The notes under the pieces were generated by a model. The model was not told the DNA's origin and searched no databases. It worked only from the letters and a program-made list of their open reading frames with translations. Made by a program: the position numbers and the translations under genes. From contig OX419760.1 of the NCBI GenBank assembly GCA_948567375.1, forward strand, positions 4,402,001 through 4,466,000: a stretch of 64,000 nucleotides of DNA, in the 5' to 3' direction. The DNA comes from Lunularia cruciata. Its lineage: Eukaryota > Streptophyta > Marchantiopsida > Lunulariales > Lunulariaceae. Position 1 is the first letter of the stretch. Each line of letters begins with the position of its first letter. Positions 1 through 64,000 of the stretch are shown in pieces.

Positions 1-484
1 AGCCTTGATCTTTATTCTGTGTGCTTGATCCTAAGTGAAGTGCAATTGAAGCAATGCCTTGGTAGATCTGAGAGAAATTGTTGTGTTGGTAGTATTTTGC
101 ATTTGTGAGTGTAGTGCAAAGTTGATGTGAAGCAATTTTGATCGAGGAAGTTGTGCCTTTAGTGGAGGGGTAGAACACAATTCTGAGGCGAAGTCATTTT
201 GTAGTGAAGTGTCATTTTTGGGAGAGCCTGAATCATCACAATCAAGATTGTTTGGAAAGATTTGATGGAGTTGTGATTATGGAGTGTTAATTTGTGACAA
301 GACTGCAAATCAGTGCTTGTTACTCTCTTCTGGGTGTGGTTTCTACCTGAGAGATTAAAGACGCAACCAAGAAGAACTAAATTGTTACTTTGCTTTGTAT
401 TTGGATATTTCTGACTCGTATCTCTGCGGGAACAAACTTTACTTACCTGATTACCGCAAAAGTGATATTTGCCGGGTTGTCACA
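1..484 (+). repeat. 5' LTR of element A, last 484 bases
   Basis: This segment aligns base for base with the end of the 3' LTR (9,927-10,410) and stops at the same terminal TTGTCACA, immediately before the primer-binding site. Only the right end of the LTR lies in the window. If the 3' LTR starts at 6,632, the full LTR would be about 3.8 kb. Confidence 0.92.
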
Positions 485-491
485 TGATATT

Positions 492-509
492 TGGCGCCGC
501 TGCCGGGGA
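492..509 (+). other. Primer-binding site of element A (tRNA-Asp type)
   Basis: TGGCGCCGCTGCCGGGGA lies a few bases after the LTR end. It is one base from the TGGCGCCGTTGCCGGGGA site known in Athila/Tat elements, which pairs with the 3' end of tRNA-Asp to start minus-strand DNA synthesis. Confidence 0.88.
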
Positions 510-572
510 TACAAATCTCAGAAGTGGAAGAATACGAAGCCAAATTGGAAACTGGATAGCAACGCAATATGA

Positions 573-2450
573 ATGTCTGCATTGAGAGAACAACGGGAAG
601 AGAGAGCTCAAAGACGAGCACTTCAGCGTGAAGAAGACAAACGTCTGAACGTCCCATCCATCATTGACAAAACTGAACGAGAGGCGTCGGAGTTTCAACT
701 CCTTCACGAAGTGCAAGAAGCCTTGCAAGAACTTGACCACAAGAAACGCAAAGGCGGTTGGCAAGGCTACTTCGCATCTCCCTCTTCTTCCAAGAAGAAG
801 AAAGAATCAAGTGGGCAAACATATGCATTGCGGCCCAGTACACCAACTTCCCCTAGAGCTGTAAAGGAAGTTGTTTCCTTGAAGACCTTTGTTTGAGAAA
901 AGACAGCAAGAACACTTATTGAAGACGAGTGTCAACATCTTCTCTGAACAATTCCTCGGTTGTCCCGAAGGAATTTTGAAGAACAGATCGAAGGTGTTGA
1001 TCCTAAATCTTCCACTCGGGTTGAAGTCAACACCCTCATAGCAGAAATTGTCGAAGAAGACCCCACCTTGAACTTGACAAATTGGAATCCCTGGGCTGAC
1101 AACACGGCTTCAATTCCAGCCAATCCTTTAGTTCCATCAAGTTCCACATTACCTCAGCCAATCCCAGTGCATCGAACGATGACTTTGCTTCCTGTCACCC
1201 GACACGCCTATCAGAAGTACAAGGGGACAGAACAAGACGAAGACCCCAATGAATTCATCAAAGAATTTGAAGTCATCTCCTTCGCTAACAAGGAGTATGA
1301 CTCGGCGGATCGACTGAGAATTTTCCCAAGTTTGCTCCGTAAGAAAGCTTGGAGCTGGTACACCCATGTGACCCAGAAGGGGTTTGTACCAGCGGATTGG
1401 GCAGACTTGAGAAACAACTTCTTGGAACGATTCCGGGAGGTTGATTACGATACGAGTGTCTTTGCGGCACTCAACAATTTGGACCGTGGCAAGAAGGAGA
1501 AGTTGAGAGACTACTCTGAGCGGTTCATGGTACTACTGAACCGAGTTCCCAAGCAATCGGGGGTGGTGGGTTACTCCGATGCCCAAGCCATTACCTGGTT
1601 CCGGCGGGGGCCTTTCACCGGAGATACAAATCTTTGCCAAGGAGAGGAATGTAACTTCCCTGGACAAAGTACTCAAACATGTCGCTCGTTATGAAGTGGC
1701 CCACTCTCACTCTGCCGGTAACCGGAGAAATCGGGAGAAGAAAGGCAAGAAGCCCAGAAGAAGAGCTTCACGCAGTACCTCCCCTTCTTCGGATGAATCC
1801 TCCACAACTTTGAGCTCTTCTTTGGAATCCGAAGAAGAATCCAAGCCAAGACGAGTCAAAAGACGTGGAGGCAAGAAACTAGTAACTCCTCCAGCCAAGA
1901 GTGTACATAAGGCGGATACGAAGCTGGATGCCCTCATCAAGGAGTTTTTGGATTTCAAGATCTAGATGATTGGGGCCAAGGACCAAAGGAAGGCCCCAGC
2001 ATTTGGACGATCTAATGTGTGGTGCACCGCATGTGGCAAATCCGGCCACGCCAACACAAAATGCAATACTCGTAATGCATTCCCGGTGTAGCAAATTGAT
2101 TGGGTTCCGGGATGGAACCAAGACAAGGACGAGGAGGCTGTGTACCAAACTCAGGAGGTACAGCCTCAAGTGAGCACATCATATCAAGGTCCGAGGTTTG
2201 GACCCAGGGAGTATAACCCCAATGCTCCTCCATGAAGACCACCGATGAGCAACCAAAATTGGCCTCAGAATGTTGCACCCGGAGCCTGTTATAATTGTGG
2301 CTCGATGGGACATTGGTCCCTAAACTGTCCCGGGCCAAGAAGGCAAATTGGGTACGTTCCCTTGTGCGGAAACTGTAAAGGATTGGGGCATACAGGCAAC
2401 CAATGCCCTCACCCACCAAACCCAAAGCCGCTTGTAAAGTATGTATAGAC
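573..2450 (+). pseudogene. gag region of element A with CCHC zinc knuckles
   Basis: The region encodes the structural protein of the retrotransposon particle. A charged, Arg/Glu-rich N-terminal stretch is followed by a retrotransposon gag domain (about 1,190-1,700, with WSWYTHV and the YSERFMVLLNRVP motif) and then a basic Ser/Arg-rich linker. Three zinc-knuckle motifs follow: CTACGKSGHANTKC near 2,025, CYNCGSMGHWSLNC near 2,290 and CGNCKGLGHTGNQC near 2,370. They would bind RNA. It is a broken fossil. Confidence 0.85.
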
Positions 2451-2502
2451 CCCCGCTGAGCGTGCAACACTTTAGCCAAAGGGAGATACAAATGTAAATT
2501 AC

Positions 2503-3495
2503 ATGGCTCTTGAGGAAGAAAGACCTCAAGAAGGGAGTCCGGCCTCAGAAGGAGAATGGCCGGACCTTGAAATTTTGAAGGTTGAGACACGCTCCAGCAA
2601 GAAGAAGCGTGATCCCAAAGAACTGAGTACGACCTCGTCGTCCTCCCAAAAGGTGAAGAGACTTTGCCCAAAAGCCATTCTTTCGGCCAAGGAGGAAAAG
2701 ATCCTCGCAAAAGCCAAAGCTAAAGCCTTGCAGAAAGAATTAAAGGAGGCATTACTCAAGACTCGGGAACTGAGTTTGGAAGAGGAGACGAAGACGAAGT
2801 CTCCAATTTTCCCGGTGGACATTCAATCCGAAGTAAAGGGTCTGATCCAAGCCGAGGTGGGCCAACTCGAGGAACCTCGGGTTAAGGCCATCAGCAAGCC
2901 CGTCACCATTTTGAAGCGTCCCAAAGCCAAGAGGGAACATGGAGAGACTTTGGATCCAAAGCCAAAGACGAAGACGGTCAAATTGGGAGGAGTTCCCCAA
3001 TATGATATTGTAGCCGATCTGGCCACCACAAATGCCAACGTTATATTCAAGCAATTGTGGGAAGATAACAAGTTGTACAAGAGACAGCTTAATTCGGCCC
3101 TCAAGAAGGTGAGGTCGATGTCAAAGAAGGACCTGCCAGCTATTTATCGTATTGAACAAGAAGATTTGGGATCTCTTGAGGTAGACACGGAGATTGCAGG
3201 GTGCATGATCACATCGATACCCATTGACTCTGGATCCGGTGTGAATGTCATGACCAAAGATACTGCAAATCGACTCGGGTTTCATACGTTTGAACCCACA
3301 TCCCGAGTTTTGAAGTTTGCAGACCAAACCAGGAGACGGCCACTGGGCATGTTGTTGAACATTAGCACGATCATTGGAGGGGTACCCTTCAAGTTGAATT
3401 ACATCGTGTTGCGACCAGTGACAAAAACTGGTTACCCTCTGTTGATCGGCAGACCCTGGTTGTACAGTGCCCAAGTCGTAGTGGATTGGCATTAG
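2503..3495 (+). pseudogene. Lysine-rich linker and retropepsin region of element A
   Basis: The first two thirds are a Lys/Glu-rich, probably coiled or disordered segment. The last third is an aspartic protease domain with the catalytic DSGSG motif near 3,223 and the closing LLIGRPWL motif near 3,440, as in Tat/Athila elements. The protease would have cut the Gag-Pol polyprotein. Confidence 0.85.
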
Positions 3496-3829
3496 CAGAA
3501 GTTAAGATTCAAGGACATTTCATCCAAAGATCAGAAGCTGGTGAATGTGAGTTGGACAAAGGTTCCCCATCTCGGGGAAACAAGTTCGTTGGAAGAGTAG
3601 GACAAATCCAAAGACTCATCGTCTTTGTCCTCAGACAAATCCGAAGACGAAGTCCAAGTTAATTACTTGGAATGCTACAAGGTGGATGTTGAAGACAAAG
3701 ATCCATATGACCTCACCTTGGGTGAACCTGACTTGGAGGAAGGGGGTTTGATGGCCGCTCGCCTCGGGGTTAAGCCGAGTAAGCCACGTTGAAGGAGTCA
3801 TCAACCCCGATGACTGTCAAGATGTGTTA

Positions 3830-4800
3830 CTAACTGAAGGAAAAATTTTAAAAATCTTGAAGATAGTTACTTCGGAGGAGTTGGCAGGATACACTGCCCT
3901 GTTTATAGAGTTCCAAGATATATTCGCCTGGTCGATTGATCAAATGTCGGGTATTCCACAAGAATTTGGAGAACACCGGATTGATCTGGTTGAAGGTGTA
4001 GTTCCGGTTCGGCAACGACAATACCGCCTGAACCCAAAGTACTCGCTGTTGGTGAAAGATGAAATTGACAAGTACTTAGGGGTCGGAATCATCTTCCCTG
4101 TCTTGAGCAGTTAATGGGTCTCCCCCATTGTCATTGTCCCGAAGAAGAAACAGGGAAGATCCGAGTGTGCCAAGACTTCCGAAAGTTGAACACAGTTGCA
4201 CGGAAAGATCATCATCCCTTGCCTTTTACCGATACAATTTTAGATCAGGTAGCTGGGCATCCTTGTTATAGTTTTCTTGATGGATTTTCAGGGTACAATC
4301 GAGTATCCCTTCGAGAAGAGGACAAGGATAAAACTACATTCACGACCAATTGGGGCACTTTTGCTTACAATCAAATGCCCTTTGGGTTGTGTAATGCTCC
4401 CGCTACTTTCTAGCGGATGATGAATTCAATCTTCAAGGATTTTCTGCGCAAATTTGTGGAAGTTTTTATTGATGACTTTTGTGTGTTTGGACAAAGAGAT
4501 GTACATTTAGATTACCTTTGCCAAACATTTGAAAGGTGTCATTTTGCCGGCTTGTCATTACACCCAGAGAAATGCTTCTAGGGCATCGGGTGTCAAGCCA
4601 AGGTATTGAAGTTGATGTTGAGAAGGTTAAGATAATTGCAGCTTTGGAATCCCTGAAGAACATCCGGGAGCTGAGAGCCTTCTTGGGACATGTCGGATAT
4701 TACAGACGCTTCTTGTCAAACTATGCAGTGCTTGCTGCACCACTTACAAAGCTTCTAAAGAAATCCGAAGACTATCTGTAGGAAGCAAGCCAAGAAGAAG
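3830..4800 (+). pseudogene. Reverse transcriptase region of element A
   Basis: Ty3/gypsy-type RT. Visible motifs are QRQYRLNPKY, IRVCQDFRKLN, FLDGFSGYN, MPFGLCNAPATF, the catalytic FIDD and the downstream LGHRVSSQGIEVD and RAFLGHVGYYRRF. These are closest to Tat/Athila elements. It would have copied the element RNA into DNA. It is a broken fossil. Confidence 0.9.
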
Positions 4801-4804
4801 CTTT

Positions 4805-5300
4805 CCAGGTGTTGAAGAAGAAACTGGTTGAAGCACCAGTCATGAGGGCCCCAAATTGGGACGTCCCTTTTCATGTATATGTGGACACTTTGTCCATGGC
4901 CATCGGAGTCGTCTTAAGTCAGAAGGATGAGAAGAAGAAGGACTACCCGGTGTATTATGCCAGCCAACAACTTTCAGTTTCTGAAAAGAACTATTCGACA
5001 ACTGAAAGAGAAGCACTCGGAATGGTGTATGCCTGCAAGAAATTTTGTCATTATTTGTTGGGGTATGAGTTTGTCTTCTATGTTAACCATTACGCATTGC
5101 AACATTTGGTCAAGAAGGCAGATTTATCGGGACGAATTGCAAGATGGATCTTTTTATTACAAGAGTTCACGTATACTATACAAGTGAGGAAGGGGTCTTC
5201 GCATTTGAATGCAGACTTCCTGTCCAAGTTAGAAACTCAAGACCAGGAGTGGGAAATTGACGATCGGTTCCCTGACGAAGAGTTGTATCACTTATCAGCA
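4805..5300 (+). pseudogene. RNase H region of element A
   Basis: A typical Ty3/gypsy RNase H with YVDTLSMAIGVVLSQ (first catalytic Asp), YSTTEREALGMVYA (catalytic Glu region) and the tail VRKGSSHLNADFLSKL. It follows RT in the standard pol order and would have removed RNA from the RNA-DNA hybrid. Confidence 0.9.
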
Positions 5301-5339
5301 ATGTGAAGTACGAGGTATGCAGCTGAATATAATTATCTG

Positions 5340-6602
5340 AATACTCTTCATTTTCCTGAGGGGATGGACCCGGAACAGCGGGCAGTCTTTCTCAGGAAAA
5401 TGGGGCCGTACCAACTTAAACACAACATTTTATTTAAGATGGGAAAAGACGAAGTACTTCGGCAATGCTTGGATTCATACGAAGTAGGAGGAGTAATTGA
5501 ATCTTTACACTCCGAGGCATCGGGAGGACACTATGCTCTGAAGAATACTGTAAAGAAAATTCTTTTGGTAGGGTATTGGTGGCCTACAATGTACAAAGAT
5601 GTACATGCTCATATCTGAAGCTGTGATGCTTGTCAGAGAACGGGGAAGCCGACGGCTACTTCCCAATGGCCTTTGAGACCAATTTTGCCTTTGGCCCCAT
5701 TTGAGAAATGGGGGATTGATTTTGTGTGTCCCATTCAACCAGTGACCCAAGTCACAAGAAAGCGATACATTTTGGTCTGCACTGACTATGCTACCAAGAT
5801 GGTCAAAGCGGAAGCAACTCGCAGAGATGATGCGGAAACTGTGGCGGAATTTTTCTTTCGAAACATCATCTCCCGATATAGGTGTGCTCTGGAATTGGTC
5901 AGTGACTGGGGCACACATTTTTTGAACTCAGTAATGGAGGCGTTAACCAAGTACTTTCAGATTAAACATCAGAAGACGACTCCTTACAACCCAAAAGCAA
6001 ATGGCTTAACGGAAAAAGCGAATGGGTTACTTTGTAAAATTTTGAATAAGGTGACTGTCAATTATGCCTATGATTGGGATACAAAATTACCAGCCGTGTT
6101 GTGGGCATATCAAATGACAGAGAAGATTACAACCAAACAAACTCCATACTTCTTGACATATGGCTTGCATCCCATACTGCCAATTGAATTTGAAGTTCTG
6201 ACATATCGTGTTCTGTGCAAAGAATAAATGTCGGAAGAAGAAAGTCAGGATCTTTGTATTCATCAACTAATGTGGTTAGAAGAGAAAAGAGACGATGCAA
6301 TGCAAACCACAAAATAAGTACAAGCACAGAGGAAAGTCAGGCACGATAAGAGAATCAAGCCTGTGATTGTACGAGAAGTGGATTTGGTTTTGTTATATGA
6401 CAATTGCCGAATATTTTTTCCAAGCAAGTTGCATTTGAGATGGATGAGTCCCTATCAAGTTCTTCATCTTTATGAAAATGGATCCATGCAGCTCGTTGAC
6501 TTGGAAGGTAATCCTTTTGCCACTCGAATAAACGGGTGGAGAGTTCGGAGATATTGGACCATAGACTCGGAAGTTTCTAAAGCACCCGAGGTCTATGTTT
6601 AG
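5340..6602 (+). pseudogene. Integrase region of element A
   Basis: DDE integrase. An N-terminal HHCC zinc region (SEASGGHYALKNT followed by a CDACQR-like pair near 5,625) precedes the core, with GIDFVCPIQP (first Asp) and then the second Asp and the Glu within the 5,890-6,020 segment ending KANGLTEKANG. The C-terminal part (VRRYWTIDSE) shows no chromodomain, which fits Tat/Athila and not chromoviruses. The polypurine tract follows directly. Confidence 0.88.
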
Positions 6603-6618
6603 GGGGACGCTCACATTT

Positions 6619-6629
6619 GAGGGAGGGGG
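6619..6629 (+). other. Polypurine tract of element A
   Basis: GAGGGAGGGGG lies directly upstream of TATGTGGTGCCCACA. In this position it would prime plus-strand synthesis and sets the left edge of the 3' LTR. Confidence 0.75.
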
Positions 6630-6631
6630 TA

Positions 6632-9600
6632 TGTGGTGCCCACATTTTTTGTTTTATTCAGAATAAAGGAGAAAAAGTGTATAGAGAAGTCGGATTGCGC
6701 CTGTATGGCCGAAGAAGGCGAAGAAAAGAATCTTTGGGTTGAAACCCGAAGTAAAGTGACTTCGGGTCATAAGGCAAAGTACTCGGAAATGCCCTATCAG
6801 CATACAATACAAAGTAAATTGTCTTTGGATCGGGGGGAGCTCAACCCAAGGCAAAGACAGTCTAACAACCTTTCGTCGGGGCGAGAAATTCAAGAAGGGG
6901 CCGTTTCAAAACTAGCGGCTCATATGCGCAAAGGTTGATTGATAGTGACAGGTGCATGCCAGAGGTGTGATTTCTCGGTAGAAACTCGAAGTGACGGAAG
7001 ACAAAGAAGTGCAACTCTATAAAAATCGAAACTGCAACGATAAAATGTCGAGCAATTTTCCTTTGCCGTTGAGGAGTCGTCTTGCAGGTGATCGGGGAAA
7101 GGGAAATAGAGTTGGGCTTGTGTTAGTGCACAAGGGAGAAGTCATGAGAGTGAAATTGAGAGAAAGTGAGAAAGCAGAAGAGATGGGAAGAGGGAAGAAG
7201 AACTCCGAATTTGCAATGAGAAATCATGCGATTTGGAGATTAGATGTAGTAGCGAGGATCGAAGTCTTGAGCCAACTTCGGATCACATTTCTGGCATGGA
7301 ACTGAAACGTAAGTTTTCCAGGATTCATGACAAAAATCATTGAGAGTAAGTGTCTCAATGGACCCAAGGAAGAAGGGAAGAGAGGAAATCCGGTTTGCTG
7401 GACAGAGTCGGATTGGAGATTGGTACTCGGGAAGGAGGCAAGCTTGGAGCAGGGAGCCACGTTCTTGGGGAAAGGAGAGATAGCCCAAGAAACTCAGGAG
7501 GTGAGAGATGCCTTCTTGTCAAAGAGAACGAAGAATGGGTACAAGGTAGAAAGTTACAAAGACCCTGTCAAGAGAGGAATTGTGAGTGCTTTGATGGCAA
7601 TCCTGAAGCCGGAGAGAACAACATATGTGATGAAACACCAAGCGGTGTTCTTTCACAAACTATTTGCAGGAGAACCAATTAATTGGGCAAGGTGTTTTCA
7701 CGGGAGAACGAGGCAGATGGTGTGGAATCTGCGGGATAAGTTGACTCCACATTACATTGTGCCGTTTGCAGCGCATTTCTACCTCGGGCTCAATTTGCTG
7801 AACTCGGCGGAGCAGAATCGGATGGTGTCGCACTTCCATCTGGATGTGGGAAAGGAGGTCAATGTCGAGGAGCAGCAATACATTTTGCAAATCCGGAGCA
7901 CGGACGATTACAACGCAAAGATAGGGAAAAACGTGGAGGTCATAGTAAGTACCTCGACAAAGAAGAGGACTTAGCAAGCAAAAGCCAAAGAAAACAAGAA
8001 ACCTCAGAAGATGCAAAGAAGTAACCCGAGGCGAGGAATGGTGGTAATTGAGTCAGAAGATGAAGACTCAGAAGGCGAGGCCAAGCTCAAGACGGAGGAC
8101 TCGGAGCATGAGGAGGAACCTGAGCTGACACTGTAGAGCGGAGATACGAGCAGTGATAGTGAGGACGGTGGAGAGATGACCTCGGCGCCCGTGGCTGAAG
8201 AATACAAAGAAGAAGTGCAAGCCAAAGTAGAAGCCGAAGACAATACAGCGCTGGAAGATGAAGTACCGGTGCCAGAGGAGAAGAAGATTGCACTGCAGCA
8301 AGGAGTTTGCTCACGACGTAAGGCAAAGTGTGAGGCGGGACCAAGTCAAGTGAAGATAGAGGTAGAAGAAAGCTCGGGCAATGAGGCATCAATCCCAATA
8401 CGACGACTCCAGAGAAGAAGGCGAGTATCGGGAGAACACGAGGAGAGAAGAGAGACCACTCTGTGGGAGGAAGAAGTTGCCAGTGATGGAGTGGAGTACC
8501 TACGAGAGGTAGTGTGCCTGCTATTGGTGAAGTTGGAGCAGAAGAAGAAGGAGATGCAGTCGATTTGTTCAGAGGTAAAGACTATATTGCAGGTGGTAGC
8601 AAGATTAGAAGAAGAGAACTCGGAGTTGAAGAGGAGTGTAACCCGAGGTGAGGAGGAGAGAGAAGTACTGCGAGCGGAGGCAGTAGAGAGAAGTCAGGTA
8701 ATCAAAGACCTGAAGAGAGAAGTGATCTATCAAGAGGATCTTGAGAGGAAGAGTGATATCGCAAGAGAAAGGCAGGTAGCTAAATACGAAATCTTGAAGC
8801 AGCAGTTTGCTGATTCAAGAGTAGAGCTTATCCATGCTATGGCGCGGATAGCATCGAAGGATCAAGAGCTCGATAGAGTGATGGAGAGTATCAAGGAGAA
8901 GAAGCAACTTTGGCAATGAGAGTTGGTTGCGAGATATAGAGAAGAAGAGAGATTACGAGAGTTACTTCGTAATCAAGAAGAGAAGGTTGAACAGAAGGAG
9001 AAAGAGAAGGAAGCGGTGAAAGCCGAGTTTGAGGAAGAGTTGGTGATGTACAGAGAGGAATGGCTTGCGGATCGGGAATAAGAAAGGAAGACAAGATTGG
9101 AGCCATTGAAGGAGATAGTCCTCAGGGTGAATGTGATGTTAAGTACAAAAGCCAGTGTTCGAATTGAAGAAGCGCATCTGCACGAGTTGAAGTTGTTGGT
9201 GCAAGAGACGAGGCGAAGACAAGCAAAGGACACGGAGATGAATGCCTTGGTAATAAAATTAAGAACTCGTGTAGATAGGAAGGTTTTGGAAGTAGAGGAT
9301 AATATTCCATTAGATTAGACTTAGTGAAAGTAGAGCTAGAAAAACTTTGGAAAGCTGTTAAAGCAAAACCCGAAGTAGATAACATAGGAGTCCAAATGTC
9401 TTCAGAGTTGCCATCAGAGACATTAAAGAAGAGTGGGTCAAGAGATAAGGAGTTAGATAGATTACCCACTAGTGAAATTTCAGATCAGGAAAGAGAATTG
9501 ATGGATCTGGTAGAAGAAGTAGAAGATCTGAAACCCGAGGAAAAGATAATAGGAAGTAAGATTACTTTGGGTTCGGGTTTGAAAGCCGATGACGATGTAG

Positions 9601-10410
9601 ACATCGGATCGTAGTGGTAACAGATTTGAGATTTGAAAGGGCAAATATGAAGAGGTGCATTGTCATTTCGGATCTGCAGGTTAGAACAGTTGTTGTAGAA
9701 ACGGTATAGTTGGTAGAATTGTCGATTGCTTCACTATTTAAGAGTGACATTTGCATGAAATTGTTGTTCAGTGCTCATTATTTTTGAGAATAGATAAAGT
9801 GAAGTGCTGTGAAGCAGTGCTCATTGCTTAAGCTTGATTCCGAGTATCAACTTTGTGATTGTGTTTGTGAATGTTTGGAGAAATTTGAAGTGCAAGTCAG
9901 AGTGCTTGTTGGATGTTGGATTCTACAGCCTTGATCTTCATTCTGTGTGTTTGATCCTAAGTGAAGTGCAATCGAAGCAATGCCTTGACAGATCTGAGAG
10001 GAATTGTAGTGTTGGTAGTATTTTGCATTTGTGAGTGCAGTGCGAAGTTGATGTGAAGCAATTTTGATCGAGGAAGTTGTGCCTTTAGTGGAGGGGTAGA
10101 ACACAATTCTGAGGCAAAGTTGTTTTGCAGTGAAGTGCCATTTTTGGGAGAGCCTGAATCATCACAATCAAGATTGTTTGGAAAGATTTGATGGAGTTGT
10201 GATTATGGAGTGTTAATTTGTGACAAGATTGCGAATCAGTGCTTGTTACTCTCTTCTGGGTGTGGTTTCTACCTGAGAGATTAAAGACGCAACCAAGAAG
10301 AACTAAATTGTTACTTTGCTTTGTATTTGGAGATTTCTGACTCGTATCTCTGCGGGAACAAACTTTACTTACCCAATTACCGCAAAAGTGATATTTGCCG
10401 GGTTGTCACA
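6632..10410 (+). repeat. 3' LTR of element A, about 3.8 kb, containing a coding region
   Basis: It begins TGTGGTGCCCACA after a polypurine tract and ends TTGTCACA, so it has TG...CA ends. The right 484 bases match the LTR piece at the window start. The left edge cannot be compared with the 5' LTR because that part is outside the window, but two other copies begin with nearly the same bases at a junction (near 29,742 on the minus strand and at 47,815 on the plus strand). Three independent edges at the same point support a real terminus. Confidence 0.75.
7327..9614 (+). pseudogene. LTR-borne coding region of element A, unknown function
   Basis: A long coding-like stretch lies inside the 3' LTR. 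Its first part (about 7,500-7,970) holds a conserved globular segment with KRGIVSALMAILKPERTTYV, INWARCFH and TPHYIVPFAAHFYLGLN, which loosely resembles the 'putative plant transposon protein' type of domain. An acidic, low-complexity middle follows (about 8,040-8,450), and then a long Glu/Lys/Arg-rich coiled coil (about 8,460-9,600). A related stretch lies on the minus strand at 28,000-28,900. No enzymatic motif is seen and the function is unknown. It is broken in a few places. Confidence 0.6.
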
Positions 10411-10704
10411 TACTTGATTGCATTAATTCATTCTTCACATTGTTCTTTATGCATGAACTCTTCTGGGCTTAAAGCCATGGAAAAATATGTAGTACTAACT
10501 CTATAGAGATTAAATAAAAGCAAAATAGATGCTTCAAAATTTGACTTTGATTAACTCAACACCACTATCTATTGGTGAAAAGGGTTTGAGATAAAGCTAG
10601 GTGGATCATATTATGAGTAACAAAACAACCTTTGGAGGAGTCTTATGTCTTCTATACCCCATATGTCAATGCACTCTTTGTTGTCATCATACTCAGATTC
10701 ACAC
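10411..10704. other. Spacer between element A and the Harbinger-like element
   Basis: About 290 bases of AT-rich sequence. No coding signal, repeat or RNA gene was recognised. Confidence 0.5.
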
Positions 10705-11240
10705 ACACAAAATAGATACAAAACAATAAGGAGTTTAAAAACTAGTTTTGACAAATGTCTACATGATAAATAAAAAACTTCATAACTATTCTTAGTGAAC
10801 TTTGTATTCGGATGAAGTGCAAATAATTGAGCTTCCCCTAAATGGTGTAATGGGAATTTAGTGCAAGTGGTGTTCATTTATAAAAATTAGGCAAGATGTT
10901 ATGGATGTTCAGGTGTGTTGTATCAAAATAAATGTTAATCAGAAGAGGTAACATGGCTTACTAATAGGGTTACCATGTTTTTTTGGTGGGTGACTTATGA
11001 GAATTTTTGCTCCAAAACATGCCGCCTTCCCCAAGCTACTCAAACTAGAATTCACCATTAGTGTGTGCTAATGGTGTGTGAATGCTCATATAGTATATCA
11101 GTAAACTAAGTGGTAGGTTTAGTAGTTTCAAATTGGTGTGGTGGTTCTTTTCAATAGACTAGTGCGACAAGGGAGATCAAGAGTTATGGAAAATGATCTC
11201 CACCGCTTGATGGCAACCAACAAGTTGATTGAGTGTCAAG
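10705..11240 (+). repeat. Left long inverted arm of the Harbinger-like element
   Basis: Reading rightward, several stretches match the reverse complement of 13,500-14,020. Examples are the run around CTTCCCCTAAATGGTG (near 10,830), the TGCAAGTGGTGTTCATTTAT run (near 10,865) and GGAAAATGATCTCCACCG (near 11,186). Similarity is patchy, roughly 65-75 percent by eye. Confidence 0.6.
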
Positions 11241-11945
11241 AAATTTACTCTAAAAGGGCAGCAAAAATTCTGCAATAGGAGATCAAGTACCTAATTGTAT
11301 TACAGGTTAATATTTGGATTCAAAACCAAGACCTTTAGACTCACATTTTGATTCCCAACCACAACAGGCAGGAATAGTGGGCAATGGTTGGCAGCCTTTC
11401 TACCAAACCCTTTTCCATCAACACTAGTGTCAACTGGTACCAACCTATGAAATAGTGCCTTTTCTCATCCTCATCAGGCGTCAACCAATCAATGAGCACC
11501 TTTTGACAACCACAATGGGCATCAATGGGCACCAATCAGTCCCAAACTTGGACAAAGAAGGTTTACCAAACAAGTTCATGCAATACAAAATTCTAAAAAA
11601 AATAAATAGGTTCATGCATAAGAACAAGACTAGTGCTTAACATTCTCCAAACAATATTACATTGTAAAGAAGAATAAGAGAAGGACTTTGTGCTTATCAT
11701 ATACCAAAGGATATTTTTATTACAAAAGAACATGTTATTATTCAATTTCCTCAAGATGATGAACAAGGCATTGTTGCATCACCCTTGACCTACTTCTTCT
11801 CTACTAAGGTCCATTCTATTGAGAACTCTACTTGAGTTCCTTTATAAATCTGCCATTGTCTTCTAACCAAACATCAAACCTAATGATACAAAAGTTATGT
11901 AAAATAATATAAATTGAAACTCACTTTAACAAGTATGCATTTCTA

Positions 11946-12485
11946 CTAGTCTTTAAGTTGCAATCTCAACTCCCAAAGAGAATGCTCTCTAGCTTTCAAT
12001 ACTCTTATACAATGTTCATTTATCATCCTTGCTTTTGCCACATATTTATTGAACTCTTGCTTGTCCTTTGTTTGGGCATGCTTGAAGGCAAGGAGTAGGT
12101 AATGCATGGGTACATAACCAAAATCACCTAAAAAATACTCTTTGGCCTCAAAACTATGACATCTTCTTACTCTCCAGTTCAAATCACTCCACAATGATGA
12201 TTTTTCAAAACATATCATAATGTGACATCACCTTGGCATTCTTGAAAATAAACAAATGAAAACTTGAAGCTACACAAATTCTAATCAATTGCAAACACTT
12301 TGATTAGAAAAGGAAGAGTTATATATTGAGCAGTCTAAACACATACCTCTTGTAAAATGCATAATTTTCCTTTTATCATCACAAATCACTTGGCCGTTTA
12401 TGAAATAAGAACCCTTCTTGTTGAAATGTATTTCTCCATCCACTATAGGTTGAGCTGCAATAGGAAACAATATTCCATCTAACAA
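11946..12485 (-). pseudogene. PIF/Harbinger-type DDE transposase remnant
   Basis: On the minus strand two adjacent segments give a recognisable DDE_Tnp_4 transposase. The upstream one (12,485-12,285) has LDGILFPIAAQPIVDGE, the first catalytic Asp region, then FNKKGSYFINGQVICDDKRK. The downstream one (12,218-11,946) has YFLGDFGYVP, the second catalytic Asp in the usual GDSGYP position, and ARMINEHCIRVLKAREHSL, the catalytic Glu in the usual IERAFGVLK position. It ends ELRLQLKD. The two segments are in different frames, separated by about 65 bases, and the N-terminal part is not seen, so the gene is broken. The enzyme would have cut and joined transposon ends in the nucleus. Confidence 0.8.
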
Positions 12486-12764
12486 ACCAACACAACCAAG
12501 GAAACCTTTGTGTGAAAAACCTATTGATATTCTCCTTCTCTAGCCAATAAATTCACACTCTCTAGACCAAGAGAACCGTTCAAGAAAAGAGATTGATCAC
12601 TATGAATTCACATTGGGTAGAAAGACCCTTTCAAGCAAGGAAATTGAGGAAATTGGATAGCTCTACACTTGCATTCCCTCCTCATCCTTCCCATATGTGG
12701 TCAATTTCTTGATCTCTCAAACTATCTAGAGAATAACACTCTCTTGCTTTGGTGGCTAGCACTA

Positions 12765-13320
12765 GATTAAATTAAGCACTTCATTAACCCTAAATTATAA
12801 TTAATGCTTTGTGGTGTGCCAATAGAAAACTTGATATCCCTTATTTTTTATGAACTACCTATTATGGAGTTTGCTAATAATAAAGGAACTTGGATGGAAG
12901 GTCATAGTTGGTCCTTTTTTTTCTGACACAAACCCCGTCTCAATTTTTTGCACACTTTGTAAATACTTGTAAGAAAATTTACAAAGATATACAACTATTT
13001 ATGAAACCTCTTAATGCGCTCCAAGGATGCAAGAGGATGGGAATGTAACAAATTGAATAGGAGGTTTCAAAAATAGTTTTACAAAGTTTTGTATATTTTC
13101 ATATAGGTTTTTACAAAGTGTTCACTAAATCAATATAGGGTGTGGGCTGGAGAAAGAAAAGGACTCACTATGGACTTTTGTACAAGTTCCTTCTTATTAG
13201 CAAACTCCATAACAAGTGGTTCATAGGAAATAAGAGATCTGGAATTTTCCATTGGCACACAGTAAAGCATTAATTACAATTTAGGGTGAATAAAGTGTCT
13301 AGTTTAGGGTGAATCTGGTT
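12765..13320. repeat. Long foldback (inverted repeat), MITE-like
   Basis: The left arm (about 12,765-13,015) and right arm (about 13,065-13,320) are reverse complements. Examples are ATTAGCAAACTCCATAA in the right arm against TTATGGAGTTTGCTAAT in the left, and a matching pair around GCATTAATTA. The centre of about 50 bases is flanked by GAAACCTC and GAGGTTTC. No coding potential is seen. It may be two abutting element ends or one foldback MITE. Confidence 0.7.
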
Positions 13321-13499
13321 GGCGCTGGTGTAATTTGTTAATTTATTAATGTGTGAATTTAGTATTAAATGGAATTTCACCCGTTGCTGCTCGATGGTGC
13401 CCGTTGGTGCCTGTAGCTGCTCAATGGCGCCTATTGGTTTTGCATCCAAATGTTAGCCTGCATTGCAATCCAATACTTGATCTCCCATTGCTGAATTTT

Positions 13500-14020
13500 T
13501 GTTGCCTTTTTGGAGTAAAATTCCTTGACCTTCAATAATTTCTTGGTTGTCGGTGTGCAATGTGGATCATTTTCCATAACTCGTGCTATCTCCCTTGCCA
13601 CACTAATCTATGGAAATGAACCACCACAAAAACACACTGGTTTAGTTTACTGACAGGAGCATTTGCACACAGATGGTGAATTGGAATTCGAATAGTTGAG
13701 AGCAGCATTTTGGATCCGCAAAAAAATTTATTATAAAACTCACTCTAAGAATCACCTGCCAAAAGAAGGTACCAACCCTCTCAAGAAGCCATATCACCTC
13801 TTTTGATGATTATTTATTTCAATATGGCAACCCTAAACATCCAAGTGCCTGCTTTGCATAAATGAACACAACTTGCACTAGATACAAGGGAACACAATTT
13901 AGGGGGAGTTCATTTATTACCACCTCATTTCCTTTCACTAAAAATAATTAGGAAGTTTGTTATTTACCGAGAAGACATCATCAAAACTATTTCTGAAACC
14001 CCTTATGTGTACAATTTAGA
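13500..14020 (-). repeat. Right long inverted arm of the Harbinger-like element
   Basis: It is the reverse-complement partner of 10,705-11,240 and includes GGATCATTTTCCATAACTC (near 13,563) and AAATGAACACAACTTGCACT (near 13,860). It ends near CCCCTTATGTG, mirroring the left end. Confidence 0.6.
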
Positions 14021-14156
14021 AATCGCCGGATTTTTGCTGGTGACTGAGGTTTACCCGTAAGATTCTGGAAAAGGTATTTTGGTGATAAAAGTTCGCGGGA
14101 TCTTTCAGTTCAAAAGAACCCTCGACTGTCTTACTTCCTCGATTCTAAAGAAGATT

Positions 14157-14720
14157 TGGGGAGATATTAAATGAATCAACTGACAAATTGATACTGGGTC
14201 TGGGTCTGTGCCTGTCGGGGAAAAAAGATGTCAATGATACACGTGGACAAGATTGAACAAAAACCTTTAATTGATGTCTTCATAAACTTTAACAGAATAA
14301 GGGTTTCAAAAATAAGTTTGTAGGTATTGTACAGGTCCCGTGACAAAATTTACGCACTTTAGTACTTTATCCATTAATTTCTCATAGATATTTATATATA
14401 CTTATAAAATTATTTTTGAAACCTCTATTCTATAAATGTTGAGGTGCTTTATTTATACAGAATAGAGGTTTCAAAAATGATTTTATAAGTATTTATAAAT
14501 ATTCATGAGAAATTAATGGATAAATTACTAAAGTACGTAAACTTTTCACGGGACTTGTAAATTTTACATGTTGTGAACCTCTCGTAAAAGTCTATAAAAG
14601 CATTAATTAAAATAATTTTTTGTCCACGTATATCATTGGTATCATTTGGTTTGACAGGCATGAAACCAATATTAATTTGACAAACAGTTCGTTTAAAATT
14701 TCTCATAATCAAGTATTGTA
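14157..14720. repeat. Second long foldback with short loop
   Basis: Two arms of about 270 bases (14,157-14,440 and 14,455-14,720) are reverse complements around a loop of roughly a dozen bases. The inner ends read GAAACCTCTATTCT and AGAATAGAGGTTTC. Further out, GATACACGTGGACAA pairs with TTGTCCACGTATATC. The inner GAGGTTTCAAAAAT motif is shared with the foldback at 12,765-13,320 and with the ends of the Harbinger-like element, suggesting one family of non-autonomous relatives. Confidence 0.75.
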
Positions 14721-17700
14721 ATTTTAAATACTAAATACTCTAGAGACTTTCATCACGAATAAATTTTTGACGTAAATATTCCGAGACAGCCTATAGTCCT
14801 TATATCACCTAGAAATCCATCAAGTCCTAATGTCTCTAATCCATAAATTCTAATCCATAAATCCACAATTATTATTTCCTGAATCTTCTAAGGATTCTAG
14901 AATTTTATTTGTAATAATCCCTAATCTTTATGGATATGTACGAGCCTGCAAAGAGACTAATTTACAAAGAATTGTTAAATACATTACACTTTTTACTAAA
15001 CACATCACACCATGCATCATAACTAAATTAAATACAGCACAATCGTCCCTAAGGGCATTATGCGTACTATTATACTTCGAAGTGTACGTCGGTATCTTCT
15101 AAGAATATTACACACTAGCTGTGGTATATTTAGTAAAAAATATGGTGCATTTAACAATTCCCAATTTAAAACCCCCTTATGAAGAAGTTGGTGGGCTAGC
15201 CACTCATGAAGCTTATGTGAACGGCCAACATTCTACGATTGAGATCACCTTAAGCACCTTGCAGACATCAATGTGGATGGTTGGCAACAGCGATAGACTT
15301 AGCAGTACACTGTATTTAGGGCTTCGACTTACAGGTACTCCAAGTTTACCAAATGGTTTAGTAGTACCCCTTGGAACTCGGAATTTACTGGTGTTCCAAC
15401 TTGGCCAAAGTTTTAGAAGTACCCTCTCAAACTTTACATGGCCAATTAATCTTACATGGTAGCCATTTCACATATAAAATCAAAATTCATAGATTGCCTT
15501 TTTTTCTATAGATCATCGTGCTATAGATATTTGAAATCGAATAGTCCAAATTTTTAAAAGAGGTGTTCTATGGCAATTGTTAACTCTAAACATAGCAAAA
15601 TTTTTTATCGTGCTAAATGATGTTATTTTGTTTTGATACTAAAGACTATAACACTCTCGAGTATCTAGTACTAACAAGACCTAAGTACTTGGATCCAAAT
15701 CAATTCTGCTGATCCCAACCCGAAGTCCTCAATTCCCTATTCCAACCCGCGTGCTTTAACAAATCACGATAGCCAAATATAAGAAAGATGTGACAAGTGC
15801 GAACACGTGGCCCCAAGGGTTGTGTTAAGTCTTTTTCCAACCTGCTGTACCGCTAAGTCTTGGAGACAAGTTTGGGGCACCCGCAGTCCACTCTAACATG
15901 GGGTACTGCTTTGTGATAAGGTAGGGTATCGTTAAGTCCATCTGTATGGTGTGGTTGATAAAGGGAGTGGAACTGAAAATATCGCGGATGTCAAGTTGGA
16001 CCGACATTAGATTTTCCCTACTGCTTCGAATACTTCCTTATCAGATGCGCATTCAGTTGTCTCGAGTTTGATGCTACTATTTATTCCCGACTTTCCCCCT
16101 CGGTTCCATCGGATTTTGCTAGTATTTGTCTTTGATTTTGGTCGTTTGGGGCTGTTGGACTTTGTTCTTTCTTTCCTTTGGCACTTGTTTCCCTCGGGTT
16201 CTTTCGGGCCTTGCTAGTATTTGTCTTTGATTTGGGTCGTTTGGAATTGCTGGACTTTTTGTGCTCTTCCTCCCTTTTGCACTTATTTGTACCTTGTATT
16301 CCATTCCCCTTTCCTTCGAGATACTATTTATTTATATATATCTACTTCAACATTGTAGACTCGCCACGTCCGACAAACATTCGATCTTCCGCATCGCACA
16401 CAAATAGTGCTTGATATTCCTCACAAGAACAAGAAGAAAGACAGTTCTGTACAATCCCATCCCGCTGCATTCACTGACTTCAGGAGTCGGAGAAAGATGA
16501 ATGACTATTACCTGAGATCAGCTGAGCAATAAAATGTCTTAAGTTCGTTTGGATGAATTATTTAGCAGAATACATTCCGCGGTAAAATGCTCGACGTACC
16601 TCGTGGTTGTTTGCGATGGTGCCATAGTACCAGGTTGTTGGTGTCCGGTGCGGGTGTTGTTACAACTAGTGTTTTGCCGGTCTATGTGTAGCTATCGCCT
16701 AGTTGATATCCCTTCGCAATGGGGAGGGCAGGATTGCGGGAAGATGGTTGTGAGTTTGTGGTGAGATTAGGTCCTCGTCCGATCTACGCGACTCCATCGG
16801 ATTAGCAGTGGGATTCGAGAATCCCCATCATTTAAAGGCCACGCTGGTTGACGACTTGCATTTACCGTTAATGCACATGGATGGGGCGGCGATGTGTCGA
16901 ACTGTCAACTTTTTGCAAGCCAGAAAGGCCGTAATTTCCTTGGATGACGATCTATTCCTTGACTAGTTCACTGCATCAAAGGATTTTGCACAGCTTTAGT
17001 TCCCATTAAGACTTCAAGGATCCTACTTCATTGACTGTGAATGCGTTGATAGGAAGGAACCCTAACTCGCTTGCTTTTGCGTGCTCTTGCGACATAGCTA
17101 CATCATTTTTGTGTGCCCAGGTAAGTGTTCTCACAAATCGGCTCGAAAGCGGCAGAATTATTCGGTCAAGGGAGAAGACGGATGTTGTCCCCACCGTGCT
17201 ACCAACGCTTCCGCTACTAACGAGTTTGAACCGCTTGTTGTTGGATTCCTAGAAGAGGTCGATTCCTCGGCTTTGGCAGGAAGCCGACCAGCCGGATACT
17301 GGCGTCTAAAACTTACGAAACACCATCCGGGTTTTAACAAGACTCCGCGATTCGACCTTGTGTTTGTCCTAGTGTTCAGTATCTTTAGGATTTACTACTG
17401 CACAAAATCGTCCTGAGTTTGAGTTTCAACTTTCATCTCGGTACGAGTTACTGCGTCCTTACAGACGAATCGCTCTAGTGCAAATGGTCTACACGCGGAT
17501 CAAGGGTGTTTGAGGCAATCATGGCTGTCAACCACGCGATTTTCCCCTGACTAGCACGACTGCGACGGTGGACTGACAATGATGTAACTGAGGGGAATGT
17601 TTAACGGAAACCATTTCACATGGTGAACCCGCGATCATAAAGCCACAAGAAAGGATCAGAGGCTATGCAAACGAGCGTAAGTGTGTCCAATCCTTACGGC

Positions 17701-20700
17701 TACCAAGGCGGTAGGCGCCGGTAATGACTGAGCAATTGTCCAGTAACGCCGAAGTTGCGGGCAAAATTCCAACAAGCCAACTAAAGTCTACAGAGTACCT
17801 TAACCAGATATAGAGATTCCATGCACATGCAACCAACTCAGCTAACTGATAGGGACCAAAAGGCAGCATCCTAACAAGTTCCTGGGACACTAGAAGAACC
17901 TCACACTATGCACTTCACTTCGCTATCGTTCCCCTGTACGAATTCCGTCAGCAGGCTGTAGTCTCATGCAGGTCATCTTTTCTTCAGCTCTCGCCCCGAT
18001 AATCCAACAGCTCGGCGCCATATTACAATAAACGAAAAGCGCATTTCATAGGACCTAGGGTTCAATCGTTAACTACTTCCAAGACACTGATCTGCCTGAG
18101 TAGGCCAGACGTTGCAAGAGCCAGAAGCTCTAAGGCGACCACATGTTGCAATCCAGGAATTTGTAACCCGAATACAATTTATCTAGAGTAATCAGGCAGG
18201 CGGCAGAAAGTTGTCGTCGAGAGAAACCTGAGAATAAGCAGCTCCACCCACTCCCGTCCGTGTCACTACCATCTAAATAGACCGCGCGGTTCAGAGTTCG
18301 TTCATAGCGCTCGTGTCACGTCATGGAAATTCACGACCAGACGATAATCCAGTTCGTCAGGTCTCATGAATGAATAGCTCGTGGCGAACAAATGGCACAA
18401 CCGCCCACACCACTCATGGATGTGACCGTAATCAGGCAAGGCCGTCACTACGAATTATTTGTAACCTCGAGATTCCAGCAACGGAAGTTCGTAGATGTCA
18501 CCTTAATCGGACAACACCGTCACAAAGTGACAGGCGAGCACATAGATGCAGGGGCATTGGACCACACTCCATGTTCCATCGATATGCGCAGCTTTTTGCC
18601 GGACTAACATATTATTGTTTTATAGTCAATTACCGTTTATCCAATCCGCACTAGAAGGTTTGAAGGTCCCGCATCTTCGCAAGTGTGAACATTGCTTCTT
18701 CTAAGTCAACAAAGTTGAACCATAATTGAGAAGAAAGCCCACTTTCAAAAGACGGGTTCAGAATTGGTTTTACGAGTGGCGGAGCCGTTATGTTCATTAG
18801 AAAGGCCTCTTCGTCGAGCACAAGCGCCTACACGTCGGCATGCGGGGAAGTCTTGGCCTCAAACTATTCAACAACAGTAACAGTCTCATTTTATCTAGTT
18901 TGTTCAACGTTCATCCTCCATGCGTCCCATCAGCTGGAAATAGCCTTGGGATGATAGCCGACTGTATCAACAGAACAGCCAGCACTAACGTCCAAAGACA
19001 TCATTAACTCACCTTGAAATTCCTCTGCAAGTTCATCTCTCTCCGCAAACTTGTGACACCAACCCTGTCTGCGTTGTTATGTGAAGAGATAAAGCCAATG
19101 AAACATAATTTTCACCACGTTTCGACCTCGGATCATTTCAGGCTCAGTTCTCTGGCCCTAGCCATCCCTAACCGACGCTTAAGTATGAAAGGTTGTCAAA
19201 GATTGTTGTTTACTTTCTCGTTGGTGAACGCAGGAACAGCCACAACACAAGCAGCGACTTGCCCAGCACAACAGCAAGTAATCTAAAATTTCAGACTAAG
19301 TGTAATCATTTCGTATACTTCCAAGGTTCTTATTACACTTAATCATTACGGAGGTCCGTCGGTGACTCTTGACCTCATTTCTTTTGTGAAGTGTCGCTTG
19401 TAACATAAGCACTGTCCCAACGCGATCGAAACAGCTATCACCATCAACTAATCGCTCCAACATATCAAATTCAGGTTTGTCAACCCGGAGTTCAGCTCTA
19501 GGCACATATGCCTCAACATAAGTAGATCCATGACCCTAATTTCTATACGTCATATATAATATCATCAGAAAGGGAGCTCCTGTTTGACTTGGATCAGGAA
19601 CGCACGCATTTTTACCTATGGCAAGATCCGAATCATCGACTCGAGATAGCCCGGCATAACAACCAGGACATTGAACAGTCAACATACTTCATACCATTCC
19701 GAGGACATCATCGTCCGCTCACCCATAAGCAAATTTCTTGTGTGTGTTCAATACTTCCCTAGATGAGGCTTGTAACGCAACACTGTCCCATCCTTGCTTG
19801 AACTGTCAATTTGACCTAATTTTATATATACTCGAATTCGAGTTGTGGTTTACCGTAGAAGGTTAATGATTTTAGGTGTACAGAAGAACAGAGTACCCAC
19901 ATGAACTGACAATACGCAACCTTTTGCATCACCGGCATGGACTGACACGTACACCTCTTGCCATATACGCTTTGAGTTTTCCATTCATCCCACTCATGTG
20001 GAAACTTTCATCCTCCAAAGAGCAGGAGTCCCCATTTACCTTACCGAACTGGATGCATGACGAAACCTTCACCGTTAGATCATTCAGGTATAGAACAGCT
20101 CACTATTTATGATGTCTACCGAAATCTCAGCTAGTCTTTCGCTTACAATTAGTCCCCAACAACGCAGATGACTACATAGACTGACATGATACTAGGAGAA
20201 CTACCAGAATGACTAGAGCCTGTCTGCAATAGACGATCAAGTCGACCGGGATCACGAATTCCCCACTTCTGAATGAAAAAAAAACAAAATGTCACAGACA
20301 ATTAGCAGCTCAAAAGCAATTACATTTGCGCAGTTATAATCCTAATCGGTCAAGACATCTCAAAGTGTAGACATTCTTACACTGACATGCAGGTCAACAA
20401 TTATTGTTGATTTCCAATGATACAGAAACACGAAGCAGTTTCGCAACGTGAGCAATGATGAGAGGAACCACATTTACCGACTCCCCAACGTCAGACTACA
20501 GTGACATACAGTAGTAAACCATCAGTTCGCACTTGTGGCCTACAGAGACTCTGAGTTACAATCCTGTGCATCACGACAACTGGAAAGGTTGGAATCTCAC
20601 AGCCCCTTAGAAGAAGCGTGTACAAAGATCTGCCAGTAATGCTACGCATTTCGTGCTCTTGCTTATTATAGAATCGCGATTTTCCAATTCTAGAATGAAG

Positions 20701-21480
20701 TTTCAATGACTCGTTTGCCAGATCAAAATGATGTGTGGAGAGACATATATAGAGAGAGAGGAGATCCTATTTTGCTCCTCTTATAAGGCGCATACTGTTC
20801 GCCCCATACTATGAGTAACATCGCTATGACCCGCAATGAAAGTGGTGTCCTCTTCCATTGTACTGCCTCCCGTGTCACCTGCTACAGAACCTTGGCGGGA
20901 AGCAAACATTTAGATGTATCTTCTCTTGTTGAGGGCACGTTCTATAAACACCATGATACTCAACTATGAAGGAAGGGTTAGAACGGGGAAATATCATAGT
21001 AAGTGAGATCTAGAAGAGGACGAAATTATACTCTTTTCCGTGATTAGTGTGTATATTTACGTACAAAGTATAGACCTATTTAGTATCCTAATGAGGTCGA
21101 AGATAAAATTCGGACATGTGTACAAAAAGTAATCAGGGTATGGTTACTCGCAAAATATGTTTCTACCATTTGAATCATCTAAAAGTTTTCAAATGGGAAT
21201 ACAGTAGACAAGATTCTTGAAAGTAGAAGAAATATTATTTGACTATGCGCTGTATGTGAGTACCCCAATAAGTATGTATTTGAGAGGAGAGGGAACGGGA
21301 GAGTGAGAAAGGAGGCAAAGATATTCTAGAGTTTTAGAGAGCTCATCGGTATACCTCACACGAATGAATATTCTATTCGGTTCGCTTTTCAATTTTGGTT
21401 CCATTAGTACCTATTTTGGGGCAAATCGATTTTCATTCATCCATTTTACCATCCATTCTACCATCCATTATCGGGGTTAA
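14721..21480. other. Long region without a recognised gene; middle and right part CpG-rich
   Basis: The short open frames here (the longest about 110 codons) match nothing I recognise and show no consistent exon pattern. From about 15,700 to 20,700 CpG dinucleotides are frequent. For example, roughly twenty occur in 16,541-16,800, whereas 25,000-25,260 has almost none. A 95-base tandem duplication lies at 16,116-16,305. The last 200 bases (21,280-21,480) resemble 56,455-56,600 and probably belong to a retroelement. Lineage-specific or non-coding transcription units cannot be excluded. Confidence 0.5.
16116..16305 (+). repeat. Two-unit tandem duplication, period 95 bases
   Basis: TTGCTAGTATTTGTCTTTGA occurs at 16,116 and again at 16,211, and the following bases stay similar through a pyrimidine-rich tract to the end of each unit. 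The similarity also starts slightly upstream, near 16,090. The units are diverged. No function is evident. Confidence 0.8.
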
Positions 21481-21486
21481 TTGTTG

Positions 21487-21518
<32 letters not shown>

Positions 21519-22706
21519 ATTTCTATTTCCATGACCACTGTCCTGCAGTCTTCATCTATCAACATCCTTTGTGTGATCTAGGTTAACCCTTTGGAGCCGA
21601 TGACCGTCATGACAGATTGTGCCATCACCTTCAGGTGCATTACTCTCTTCTAGGAATTGTCTTGTCCAAGAGAATAAAAACATAACAATAGACAACTTGT
21701 GATAAGTGACACTTTTCCTTCAAGTCTAGCAATTTCATAATAATATCTCCATAGGAACAACATGTTCTTACCAATTATACTATTATTATATGACTTTAGA
21801 ATGTCACAAAGAGGTTCATCAAGATGAAGGGATCTTGGTCCAACTATTTGTCTTGATAGTTGCTATCATCATTGATATAGAAATAGGAGGTAGGCATAGC
21901 TTTGCAATTATGTTCCCTTGTGTAAAGTAGTGGAAACATTGTTTGGTAGGAAGCTCCATCATCAGACCTAAGAGTGCCATCCTCTAAGTCCAAAGAGTTT
22001 TCCTTTGGGGCCATGGAAGCAAGCATGTGAAGACCATTTTGCAAACATGGTTGTAGGGTGGAGCTAGGGTCATGTGGTATTTTATTGCTTGCCACCTCAA
22101 GTGTGGCATGACCACTTGTAATACCATTAGCTAGACATATTATCTAGAGGTGGAAATTGGCTTGGTATATCTAGAAGGATGTTACATATGATGGTCTAAG
22201 TTGATTAAATAGAGGTGTGACCAAAAGAGTACTTCCACTAATAGAACAAGAGCCAAAAATACCCAAAAAACTTTAGAGCCAATTTTGGAGGCCTAAACGG
22301 ATGAATTAGGCCGTGAAAATAGATTACTCCCTTTGAAGAATTTTTTATGGCTTCTCCCCCATGTTTGTCTCATTGACAGCTTTCCAATGTTACCTCACCC
22401 ATAAATTCTAAACTTTCTATAGAAAGATTCCCTAAAGATTCCTTCCAATAAAACTTGTTTGACCAACTAAATAGGACAAAGACCAACATGTCACCCATCC
22501 ATACAACTAATTTAAGGGTAGAGCTTGCTGATATATCACCAGTCCATGTATCTAATCCAAGGATTGAGCTTCCTTTGAGTGGATCCTCTTTGCTATATAA
22601 TAAAGACAAGGTGCTCCTTTGGGGATTGGATTATTGAGTGTTGAAGCTTTGTGTTTGTTCTCTTGTGTTTCTCTTTGGGGTTCTCATGTCCTTGGAACAT
22701 TACACC
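21480..22706 (-). mobile_element. LTR-like fragment, family D
   Basis: Read on the minus strand it starts TGTAATGTTCCAAGGACATG at 22,706. The same start and about 320 bases recur on the plus strand at 47,491-47,814, where the sequence begins TGTAATACTTCAAGGACAAG. A TG start repeated at two unrelated junctions suggests an LTR edge. The left boundary is uncertain. It is a fossil. Confidence 0.55.
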
Positions 22707-25700
22707 ACTAATCATTTTTCCAATTATAACTAGAAAATTAGTGATGACATTTGCAATTTCCTCATTGCTATCAACATGAGCGGGGTTCCATGCATCAATG
22801 TTGAAACTCAATTCTTTTTCATGATCTAAGCTCAACACAAGCTCAATTGTGTACATCAAAAGTATAGTGTGATTTGGTTTTTTTAGGGTCAACTTACCAA
22901 TCTGCCAAGAGGTGAAAACATCAACTTTCACTAGCCAAGGGACTCTCAATAATAGTGGAAATTATGTCAGGGTAGGCAAATCCATTATTAAGTAATTGGC
23001 CAAGAAGGTCTTCTCACCAATTAGTATAGGGATCTTAGGCAACACTCCTATAGGGCAATGTCCTCTCCTACTGGACATTAGCGAAAGGGTGGAAGCCTTG
23101 GTCATTGCCTTCAAACCTAGTGTTTACATAACACACTTTGTCATTATATTCACCAAGGGCCCCAAGTCAATGCGACAATTTGGAATAATACTTCCTTGAA
23201 TTGTTATAGGAATATTTAGATCATGGAACTTTTTGTAGAACACATGGTGATCCATTGGAATTGTATTAATAGAGGTGGTGTGTGAGATTCTCATGGTTGA
23301 AGTCTATCACATTTTTATGGGTGCAAGTCTTGGCAAGACAATGTTCTCAATCAGCGGATCTTTGAAGCATACCATAGGCGCCTTTGTTAGGAAGTTCTAT
23401 AGTTTCCTACGCTCCATAGGAGATACTTTACAAAGTTGTTTGATAGTGATATTGGCTTTTATGTTAACCAAGATGACAATAATCTCATAGTCATAGATGA
23501 TAGAAGTGGGTGGATGCTTCACCAAAGTGTCAAACACAGGGATTGCAGCCCTATATAGTTCCAAAGTAGGTTGAAGAGCTTCATCTAAATTCCCAAAGGA
23601 ATAGCTCTTAGAATTAGAGTTGCTTGGACTAGGTGTTACATAAGTGCAAGAATGTGTTGTGAGGAACACATTTGCCTTCATCAATTGGCATTGTTTCTCC
23701 CATAGAGGAACTTTCCTCAACACATTTGTCTTCATCAATTAACATTGTTTCTCCCATAGAGAAACTTTTCTCATTTGCAATGAAATGCATGTTCCTCTTA
23801 GGACCATCTTTATTTTGCAGGTCATTTTGTACAAGTGCTCCCTATGCCTAAGTATTAAAGTTCTAAAAGTCTAAGCATTGAGCCATGATATGTGCTCTAG
23901 AGTAGAATGTGCAACAAGTAGGCCTGTTAGGATAATAGTTTAGCTAGTGATTCTTACTACAAATGTGACAATGTATATTGGGTTTAGGACATCCTTTGCC
24001 TCATCTATTTCTCTTCTCCCTTGGAAGGGCAGATCTTGTAAGTGCTAGTTGTATCCAGAGATAGTATCCTCAACATGTGCTCTTTCAACTTGAGGCTCTT
24101 GGTGCCTTTGAAGCATTTTAGAATTTGCTATTATGTGTCCATACCTTTGATAGTATCCACACTAATTTGGAATATTTGGGGCAGCACATTGAGCATTAGT
24201 GCATCTTTGTCAAAGGCAACATGTACAAGAGATCTCTCCTCTAGCAGTAGTGTTCATTGGATTCCTCTCTTGATGTTATTGTGTTAGGTAAAGATTCTCA
24301 ATTTGTTCCAACTTCCCTAGGATGTCCTCCATCTTTATGTTTGCTATGGGAATATTGGCATTTATGAGAATTGGCAATTTAAATTGAGCTACCAAAACTT
24401 GCAAGGCCATGGGCATATGATTAGGTATGGGTACTGGTTGGAGTGCTATGTATTGGACCTATGCAAGCACAAAAGGTCCTCCATAGAAGTAATTTGGATG
24501 TTGATGTCCCTAAGTAGCAACATAGGAGTTGTGTATTACATTCCTTTTAAATCCTAATATTATAGAGTAGGATTTAGGCAAAGCTATATCACACTCATAA
24601 GGTTGAGCCCAACATTATGCTTCTTTAAATGCCTAAGCTAGTGTAGTAGCTTTGTTATAGATGAGGAATTTTTGACTATCCTTGAGCAATGCATCCTTAA
24701 ACCAATTAAGAGCCATAGTAGGATCTAGAATTGGTGTGATCATGGATGATATGTATTGGAACCTTTGAATAATTTCTTGTATAGTTTCAGTGTGTCCTTT
24801 GCAAAGCTTGTTTATTGTGTCACTAAGTTGTTTTTGCCATATTTGCAATATGTATTCTCATTGTCCTTCATCCCGTATCAACACATAACTTGTCTATGTG
24901 GTTAAGTTTTGACCATTCACCAATGTTGCACAGCTTTGATGAAACAATGTCCAATTTGTCATGTCATGGCTGTATCATCCAAGATATTTCATGCCATATA
25001 GACATTCTCAAACATTTTTTTGAATGATTTGAAGCCTTCTTGCCCAATGAATAGTACTACTCCAAGAGATATATAATTTTTTCCTCTTGAAGTTGATGCC
25101 ATTGTAGGTAGCTGCAAGAATCACAAGGTTGAGATAGGTGTGATTGCCATAAGAGTAACCTGTGTGGCTACAAGTTACAATGCTGGTGTAGATGGGTCTG
25201 CTTGGGCAAAAGTGCTTGCATAGAAGGCCTTTCTTGCAATAGTGGTTGAATTTGAAGATTAGCAAGAATGCTTGTAAACATAGAAAATAATGCTCCCCTC
25301 AATTTTAAAACAACATTACTTGTAAACACAAGAGGGAATGCTTCTCCTAAACTGAAAATATCAACATTCTTGTAGAATGGAGTAGGATAGACACATCTTG
25401 AGCAAAGTGTAGAAAATAGTGGAGAGATTTGCATGAATCGGCAAGTGGACCTAGTCTCATAGTGGAAGGTACAAGATGCTGTGGGAAATAATAAATGATG
25501 AGATAGTTCTTGCATAGTGGGTATTTCACTTGGCTTGGAAAGGAATTGTGGTCAGGACTCTTGTAGCAATTTTAGCTCTACCAAGGAATGGGGTTCACTG
25601 TTAGACTTAACCCTAGAAAGAGCTTGTAGGTCTATCACTTCTAAGAGCACTTTGGCCTTTATGGTACCTTCATCCTCTCATCAACAAATGAAATGACATG

Positions 25701-26500
25701 GACAATGTTGTGACACACTCTACAATTCATACAATGGTGCAACAAGCAAAGCAAGGAGCACTACTTCATGCACTTGCACATTCACAACTTGGAAATTGAC
25801 TCAAGAAAATAGTAAAAAAAGTAGGGCAAAATGTAGCTTCTTTACTATTAATAATTGCTTGATTGGTCAAGCATGAACTATCAATCACAAGCACACAACT
25901 CAACTCTCACAACCACTAGTGGCAATGGCTTCAATCCATGGATCCAATGATTATACCAAGCAATTTAATCTACTTACAAGAATCAAGTCTCTAAAAATAG
26001 GGTTCCCTTGAGAGACAAACAAAATAATGATCAAAGAACCCTTCCTATATATCTAATGATCAAAGAACCACATATATTTTGTCTCTCCCTTACACAATTT
26101 GATGAGGTCTTCCAATCCTCTATGTTTTCTATGCGATTGCACTTTTCTTATATATGGCTGCCTAAACCCTCAAAAGAAATCTTTTGTCCCTTTTTAACAA
26201 CACTCTAACTATGAATGTTATCTTTCATGCCTCATAAAAACAATTACCTAATGGCTCCTTCCCCTAGATTCTCTTCACTAAATATACATTCCCTAATGTA
26301 GTCAAAGTGCCACCTTTAGCTTTAATTACTACTTGTCTTGTTGTTATTGTACATTCCCAAATGATAGCTTCTCATATCTAATGGTACACATTGGTCTATA
26401 GGTTGTTTCCTTACAAATCTTGTAAGATGTTAGGATCTCACAATACATCTTTCTCTTTTGTACATTCCTATAGAGGATATTTCATGAACTTACTATTTGC
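22707..26500 (-). mobile_element. Decayed LTR element fragment with gag and retropepsin (element B)
   Basis: Minus strand. An LTR-like stretch (about 26,450-25,550, with a TATA-like CCATATATAAG near 26,155) leads to a gag domain (about 25,000-24,600; the segment with IQEIIQRFQYISSMI is diagnostic), a degraded zinc-knuckle region near 23,950 and a retropepsin domain (about 23,230-22,900; RRGHCPIGVLPKIPI). The element is cut off after the protease by the family D fragment. It is broken many times and poor in CpG, so it is old. Confidence 0.6.
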
Positions 26501-27900
26501 TTTTTTGTCATAACGCCTTTTTGACCCTTGACAATGAAGACACAATATGCTTCAATACTTCTTGAATGTTATTGTGCTTGGTGATCCACTCAAATCTTGA
26601 TGTCTTCACCAAAGATCAATCAATGATGTGTAGCCACATGAGCATAATAATAGATGAACAATTGGTAAAAACATACTAATGCATAAGATGCCCAAAATAT
26701 TATAGTATCCTTAGGAGTTGACCAATCAATAATTGCTTTGATTTTCTACTCTTCCATCTTGATCCCTTTTATTGAGACCTTATGACCCAAGAAAGTAAAC
26801 TCTTTTTGCTAAAAGGGACAATAAGACCTCTTGCAATAGAACTTCGACTTGCATAGTTTTCTTACAATTTATCATACATGTATCTTGTGTTTTACCTCAA
26901 TCTTACAATAAATTAAAATTTTATCCAAGAATACCACATATCAATCCGATAGCACTTCCAACACCCAATGCATTTGATCCATGAAAACTACCAAAGCATT
27001 AGTAAGCCCAAAAGGTAAATTCTCCATTCAGAATGTCCATACTTTGTGCAAAAGGTAGTCTTTTACACATTCTTTTTATCAATGGAAATTTTCCAATACT
27101 TGCTTTGAAGATCCAACTTTGAGAAGTATCATGCTCTACTTAATTGATCCAACAAGTTTGCAATTCAAGGCAAGGATACTCATCCTTCACAATTTGTTCA
27201 TTAAGGCCATGGTAGTCAATACAAAGTCAAATTCCTCCATCCTTCTTTGGTACAAAGAGTACTAGTGCTTCCCAAGAAGATGTACTATATCATATGAAAT
27301 CCTTCTCCAACAATTGGGTCAATATTGTTTCAAGTTCCTCCAGCTCCTTCAATCAATGAGAGCCGTAAGATTGGTCTACTCATTAGAGTACTACTTAGCA
27401 ATAACTCAATCTTGACAGGCATATCTTGATCAAAGAGTAGTCTATTTGGAAGATCATCTAGAAATGCAACTAAAAACTCTTGATCATCTAGAAATACAAC
27501 TAAAACCCTTATCTTGGTGTTGTATTTGAATTTTTTGTGAGGTCCAATCAAATTGAATCTTATGATATTCAAGCCAAGACAAATCTAGAATGACATTATA
27601 GTGTAGGGGATCTATTATAAACCTCATACACTCTAAATACTCTTTCCTAATCTTGAATGTAACAAGATATGAGGTACAGAATACAAAATGTTTTCTACCA
27701 TTTGCCATCATTAATCTACTACTAAATATTAGCTTGATAGAAATACATAATTCCTTTGCTAGTTGCATTGACATGTAATTCTTAGAACTCTTACAATCAA
27801 CCAAAATCCTACTACAATGACTACATATCATACCTTGCAAGTGTATCAAACTTGCATAGGTCAAGCCTTCCATCCCGTCACAAAAAATCAAGTTCACAAT
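26501..27900 (-). mobile_element. Chromovirus (Ty3/gypsy) protease-RT fragment
   Basis: On the minus strand it aligns with the plus-strand chromovirus at 48,870-50,530. The protease part holds SSKNYMSMQLAKEL and MMANGRKHFVFCT (about 27,800-27,690), and RT pieces follow down to about 26,510, including the FLGHK region near 26,790. It belongs with the LTR at 29,847-30,258, from which it is separated by a Tat-type LTR. It is heavily decayed. Confidence 0.75.
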
Positions 27901-29745
27901 AAGTGGCTTGATATCTCTTCTTATGATTTTTTTTTCCTTGATCCTTTGGGGTAAAGCTGGTGCTTTACCCCAAAGACATGATCTTTGTACCTTCAATGTT
28001 ACTCCATCTAAGCTTTCTTCTTCTTCTTCAACTTTGCTTGGCTCTGCAGCTATAACTTGCGCACTTCTCTTTGATCTTGCTGTCCTTGGAAATACCAAGG
28101 CAACCTCTCTTGCTCACTTGTCTTCTAACTCAATTGCAGGTAACTCTAGACAAGGCTTGTCTCTTCCTTCCATGTGATTGATTGCCGTGTGGAACTCTCT
28201 TTCTTCTTCTCCAACAACCTCTTTCCATGATTGCTGAACTTCAAGTTCTCCATCACTCTTGCTGCCGGACTTCCCACTTTGTAGAGTGAACTTTTATTTT
28301 TCTCCCAAGTCTTCACACTTCAACTTGGTTTCTCCTTCTAATTCTTCCTCCAAAGATGGGTCCTTCACTACTACCAGTGCTGTCTTTGTTAGCCTTCTCA
28401 TCTTTTGTGGCTATGTTGGCAATATTCTTCCCTTGGATCTACTTCTCTTTCTTGGTATGGGGATGTCCACTGACACTATCCTTTCCTTCCCACTCTTGAA
28501 GTAGTGATCATTGCCTTCTCACACCTGCTTGATGTAATATTGCTCATCTCCATCCGCTTCTCTTCTTAAATCAAGGTGAAAGTGGGACACCATCCTTCCT
28601 CTCTCTCCAAGCTGAGTTAGTTTAATCCAAAGTAGAAGTGAGCTATGAAGGGTATGAAGTAGTGGGGTGGCATATCCATTCTCCAACTGATAATCATCTG
28701 ATCTACATGCTGGTGCAAACACTTTGCCCAATCTATTGCCTCTCCTACAAACATCTGGTGAAAGAACATTGCATATTGCATCATTACATAAGTGGTTTGC
28801 TCTAGCTTAAACATAGCCATCATTGCATTGACAATCCCTCTTTGAATTGGGTCCTTATAACTATCCACCTTGTACTCATTCTTGTACTCATTGAAGGTCT
28901 ACTGAAAGATTCTTCACCTTGGCGGTTTCTTTTGAAGAATCACACTTCCAATAGAAGGTGACTCCTCCTACTTCCCTTTCTTCTCCCCCCAAGACTAATC
29001 TCCAATCCAACTTAGTCCATCAAGTTGGATTTCCTTTTGCCTTGGAACCGTCTTTGCAATTGTTGGTATGAATTTTTGCCATGACCCGTGGAAAGCTCAA
29101 ATTCCAATTCCATGCCAAAAATGTGATGCAAAGTCTGTTCAAGACTTCAATCCTTGTCATTACATCTAATCAGTAAATTCCAAGATCCCTCACCACACTT
29201 TTCTTACTTCCCTTTGGGACCATTGTGTGCTTCCTTACTCTTGGTCTCTAAAAGATCAACCCTTCTCCAAAACCCAAGATTCTAACTCCTTTGGGACAAC
29301 CATTGAGAGGCATGGGATATCTTTGTGACATTGAAAAATTCCTTCAACAAAGTCTTAATCTTTTAGTCTTTTTCTGATTGATCATTCTTCAGTCAATCTT
29401 CAATTGACATGCTATTTCTGGATGTCTATTTTTTGTCACTCTCAATATCATCTTGATGTTGAGGTAGTTGCTTTCTTTACCCATACATTCTTGATTGGCT
29501 ACACACTGGGAAAGGTTGTTACAAGTTCTTTGGATTGGGTTGCGCATCTTGATATAAAGTCCTTTGTCTTTGGTTCCATACTTCCATTTGTTCAACTCAA
29601 GTTCTTTGGACTTTGACCCAAAACTTCGGGTCTATGCCAAACACATGATTCTTCTTATTTCTTCCCTATTTAGCCTTCCTTTGGCTTTAATAACGCACTT
29701 CTTCTTTAAAACTCATAAAAAATGTGGGTATCATACAAAGCATGA
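27901..29745 (-). mobile_element. Tat-type long LTR fragment inserted in the chromovirus
   Basis: On the minus strand it starts near 29,745 with ATACCCACATTTTTT, like the 3' LTR of element A (TGTGGTGCCCACATTTTTTG). It contains the same LTR-borne coding segment: YKDPIQRGIVNAMMAMFKLE near 28,860 and PPHYFIPFIAHFYFGLN near 28,670, then MVSHFHLDLRREADGDEQYY. It is interrupted at its inner end by chromovirus sequence at about 27,900. It is an old, broken copy. Confidence 0.75.
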
Positions 29746-29846
29746 AATGATGCTTTAGTAGTACATGGACACTAAATCCCAATGGTTTGGAGGAAATAGA
29801 CTTGGTGATCTATAGATTCCATCAATCTCATTTTTGCTCTAATATT

Positions 29847-30258
29847 GATCTAGAAGGTCAAGGAGAGAAATAGGAGAATGGAAGATTAGAGTGGAAGATC
29901 ACATTGGAACTCTCAAATTACAAAAACTACTAATGCTTAGTATGAGCTTGGGCTTTGATGTTAATAGTAAAGACTATAAACATATAGAAGACTATTGAGA
30001 AGCTTCCAAGAAAACTTATGTTTCAAAGTTGCCTTCTTAAAGTGCAAGCTAAGCTACCCAAGAAGGTTTCTTCTAGAAGTCACCTACTTGGCATATAAGC
30101 TAAACTAACCATTAACTTGGTGTGAAAGTTACCCAATCCTTGGAAGGTATCTAGAAGCTTCTCATTAAGAAGCATACTCATTTCTAGCTATATTTGGCTT
30201 ATTTCTTATTGACTCATTAGCCTTTGCTAACTTGTGTGCTAACTCCATGTTATTACAA
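29847..30258 (-). repeat. Chromovirus LTR (minus strand, 5' LTR)
   Basis: The reverse complement starts near TGTAATAACATGGAGTT and ends near CTTCTAGATC. It aligns with the plus-strand LTR at 52,465-52,878, including the AGAAGCTTC-rich block, the region before CCAAAGCC and the block TTCTCCTATTTCTCTCCTTG. Next to its inner end, TATTAGAGCAAAAATGAG resembles an initiator-Met primer-binding site. Confidence 0.75.
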
Positions 30259-31489
30259 TTTCCAATTCCTACATGACAACAACTTAGTTTTTGGGATGGA
30301 TCAAATCCAGCCTAATCCATTTCCTATTTTCTCATCTTGCCTTCATTGCAAGCAAAATTGAACTCCCCTACCTCAAGGAGTTACTAGAGTAAGCATTCCA
30401 CTGACTATCCTTCAATTTGATATTTGTGACCCTATTTCTTATGCCACTTATATTGGTTAAAGGCACTTTGTTACCTTTATTGATGACTTTGCAAGGTATA
30501 CTTTTTGGTACCTGTTAAAGTTTAAGCAAAAAATTTTAACTTGCTTGTAGGAGTATATCACCTATGTAGAAATGCAACTTGAGTTGAAGGTTTGTGTGCT
30601 ACATTCAAACAATTGGAATGAATACAAGTCTACAACATTTCATATTTTTTGTAAAGGAAAAGATAACATGTGTTAGTTCAACATAGCATACACTTCTTGG
30701 GAAAATGGTGTTGCAGAGCACAAGAACAAAACCTTGGTGAAAGCAATTTTCTCTATGTTGCTAGCATCTGGACTCCCCCAGCCTTACCAAGGAAAGGCAT
30801 TACAAACTGCAAACTTTCTATAGAATTGAAGTCCCTTTAGGCCAACCCCTCTAATGCTTCACCATTCCAGCTCTTGTTTGGTCATAAACCTAACCCACCT
30901 CTAATTTGAGTTTTTGGTTTTATTGCCTATCCATGTTCAACCTTCCTCTAGGTCTAAACTTGATTCCAAATCTTACAAATGCATTTTTCTAGGTTATGAC
31001 CAGGAAAGCAAAGCCTACACACTACAAAGCATTTTTGATAATTGCGTATTTCTATCTAGAGATTTATAGTTGCTAGAACATACCATTTTAGATCATGAGT
31101 GTGCTAAGATCAAGGTGATCAATTGGATCTCATTTATGATCCACAACTGTTCTCTCCTTCTCCTTCTCCCACTTTATCTTAGTCAACTTGTATCAACAAT
31201 TCTCACAATTCTTAATCAACTCATCCCAACACCATTATAGTTACATAAATTCCTCCTCCATTGCCTTCTCCAATACAATCTTATCTTCAAATGTTGGTTG
31301 TTCAAACAATTCTCCATGATCTTCTCCCATTGTCTATACTAGGAGGCTTAAACCTCACATTTCTCCAAATGTAGTTCAATAGTTTTCACTACATCAAGGC
31401 ACTAGAGTTTGCACTACAGCCCAAAAATATTATGCAATGTTAGAGGCTGTTAATGCATTCAATGTGCATTATTTTCCATTAGACTGTAA

Positions 31490-31927
31490 TGTCACGCCAT
31501 TTGTAGTTCCGCATCTAGCTGCTCGGACACTGGAGTTCCAGTGATAGTAGTTAGAGTTATTCTAGTAGTTTCTCAGGGACTACTTTCCGACAGTCTGATT
31601 TGGTGTTCAGGGTATTGACTTCACGGTGGGGTCCACCGTCACTTTGCACCGTTTGCACCATCAAGTGTGCAGTCATCGGGACCGTTAGGGTTCCAGTCCA
31701 GGGGGGTATAGTTTCGAAGTGAGCTCCAGAGAGCTCACTTCTTTGATGTTGAGCCTTCGAGTTCCTGGCTATGGTGGATAGAGGCCGGTGAGCGTCACCT
31801 GGATTCTCTATACTTGAGTGGGTGTGGCTTGACTGTAATCAGTGCCCAATTGTTGGCAATTTATAGAGTGACAGATCAAGTACTTATTTGAGTTGATTTG
31901 AGTTGAAAGTGTTAAGCAATCTGATTA
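31490..31927 (+). repeat. Terminal repeat A1 of element C
   Basis: It starts TGTCACGCCATTTGTAG and ends GCAATCTGATTA. It aligns along its length with A2 (40,767-41,218) and is followed directly by leader sequence (CATCAGAGAAG) that A2 does not have. Confidence 0.9.
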
Positions 31928-33331
31928 CATCAGAGAAGTGAAGTCAGGGGGAAATTGGGTGCAGGAACGTTGAGTGTTGGTGGTATCTCCAAGCTCGGTG
32001 GACCGTGGTAGCTCGATTCAAGTTCTGTGTTTCCCTAGTGTGCAGAAGCTCATTCAAGTGATTTAGATTTGGCAGTTAGGCGGACGGTGTGCGGAAGCAC
32101 TGGCCAAATTTTGAGCAAAGAAGGAGCAATTTTTGAGCAGTGTTGTGATTTTGAGCTCAGGAGGTGAAGGCAGGACCAATTTGCTGCGAGTTGGGCTCAG
32201 AAAGTGAAATTGAAGGTGGAGTTGGGAAGCTCTTTTCATGAAATTGTAATTTGGAAAAACCCGTTTTGTCAAATTGGCTCGAGTGGAAAGTTAGCGGGGG
32301 ATTTGGCGGACAGCCATCTTTAGGGTTTATGTCAGATTTTGGGCCAGATTTGGAGGAGTTTTTGCTGTTTGGCCAAATTTGGAGGAGTTTCGCTAGTTTG
32401 GAGGACTTTCACAGATTTGGAGAAGTTTTGCCAATTTTGGAGGAGGTTTGAAGTGGCAACAAGAAAGGCCTCATTTGGCTGAATTTTGGCATTTCAAGGC
32501 TTCGAGGCATAGGGCTGTGGGCTATGAAGGCCTAGAAGGGCCAGCTAGCTAGCTTGCTGGCGTGAGGCTAGCTAGTTTAGAGTAGATCTTGGTCATTGGT
32601 TGGCAAAATCTGCTTTTCCTGCTAGATTGTGCGCAACAAGGTTTGACCCCTAGATCTCTTGTTCCTAGACTGGTGCCCTAGCCAACTGGTTCACCTTCAC
32701 TTGTTGTCCTAGTGACTGCGCCACTGTTATCTATACACATGTAGCTTTGGCTAGGAGAGACAGTTTGATCCCATTCTTGGTGATCCTGGTAGCTTAGGAT
32801 TTAGATCCAAACTGCTCTTATGTCAAATGCCAAATGGTGGCAGAGTCAATCCCGTGTTGTGTTATGAGATGGAGGGTTTTTGTTTAGATTTCTTGTGATT
32901 GGATCCCCTCTATTCTCTGCTTCCTGTTTGTGCACCATGTTTGTGTGAGGTGCCTTGACTTTTGAGCGTTGGTGCTCTGGTGTGCTCTCGGTGGTGAGGC
33001 TGGAGTGATGACCAGTCAGACTACCTTTGTTTCTCTCCGGTGAGGCAGAAAGTGATGACTTGCAGACCGTGAGAGTGCGTGTTATGATGGCAGGTTACAG
33101 GTTGCCTTTCCCCTAGTGTAGTTATCTTGGTTAGAGTTACATTAGTGGGTGGTGTCTAGTTGGTGTTGGCACTTGGTGGGGCACTTGGTGTTGCAGTTGG
33201 TGGTTTGGGTTTGCTGTTGTAGTTATGTGGTCACGTCGGAGTTCTTTGGAGATTCCAAAGGAGTTAGCCTTGCAGTACGCAGTGGGTTTACTCGGAGTGG
33301 TGCTCGATATTAGTCTGTATCTCAGGTCCCA
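31928..33331 (+). other. Leader of element C
   Basis: About 1.4 kb between A1 and gag. It contains TGGTATCTCCAAGC near 31,981, a possible but unplaced primer-binding site; repeated TTTGGAGGAGTTT-like units around 32,350-32,450; and a tRNA-like segment on the minus strand near 32,626-32,695. The same features occur in copy 2. Confidence 0.7.
32626..32695 (-). other. tRNA-like sequence in the leader of element C
   Basis: On the minus strand ACCAGTTGGCTAGGGCACC resembles a tRNA D-arm with A box, and AGGGGTCAAACCT resembles a T-arm with B box, at tRNA-like spacing. Copy 2 has the same segment with a cleaner T-arm (TAGGGTTCAAACCCTA, near 45,280). It is probably a tRNA-derived (SINE-like) piece carried by the element, not a working tRNA gene. 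Confidence 0.5.
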
Positions 33332-34840
33332 ATGAGGGAGGAGATTGACTCTGAGTTGGAGTCCGACACAGGAGCTGATTCAGTTGAGAGTGCACTTGGT
33401 GTGTCTGCACCGTTGTTGTGGGACATGGATGAGATTTATGGGGCCTCCAAAGGCCCTAGGCGTTACTCTGGTACAGTGGGTATCATTGAGTTGGATGACT
33501 TCATCCAAGAGTTTGATAGTTGGTGTGATCTACAGCAGATGCGGAACCCAACTTTGTTCACACCCTTCATGGCATGGAAGGGGTTGTTTCAGCATCTAGA
33601 GGGTCCACCGATGGATGACTACCATGAATTCAGGAGAGCTCATTTGGAGGAGATTGAGTTATGGAGACAGTATTGGTCTCCACACTACATCTCCATTACT
33701 TCAGGCTCGGTGGCCAGGAGTAGATCGGCTGTACCCATGAGTTCTAGCTTGAGTAGTGTTGGTGGAGCTAGTTGAGGTGCACTAGCTGGAGATAGTGCTA
33801 CTACGAGTGGAGGTACCGCTGCAAGAGGTGGTGTGGTACCGGGGTTTAGCCCCATGGTTGAGTTCTTCCTATGTTTCAGGTAGAACTACAAGGGAGTGCG
33901 GACTGACAAGCTGAGGAGCCTGCAGGAGTTCCAGCGGAAGGCTGGAGAGAGCCTACGCGAGGCATACACTCGCATGAGGCGGCTGATCAGTTTCACTCAG
34001 GGAGTTACTGAGGCCCAGGCAGTCCAGTTTTGGTATGGGATACTGGATAGGGAGTTGCGACGTAGAGTTCGCCCACTTTGGCAGTAGTCTTTGGTTTGGC
34101 TGAGCGTATTGAGCTCAACATGGTGGAGGAGAGAGTGGTGATATCTGGATTTGGTAGAGAGACCTCATCCATGGTTGTGACTTCTTCTAGAGTGCAGCAG
34201 AGTGCACCACGCCTAGTTGGTTTTCAAGGACAGGGTGGACAGCCCAAATCCTATGGAGCGAGTGGAGGGCCTAGTGGAGTTAGACCCTTACCCTCATTTT
34301 TGGGTCAGTAGCAGCCAGTGAGTGGTGGTGTTGCTTGTTGGACTTGTGGTGGACCTCACCATAGGAGAGAGTGTACTCAGGGCAGCGGACCTGATACCTC
34401 TGGTGCATCATAGCCAGCACAGAGGCAGTGTGAGCACTACCACAGATTTGGTCACACTAGTGACCGGTGTTTTGACCTACACCCGGAGTTACGGAGTGGT
34501 AGGGCTGCTATGGCAGGTAGTAGAGGAGCTCCAGTTCATGGAGGACAAGGTGGTAGAGGTGGTGGTAGAGGATCTACACCTAGTAGGGATGCAGTAACTG
34601 CCCTTACTTTTGACACAGCTATGGCTACTCGGATTGAGCAGTTGGAGCAGAGATTGGCTAGTATGGCTATTGCTCAAAGGAGATCAGATTCGGGTCCTGA
34701 GGCTTCCACCTCATATGCTGGTGATAGAGATGCTTTGGACTTCATGTGCGGAGCAGCACAGGTGGATGCATCTGCAGCAGTGACTAGGAGTGTAGTACGT
34801 GCTCCAGAGCCTAGAGGAGCATAGTGGAGTTGGACCCACA
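33332..34840 (+). pseudogene. gag region of element C copy 1
   Basis: It starts with an acidic N-terminus (MREEIDSELESDTGADS) and a region with WCDLQQMRN and GLFQHLEGPPMDDYHEF. A retrotransposon gag segment follows (FQRKAGESLREAYTRMRRL near 33,930). Two zinc-knuckle-like motifs come next: CWTCGGPHHRREC near 34,338 and CEHYHRFGHTSDRC near 34,430. The nucleocapsid motifs would bind RNA. It is a broken fossil. Confidence 0.75.
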
Positions 34841-35269
34841 GAGAGGAGAGGTTGGGAGACAGGTCAGACTTCCCCAGTCTTTCACGCTATCTGAGGCATT
34901 GCAGACGACATCCATGGTTCCTACACGTCCCAGTGCAAGTGTGGTAGGTGGTGATGGATTACATGATGGACTACCTGCTAGTCAGCCACCTACTACTACA
35001 CAGACTGAGTCTAGCATGATGTTGGGGGCGGCTCAGCTGATTATGCGGCATCCTTTGTTTTCAGCCAGTGACATGTTTACATTGGGAGTTGACCCAGCCC
35101 CAATGTTCCGGTTGGCTGCCATGTTGTGTGAGAGTTGGGATGGTGCAGTTCCTACTACTAGAGCAGAGGTGGTTGGTAGTGGAGCTGACTTGGTTAAGGA
35201 GCATGGGATCCGTTCAGCGACCAGTGGTTTATGGTAGGCAGCAACGGCTAGACTGGAGGAGCTGCCAGC

Positions 35270-35760
35270 TAGACCGGCCTTTGAGAGAGTGCAGTTTACA
35301 CCTAGTGTTGTCCTATTGGATAACCATAGGGGGATTTTTCGTTTGGTGGGACCTTCAGGGAAGGTCTATACACCACAAAGAGTCTTGTTAGACTCTGGTG
35401 CGTAGCCCCTTATGTTGGGGAAGGCTGCAGTTGTCGGTCTGGAGTTACGGAAGACTGATGTGGAGAGGTGTCCATGTCAGATCCAGACATCTCTTGGTGG
35501 TGGTTTGACACAGTACATCACACGTGGAGAGCTTGTTGTCCAGGTTCAGCCTGGTCATCCGACTGATAGCTTGGTGGTGAGAGCTTAGGCTATTGCGACG
35601 ATAGCTGAGTCATATGATGTGCTAGTTGGGGGAGCAGTGTTATACCCTATGGGTTTCAGCATTGACTATTGGGAGGAGACAACCTCTTATAGACCTGGTT
35701 GGCAGTCCGGTGAAGGACGGGTATGTCGCCTACCAGTACGCTTCAGTAGTGGCAGTCTTG
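35270..35760 (+). pseudogene. Retropepsin region of element C copy 1
   Basis: An aspartic protease-like segment with the LLDSGA catalytic motif near 35,385, followed by the LVVRA and YDVLVGGAVLYPMGFSIDYW segments (to about 35,675), which match the end of plant Ty3/gypsy proteases. It lies between gag and the methyltransferase. Confidence 0.75.
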
Positions 35761-36104
35761 GCTCACTATAGTCCGGGACCATGGCAGCATCAGTTTTGGC
35801 TTTCAGCGGTGCAGTTACTTGGCCTGGTGACTTGTTGGAGGGGAATGCCCATGCAAAGGATACTCCAGTACCAAGGGAGATCACTCGGCTTTGGAGTATG
35901 AGTGGGATTGTTCCATCCACCTTGGATGTTCTATTGTGGAGTTCAAAGGAGGCATTGCAGCAGCATGCAGATCAGTTGGTGCAACACGCTTGGAGTGGAG
36001 CCTTCGTACCATTAGGGGATGAGTGTAAGGATGAGCCTCTAGAGGCAATTTCTTTGACACCTCTAGATACCACACTCATTGCTTGGCAGTATCCAGTAGA
36101 GGGG

Positions 36105-37075
36105 ATATGTCTATTGGAGTTGTTTGGTGGGATCAACACCAGACTAGCTGCGGTGTTACAGGCGGGTATACGAGTACAGAGGTACTTGTATGTAGAGAGA
36201 GATGAGATTGCTAGGCAAGTCTCTCTACATCATGTGGCACACTTGGCTTATTGGTATCCAGAGTTATTACCGATGTCAGCAGTCAGAGGTTACCAAAAGG
36301 CCTTACCAGGAGACATTTCCTTACTGGGGGTGCATGACCTAGAGAGACATGGGCCTATTCACTTGGTGATTTCTGGATGGCCATGTCAGGGACATACACG
36401 TGCAGGCCGCGGTTTGGGTCTTCAGGATCCTCATTTTGGTGTGTTTTGGGAGATGTTACGGATACTACGACATCTCCAAGTTCATCAGTCTATTTCTCCA
36501 GCTTACCTTTTGGAGAACGTTCCATTGATGGGTGATTCTCACACTAGAGTGGTGGCAAGTACACATCAGGTCCATTCATGGATGGGACCTGCTGTATTGT
36601 TAGATGCAGCCAGCGTGGGATCATGGGCTCATCGTCTTTGGTGGACAAACCTCTTACCCAGAGAGGTTCTACAGCGTAGTTATGATGGGATTCAGCGACT
36701 AGACCACATTCTTGTTGATGATATCTTGGATGCTGGACGTCAGTCTTAGACAATGGTAGTGGCTGATAGGTCACCTATGGCAGTGGTGAACCTAGTTGGA
36801 CAGCCTAGAGCTGCATTTCCCACACTCATGAGTTTCCTTGCCTCTCATGCTTTTTGAGAGGGAGGACCTGGACTTGTTTGGGACTCATAGTTACAGCAGT
36901 TGGTGGAGCCCAATGCTGATGAGAGAGAGCGGGCGATGGGTTTTTGCACCGGTATTACCGCTATTCCAGCAGTGTCATAGGCATCTAGGCGTCAGGTGTT
37001 AGGTTAGGCTATGGACCTAAACTGTTTGACCTGGATTGTGAGCCTTGGCTTGGCAGAGCAGCGTAGGATGCGCTT
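36105..37075 (+). pseudogene. Cytosine-5 DNA methyltransferase domain inside element C
   Basis: The enzyme family transfers a methyl group from S-adenosylmethionine to C5 of cytosine in DNA. Motifs appear in the conventional order: motif I LLELFGG (cofactor loop) near 36,111; motif IV SGWPCQGHTRAGR with the catalytic Cys near 36,381; motif VI LLENVP near 36,507; a motif VIII-like AHRLWWTNLLP near 36,627; and a motif IX-X-like segment (RERAMGF, later MDLNCLTWI) from about 36,920 to 37,060. The unrearranged order and the HRLWW-N-LP block point to a DNMT3-like relative rather than plant DRM. It sits between protease and RT. This is a fossil copy, so activity is not implied. Confidence 0.87.
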
Positions 37076-37129
37076 GATAGGCATCACCACTCGGACACTT
37101 GTGAGCCCTGTGCCTATCAAGACGATTCA

Positions 37130-37450
37130 AGCACATGCTGGGGGCGATGGACCAAGTGGACATGGTATTCTTGGGACACATCCAATAGCTACTAGGGAGA
37201 GTGGTCTACTTGGAGTCCATCCAGGTGAGCGTGGGCTACTTGGATTACACCCTTGGTCCACATGGGATGCAGCTAGAGGACGTGTGGAGCTTGCAGCCAG
37301 AGTGGAGGGAGTTTTTCGCACAAAGATTGGGACCTCTAGTGGTTGAGAGCATGACACTATTGCTCCCAAGGGCCCAGTGTAGCAGCCAGTCAATACGTCT
37401 CCCACTCCTACTTTAGTTACAGAGGATACTTGGGATCTTGGACCCAAGCT
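37130..37450 (+). pseudogene. Linker between methyltransferase and RT, with GLLGxHP repeats
   Basis: A short region encoding three spaced copies of a GxLGxHP motif (GILGTHP, GLLGVHP, GLLGLHP; about 37,162-37,250), with Gly and Arg between them. It resembles a flexible linker. The function is unknown. Confidence 0.5.
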
Positions 37451-37479
37451 TACTGGAGAGGAAAGACGGAGGGTTTGGA

Positions 37480-38400
37480 GGTTCTTGAGGAGTCACACGA
37501 GTTGTTTTGCCTTCAGTATGAAGGATTTGGGTTCTCTGAAGGGACCAAGTATACAGATTGAGCTGACTAGCGACACACCAGTTTTCCAATGTCCTTATCG
37601 ATATAGTGATATGGAGAGGATAATGATTTAGAGCCAGAGTAGTGACCTTTTTGAGGCTAGTTTGGTGGAGATTTCACATGGAGAGTATGCATCAGCGACA
37701 ATGATGCCAGCCAAGAAGGATATGCATGGCAACTATACAGATAGGCGGATGTGTGGATATTACTGTCCTATCAACCGACAGACCAAGGCTGATCGGTATG
37801 CCATGCCTACACCGGAGGAGATTTTTGATGTGATTGGGCATGCAAAGGTCTTCAGTGTTTTGGATCTTCGAGCGGGATATCATCAGTTGCCGATTAGGGA
37901 GGAAGATAAGTCCAAGACAACATTTTGGGCTATTGATCCTCACGGTAAGGATGTGTTATATCAGTGGAGGTTCTTACCATTTGGGTTGAAGAACGCTCCT
38001 GCTGAGTTCCAGAGGGTCATGGATAGGATCCTAGCTGGATTGGATTTTGCTCGGTGCTATATTGATGACATTTTGGTTTATAGCACTACTGTGGAGGAGC
38101 ATGAGAGATAGTTGTTGGAGGTGTTTGAGAGGTTGAGATCTCATGGACTCAAATTACATCTTGGGAAGTGTAGGTTCTTCCACAAGCAGGTTGAGTATTT
38201 GGGTCACACTATCTACCCCGGAGGACTTGGTGTCCAGCAGACCAAGGTCCTATTCTATTGCACGTATTCCTTGGCCTACGGATGTGAGCAAAGTGCGAGC
38301 ATTCCTTGGGTTGGCAAACTTCTATCACCGTTATGTTAGAGGATTTAGTGCCATTGCCAAGGCCTTGATGAAGCTGACCAAGCTTACACAAGAGTGGTGT
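37480..38400 (+). pseudogene. Reverse transcriptase region of element C copy 1
   Basis: Ty3/gypsy-type RT with CGYYCPINRQTKADRYAMP, FSVLDLRAGYHQLPI, LPFGLKNAPAEFQRVMD and the catalytic YIDDILVYS near 38,060. Downstream segments include VEYLGHTI and RAFLGLANFYHRYVRGF. The sequence is clearly separate from the Tat and chromovirus RTs elsewhere in the window. Confidence 0.9.
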
Positions 38401-38820
38401 TGGGGAGATGAGCAGGAGAGAGCTTTTATAGAGCTCAAGGAGAGGTTGACATCTGCTCCTATTTTGAGGAAACCAATTAGGGGACGGCCATTTCAGGTTC
38501 ACACTGATTGGAGTATGTTGGGGCTTGGAGCGGTGCTCATCCAGCATGATGATGAGGAGAAGGAGTTTGTGGTGGCCTATGCTAGTCGCTCCAACAATTC
38601 AGCGGAGGCAAAGTATAGTTCATATGAGGGAGAGTGCTTGGCAGCAGTTTGGGCAGTAGCACATTTCCAATGTTACCTATTTGGTAACCCCTTCACTCTC
38701 ATCACTGATCATCAGCCGCTGAAGTGGTTGATGGAGTCCGACAAGCTTTCAGGGAAGCTTGCACGATGGGCTCTGATTTTATAGGAGTATGATTTCGCGG
38801 TTGTTCACAGACCTGGAGTG
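38400..38820 (+). pseudogene. RNase H region of element C copy 1
   Basis: RNase H with FQVHTDWSMLGLGAVLIQ, AKYSSYEGECLAAVWAV and FTLITDHQPLKWLM, in the standard place after RT. The same region reappears in copy 2 from 52,879. Confidence 0.9.
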
Positions 38821-39199
38821 GTGAACCGTGATGCAAATGGGTTGAGTAGCAACCCATGTCCCAGCCAGCAGGATCAGACCGGAGCACATTGGCATGGTGA
38901 GACAGATGAGGAGATGGTGCCAGCTTGGCATGCATTGGCCTTTCTGTGTATATTTGCAGAGACTTTGGTGGTATCTCTCTCAGCGCATACAGGAGGAGTT
39001 ATTGAGGTCACAGATCCAAAGAGTGAAGATATTGGTACAATTCCGCGAGACATTCATGATGATGTCTTAGTGATGGACTATCTTTGCATTGGTGTTGTGG
39101 GTGGTACAGTTGGGGCCAAGGAGAGAGATCGTGTTCTCAGCAAGCCAGACGGTTCAGATTGGAGGGTAGGCACCTTTTACGTGTATGGGAGGATGGTAA

Positions 39200-40150
39200 A
39201 GTGCGAGTAGTACCACTTCCATCATAGAGGCCACAGTTGGTCCGTCATGCTCATGAGGAGCTAGGACATTTTGGAGTAAAGTGTACATATAGCTTACTCC
39301 AGAGTCATTATTGGTGGCACGGTATGCAGACCAAGGTACAGTAGTTTGTTGCCAGATGTGTGGTTTGTGACCGAGTTAGAGCATCATTCAATGCTCCTAC
39401 GCCACAATTACACCCATTACCTATCATGGGATTGGGTTACCGTTGGAGTTTGGACTTCACCGGACCTTTACCACTGACTGTGAGACATCATTGGTATGTT
39501 TTGGTGATGGTGGAGCATTTCTCCAAGTGGATTGAGTTGGTGGCACTTCCTGACAAGTCTAGTGAAAGGACAGCTTACTCATTCCTGGATCGAGTTCTTA
39601 GTCATTTTGGTGCACTAGCTGAGGTTTTGACTGATCAGGGTACAAAGTTCTTGGGAGAGTTTCAGGTCTTGTGTGACAAGGCTTTGATTGATCATCCTAC
39701 TACATCCCAAGATCACCCTGAGGCAGATGGCTTAGCAGAGAGAGTGGTTCAGACGGTGAAGAGAGGATTGTGAAAGTATGGTTTGCAGGGAGGCCACTTG
39801 GGAGATTGGGATCTCCAATTACCTTGGTTGGCCATGGGCTATCGGTTCAGCCGGCAAGCCTCCTTAGCATCCTTCTCTCCATACTTTCTATTCTATGGAT
39901 GAGATCCAGATTTACTTGGAGCCATTCGTCAAGATGCTACTGTAGTTTTGGACTTGGATGACCCCGATGTATGGATGAGCGCATGTTCTCAGCGGGCAGA
40001 GATCTTTCGGAGAGTGATGCCGATGGCCTTTGAGAACTTGGCGATTGCTCAGCATAGAGATACTTTATGCTATGCTACCATTCAAGGAGGAGGTTATAGA
40101 CCCTCGATCTGTCTATTTCATCCAAGCGACTATGTATATCTACAGTAGAC
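39200..40150 (+). pseudogene. DDE integrase region of element C copy 1
   Basis: HHCC zinc region (RHAHEELGHFGVKC near 39,240 and ARCVVCDR near 39,352). The core follows with SLDFTGPLPL near 39,450 (first Asp), LTDQGTKFLGEF near 39,627 (second Asp) and DHPEADGLAERVVQTVKRG near 39,712 (Glu). It is a retroviral-type integrase and not a tyrosine recombinase, which matters for reading the terminal repeats. Confidence 0.9.
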
Positions 40151-40339
40151 AGCACCGATGACACTTGATGTTTCTATAGGCCGCACTATCTTGAGAGTGT
40201 GCGAGGTTTTTCCATCTGGAGTCCTTGTGTTAGAAGGACGTGATGGTGTTGTTTGGAAGGATCATGTGCGTAATTGTGCGCCATGCCACCTCCCAAACAT
40301 TGATGGTACTATGGACCCAAGCTTGGCACTTGTACATGC

Positions 40340-40495
40340 AGGCTTAAGGTGCATGTTATGTGGCTCATCTGGTGGAGCTTCTACTATGTTAGTGTGTGAT
40401 AGTTGTTTGAGAGGATGACATATGGCATGTATGACTCCTCCCCTCACGGTGGTTCCTCAAGGATAGTGGTTATGTCCTAGATGTACTTGACCTAT
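40340..40495 (+). pseudogene. PHD finger at the C-terminal end of element C pol
   Basis: Downstream of integrase the sequence encodes a C4HC3 zinc-finger pattern: CMLC near 40,351, CDSC near 40,396, a His-x2-Cys pair near 40,420 and CPRC near 40,477, with a W before the last pair, as in PHD fingers. PHD fingers read histone H3 tails. The position matches where chromoviruses carry a chromodomain, so a role in integration targeting is a reasonable inference. Confidence 0.75.
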
Positions 40496-40659
40496 AGTTA
40501 GTTCATTCTTTATATGGTATAGATTGCAGACAGGCGACTAACAATGGGGCTCCATAGCACCCGGCCTCTTGATCTTTGCCCATTAGAGGGTATACCATAT
40601 ACTTAGAGTAGATGGCTATCTGGAGTTAGAGGGACCTAACCGCCAGCTAGGAGGGCAAT

Positions 40660-40764
40660 TGTGGCACTTTAGAGTCTATGTATGACTTATGTGTGAGTTG
40701 TGCTTCTATAGTGCATGATGTTGACAGCGATGTATGTTGTGTAGCGATGTATATACGCACGACA
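40660..40764 (+). repeat. Terminal repeat B1 of element C
   Basis: A 105-base block, TGTGGCACTTTAGAG to ACGCACGACA, just after a purine-rich AGGAGGGCAAT. It is repeated almost perfectly as B2 on the far side of A2. Confidence 0.9.
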
Positions 40765-40766
40765 GC

Positions 40767-41218
40767 TGTCACGCCATTTGTAGTTCTGCATCTAGCTGCT
40801 CGGACACTGGAGTTCCAGTGATAGTAGTTAGAGTTATTCTAGTAGTTTCTCAAGGACTACTTTCTGACAGTCTGATTTGGTGTTTGGGGTACTGACTTCA
40901 CGGTGGGGCCCACCGTTACTTTGCACTGTTCGCACCGGGTCGAGTGTGCCGTCATCGGGATTGTTAGGGTTCCAGTGCTAGCTCGAGTCCAGGGGGGGAT
41001 AGTTTTGAAGTGAGCTCTAGAGAGCTCACTTCTTTGATGTTGAGCCTTCGAGTTCCTGGCTATGGTGGACAGAGGCCGGTGAGCGTCACCTGGATTCTCT
41101 ATGCTTGAGTGGGTGTGGCTTGACTGTAATCAGTGCCCAGTTGTTGGCAGTTTATAGAGTGATAGATCAAGTACTGATCTGAGTTGAGTTGAGTTGAAAG
41201 TGTTAAGCAATCTGATTA
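40767..41218 (+). repeat. Terminal repeat A2 of element C
   Basis: Starts TGTCACGCCATTTGTAG and ends GCAATCTGATTA like A1, with a few percent divergence and a small length difference near GCTAGCTCGAGTCC. B1 and B2 flank it. Confidence 0.9.
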
Positions 41219-41219
41219 T

Positions 41220-41324
41220 TGTGGCACTTTAGAGTCTATGTATGACTTATGTGTGAGTTGTGCTTCTATAGTGTATGATGTTGACAGCGATGTATGTTTT
41301 GTAGCGATGTATATACGCACGACA
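41220..41324 (+). repeat. Terminal repeat B2 of element C
   Basis: A second copy of the 105-base B block with about two differences from B1. The copia sequence resumes immediately after it (CTATTCTTACC), so B2 forms the right end of the inserted element. Confidence 0.9.
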
Positions 41325-42881
41325 CTATTCTTACCACTTATGAAGTTCCTATCTCTAGACCTGATTCTTTCAAATTCTCAACAAAGTCCAATCTATAGAG
41401 AACAATCAAATGTGGATCATCAAAAAATTACCACTAAATTGCAAAGCATTAACCTATAAGTGGATTTTTAAGAAGAAACATGATGCCCAAGGCCTGATCC
41501 AAAGGTATAAGGGTAGATTGGTAGCTCATGGCTTTTGTCAAGTTCTCAGTGTTGATTACAAAGAGACCTGCTCTCCTATTGTCATGATGACAACAATTCA
41601 TGTGCTACTTGCTTTCTCCACTCAAAATGATTTGGAATGATTTGCTTTCTCGGCTCATATACATGCACATTCCTCTTTGACTTTTGACTTCTTAATAACA
41701 CTGGCAATAGCAAGACAAGATGTAGAGACAATTGGTTTTGTAACTTTTCAAGGTTCTCTATGGTCTGAAATAGTCTACCCTACAATGGTATAAGAATTTT
41801 GATCAGTTTCTATTGAGCCTAGGATTTGAGCGCTGTGCTATTAATACTAATCTGTATATTTTCTATTTTGGCTTCCATTATATCATCTTACCCCTCTATG
41901 TAGATCATTGTATCCTTGCTAGTAATAATCTTTCTCTTCTCCTCTCCATCAAGAATATCTTGAGAAGAGTTTTGAGATGACTGATCTAAGAGGGATTAGT
42001 CATTGTCTTCAATCACAAGTTAAAAGAGATAGAAGCCAAGGACATATTAGTCTTTCTTATTTGCAAGAGAATCTTACTTGTTTTAATATGCAGGATTGTA
42101 AGCCTATTTTACAATCTTGTAGAGTCAGGGATTACATTAGTCTTCAAGATTTATACTAAAAATGATATACAAAGAAAAATATATGAAAACAATACTATAC
42201 CAATCTGTAGTGGGGAGTTCAATGTGGGATATGGTTACCACCATGTCTGATTTAGCTTACATTGTTAGTGTATTTGCCAAGTACATAGCAAAATCTTAAT
42301 GTAACCATTGGAAAGCTATCAAGAGAATCTTTCAATACATTCAAAACACTTTCCAAGTGTCTCACTTAAAGCAAATCAAGTATCACAATTCATGGATACC
42401 CCAACTCCAGTTGGGGGAGGTGATCAAGATACAAGAAGATCTGTTGGAGGTCATTATTTCATCTTGTGTAATGCAGCTGTAAGTTGGTCAAGTAAGAGAC
42501 AACCATATGTTTCCTTATCCAACACTGGAGCATAATAGATGGCCTTGTCACAAGCAGCAACTAAAGCAATGTGGCTTAAGTAACTAATAACTGACTTTTC
42601 CAAAGACACAATGAAACTCTATTGCGCTAGCAACAATGGAATCAACTTTCTCAACAACAAAGCAACCAACAAAGCAACATGAGAGAAATAAACATATGTA
42701 TATTAGATTTTCTTTATCAAACAAAGAGTTGAGGGGTTCTTTTTTTCTATTCCCATGTTGAATGCCAAGATAAAGTTGCTGATATGTTCATGAAAGGTTT
42801 AGCTAGGGATTTGCATGAGAACTTTATCTTGTATAGGATTTATAAACATTAGATCTGGACAAGATTTTCATTAAGAGAGGG

Positions 42882-43005
42882 TGTTACATTAGCATGATAG
42901 ATAATAAAATACATCTATAAGAAGTGTTTTAGTCATGCTCAACCACTTGAACATTTGTTATAATTGTTTGTACTTTCAAGACAAGCCCTTTTGTTGATAG
43001 ACTAA
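42882..43005 (+). repeat. Start of copia 3' LTR
   Basis: TGTTACATTAGC follows directly after the polypurine run AAGAGAGGG, as in plant copia elements. The sequence gives way to LINE-like sequence near 43,010, so the LTR is incomplete or its end is not recognisable. Confidence 0.55.
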
Positions 43006-43009
43006 GCAC

Positions 43010-43870
43010 CAACTACCTTCTCTTTAGCTATGAGGTTTTGCCTAGGTTTGGTCCACCCATCTGCATCTTCATTACTCACTTATGAGTCTAGTTCTACACT
43101 AGATGTAATAGTAGTTCATATGACACAATGTCCTTTTGGAAGATAGAGGATAGTTACCCATGATGCCATCAGAGATATATTTTATGCTAGGGCATGAGAG
43201 AGTAGATACTTTGCTTGGTGAGAGAGTTTATGTGCTTTGCAGATGATACATGTCAATGCAAACTAATACTTGGTCCAAGATTATTAGATGGTAGAAGCAT
43301 ATGTTGTGGTTATAGACTCTACACATGATACAATTGTAAAAGGAGTGATTACTCACTCCCTAGATGGGTGGCAAGTGGAGCAGCAACAAGCAAGGTCTCC
43401 AAGAATAGAGGTATACAACAAGGTCACCTTTTTGTTCCTGTAGTTTTGGAGCTATATGGAGGGATGGATATTGCATTCAACACATTGTCATGGAGTGCAT
43501 AAGATCTTATCATATTAGATGTCAATGGTACCACTTTCACTCTTATTCTTCATAGCATATTCCAAACACCATGTGTCCATTGCTCTACAGAGAGCATTGG
43601 CTAGTGCAATCCATAGGAGATTAGTCACACTAGGTGGTACTTCTTTGGATACTTTGGTAGTTTGTAGACCTTACTATTTATGCAGTTTGGATATTTTAGG
43701 TGTAGTAAGGCAGATTTTTCATACCAATACTATTGGGACTTAGCTCCATTTTACCTCTTTTGTTTCACCCTTGTAAGGTTCAATAGGGTCTTCCTATCCT
43801 TCTTTTCTTTCTAGGTGGCCGCCTTTTGCCAATAGATTGGCATGATGTTCTTTTTGTTCAATTGGTAAAC
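43010..43870 (+). mobile_element. 3' fragment of a LINE-like element
   Basis: It aligns with 59,330-60,165 over most of its length. Shared stretches include TTTGGTCCACCCATCTGCAT (43,050 and 59,366) and GGTCTCCAAG (43,395 and 59,715). It encodes the remains of the C-terminal part of a non-LTR RT protein, with no frame open for long. It is an old truncated copy. Confidence 0.65.
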
Positions 43871-44137
43871 TTTACTGTCACTCCCATTTGTTGCCAAAAC
43901 TCTATACATACATGCTAATATCAATTACCATGCGGGATTATCGGGCCATGTTCCAAGAGAACTTGTTAATGTTGATAATTATTGGAGTTTAGCTTTAATC
44001 ACAATCACCTTTGTCAATATCTCGTAGGCTACTACTAAATATTTGATTTTTCAAGTTGAGTATTTACATAATCCACTTGTTTTGGCAATCATTACATAAT
44101 CAAGAGAAGCAACAAAAAAGTCAGTGAGTGGAATAAC
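43871..44137. other. Spacer left of element C copy 2
   Basis: About 270 AT-rich bases. No gene, repeat partner or RNA gene was recognised. Confidence 0.4.
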
Positions 44138-44555
44138 ATCTTACCATTTGTAACATTGCACCTAGATTGCATGGACATTAGAGTACTATTGTGTGTAGTT
44201 AGAGGTATTTTGGGCAGTTACTCATAGACTACTTGTTGACAATTAGATTTCATGTTCAAAGTACTAACTACATGGTGGGGCCCACTGTCACTTGCATTTT
44301 TCACACCGTCAAGTGTGCAGCCAGCGGGCCCATTAGGGTTGGAGACCTAGGTCAAGGTAAAGGCGTATACTTTTAAAATATAGCTCCAGAGAGCTCATTT
44401 GTCTAATGTTGAGCCATTGAGTTCTTGGCTATAGTGGACAGAGATTGGCGAGCGTCACTTGGAGTCTCTTAGCTAGAGTGGATGGCTTGAGGGTAATCAA
44501 TGCCTAATTGTTGGTAGATTGTTAAGTGTGATTTGAGTTGAAAACAAACTAATTA
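44138..44555 (+). repeat. Terminal repeat A1 of element C copy 2
   Basis: It aligns with 31,490-31,927, including the CACATGGTGGGGCCCACTGTCAC-type block near 44,270. As in copy 1 it passes into leader sequence (CATTAGAGAACTAAAG) at the same point. Confidence 0.8.
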
Positions 44556-44889
44556 CATTAGAGAACTAAAGTCAAGGGGGAAATTAGGTGCAAGAACTAA
44601 GGGTGTTGGTGGTATCTCCAAGCCTTGCTGATAATTGGTAACTTGATCATGTGCAGAAGCTCTTCAAATTGATGTAGATTTGGCAATGAGACACATAGTG
44701 TACGGAAGCATTGGCCAAATTTCCCTAAGAATAGAGTCAATTTCAAGCAATGGTGTTTAGTTTGAGACTAGGAGGTGAAATCAGGTCGAGTTGAGCTCAC
44801 AAGTCAAAATTGGACGTAGAGTTGGGAACCCATTTCTTTGAATTTGTGATTTGGAGAACCCTGTCCTTCCGATTTGGCTCAAGTAGAGA

Positions 44890-45135
44890 TTTAGTGGAAG
44901 ATTTGGCGGTTTACTAAATGTAGAGAAGTTACATCAGATTTATGTTAAATTTGGTGGAGGGTTTATGTCAAATTTTGGCTTGAGTTGGAGAAGCTTGGCC
45001 AAATTTGGAGGTGGCTCGAGTGGAGATTTTGCGGTCTGCCAAATGAAGTTACGTCAAATTTATGCCAAATTTGGTGGAGGGTTTATGTCAGATTTTGGCT
45101 TGAGTTGGAGAAGCTTGGCCAAATTTGGAGAGAGT
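44890..45135 (+). repeat. 120-base tandem duplication in the leader of copy 2
   Basis: TTGGTGGAGGGTTTATGTCA occurs at 44,951 and 45,071, and the flanking bases repeat too. Copy 1 has shorter related TTTGGAGGAG units at the equivalent place. Confidence 0.8.
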
Positions 45136-45270
45136 TCAAAGTGGCAAGAAGAAAGGCCTCATTTGGCTGAATCTTGGCTTCAAGGCAAGCTAGCTTGTTG
45201 GCATGAAGCTAGTTAGTTTAGAGTAGTTTTTGGTCATTGTTTGGCAAAATTTGCACACCTTGCTACATTG

Positions 45271-45337
45271 TGTGCAATAGGGTTTGAACCCTAGATCTTT
45301 GGTTCTTAGACTGGTGCCCTAGCCAACTGGTCCACCC
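45271..45337 (-). other. tRNA-like sequence in the leader of copy 2
   Basis: The reverse complement has GGACCAGTTGGCTAGGGCA (D-arm or A-box-like) and a T-arm TAGGG TTCAAAC CCTA that pairs perfectly. It matches the segment at 32,626-32,695 in copy 1. Confidence 0.5.
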
Positions 45338-45869
45338 TCACTTGTTGTCCTAGTAACTGTTCCATTGATATCTATACACATGTAGCTTTGGCTAGGAGAG
45401 ACAATTTGATTCCATTCTTGGTGATCTTGGTAGCTTAGGAAGTAGATAACTCCTATTATCTCAAATGCCAAATAGTCAATTTGATATTGATTTATGATAT
45501 GAGGGTTTTTATTTAGATTTCTTGTGATTGGACCCCCTCCATTCTATGCTTCCTATTTGTGCACCATGTTTGTGTGAGGTAGCCTAACTTTAGAGCGCTG
45601 GTGCTCTAGTGTACTCTCAATAATGAGGCAAGAATGATGACTAGTCAGACTACTTATGTTTCTTTTTGGTGAGGTAGAAAGTGATGACTTGCAAATTGTG
45701 AGAGTGCATGTTGTGATGGTAGGTTATAGGTTGCTCTTTGCCCTTTTCCCTCGTGTAGTTGTTGTAGTTAAAGTTACAATAGAGTTCTTTGGGGATTCTA
45801 GAGAGATAACATTGTAGTACATAATGGGTTTACTTGGAGTGGCGCTTGGTATCAGCCCGTATCTCAAGT

Positions 45870-47490
45870 GCCAATGAGGGAGGAGATTGACTCTGAGTTG
45901 GAGGTTGACACAAGAGCTGATTTAGTTGAGAGTGCACTTGGTGTGTTTGCACCACTATTGTGGGACATGCATGAGATTTATGGGGCATTACTTTGGCATT
46001 AACCTAAGCATTACCATGGTACAATGAGTACCATTGAGTTGGATGACTTCATTTAGGAGTTTGATAGTTGCTATGATATATAGTAGATGAAAAACCTGAC
46101 TTTGTTCACACCTTTCAGGGCATGGAAGTGGTTTGTTCAGCACTTGGAGGGTTTATTGATGGATGACTATCATGAGTTTAGGAGTGCTCACTTGGAGGAG
46201 ATTGAGCCATGGAGACATTGGTCTCCAAACTACATCTCCATCACTTCAAATTTGGTTTTTAGGGGTAGATAGGCAATACCCATGAGTTCCATATCTAATG
46301 GCATTAGTGGATCTTTTGGAGACGGTGCTACTATGAGTGGAAGTACCACTATAGAAAGTGATGTAGTACCAAGGTTTAACCCCATAATGGAGTTCTTCTA
46401 GTGTTTGAAGGCAAAACTACTAGGGAGTGCAAATTGACAAGCTAAGGAGCTTGCAAGGGTTACAAGGGAAGGCTGGAGAGAGCCTATGCAAGGCATACAC
46501 TTACATGAGACGGTTAATCAGTTTTACTCACGGAGTTACTTAGGCCCAATCAGTCTAATTTTGGTATGGGATACCGGATAGGGAGTTATGATGTAGATTA
46601 TGTGATGTTATGTTGTTATAGGCTAGTTTGCCTACTTTGGCAATAGTCTTTGGTTTGGCTGAGCATATTGAGCTCAACAAAGTGGAGGAGAGAGTGGTGA
46701 TATCTAGATTTTGGTAGGGAGACCTCATCCACAACTATCACTTTTTCTAGAGTGCAATAAAGTGCACCATGCCATGTTGGCTTTTGAGGATAAGGTGGAT
46801 AGCCTAGATCTTATAGAGGGCCTAGTGTAGCTAGATCCTTATCTTGATTTTTGGGTCAGCAGCAGCTAGTGAGTGGTGGTGCTACTTGTTGGACTTGTGG
46901 TGGAGCTCACCACAAGAGAGAGTGTAGCAAATCTGATACTTCTAGTGCATCTTAGCCGGCATAAAGATAATGTGACCATTGCCACAAATTTGGTCACACT
47001 AGTAATCGATGCTTTGACCTACACCTAGAGTTATGGAGTGGGAGAGTTGCAAGTGGTAAAGGAGCTCTAGGTCATGGAGGATGAGGTGGTAGAGGATCCA
47101 CACTTGGTACGGGTGTGGTACTTGCCCTTACTTTTGATATAGCCATGGCTACTTGGATTAAGCAGTTGGAGTAAAGATTTGCTAACATGGCCATAACTTA
47201 GAGGAGATCAAATTTGGGTGCGACGGCTTCCACCTCATATGCTGGTAGAAGAGATATTTTAGAATTCATGTGTGGAGTAGCGAAGGTGGATGCATCTATC
47301 ATAATGACTAGGAGTGTAGTAGATGATCCAGAGCCTAAAGGAGCATCAATGGAGTTGGACCCATAGAGAGGAGAGGATGGTAGATAGGTCAAACTCCCCC
47401 AATCTTTTATACTCTTTGAGGCACTACAAACAACATTCATGGCTCATAGACGTCCTAGTGCAAGTATGATAGATGGTGATAGGGTGCATG
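45870..47490 (+). pseudogene. gag region of element C copy 2
   Basis: It aligns with gag of copy 1, including the FVQHLEG-type stretch near 46,130 and a zinc-knuckle segment CWTCGGAHHKREC near 46,890. It stops at 47,490 where the next insertion begins. Heavily decayed. Confidence 0.75.
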
Positions 47491-47814
47491 TGTAATACTT
47501 CAAGGACAAGAGAACTCTTCAAGAGAGATACAAGAGAGCAAAAACACAAGTTTCACACTCAATCCTTTAATGCCCCAAAGGAACAACTTCTCTTTATTAT
47601 ATAGCAAAGATGATCTCCTCACAAGAAGCTCCACGCTTGGATCAAATACATGGATTGGTGATTTGTCTGCAAGCTCCATCCTTAGATTAGTAGTTTGGAT
47701 AGGTGATATGTTAGTCCTTGTCGTATCTAGTTGGTTGAAAGGACTTAAGGGAATATTTAGGGAATCTTCTTGTAGGGAGCTCAAAATTGCATGGATGAGT
47801 TACCGTTGGAAATT
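47491..47814 (+). mobile_element. Family D LTR fragment
   Basis: Starts TGTAATACTTCAAGGACAAG and matches the minus-strand family D fragment at 22,706-22,370. It ends where a Tat-type LTR start begins. Confidence 0.6.
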
Positions 47815-48240
47815 GTGGTACCCACATTTTTCATTTTGGATGAGTTTTAAAGAAGAAGTGCATTTCTGAAACCAAATTGACACCAAATTGAATCCAAATG
47901 GAGAAGAAATGAGGGGAAACCTATGTTTTGATCAAGCTCAAGAAAGTCAACTTTGTGTTGGAGGAAGAAGGATTTGGATTGGATCAGACTCAAAGAAGTT
48001 TACTTTGTGTTAGAGGAAGAAGGAGGTTAGACACCATACGAGGGTTTCTTTGCATTGGAATGAAGGTTGTAGGTTAGGATTTACTGCAGGGGCTATATCT
48101 CAATGACCACATGTTCAAATCATGCATGGTATGTTTCATTGGAAGCATCTCGTTCAGGGTTTTCCACTGCACCAAAATTGCAAAGTTTGGAGGTCTATAG
48201 CAGAAGTAACAAGCATTTGAAGTTTTGGGAATAGATGTAT
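47815..48240 (+). mobile_element. Tat-type LTR start fragment
   Basis: TTGTGGTACCCACATTTTTC matches the left end of the element A LTR at 6,631, and the next bases (GAGTTTTAAAGAAGAAGTGC) match the minus-strand copy near 29,720. The right limit is approximate. The LTR-borne coding region is not present. Confidence 0.55.
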
Positions 48241-48585
48241 AGAGTAATTGAGTGCTTTTATGCCCATGTGAATGGAGATTCCTTTCTACTTTTTGACTTT
48301 ACTTGACTTTTAGTCTAGTAACTTGAGTTACTATGGTAATTAGTAACTTTGGTACATAACTATTTCACAAGTATATAAACAAGGGGTGATGAGGTACTCA
48401 TCATCCTTTCATTTACAACTATGTCTCTCTCATTGAGTTCTCTAGTGAGCAATGTCTTGAGTCTTGGAGTGTTAGCCTTGGAGGAGTATGATGGAGTTGG
48501 GGTTCCTTGCCTTCTTAGTCCATGGTGCATTACCATAATAGCCATCAGAGGTTCATCTTGAGTGAGAGACAGGCCGGCTCACAGG
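48241..48585 (+). repeat. Family E LTR, right part
   Basis: It is the reverse complement of 54,421-54,750, with shared blocks such as GAGTTCTCTAGTGAGCAATG and a TATA-like TATAAACAAGG near 48,375. It ends at GCCGGCTCAC. Confidence 0.75.
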
Positions 48586-51500
48586 TCTTGACCTCAACTT
48601 ACACCAAGCTTACCAATACAATACGCACGGGTGAAAGAACCATCACCAATGGAGATTAATGCTATCCAACGGAGGCTACTTGGTGCAGTAGATAGAGAAA
48701 GATTGCAACAAAATAGAGGTTGTTTTTATTGTCACCAAGTTGCTCATTACATTGTTGAATGTCTACTTAAGAATGGGCGACCTCAAAAAGTTGCCTAGAT
48801 GGAGTTTGTAGAACCGAATGATCAGGGGCACAAAGAATCCCAGTAGGACATTTGAGCTGCCTATTGGGAGCTTGATTAGTTCCAATAGGATTGAAGGCTC
48901 AAGATATGTAAGTTTGCTTCACTTGCAAGGTACGTTATCTAATTGAGGTTGTAGGATTTTGGTTGATTCTGTAAGTTTAGAGAATTGCATGTCTATGCAA
49001 GTAGCAAAGGAATTGGGTATTCCTTTCAAGCCAATGATTGGAAGTAGTTTGATGATGGCGGATGGTAGAAAGGGTTATGCATTCTGCACCTTGCATCCTA
49101 TTACCTTCAAGATTGGGAAGGAGTATTTGGAGTGTAGGAGGTTTGTAGTAGCACCTCTATACTATGATATCATTCTGGGTCTACCTTGGCTTGAACGTCA
49201 TAAGGTTCAATTTGATTGGACCTGACACTAAATTCAATTACAACACCAAGGTAGGAATTTCAGATTAGGTTGTCTGGAACCTTTGAGTAAGACATCTAGA
49301 ATAGTCAGTCCCAAGATGAGAAGCTTGTCGAGAAGGTAGCCATAGAGCAAACCTTGAAGGGAGTGGAGTCCTAAGATGGGAAGTTTGCCAAGAAGGCAAC
49401 CATGGAGCAAGCTTGGAAGAGAGATGAGTCCTTGGAAGGGAAGTTTGTTAGTAAAGTAACCATAGAGCAAGCTTTGGAGGAAGATAAGTTTGTATTCATA
49501 GTGTGGATCAAGCCAATTGCACAAGAACAATTGGAGGAGGGCCAAGAGCCTCATCAAGCAATGGTTTATCAGATAGTTTAGGAGTTTGCAAACGTGTTTT
49601 TGGATGATCTGCCAAAGGGATTACCCTCCGATCAAGGTATGCCCTTCAAGATTGAGTTATTGCCAGGGAGTACTCCATTGAGTAGACCAATCTATTGGCT
49701 CTCACCAAAGGAGTTGGAGGAGTTGTGAACAACACTTACAGAGTTGTTGGAGAAGGACTTCATACAACATAGTACCTCTCCTTGGGGAGCACCGGTACTA
49801 TTTGTTCCAAAGGATGGAGGACTTGGTTTTTGTATTGATTACCATGGGCTCAATAAGCAAACCATGAAGAATGCATATCCTTTGCCTTGGATTGATGACT
49901 TGCTTGATCAACTAAGTGGAGCACACTACTTTTCCAAGTTGGATCTTTGTAGCAGCTATTGGCAAATTCCTATTGAAAGAGAGGATGTGCAAAAGACTAC
50001 CTTTCGTACAAGGTATGGGTATTTTGAGTGGAGAGTTCTACCTCTTGGACTCACTAATGCTCCAATAGTCTTCATGGATCAGATGCATCGGGTGTTGGAT
50101 GGACTATTGGATTGGTTCGTGGTGGTGTTCTTGGATGATATCTTAATATATAGTAAGACAGAGGTGGAACATGTGAATCATGTGCAAGAAGTCCTAAGAC
50201 AACTACAACAATGGAAATTTTACGACAAGAAGTTGAAGTGTGCCTTTTGGCAGAAGGAGGTTTCCTTCTTGGGTCATAAGATCTCATCAGAGGGAATCAA
50301 GATGGAAGAAGAGAAAATCAAGGCCATTACTGATTGGCCTATCCTGAAGGATGCTATAGAAGTATGGGCATTCAATGGATTAGCCAGTTCTTACCGACGG
50401 TTCATCCATTATTATGCTCATGTGGCTGCACCAGTGACTGATCTCTTGGGAAAGAACTTGAGCTTCCAGTGGGCCACCAAGCATGAAGAAGCATTCTAGA
50501 AGTTAAAGCATATGGTGTCTTCAAGACCCATTCTTCAACCATATGATCCTCAACTACCCTATGTGGTTGATTTGGATGCTTCTAACTTTGCAATTAGAGC
50601 CGTGTTGTAACAAGAATTCCCAGATGGACTCCATCCCATTGCCTTTGTGTCTTGCCGACTCAATATAGCTGAACAAAACTACTCTGCTTGAGATTGAGAA
50701 CAACTTGCAATGGTATATGCCACCAAGGTATGGAGGCATTACCTCTTAGGGAAACAAGTGATCATGTAAACTGATCACAAACCATTGTTGCAGACCTTAC
50801 ACTTGGAGCACATGAAGAGTCGACATCATCGATGGGAGGAACAACTCCAACTATATGACATCAAACTTGAGTACAAACCAGGTCGGTTCCATGTCATCCT
50901 TGATGCTTTATCATGATGACCTGATTTGAAGTCTCTTCCTCTCATCACAACGGCAATTTCAATGGTGTCATTTGACTCCAAGGTCCAAAATGAGTTTCAA
51001 TCAGCTCTTCACCAAGATCCTTTCTTCCAGATAGTACATGGTTGCCTTACGGCATGTGATAAAGAGTACAACACCTTCTCCATCAAGGAGGGCCTTTTAT
51101 TCCATGAGGACCGGATCTATGTTCCAGCTAAAGGTGATCTTTGACTTGTGCGCCTTCAAGAAGCCCATGATTTACCCATTGCTGGTCACATGGGTGTGGA
51201 CAAGACCTTGGGTACCCTCCAACATCAATGGTGGTGGCCCAACATGACACAAGATGTTCGAGAATTTGTCCAATAGTGTGAGAGCTGCCAATGTAACAAG
51301 CCCAGCAACCAGAAGCCGAGTGGACTCCTTCAACCACTCGCTATTTCATCCGCTCATTGGGAGCATGTGAGCTTGGATCTCATCACATCCTTGCCAAAGA
51401 CAAAACAAGGACACACTGCTATCATGGTGTTTGTGGATAAGCTTAATAAGAAAATCCACTTGGCACCAACTTGTGATACCAAGGATGTCCAATCTTAGTG

Positions 51501-52464
51501 CAAATCTACTTTGACAATGTCTTCAAGCATCATGGGATACCACATGTACTCATCTCCGACCGTGATCCTCAATTTACCAAGAAGTTTTGGCAAGCACTCT
51601 TCCAGATACTTGGCACCAAGCTTGCTTTGTCCAAGGCCTATCATCTTCAAACTGATAGACAAACCAAAAGTGCAAATCGTACATTGGAGGATATGTTGCA
51701 TGCCTTTGTCAATGTCCACGATACCAATTAGGATGAATGTCTTGCACTTGCAAAATTTGCCTACAACAATTTCAAACAGGCAAGCACCAGATTTTCTCCT
51801 TTCTTTCTTAATTTTGGCCAAGATCCGCTTGTTCTAGAATCTCTTTTTGCTCCCCTTTCATCTAAGGTTCCTCATATTTCCACATTCTTGACCACTATCC
51901 CAATCTCTCCAACAAGCCAAGTCTCACCTCCTTATTGCTCAAAATCACCAAAAACAATATGCAAACCATCATCATCGTGATCTCACCTTTGAAGTGGGTG
52001 ATAAAGTCATGTTATCTGCTAGTAACCTCCCTCTCCCAATTGATACCCAAGTTTGTAAACTTGCCCCTAATTGGATAGGACCCTTTGATATCACCCAAAT
52101 TGTCTCTCTTGTTGCTTATCGACTTGCCTTGCCTTGTCACATGCGTATCCATCCTGTCTTTCATGTTTCCAAGTTGAAACACTTTGTTCCTAACCCCTCT
52201 TCCTTTTCCTCTCGAGTCCAACCTCCACCATTTCTTGTCCCTATCAATGATCATGAGGAGTAGGAAGTTGATTGTATCCTTGCGCGTCGCCATATTCAAC
52301 AAGGCCGTTGCCAACATACAGAATACAAGGTCTTTCGGAAAGGGTATCCCCTTCATGATGCCACATGGGAACCTCTTTCTCACCTCCAAAATGCACAAAC
52401 AACCATCCAAGAATTCAAAGCTTCACTAGCGATGAGGACATCACCAACTAGCGGCGGGGAAGTA
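48586..52464 (+). mobile_element. Chromovirus (Ty3/gypsy), internal region
   Basis: Parts in order: a gag zinc knuckle (CFYCHQVAHYIVEC near 48,720), protease (CRILVDSVSLENCMSMQ near 48,953, then GLPWLERHKVQFDW), RT (LCSSYWQIPIEREDVQKT, VFLDDILIYSKTEVEHV near 50,127, SFLGHKISSEG), RNase H (50,500-50,920), integrase (HLQTDRQTKSANRTLEDM near 51,643; MRIHPVFHVSKLKHF near 52,140) and a chromodomain near 52,260-52,425. The 5' end is replaced by a family E LTR piece. Broken at around ten places. Confidence 0.88.
52260..52425 (+). pseudogene. Chromodomain of the chromovirus
   Basis: The end of the integrase region encodes ILARRHIQQGRCQHTEYKVF followed by the GYPLHDATWEP core, the hallmark of plant chromovirus chromodomains, which are thought to steer integration by binding histone marks. 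Confidence 0.85.
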
Positions 52465-52878
52465 TGTAACAATATGGAGTCTAGCAACAAAGTTAGTCGG
52501 GCTTACAAAGTAGCACATAAGACAAATTAACCTAGAATATTCCGGAAGTATCTAGGAAGCTTCTTGGGAAGCTTCCTGGCTAACTTAGCTTGCACCTCAA
52601 GTAAGTAGCTTCTAGAAGCTTCCAACTAGCTTAGCTTGCATGCCAAGTAGGAGACTTCTAGAAGTAAGCTTCTTGAGAAGCTTCCTAGTTAACTTGGCTT
52701 GCACTCTAAGAAAGTGGCTTGAGTAAGCTTCTTGAGAAGCTTCTCAAGGGCCTTGTATGTTGCCTATAAATACCAAAGCCAAAGCTCATGCTAGGCATTT
52801 GGAGTTTTCTCACATTCAAGAGTCCCAATGTGAGTTTCCATTCTCCTATTTCTCTCCTTGGTCTCGGTCTTTTACACC
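52465..52878 (+). repeat. Chromovirus 3' LTR
   Basis: Begins TGTAACAATATGGAGTC after the purine-rich AGCGGCGGGGAAG. It contains several short AGAAGCTTC/GAAGCTTCT palindromes (52,550-52,745) and a TATA-like CCTATAAATACC near 52,763, and ends before the TATGCTAGTCGCTCC of element C. It matches the minus-strand LTR at 29,847-30,258. Confidence 0.85.
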
Positions 52879-54420
52879 TATGCTAGTCGCTCCAACATTT
52901 AAGCAGAGGCAAAGTATAGTTCATATGAGGGAGAGTTCTTGGGAGCAATTTGGGCAGTAGCACACTTTTGATGTAACATTTTTGATATCTATTTAGTAAC
53001 CCCTCCACTCTCTTCACTGATCATCAACCACTAAAGTGGTTGATGGAATACGACAAGCTTTTAGGGAAGCTTGCACGATGGGCTCTAATTTTATAGGAGT
53101 ATGATTTCATGGTTGTTCATAGACCTGGAGTGGTGCACCATGATGTAGATGAGTTGAGTAGAAACCAATGTCCCAGCAAGCAAGAACATACCTAAGCACA
53201 TTGGTATGGTGACTGAGATGAGGAGATAGTGCCAGGTTGGCATGCATTTGCCTTCTTGTGTATATTTTTTGAGGCTTTGGTAGTATCTCTCTTAGTGCAT
53301 ACAAGAGGAGTTATTGAGGTCACAAATCCAAAGTATGAAGATATTGGTACAGTTTAGCACGACATTCATGATGATGTCTTAGTGATGGATTATCTTTGCA
53401 CTAGTGTTGTGGGTGGCACAATTCGAGCCAAGCAGATAGATCATGTTCTTCAGCAAGCTAGACAATTCAGATTGGAGGGTAGATACCTTTTTGTGTATGG
53501 GAGGATGGTAGAGTGCATGTAGTACCACTTCCATATCAGAGACCATAATTGGTCTGTCAAACTCACAAGGAGCTAGGACATTTTGGAGTAAAGCATACTT
53601 ATAGCTTACTCTAGAGTCATTATTGGTGGCACGGTATGTAGACCAAGGTACAACATTTTTTGCCAAATGTGTGGTTTGTGACTAAGTTAGAGCATCATTC
53701 AATGCTCCTACACCACAATTACACCCATTACCTATTATAGGATTGGGTGACCATTGGAGTTTGGACTTTATTAGACCTTTACCGTTGACTGTGAGACACC
53801 ATTGATATGTTTTGGTGATGGTGGAGCACTTCTCCAAGTGGATTGAGTTGGTGACACTTCTTGACAAGTCCAATGAAAGGACGGCTTGTTTGTTCCTAGA
53901 TCAAGCTCTTAGTCATTTTGGTACACCAATTGAGGTTTTGATTGATTAGGGTACAAAGTTCTTAGGGGAGTTTTAGGTCTTGTGTGACAAGGCTTTGTTT
54001 GATCATCGTACTACCTCTCAAGATCACTTGAGGTAGATGGTTTAGTAGAGAGAGTGGTTCAGACAATGAAGAGAGGATTGCAAAAGTATGGTTTGCAAAG
54101 AGACCACTTGGGAGATTGGGATTTCCAATTACCTTGGTTCGCCATGGGCTATCGATTCAGCCAGCAAGCATCCTTAGCATCCTTCTCTCCTTACTTTCTA
54201 CTCTATGGACAAGATCCAAATTCACCTGCATCCATGTGTTGAGATGCTACTATAGTTTTGGACTTGGATGATCTAGATGTATGAATGAGTGCATATTTTC
54301 AATAGGTAGAGATCTTTTGGAGAGTAATGCCGATGGCCTTTGAGAACTTTGCGATTGCTCAACAAAGAGATACCTTACATTATGCTACTATTCAAGGAGG
54401 AGGTTAAAGACCCTCAATCT
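52879..54420 (+). pseudogene. RNase H-integrase part of element C copy 2
   Basis: It resumes element C at the point matching 38,578 in copy 1 and runs through RNase H and the integrase core to the position matching about 40,110. Conserved pieces include the LGHFGVKHTYSLL-type zinc region near 53,575 and LPWFAMGYRFSQQASLASFS near 54,130. Heavily decayed. Confidence 0.8.
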
Positions 54421-55306
54421 GTGAGCCGGCTTGTCTCTCACTCAGGATGAACCTCTGATGGCTATTATGGTAGCGCACCATGGACTAAGAAGGCATGGAA
54501 CCCCAACTCCATCACACTCCTCCAAGGCTAACACTCCAAGATTCAAGACATTGCTCACTAGAGAACTCAATGAGAGAGAGATAGTTGCAAATGAAAGGAT
54601 GATGAGTACCTCCTCATGCCTTGTTTATATATTTGTGAAATAGTTACGTACTAAAGTTACTTATTACTGCAATAACTCAAGTTACTAGGCTAAAAGTCAA
54701 GTAAAGTCAAAAAGTATAAAGGAATATCCATTCACATGGGCATATTCCACTAGCATGTGATCTTATCTTGAACCAACCACCAAGGATTCCTTCACATGGG
54801 GCTATCCTTGGACTATAGAAGAATCCAAAACAAAAAGGCTTACGTGCCCAAGAGTTCTCAACTCTTTCCTCAAAGCCAAACACCTAGGAATAATACCAAG
54901 TCAACACACTAGAATCCAAAATAGTGGTGCTTATCTTTTCCACTTCCTCTAAAATAAGGTCCCCTCTATCTTAGCTATGACTAACTTTAACTAATCATGA
55001 CTAATGTAGAACCATCCTTTATCTCTATATAAATAGTGTCTCTCAAGTACTTGTAATACCAAGCTAAATATCACAATACCACACACATGTACAAATGGGT
55101 GTTACATTTACCCCCGGACTAAGTTTTCACTTTGTCCTCAAAGTGAAGGTCTCTCTACCTTCTATGATATATCTTCAACTTATCATGGTTAATCCTATCA
55201 AAGTGTCTTCCTCCCAACTCCTTGAGATCATAGGTGTAATTGCTCCACAACTTCTCCACTATGAAAGGTCCAAAGTTTATATACAGAAGCATCAAATGGG
55301 TGTTAC
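54421..55306 (-). mobile_element. Family E LTR with a short internal remnant
   Basis: Inserted in copy 2 of element C, in reverse orientation. On the minus strand, about 200 bases encode the end of an integrase (GGRHFDRINHDKLKIYH) and a purine-rich TCCGGGGGTAAA, followed by an LTR starting TGTAACACCCATTTG near 55,107 and ending GCCGGCTCAC at 54,421. The same TGTAACACCCATTTG also marks the outer end near 55,306. A fossil fragment. Confidence 0.7.
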
Positions 55307-56447
55307 AGGCCGCACTATCTTGAGAGTGTGTGAGGTTTTGCCATCTGGAATCTTTGTGTTAGAAGGAGGTGATGGTGTTGTTTGGAAGGATCATGTGCAC
55401 AATTGTCACCATGCCACCTCCCAAACATTGATGGTACTATGGATCCAAGCTTGGCACTTGTACGTGCAAACTTGAGGTGTATGTTATATGGCTCTTCTGG
55501 TGGAGCTACTACTATGTTAGTGTGTGATAGCTATTCGAGAGGATGACATATGGCATGTATGACTCCTCTCCTCATGGTGGCTCCTTAGGGACAATGCTTA
55601 TGTCCTAGATGTACTTGACCTATAGCTAGTTCATTCTTTATATGGTATAGATTGCAGACAAGCGACTAACAATGGGGCCCCATAGCACCCGGCTTCTTGA
55701 TCTTTGCCCATCATAGGGTATACCATATACTTGGAGTAGATGGCTATATGGAGTTAGAGGGACCTAACCGCCAGTTAGGAGGGCAATTATGGCACTTTAG
55801 AGTTTATGTATGACTTATGTGTGAGTTGTGCTTCTATAGTGTATGATGTTGACAACGATGTGTGTTGTGTAGCAATGTATATACGCTTGACAACTGTCAC
55901 ACCATTTGTAGTGTTGCCCCTAGATTGCTCAGATACTTGAGTTGTAATGATAGTAGTTAGAGTTATTTCAGTAGTTTCTCAAAGAATATTTTCCGACGGT
56001 CAGATTTCATGTTCAAGGTACTGACTTCATGGTGGGGCCCACTATCACTTTGCACCATTTGCACTATCGAGTGTGCCATCAATGGGACCATTAGGGTTTC
56101 AGACCTAGCTCGAGTTCAGGAGTATACTTTCAAATTGCAACTCTAGAGAGCTCACTTCTTTGATGAGCCTTGGAGTTCCTGGCTATGGTGGACAGAGGCC
56201 GGCGAGCGTCACTTGGATTCTCTTAGCTAGAGTGGGTGTGGCTTGACTCTAATTAGTGCCTAGTTGTTAGTAGTTTATAGAGTGATAGATCAAGTACTGA
56301 TCTAAGGTGAGTGTATTTGAGAGTTATAAACAATCTGATTATTATGGCACTTTAGAATCTATGTATGACTTATGTGTGAGTTGTGCTTCTATAATGTATG
56401 ATGTTGGAAGCAATGTATGTTGTGTAGTGATGTATATATGCATGACA
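55307..56447 (+). repeat. Right end of element C copy 2: PHD remnant, B1-A2-B2
   Basis: It resumes at GGCCGCACTATCTTGAGAG (copy 1, near 40,179). A decayed PHD segment lies near 55,480-55,610, then B1 (55,789-55,892), A2 (55,895-56,341) and B2 (56,343-56,447). The layout is identical to copy 1. Confidence 0.85.
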
Positions 56448-59400
56448 GAGAGTTGTGACTTGAGAGATAAGGTGCAACAAGAGAGAGAGATGAGAGAAAA
56501 GAGATTGTAGGTTTTTGGAGAGCTCACCTACATATATCACATGAGTGAATAGTTGATTCTATTTAATTTTCAATTTTGGTTGCATTGGTACCTAAATTGA
56601 AGCTATGAAGAATTGAGTAAAAAGTTTTGAATAATTTTTGCCCTTTTAGGATTTAGAGTGATTATTTTACATTGAGAGTGATGGGTTGGGAATTTTCATG
56701 TCTAATTTCCTGATATCCATGCTTTGGTTCCATGGGAACTTAGTTTGACAATTTTTGAGATGGGAACTTAAAGTTATGACAGTTTGAGAGATAGGTTTGG
56801 AGAGACAACATTTACTCATGTGAGTTGGGACGTGAGGCGTTATGGTTTTGAAGTTAGTGGGAGATACAAAGAGGAGCACCATATGTTAGTTTCATTATTC
56901 TTGTGCTAGCTATAGTTATACTTCCCCATGTTTGGTTACTTAGAGCAACTCTAGATACACCATGTTTGGTGTATCATTGATGTTTTGCCTCGCAAGGAGT
57001 AAAGACCCGTGTGGGAAGGATGCACAAGGACTACAATTGGACCACTTGGGATGTTCACATGAGGCTAGTGACCACATTGACAATGGGTGCCACTTGAGAT
57101 TACAACATTTCCTCTATCCCTTTGTTGACCATTCCAAGGATATAGGTCAAGTCGTAGGAGTGGTTAACATCTCAAGTTGGTTGTATTTTATTTGAGACTA
57201 GTTTTCCATGTCCACATCTATTGCATAGGTTACCATGATAAGGCTAGATAGGCTTTTTTCCTACTACTTGATCATTTTGCACATGATCTCTTGGACGAGT
57301 TAGCATGGTTCTTATTCCTCTTACTCCTTTGATGGTGTCTTTGTTATGTTAGAGAGTGATGTGTGGGGCATAAAGAGGTGGCTGCTAGATTTTGACATTT
57401 CTAAGCAAGGGATTGGGTTGGCCTATAAGAGGAGTCAATTAGGGCTACACATTTTAGGAAACAAGTTCTGCTACAAGATACCACAAAGTTTATTCAATTA
57501 TGATGGTGTAGGGTATTGGGTCATATGAGAGAGTTTAGTAGAGCAATATGAGCACTACACCCTTTGCCTCTAGCTAGTCCTATTGATGAGACTATCTCTT
57601 CCCTACTCTACACTACTACAATACATCCTATGGCAAGAAAGTGACTACCATTAGAGGTCTTAGATTATTAGTCTAAGTAGCTTTTATGTCTTGATATGTC
57701 ACTTTTTGCATAGGCATTATGCATTGCTCCTTGCTTCTCCTCATGAAGCTTGTTAAGGATGGTATATGAGCATCTTAGAGATTGCTTTTAGGTGGATGAT
57801 CCTTCTAGTGGATTTATTGAGTTATTTCAGGTTGTTATAGTAGTAGTGAGAGGAGATATTTCTACATCAATTAGTAGGGTGTTAGGTGTTAGTCCATTTC
57901 TTGCAATAAAGAAGAACACAAGGGGCATTAGACCAATTGTTGTTGGAGAGATCTTTTTATGCTTTGTTAGTCACACCATTATCCTTCAATGTCATTCTCC
58001 CTTCCAAGCACACCTCAATCTACATCAATTTGGAGTAGTACACTTGGAGGTTGTGAGGTTATATCTCTTGGCATCAAGGGACTCTTAGATATCCATTCAA
58101 AGTGGATTGTCTTATTAGTGGATGTTGAGAACACTTTTAATAGTGGCTTATGAGCACACATATTTAGAGAGCTTAAGGAGGTTGGTGCATCCTTAGCAAG
58201 TCTCATTCCTTTTATGCAGTTGTTCTATGGCTTTGCTACTTCCCTTTACTACCAACATGGCTGGTCATAGGAGGGAGTCATCATCTTGGAGTCAATTGTT
58301 GGTACAAGATAAGGAGATCTTTTAGGGAGACTTTTCTTTGCCATGGATCACTTTAGAGCTCTCTTATGTAATACTTTGGCCATGCAAGGTTATATTTCCC
58401 TCCTTGGAGACAATACACATAGTGTAGGCCCATAGATCAAATTAGGCAAGCCTTTTATCACTTGACTATTGAGCTACTTCTTGTATGCTTGAGTGGCAAG
58501 CTATCAAAGTGAAAAATTTAGTTTTGTTTAGGTATTCCTCACCTTTAGCTTCCAAAGGGATGTGTCATGTCTAAAGATGGACTACATATTCTTGGAGTGC
58601 CAAGGATATAAGAGCCAAGGATTTTATCACTTAGTTCTTAGATGATGTCCTTGTAGAGAATATTCTCTATGCGGATGACATTCCTCTACCACAAAATCCA
58701 CAAGTGGAATTTGGTTTACTCTCCTTTAGTATTGCTCATTGAACAACTTATTTCCTCCACACGGTTCTCCCTTCCTTGACTTTCCTATCAAGTTTGAGAG
58801 CTTTTGATAGGAGGATTATGGAAGTCTTTGGTGATACCATCAAACCAAGGACATTTGCGACTATGACAAGGGATTTGGCATGAAGATAAATATCTTTACC
58901 AATATCATGTGGAGGGGTAAGCCTATTATCTATAGAGGAGACAACACCTATACCATTTTTGGGTAGTTTGGCTCTCTTGGCACCCCTACTTTTCTCTCAT
59001 TTTGGGGATGCCGATAGGCAATTTTGAAGACATATGTGACCCAGGTGGAGGAGGGATCCTTTTTCTTCTAGGTGTTATTGCAAAAAATTAAAGATGGTCT
59101 ATCTCCATAGGCACGGAAAGACCTTCCATCCTTTGCTTCACTATCGTAAGATTGGACCAAAGGTTTACAATCTTCCTTGATGGAGCGACACTATCAACAT
59201 ATACTGCATTCTTTGTTAGTTGACTTGTCCATTCCTCGAGCCATTAGAGAATATCTTTGCTTACTCCAGCAAGGTGCAAGCTTTTGGATCGTAGCTTGAT
59301 CATGCATTAGAGCATTTTGATTCACACCAACTACCTTCTCTATGGTGATGAGGTTTTGTTTAGGTTTGGTCCACCCATCTGCATCTTCATTACGCACTTA

Positions 59401-60165
59401 TGAGAGTGATTCTGCAATAGATGCAACATTGGTCCATATGACGTGGTGTCCTTTTGGAGGGCAAAGGATAGTTATCCATGATGGCATCAAGAAAATATTG
59501 TTTACTATGGCATCAGAGAGTGGATACCTTGCGTGGAGGAGCGTTAGTATGCTTTGCATACAACATGTGTCAGAGTAAATTTATACTTGGTCCAAGATGA
59601 TCAAGTGATAGCGGCGGATGTTGTGGTCACAAACACCCTACGTGTGATGCAATTTTGGAGGGAGTGATAACTCATCTCCCTAGATGGACTAAGAGTGGAG
59701 CATTAGCATGCAAGGTCTCCAAGTATAGGGGTATGCAGTGATGTCACCTCTTTGTTCCTCTAGCTTTGGAGGTATATGGAGCGATGGACATGGAGTTTGA
59801 CACATTTGTCAAGGAGTGCTCAAGATCTCATCATATTTGACGTTAGAGGATACCACTCTCACTCTCATACTTTGTAGCATACTTTAAATAATGTTTGTCC
59901 ATTGCTCTATAGAGAGCATTGGTGTGTGTAATTCAGAGGAGAGCCATCACACAAGGTGAGGTATCTTCCAATGATCCAATAATTTGTAGGCCTTTAGACT
60001 TGCCTAGCTAGGAAATCTGAAGTGCATAGGGCATTTCTCATATTGAAACTAATGGGACCTGCTCCATTTTACCTCTCTTGTCTCTCCCTTGTCCTTCTTG
60101 ATGGGGTCTTCACATCCTTCATGTGTTCTACGCGGTCGCCTTTTCCATTCTTAAATGAAAAGCTT
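56448..60165 (+). mobile_element. Decayed non-LTR (LINE-like) reverse-transcriptase element
   Basis: Remnants of an RT open frame. A segment with AIKKNTRGIRPIVVGE lies near 57,913. WIVLLVDVENTFNSG near 58,098 is the first catalytic Asp region. A GTRxGDLLGRLFFAM-type stretch follows near 58,300. A C-terminal domain (59,340-60,000) has PFGGQRIVIHDGI and an FVPLALEVYGAMDMEF region near 59,753. No LTRs and no integrase are seen. Stops and frame changes occur throughout. The start is uncertain; the first 150 bases resemble 21,280-21,480. The 3' part recurs at 43,010-43,870. It would have used target-primed reverse transcription. Confidence 0.6.
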
Positions 60166-60403
60166 TCGCTTGTAACTCAAAAGTTTCTTACTTCATCGAA
60201 TGGCAAATGGTTAAGTACACGTAATCAAAAGTTTAACTATTAAACAAGCTTGAGCACTCCCGTATGGAACGTACGTCGCGCGGAATACTGGACGTCCTAT
60301 AGCCGGATTCCAACCGGTCTCCAGAGCTCGATCGAGAGCGAAGCGTGATTGGGAAAGAACTAGAGAGGGCAAACGAGCAAGAGTTGGACAGATCCGATCG
60401 AAA
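60166..60403 (+). promoter_or_regulatory. Upstream region and probable 5' UTR of COG8
   Basis: About 240 bases separate the end of the LINE-like sequence from the COG8 start codon. CpG becomes frequent from about 60,260 (GTCGCGCGG, CGATCGAGAGCGAAGCG), unlike the neighbouring elements, as expected near an active promoter. No clear TATA box is seen. The transcription start cannot be placed. Confidence 0.45.
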
Positions 60404-63400
60404 ATGAGCAGCGTTGGAGTAATGTCTCCTTCGCCGCTGCCTCTAACAAATCCTTCACAACAGGCGTATGTCTCAGAATTGCTCTCATTCACCTTGGACC
60501 GGCTCCACAAGGTATGTCCAGTCGTTTTCTTTACAAAGAAATCTATAGATCTTCACTTGGAGGGCATTTGATTGGTCTGGTCCTTTCCCGAATCGCCGGT
60601 TATGCTTTGCAACACGCAATACAAATTTCCGATTGACTTTGATCGATCACATTTTGCCGTCAAAGGACAATTTACGCCAGGCGTATCCGCCGGTGGATCG
60701 AGCAATTAGGTTCCGTCTCTCCGGAGTGGATTATTTCTGGAGTGGAGGGCTGATTCTTCATATGATTGATCCAGGAATGTTTTGTCATTGCCTAACTCTG
60801 TCGCACCTAGATATGGCGAATTTCGCAGCTTCATTCCTTAGCCCTACTGGAGCGTACAGGACTAATTTAAGTGTAGTTTTGTGTTTGGCTTGTATGTGAT
60901 GTTAAGTGAGTGTTGTCGATTTTGATCCTGAGTTATTTTCACAAGCAGGAGCCGGATCTTTTGCGCGTCGATGCAGAGCGGATAAGACGGCAGATGCAGG
61001 AGGTTGCTGTGGGGCACTACAGAGGATTCATTAGTGCAGCTGATGCAGTTCAATCTATCAGTCAGGAGATCGGTGCTGTTGACCAGCACTTGGAAAATCT
61101 TGTAAGTTTTGCCGAAGAAACGCGCAGCATGAGTCCAGTTCCTTGGCAAAATGAAGTGGATCCTACGTGCATGCTGCAGTTTGCAGTCCTCAGGGCACAA
61201 AATTGTACATCATGAGCTTTAAAACTAGAACTTGATGATATTTCAATTCTTATCACATTTCCCGCACCTCATGGCAAGGTTCAATAACTTTCAACAACGT
61301 TTACTGTATGGCCAGTGTGTACGTATTAATGTGAGAATCTGATTGCAGATTTTAGAAATTCCAAAACTTACGAAAGGTTGCAATGATTTCATGGAAGAGG
61401 CGCAACAACTTCTCGAAAATCATAAGTTAAACCGTACGTTGCTTGCCAACCATAGTACTCTGCTGGACCTTCTGGAGATTCCTCAACTTATGGACACGTA
61501 TGTACCCTCTTCCTTTTGGAATTGGACCGCTTGTTCTCGTACTTTCGGCTTTGCCGTGGTGGTCTTTGAAACGGGAGGGTTAAAATCATACGAAGACCTC
61601 AGTCTCACGTACAAGTCTTACAGTTCAGGATTTATCCCAAGGTAAATCCGTTGCCATCTGTGCAGATGCGTGCGGAATGGCAACTATGATGAAGCTTTAG
61701 ATCTTGAAGCTTTCGTAAGCAAGTTGGCAACGATGCATGCGAGGTAAAAGTGAACTTCTAACTTTTACGATCTCCTTCCATTTGCATAGACTGCACTTTA
61801 TCTTTCTTTACTCGTTATCTTCTTACTCACTTGGTGCTTCTGTATATAGATTACCAGTTATTCAATATCTCGTTGAAGAAGTGAAACAAACAACCCAATC
61901 TCTACTCGCGCAGATTCTACAAAGATTACGGTCAAGCATACAGGTGAGGGCGTTCTAAATTCCTGTATCAGCTAATAATTGCCAAGCAAGAACAAGCATT
62001 ACAATGCGTGTGTTTAACTGTCTCTACTTTCTGTCCTCTTCAAGCTGAAAACTATCCGGTTTAACATGCACTTTTAGAATCTATGTAATCCGCTCCCAAC
62101 CAGCAGGGTGGTTCCCTGAAATTAAATTCTTTATTTTGGCCCTACATTTCACAGTAAGGCTCAGGTCATTTTGATGACACGGAAAGAGAGATGTATAACA
62201 CTCGCTCTGTTTGTATGTTCCTTTTAGCTACCTGAATGCTTGAGAGCCATCGGATACCTACGGCGCCTGGCTGTCTTTAGCGAACATGAGATGCGACTAC
62301 AGGTGATGTTGTGTATAACTACAATCCAATGCTTCCGATTTGTTTTGCTTGTACTGTTTTATCTTTTGTTATATCTTATTGTTCTGCAAACTCTATATAT
62401 TATTGATTCTCCTGCTCACCTGTTTATTCTCTCATGATGCAGTTCCTGAGATGCAGAGAGGCGTGGCTTGCGGGCATCATCGATGACTTGGATCGTTCCA
62501 ATCCTTATGAGTATTTGAAGAGGATGGCAGATTGTCATAAGGTCCATCTCTTTGATGTGGTCACACAATATCGAGCTATATTTGCAGATGATACATCTGG
62601 ACATGAAGAAAATAGTGACGGTGGCTTACTTTACAGCTGGGCTATGCACAGAATAACGTCACATCTCGCAGTGCTCCATGAAGTGCTTCCAAAAATAACC
62701 GAGGGTGTTTCTTTGGCTATCATACTGGAGCAGTCGATGGTAATGTCTGCTTACGTGTTATACACTTCCTTCTGAGTGCTGCCGTATCTTGAATTGGAGG
62801 ACTATGTATCGTCATTGCTGTGCCATTGAAAGGTATGGTCGCCTCATACAAAATGGCCTACTAGACCTAGAAAGTGCACAAAAGTGGCTGGAAGAGTAAG
62901 CTTCAGACGTAGATGTTGCAATACCAACCTATGCACTTGATTGTGTAACATGCAGCAGGATGGGGCTCTGGTTTGTGCAGTATTGTGGAATGAGTCTTGG
63001 TCGTGTTGGACTTGATTTCAGAGGGCTGCTGCCACCATTGTTTGAGAAGTAAGTGAAATCAAACCTAAATGGTGAAAGAAAATAGGTGTGGAATGAGATA
63101 TATCCTGGAGTTCTGTTTATTCTCTTTCAGGTACTAGTAAACGTTTTACATGGTGGAAGCTCGGGCAAGTTGCCTCTAGATGAATAAAGTTGACACCATT
63201 TTTATGGTTTGCAGTTCTGTCCACGAGTTGTTCGTTCGCAACATGTCTATCACCGTTGAGAACTTCCAGGTTTGTCTTTCAATCAACTACTTATCCGCCA
63301 TTAACCTGAAGTATCCCATCCCATTTAGTCGTCATAGTGTTCAACTACAAGATGTCATGTAAGCAAAATGCACCGGGGATATTAAGGCCAGTGTGGACCA

Positions 63401-63993
63401 AACGTTTTCTATTCCTTGGCACAGGCAGTCAAACTTACTTACAAGCTATGACAACTTGTATATGCAGCATGTGTTGGATACCCATCGATGGGTTCCTCTT
63501 CCTCCAGTAGGAGCAGGAGTACGAGGTGATTTGGGTTCGGATGATTTGTCTCCACCTTATTCTCTCATGGATCACCCACCCTTGGCCTCATTTGTCAACG
63601 GTAAGGGAACTGATTGTTTTCTATTTCAATTGACTGTTGGTTTTGTCGTGATCTGTCCATTTTGGAAATTCTTTGGTGTGTTGATACTAATCTGTAAACT
63701 TAAAACAATTTCTCGTTGAGTCTATTTGGATTAAGTCTGAGGAGTGTTGGACCAAGTTCTACTCTTTGCGAGTCTCGCTTCTCACTGTGTCTTTCTGGTG
63801 TTTCCCAGGTTTGTTAGCTGCTTTGAATGAACTTCGGCACTGCGCTCCAATAAACTTGAAGGCGACCGTTGCATTGGAGGTACAACGAGCATTGCAAAGT
63901 GTTGCAGATTCTTTTCTACGATACAATGCAACTCGCATGATGAGAGAAAGCGAGTCGAACCTTTTCTTGGCGATGTGCAGAGCCTTCATCGAG
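60404..63993 (+). CDS. COG8: COG8, conserved oligomeric Golgi complex subunit 8 (partial, 3' end outside window)
   Basis: COG8 belongs to lobe B of the COG tether, which holds retrograde vesicles at the Golgi so that glycosylation enzymes are recycled. Eleven coding exons fit in phase: 60404-60511, 60949-61101, 61349-61497, 61666-61743, 61850-61943, 62228-62302, 62443-62739, 62981-63048, 63215-63269, 63468-63600 and 63809-63993. All introns are GT-AG. They give about 465 residues, roughly four fifths of a plant COG8 of about 570. Diagnostic stretches are [20 protein letters not shown] (residues 21-40), [81 protein letters not shown] and [12 protein letters not shown]. The N-terminal third is helical, as in the Dor1 family. 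The start at 60,404 gives a short Ser/Pro leader typical of plant orthologues; the Met at 60,422 is an alternative. A splice donor at 63,994 shows the gene continues. No defect is seen. Confidence 0.95.
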
Positions 63994-64000
63994 GTAAAGA

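Follow-up and report, generated by a model that had tools for sequence, protein, structure and literature searches.

A DNMT3-like cytosine methyltransferase within a high-copy Ty3/Gypsy retrotransposon family with split repeats in Lunularia cruciata

Results

A methyltransferase-bearing Gypsy element

The window analysed here, a stretch of 64,000 nucleotides from the Lunularia cruciata genome (contig OX419760.1), contains a retroelement whose features are collected in Table 1. All of its coding domains, mapped by tblastn from another copy, lie on the same (+) strand and are arranged as an ORF1 encoding Gag, protease and methyltransferase and an ORF2, in the same frame, encoding reverse transcriptase (RT), RNase H, integrase and a PHD finger. 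The initial annotation had proposed that a cytosine-5 methyltransferase lies inside a Ty3/gypsy-type element, and this was borne out by a Pfam DNA_methylase match (PF00145, 26.9 bits) flanked on the same strand by the protease before it and the RT after it.

Table 1. Features of the element in the window (positions of the 64,000-nucleotide stretch)
Feature	Position	Strand	Remarks
A1, left repeat	31490..31927	+	starts TGTCACG, the element's left end
Gag-like region with CCHC-type knuckles	33422..34539	+	frame change near 34070; 94% amino acid identity to another copy
Aspartic protease region	35202..35744	+	LLDSGA motif
DNMT3-like cytosine-5 methyltransferase	36057..37115	+	tblastn with another copy, 91% identity; decayed in the window copy
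TAG CAG CCA, fixed in-frame stop of UAG-CAR-YYA type at the ORF1/ORF2 boundary	37380..37388	+	
Reverse transcriptase and RNase H	37467..38817	+	tblastn; frame change near 38220-38250
Integrase: H2C2 zinc finger and rve core	38818..40076	+	tblastn; frame change near 39140
C-terminal part with PHD finger	40077-40487	+	tblastn with another copy
PHD finger region	40350..40484	+	PF00628, 9.8e-11 in reference copy L013
Purine-rich run TAGGAGGGCA, candidate plus-strand primer site	40648..40657	+	adjoins B1
B1 repeat, 107 bp	40658..40764	+	
GC spacer between B1 and A2; palindromic junction GACA-GC-TGTC	40765..40766	+	
A2 repeat	40767..41217	+	
B2 repeat	41218..41324	+	ends ..GCACGACA, the element's right end

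Piecewise Pfam searches of the reference copy returned PF00145, RVT_1, RT_RNaseH, Integrase_H2C2, rve and PHD (9.8e-11). Retrotrans_gag scored 15.7 bits there, under the Pfam cut-off, and the protease, without a Pfam match in that copy, was recognised by its LLDSGA motif alone; Pfam lists aspartyl-protease families for the relatives P0083 and P0098. The order RT-RNase H-integrase, with a Gypsy-type RT and an rve integrase, is that of Gypsy elements, and Ty3 was the top PDB match of a profile that includes the RT-RNase H of relatives. The window copy itself is decayed, with frame shifts in gag, RT and integrase and five stop codons in the counted part of the methyltransferase, three of which are CAG turned TAG. 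Judged from its sequence, the element is almost certainly a decayed member of a large family of Ty3/Gypsy lineage with a captured DNMT3-like methyltransferase.

Several other remnants share the window. A second, diverged relative of the same family (44158..56447, +; about 76-88% nucleotide identity, depending on the piece) is broken by another Gypsy element at approximately 47481-52876 (RT at 49615-50883). Its gag, integrase, PHD finger and B-A-B end are still legible, and its protease, methyltransferase and most of its RT were not found. A separate Gypsy element at 948-6227 (+) contains gag, a weak protease, RNase H and integrase, and tblastn gave no methyltransferase match in it at E 1e-3. 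A putative Copia-like remnant, recognised by eye, adjoins the right end of the methyltransferase element (41350-42900, +), and a large-subunit rRNA fragment at 21456-21586 (-; Rfam RF02543, 108.6 bits) is probably an rDNA-derived remnant.

The methyltransferase is DNMT3-like

The window frame spanning 35772-36746 (325 amino acids) matched PF00145 with an E-value of 4.2e-06 and a score above the 22-bit cut-off, which is the Pfam check that the initial annotation had called for; another copy of the family scored 29.4 bits. Inspection by eye identified motifs I (LELFGG), IV (GWPCQGH), VI (LENVP), VIII-like (AHRxRLWWTN) and IX/X-like (DERExxMGF..VLGQAMDLNCLTWIV). Their order is unrearranged, as the annotation had described. 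DRM enzymes are characterized by a rearranged order, with motifs VI-X before I-IV; that order is absent from the element's enzyme and is displayed by the host's own DRM (locus L050), and motif order thus rules out a DRM origin. DNMT3A and DNMT3B were the best sequence and fold matches of the domain: DNMT3A was the top PDB match of the window frame (1.2e-05), and fold comparison gave Z scores of 28.0 for DNMT3A, 24.8 for M.MpeI and 23.6 for M.HhaI. The predicted structure forms a complete fold. Motif order and the PDB and fold matches together support assignment of the domain as a C5 methyltransferase that is DNMT3-like rather than DRM-like, in line with the DNMT3-like or independent source favoured at the outset.

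In an alignment of 16 sequences the motif IV cysteine and glutamine are invariant and the motif VI Glu-Asn pair nearly so. That pair remains nearly invariant in an alignment of 54 rows, which includes fragments and in which no column is invariant. Many algal members (P0057, P0060, P0087, P0090, P0122 and others) display ECQ instead of PCQ at motif IV.

Split repeats and an integrase

The single pair of terminal repeats that had been described at this locus proved to be a split set of direct repeats in the arrangement A1-coding-B1-A2-B2, with termini TG and CA. B1 precedes A2 in every copy whose A2 is full-length (17 of 17; internal gaps in L009 and L024), and B starts 0-6 bases past A2 in each of the 15 copies with enough sequence, the whole of B2 being visible in L015 and L024 alone and 18-42 bases of it in the other 13. 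B does not follow A1 except in L016, where a solo A-B unit is present. That unit (L016:415-969, oriented) is flanked by a CCTT duplication and has the structure that a recombination of A1 with A2 would leave. The B1/A2 spacer is GC at eight of nine junctions and AC at the ninth, the GC spacer and its flanks form the palindrome GACA-GC-TGTC, and an exact junction 28-mer occurs 477 times in the genome. B1 is immediately preceded by a purine run in the window copy, the second element and each of 19 further copies inspected. Visual inspection of the sequence 3' of A1 recognised no primer binding site.

These ends combine traits of different classes. TG..CA termini and the 4-5 bp target duplication of Ty3/Gypsy elements were found, the latter as 4-bp duplications in three of the four units with both flanks (L015, CACT; L024, GTGT; the L016 solo A-B unit, CCTT); the window copy displays none (flanks GTAA/CTAT). 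The plain LTR pair of Ty3/Gypsy elements is absent, and a plain LTR element was ruled out by the 107-bp B unit that flanks A2 on both sides. Split direct repeats are a DIRS trait. Pfam searches of the reference copy at E up to 1 detected no tyrosine recombinase, the DIRS enzyme, and ORF2 contains an H2C2 finger and rve core; nor did they detect a chromodomain of the chromovirus kind at the integrase C-terminus, where a PHD finger is found instead.

A family of thousands of copies

The Lunularia cruciata genome has been described as a 580 Mb assembly with Gypsy bursts (PMC9985172, in the part covered here); our searches covered 566 Mb in 74 contigs. A protein search identified at least 123 methyltransferase places, which apart from the window itself are 91-93% identical. 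These are the best-scoring of 13,092 candidates, and are therefore neither a random sample nor a full count; 82 of the 123 are free of stops over the searched stretch. A 32-mer from the methyltransferase, chosen for its presence in 39 of 41 copies, had 836 exact matches and 4,013 with up to three mismatches, and an RT 32-mer had 2,037 and 5,112, respectively; the reversed control of each had none. (An earlier pattern drawn from the window copy gave 65 matches and was replaced by the one common to the 39 copies.) The exact counts might be read as indicating many copies without the enzyme, but the gap narrows when mismatches are allowed, so that much of it corresponds to sequence divergence. The family thus comprises thousands of whole or partial copies, and if most matches represent long copies it would amount to tens of Mb, or several per cent of the genome.

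Domain order and frames were read in 20 long copies, 18 of which were picked for long open frames and so do not form a random sample; both frames are fully open in one of the 20. The same domain order in these copies, together with the thousands of matches, answers the search for further copies that the initial annotation had proposed. A1 and A2 of the window copy have diverged by 0.063, against 0.004-0.037 in 14 other copies, and the window copy is therefore older than those 14. Activity of the family was probably recent. Taken together, the data support the methyltransferase as a component that members of this high-copy Gypsy family inherit.

A conserved stop codon separates ORF1 from ORF2

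The ORF1 frame ends at the identical place in all 20 long copies. The sequence there is TAG-CAG-CCA in 19 of them and in the window, and TAG-TAG-CCA in the remaining copy. Genome-wide, among 1,021 places with both flanks, TAG occupies this position in 987 and CAG in two, which rules out mere decay as the origin of the stop at 37380. UAG-CAR-YYA is the tobamovirus-type readthrough context. ORF2 is in phase with ORF1, and its first methionine in the reference copy is the 48th codon. In alignment, the stop coincides with the end of the Marchantia ORF1 model P0069, and by eye P0070 and P0074 end alike; also by eye, and at the level of protein models alone, the Marchantia and Sphagnum models that fuse methyltransferase and RT (P0072, P0075 and P0086) do so without the intervening stretch. 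Retention of the stop after the methyltransferase would place the enzyme in the Gag-level rather than the RT-level product.

Constraint on the enzyme and methylation-type decay of the copies

Compared with Marchantia P0069, the methyltransferase of the Lunularia genome is the best-kept stretch of ORF1, at 71% (gag 64, protease 62, linker 51 and tail 41%). Among 21 sequences, the ratio of nonsynonymous to synonymous variants per site (N/S), for variants present in at least two sequences, was 0.32 for the methyltransferase, 0.31 for the stretch before it, 0.26 for gag and 0.20 for RT (range 0.19-0.28 over gag, protease, RT and RNase H), 0.79 for the linker and 0.63 for the tail; most of these copies had been chosen for an open ORF1, and the shared class is inflated by recurrent deamination at methylated sites. 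The corresponding values for integrase (0.58) and the PHD part (0.53) suggest weaker constraint, but two badly aligned copies disturb them. Variants seen once gave 0.44 for the methyltransferase, 0.45 for gag, 0.47 for RT, 1.64 for the tail and 2.07 for the linker. With 41 sequences the methyltransferase values were 0.41 (shared) and 0.57 (single).

The copies decay in a context-dependent manner. Over 40 copies, the fraction of sites with a transition variant was 0.68 at CG, 0.55 at CHG and 0.11 at CHH; 18 of the 33 stop codons in 41 rows replace CAG and eight replace CGA; and CG or CHG sites account for 81 of the 102 A1/A2 transitions. Inserted copies thus seem to have been methylated at CG and CHG in the manner of host enzymes, a pattern for which host CMT and MET could account entirely. 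From this decay it follows that the enzyme gives the inserted copies that carry it no protection from methylation. The host genome contains two DNMT3 loci (L049 and L052, with motifs in separate exons), the rearranged DRM and a CMT-like exon (L051), and so genes for de novo methylation are present.

Relatives in plants and green algae

Named relatives among the matches listed came from Marchantia polymorpha, Marchantia paleacea, Riccia sorocarpa, Calypogeia fissa, Sphagnum species and Closterium, and from the chlorophytes Haematococcus lacustris and Monoraphidium neglectum; a Chromochloris relative was read from its JGI tag. The protein search that found the chlorophytes gave 233 proteins, of which the best 120 were listed, most without an organism name. 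Scans with P0069 and P0089 found no relatives in viral contigs.

Two positions of the enzyme within pol are represented. Of 214 proteins (counting the frame in the window itself and a small number from bacteria), 110 have the methyltransferase after RT/RNase H, 79 of these in the order RT-RH-MT-INT-PHD; eight have it before RT or RNase H, 25 display PR-MT alone, and 71 contain the methyltransferase alone or with integrase. The named chlorophyte proteins display RT-RH-MT-INT-PHD or part of it, and the named streptophyte proteins that reach RT or protease display PR-MT-RT or part of it. A PHD finger is present in 108 of the 214, without a known case of the streptophyte order among them; in streptophyte-type elements it was found in the Lunularia cruciata genome only.

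The phylogenetic placement that had been suggested for the domain was obtained in part. In a careful tree whose bootstrap had not settled, the 37 sampled retroelement methyltransferases form one clade (100/99.9) on a branch of length 1.92, against outside rows of only two host DNMT3, one DRM and three bacterial enzymes; within it, support is 89/85 for the streptophyte and 64/76 for the chlorophyte type. In a quick tree of 100 rows the chlorophyte type, with P0057 and P0122 inside, reached 99. Closterium forms a long branch. A quick RT tree, with two outgroup Gypsy RTs only, united both types at 95 (chlorophyte 97, streptophyte 70). The algal-type protein P0122 displays the order protease-MT-RT (by eye; PF13975), with its enzyme nested in the chlorophyte type-B clade (96). 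The domain survey of the 214 proteins registered only the MT in P0122, and its RT is too partial for placement in the RT tree; it possibly represents a second move of the methyltransferase or a module transfer between Gypsy lineages.

Discussion

The follow-up confirms the finding as real and stronger than first stated: a methyltransferase match was obtained, and the domain is shared with other copies of the element. The PHD finger, the putatively leaky stop, the split layout of the repeats and the distribution over green plants and algae are additions to the initial annotation. A separate host gene, or a chance insertion into one copy, is ruled out as an explanation and has virtually no probability left, the enzyme being common to very many copies of the family and found across phyla, and the host DNMT3 loci being different and split into exons. 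Identity, anatomy and the following steps of expression and replication, taken as a whole, form an explanation that we consider probable.

Most ribosomes would stop at the UAG and produce Gag-protease-methyltransferase, and a few would read through it to add the RT-integrase extension, so that the methyltransferase would be made in a Gag-like rather than an RT-like amount and packed in the particle. The context of the stop suggests that these events are, jointly, likely. The enzyme might then methylate the element's own new double-stranded DNA before integration, a step to which we give slightly less than an even chance. The PHD finger, whose nearest solved relatives presumably include readers of the unmodified H3 tail, could steer integration to inactive chromatin, and copies that arrive in silent DNA already marked would then cost the host little; we regard this part as doubtful. 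For the ends, we tentatively suggest that B-GC-A is the repeat used in reverse transcription and that integrase acts on a two-repeat circle or tandem form, cutting it at B|GC|A to yield A1-coding-B1-GC-A2-B2, a model with clearly less than an even chance and weakened by the lack of a recognised primer binding site.

Other roles for the enzyme can be weighed against methylation of the element's own DNA. DNMT2 acts on RNA, and the element's enzyme might likewise act mainly on genomic RNA or a tRNA primer; its place in one frame with Gag would fit such a role, and methylation of RNA is considered by de Mendoza et al. for the LINE element that they describe (PMC5890265, in the part covered here). 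Sequence and fold nevertheless favour DNMT3 (12.4-12.6 bits for DNMT2 vs 28 for DNMT3A), and we consider an RNA substrate very unlikely. The enzyme could instead be turned against host silencing, as a decoy or by disturbing host methylation in trans, and the thousands of matches that exist despite host DNMT3, DRM and CMT-like loci would agree with this; the CG and CHG methylation footprint on the copies argues against it, leaving it distinctly improbable. Retention of the protein for a task other than catalysis, for example to bind DNA or Gag, would accommodate the ECQ of many algal relatives and the lack of an invariant column among the 54 rows, fragments included. It fits poorly with the invariant motif IV Cys and Gln in 16 sequences, where motif VI Glu-Asn is nearly so, with the near-invariance of Glu-Asn in the larger alignment and with the whole fold of the model, and there is little likelihood that it is correct.

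The origin of the family raises a separate choice. The streptophyte (PR-MT-RT) and chlorophyte (RH-MT-INT) elements may have captured related host enzymes independently, as the two pol positions would allow; the enzyme tree was built without chlorophyte host methyltransferases, and the capture in Klebsormidium nitens has been called independent of that in Symbiodinium (PMC5890265, in the part covered here). Against this, the 37 retroelement rows form one clade apart from host DNMT3 and DRM (bootstrap not settled), the RTs of both types group together relative to two other Gypsy RTs in the quick tree, and both types have a PHD finger, and so we hold independent capture to be unlikely. These sequences are most simply read as one ancient capture and a later move within pol, and the liverwort, peat moss and green algal relatives suggest that the enzyme was taken up long ago and kept since; the element may also have been transferred horizontally among hosts. 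The most inclusive form of this reading is that a single ancient green Gypsy lineage acquired a DNMT3-like writer and a PHD reader and came to combine split repeats with a DDE integrase; that the writer-reader pair has been kept since before the streptophyte-chlorophyte split, the writer moving between two places in pol; and that the element replicates via a circle cut at B-GC-A by integrase, with the methyltransferase marking unintegrated DNA. As a whole it is a speculative proposal, and we think it rather improbable. If true, it would tie split repeats to methyltransferase carriage, as in SymbioDIRS-Dnmt3; DIRS elements elsewhere carry adenine methylases.

DNA methylation is a main means of transposon silencing in plant cells, and an element that brings along a methyltransferase of de novo type, and does so in thousands of whole or partial copies, reverses the usual picture of an arms race. 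The presence of members in Marchantia, a genetic model, makes the gain to a transposon from methylating DNA directly testable, and the combination of methyltransferase, PHD reader and split repeats yields concrete predictions on replication and landing sites.

Parts of this combination are found elsewhere. Chromoviruses are Ty3/Gypsy elements with a chromodomain; they share with the Lunularia element a Gypsy pol and a chromatin-reader module at the integrase C-terminus, from which the latter differs in its PHD finger, its additional methyltransferase and its split repeats. Ginger1 DNA transposons share a Gypsy-related integrase with extra C-terminal domains, including a PHD finger in one listed family, but have no reverse transcriptase, and 'methyltransferase' is not mentioned in the part of that paper covered here (PMC2836005). 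Orchid Gypsy elements with an AlkB-like m6A demethylase domain likewise add a nucleic-acid modification enzyme to Gypsy, although theirs is of RNA demethylase type, lies in an additional ORF, and is recent and confined to Phalaenopsis (PMC9289625, in the part covered here). Among the matches listed from titles and abstracts of the open-licence PMC literature (without preprints), we found no report of a bryophyte or chlorophyte Gypsy element with a cytosine methyltransferase, or of a Gypsy retrotransposon integrase with a PHD finger; in the covered parts of two further papers, neither PHD nor methyltransferase is mentioned (PMC6317226), and the sole 'phd finger' belongs to a neighbouring gene (PMC3286476).

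The closest known systems are those of de Mendoza et al. (2018; PMC5890265, here and below as far as covered). SymbioDIRS-Dnmt3 of Symbiodinium shares a DNMT3 domain in Pol and A-coding-B-A-B repeats, and two domain orders coexist there as they do among green-lineage elements; it differs in having a tyrosine recombinase rather than a DDE integrase and belongs to another class of retrotransposon. KnitGypsy-Dnmt3 of Klebsormidium nitens, a Gypsy element with a DNMT3-related domain, corresponds to the Lunularia element, when compared by description, in its Gypsy domains, in the unrearranged DNMT3-related domain within the polyprotein, in lacking introns and in its A-coding-B-A-B repeats, which were described as a DIRS structure. 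It reportedly has fewer copies than the Symbiodinium element, and its enzyme displayed no activity in yeast, a result that the authors called inconclusive. The main text of that paper does not mention PHD, liverwort, Marchantia or moss, and uses 'bryophyte' once (for host DNMT3) and 'stop codon' once (for premature stops); no protein named K. nitens was among the matches listed for the methyltransferase relatives. By description, the Lunularia element belongs with KnitGypsy-Dnmt3 as the same in kind. In the literature considered here, as far as covered, the Gypsy case was previously limited to one charophyte alga; the sequences described above extend it by a PHD reader, a predicted leaky stop, thousands of matches in one genome, two positions in pol and a spread across green plants and algae.
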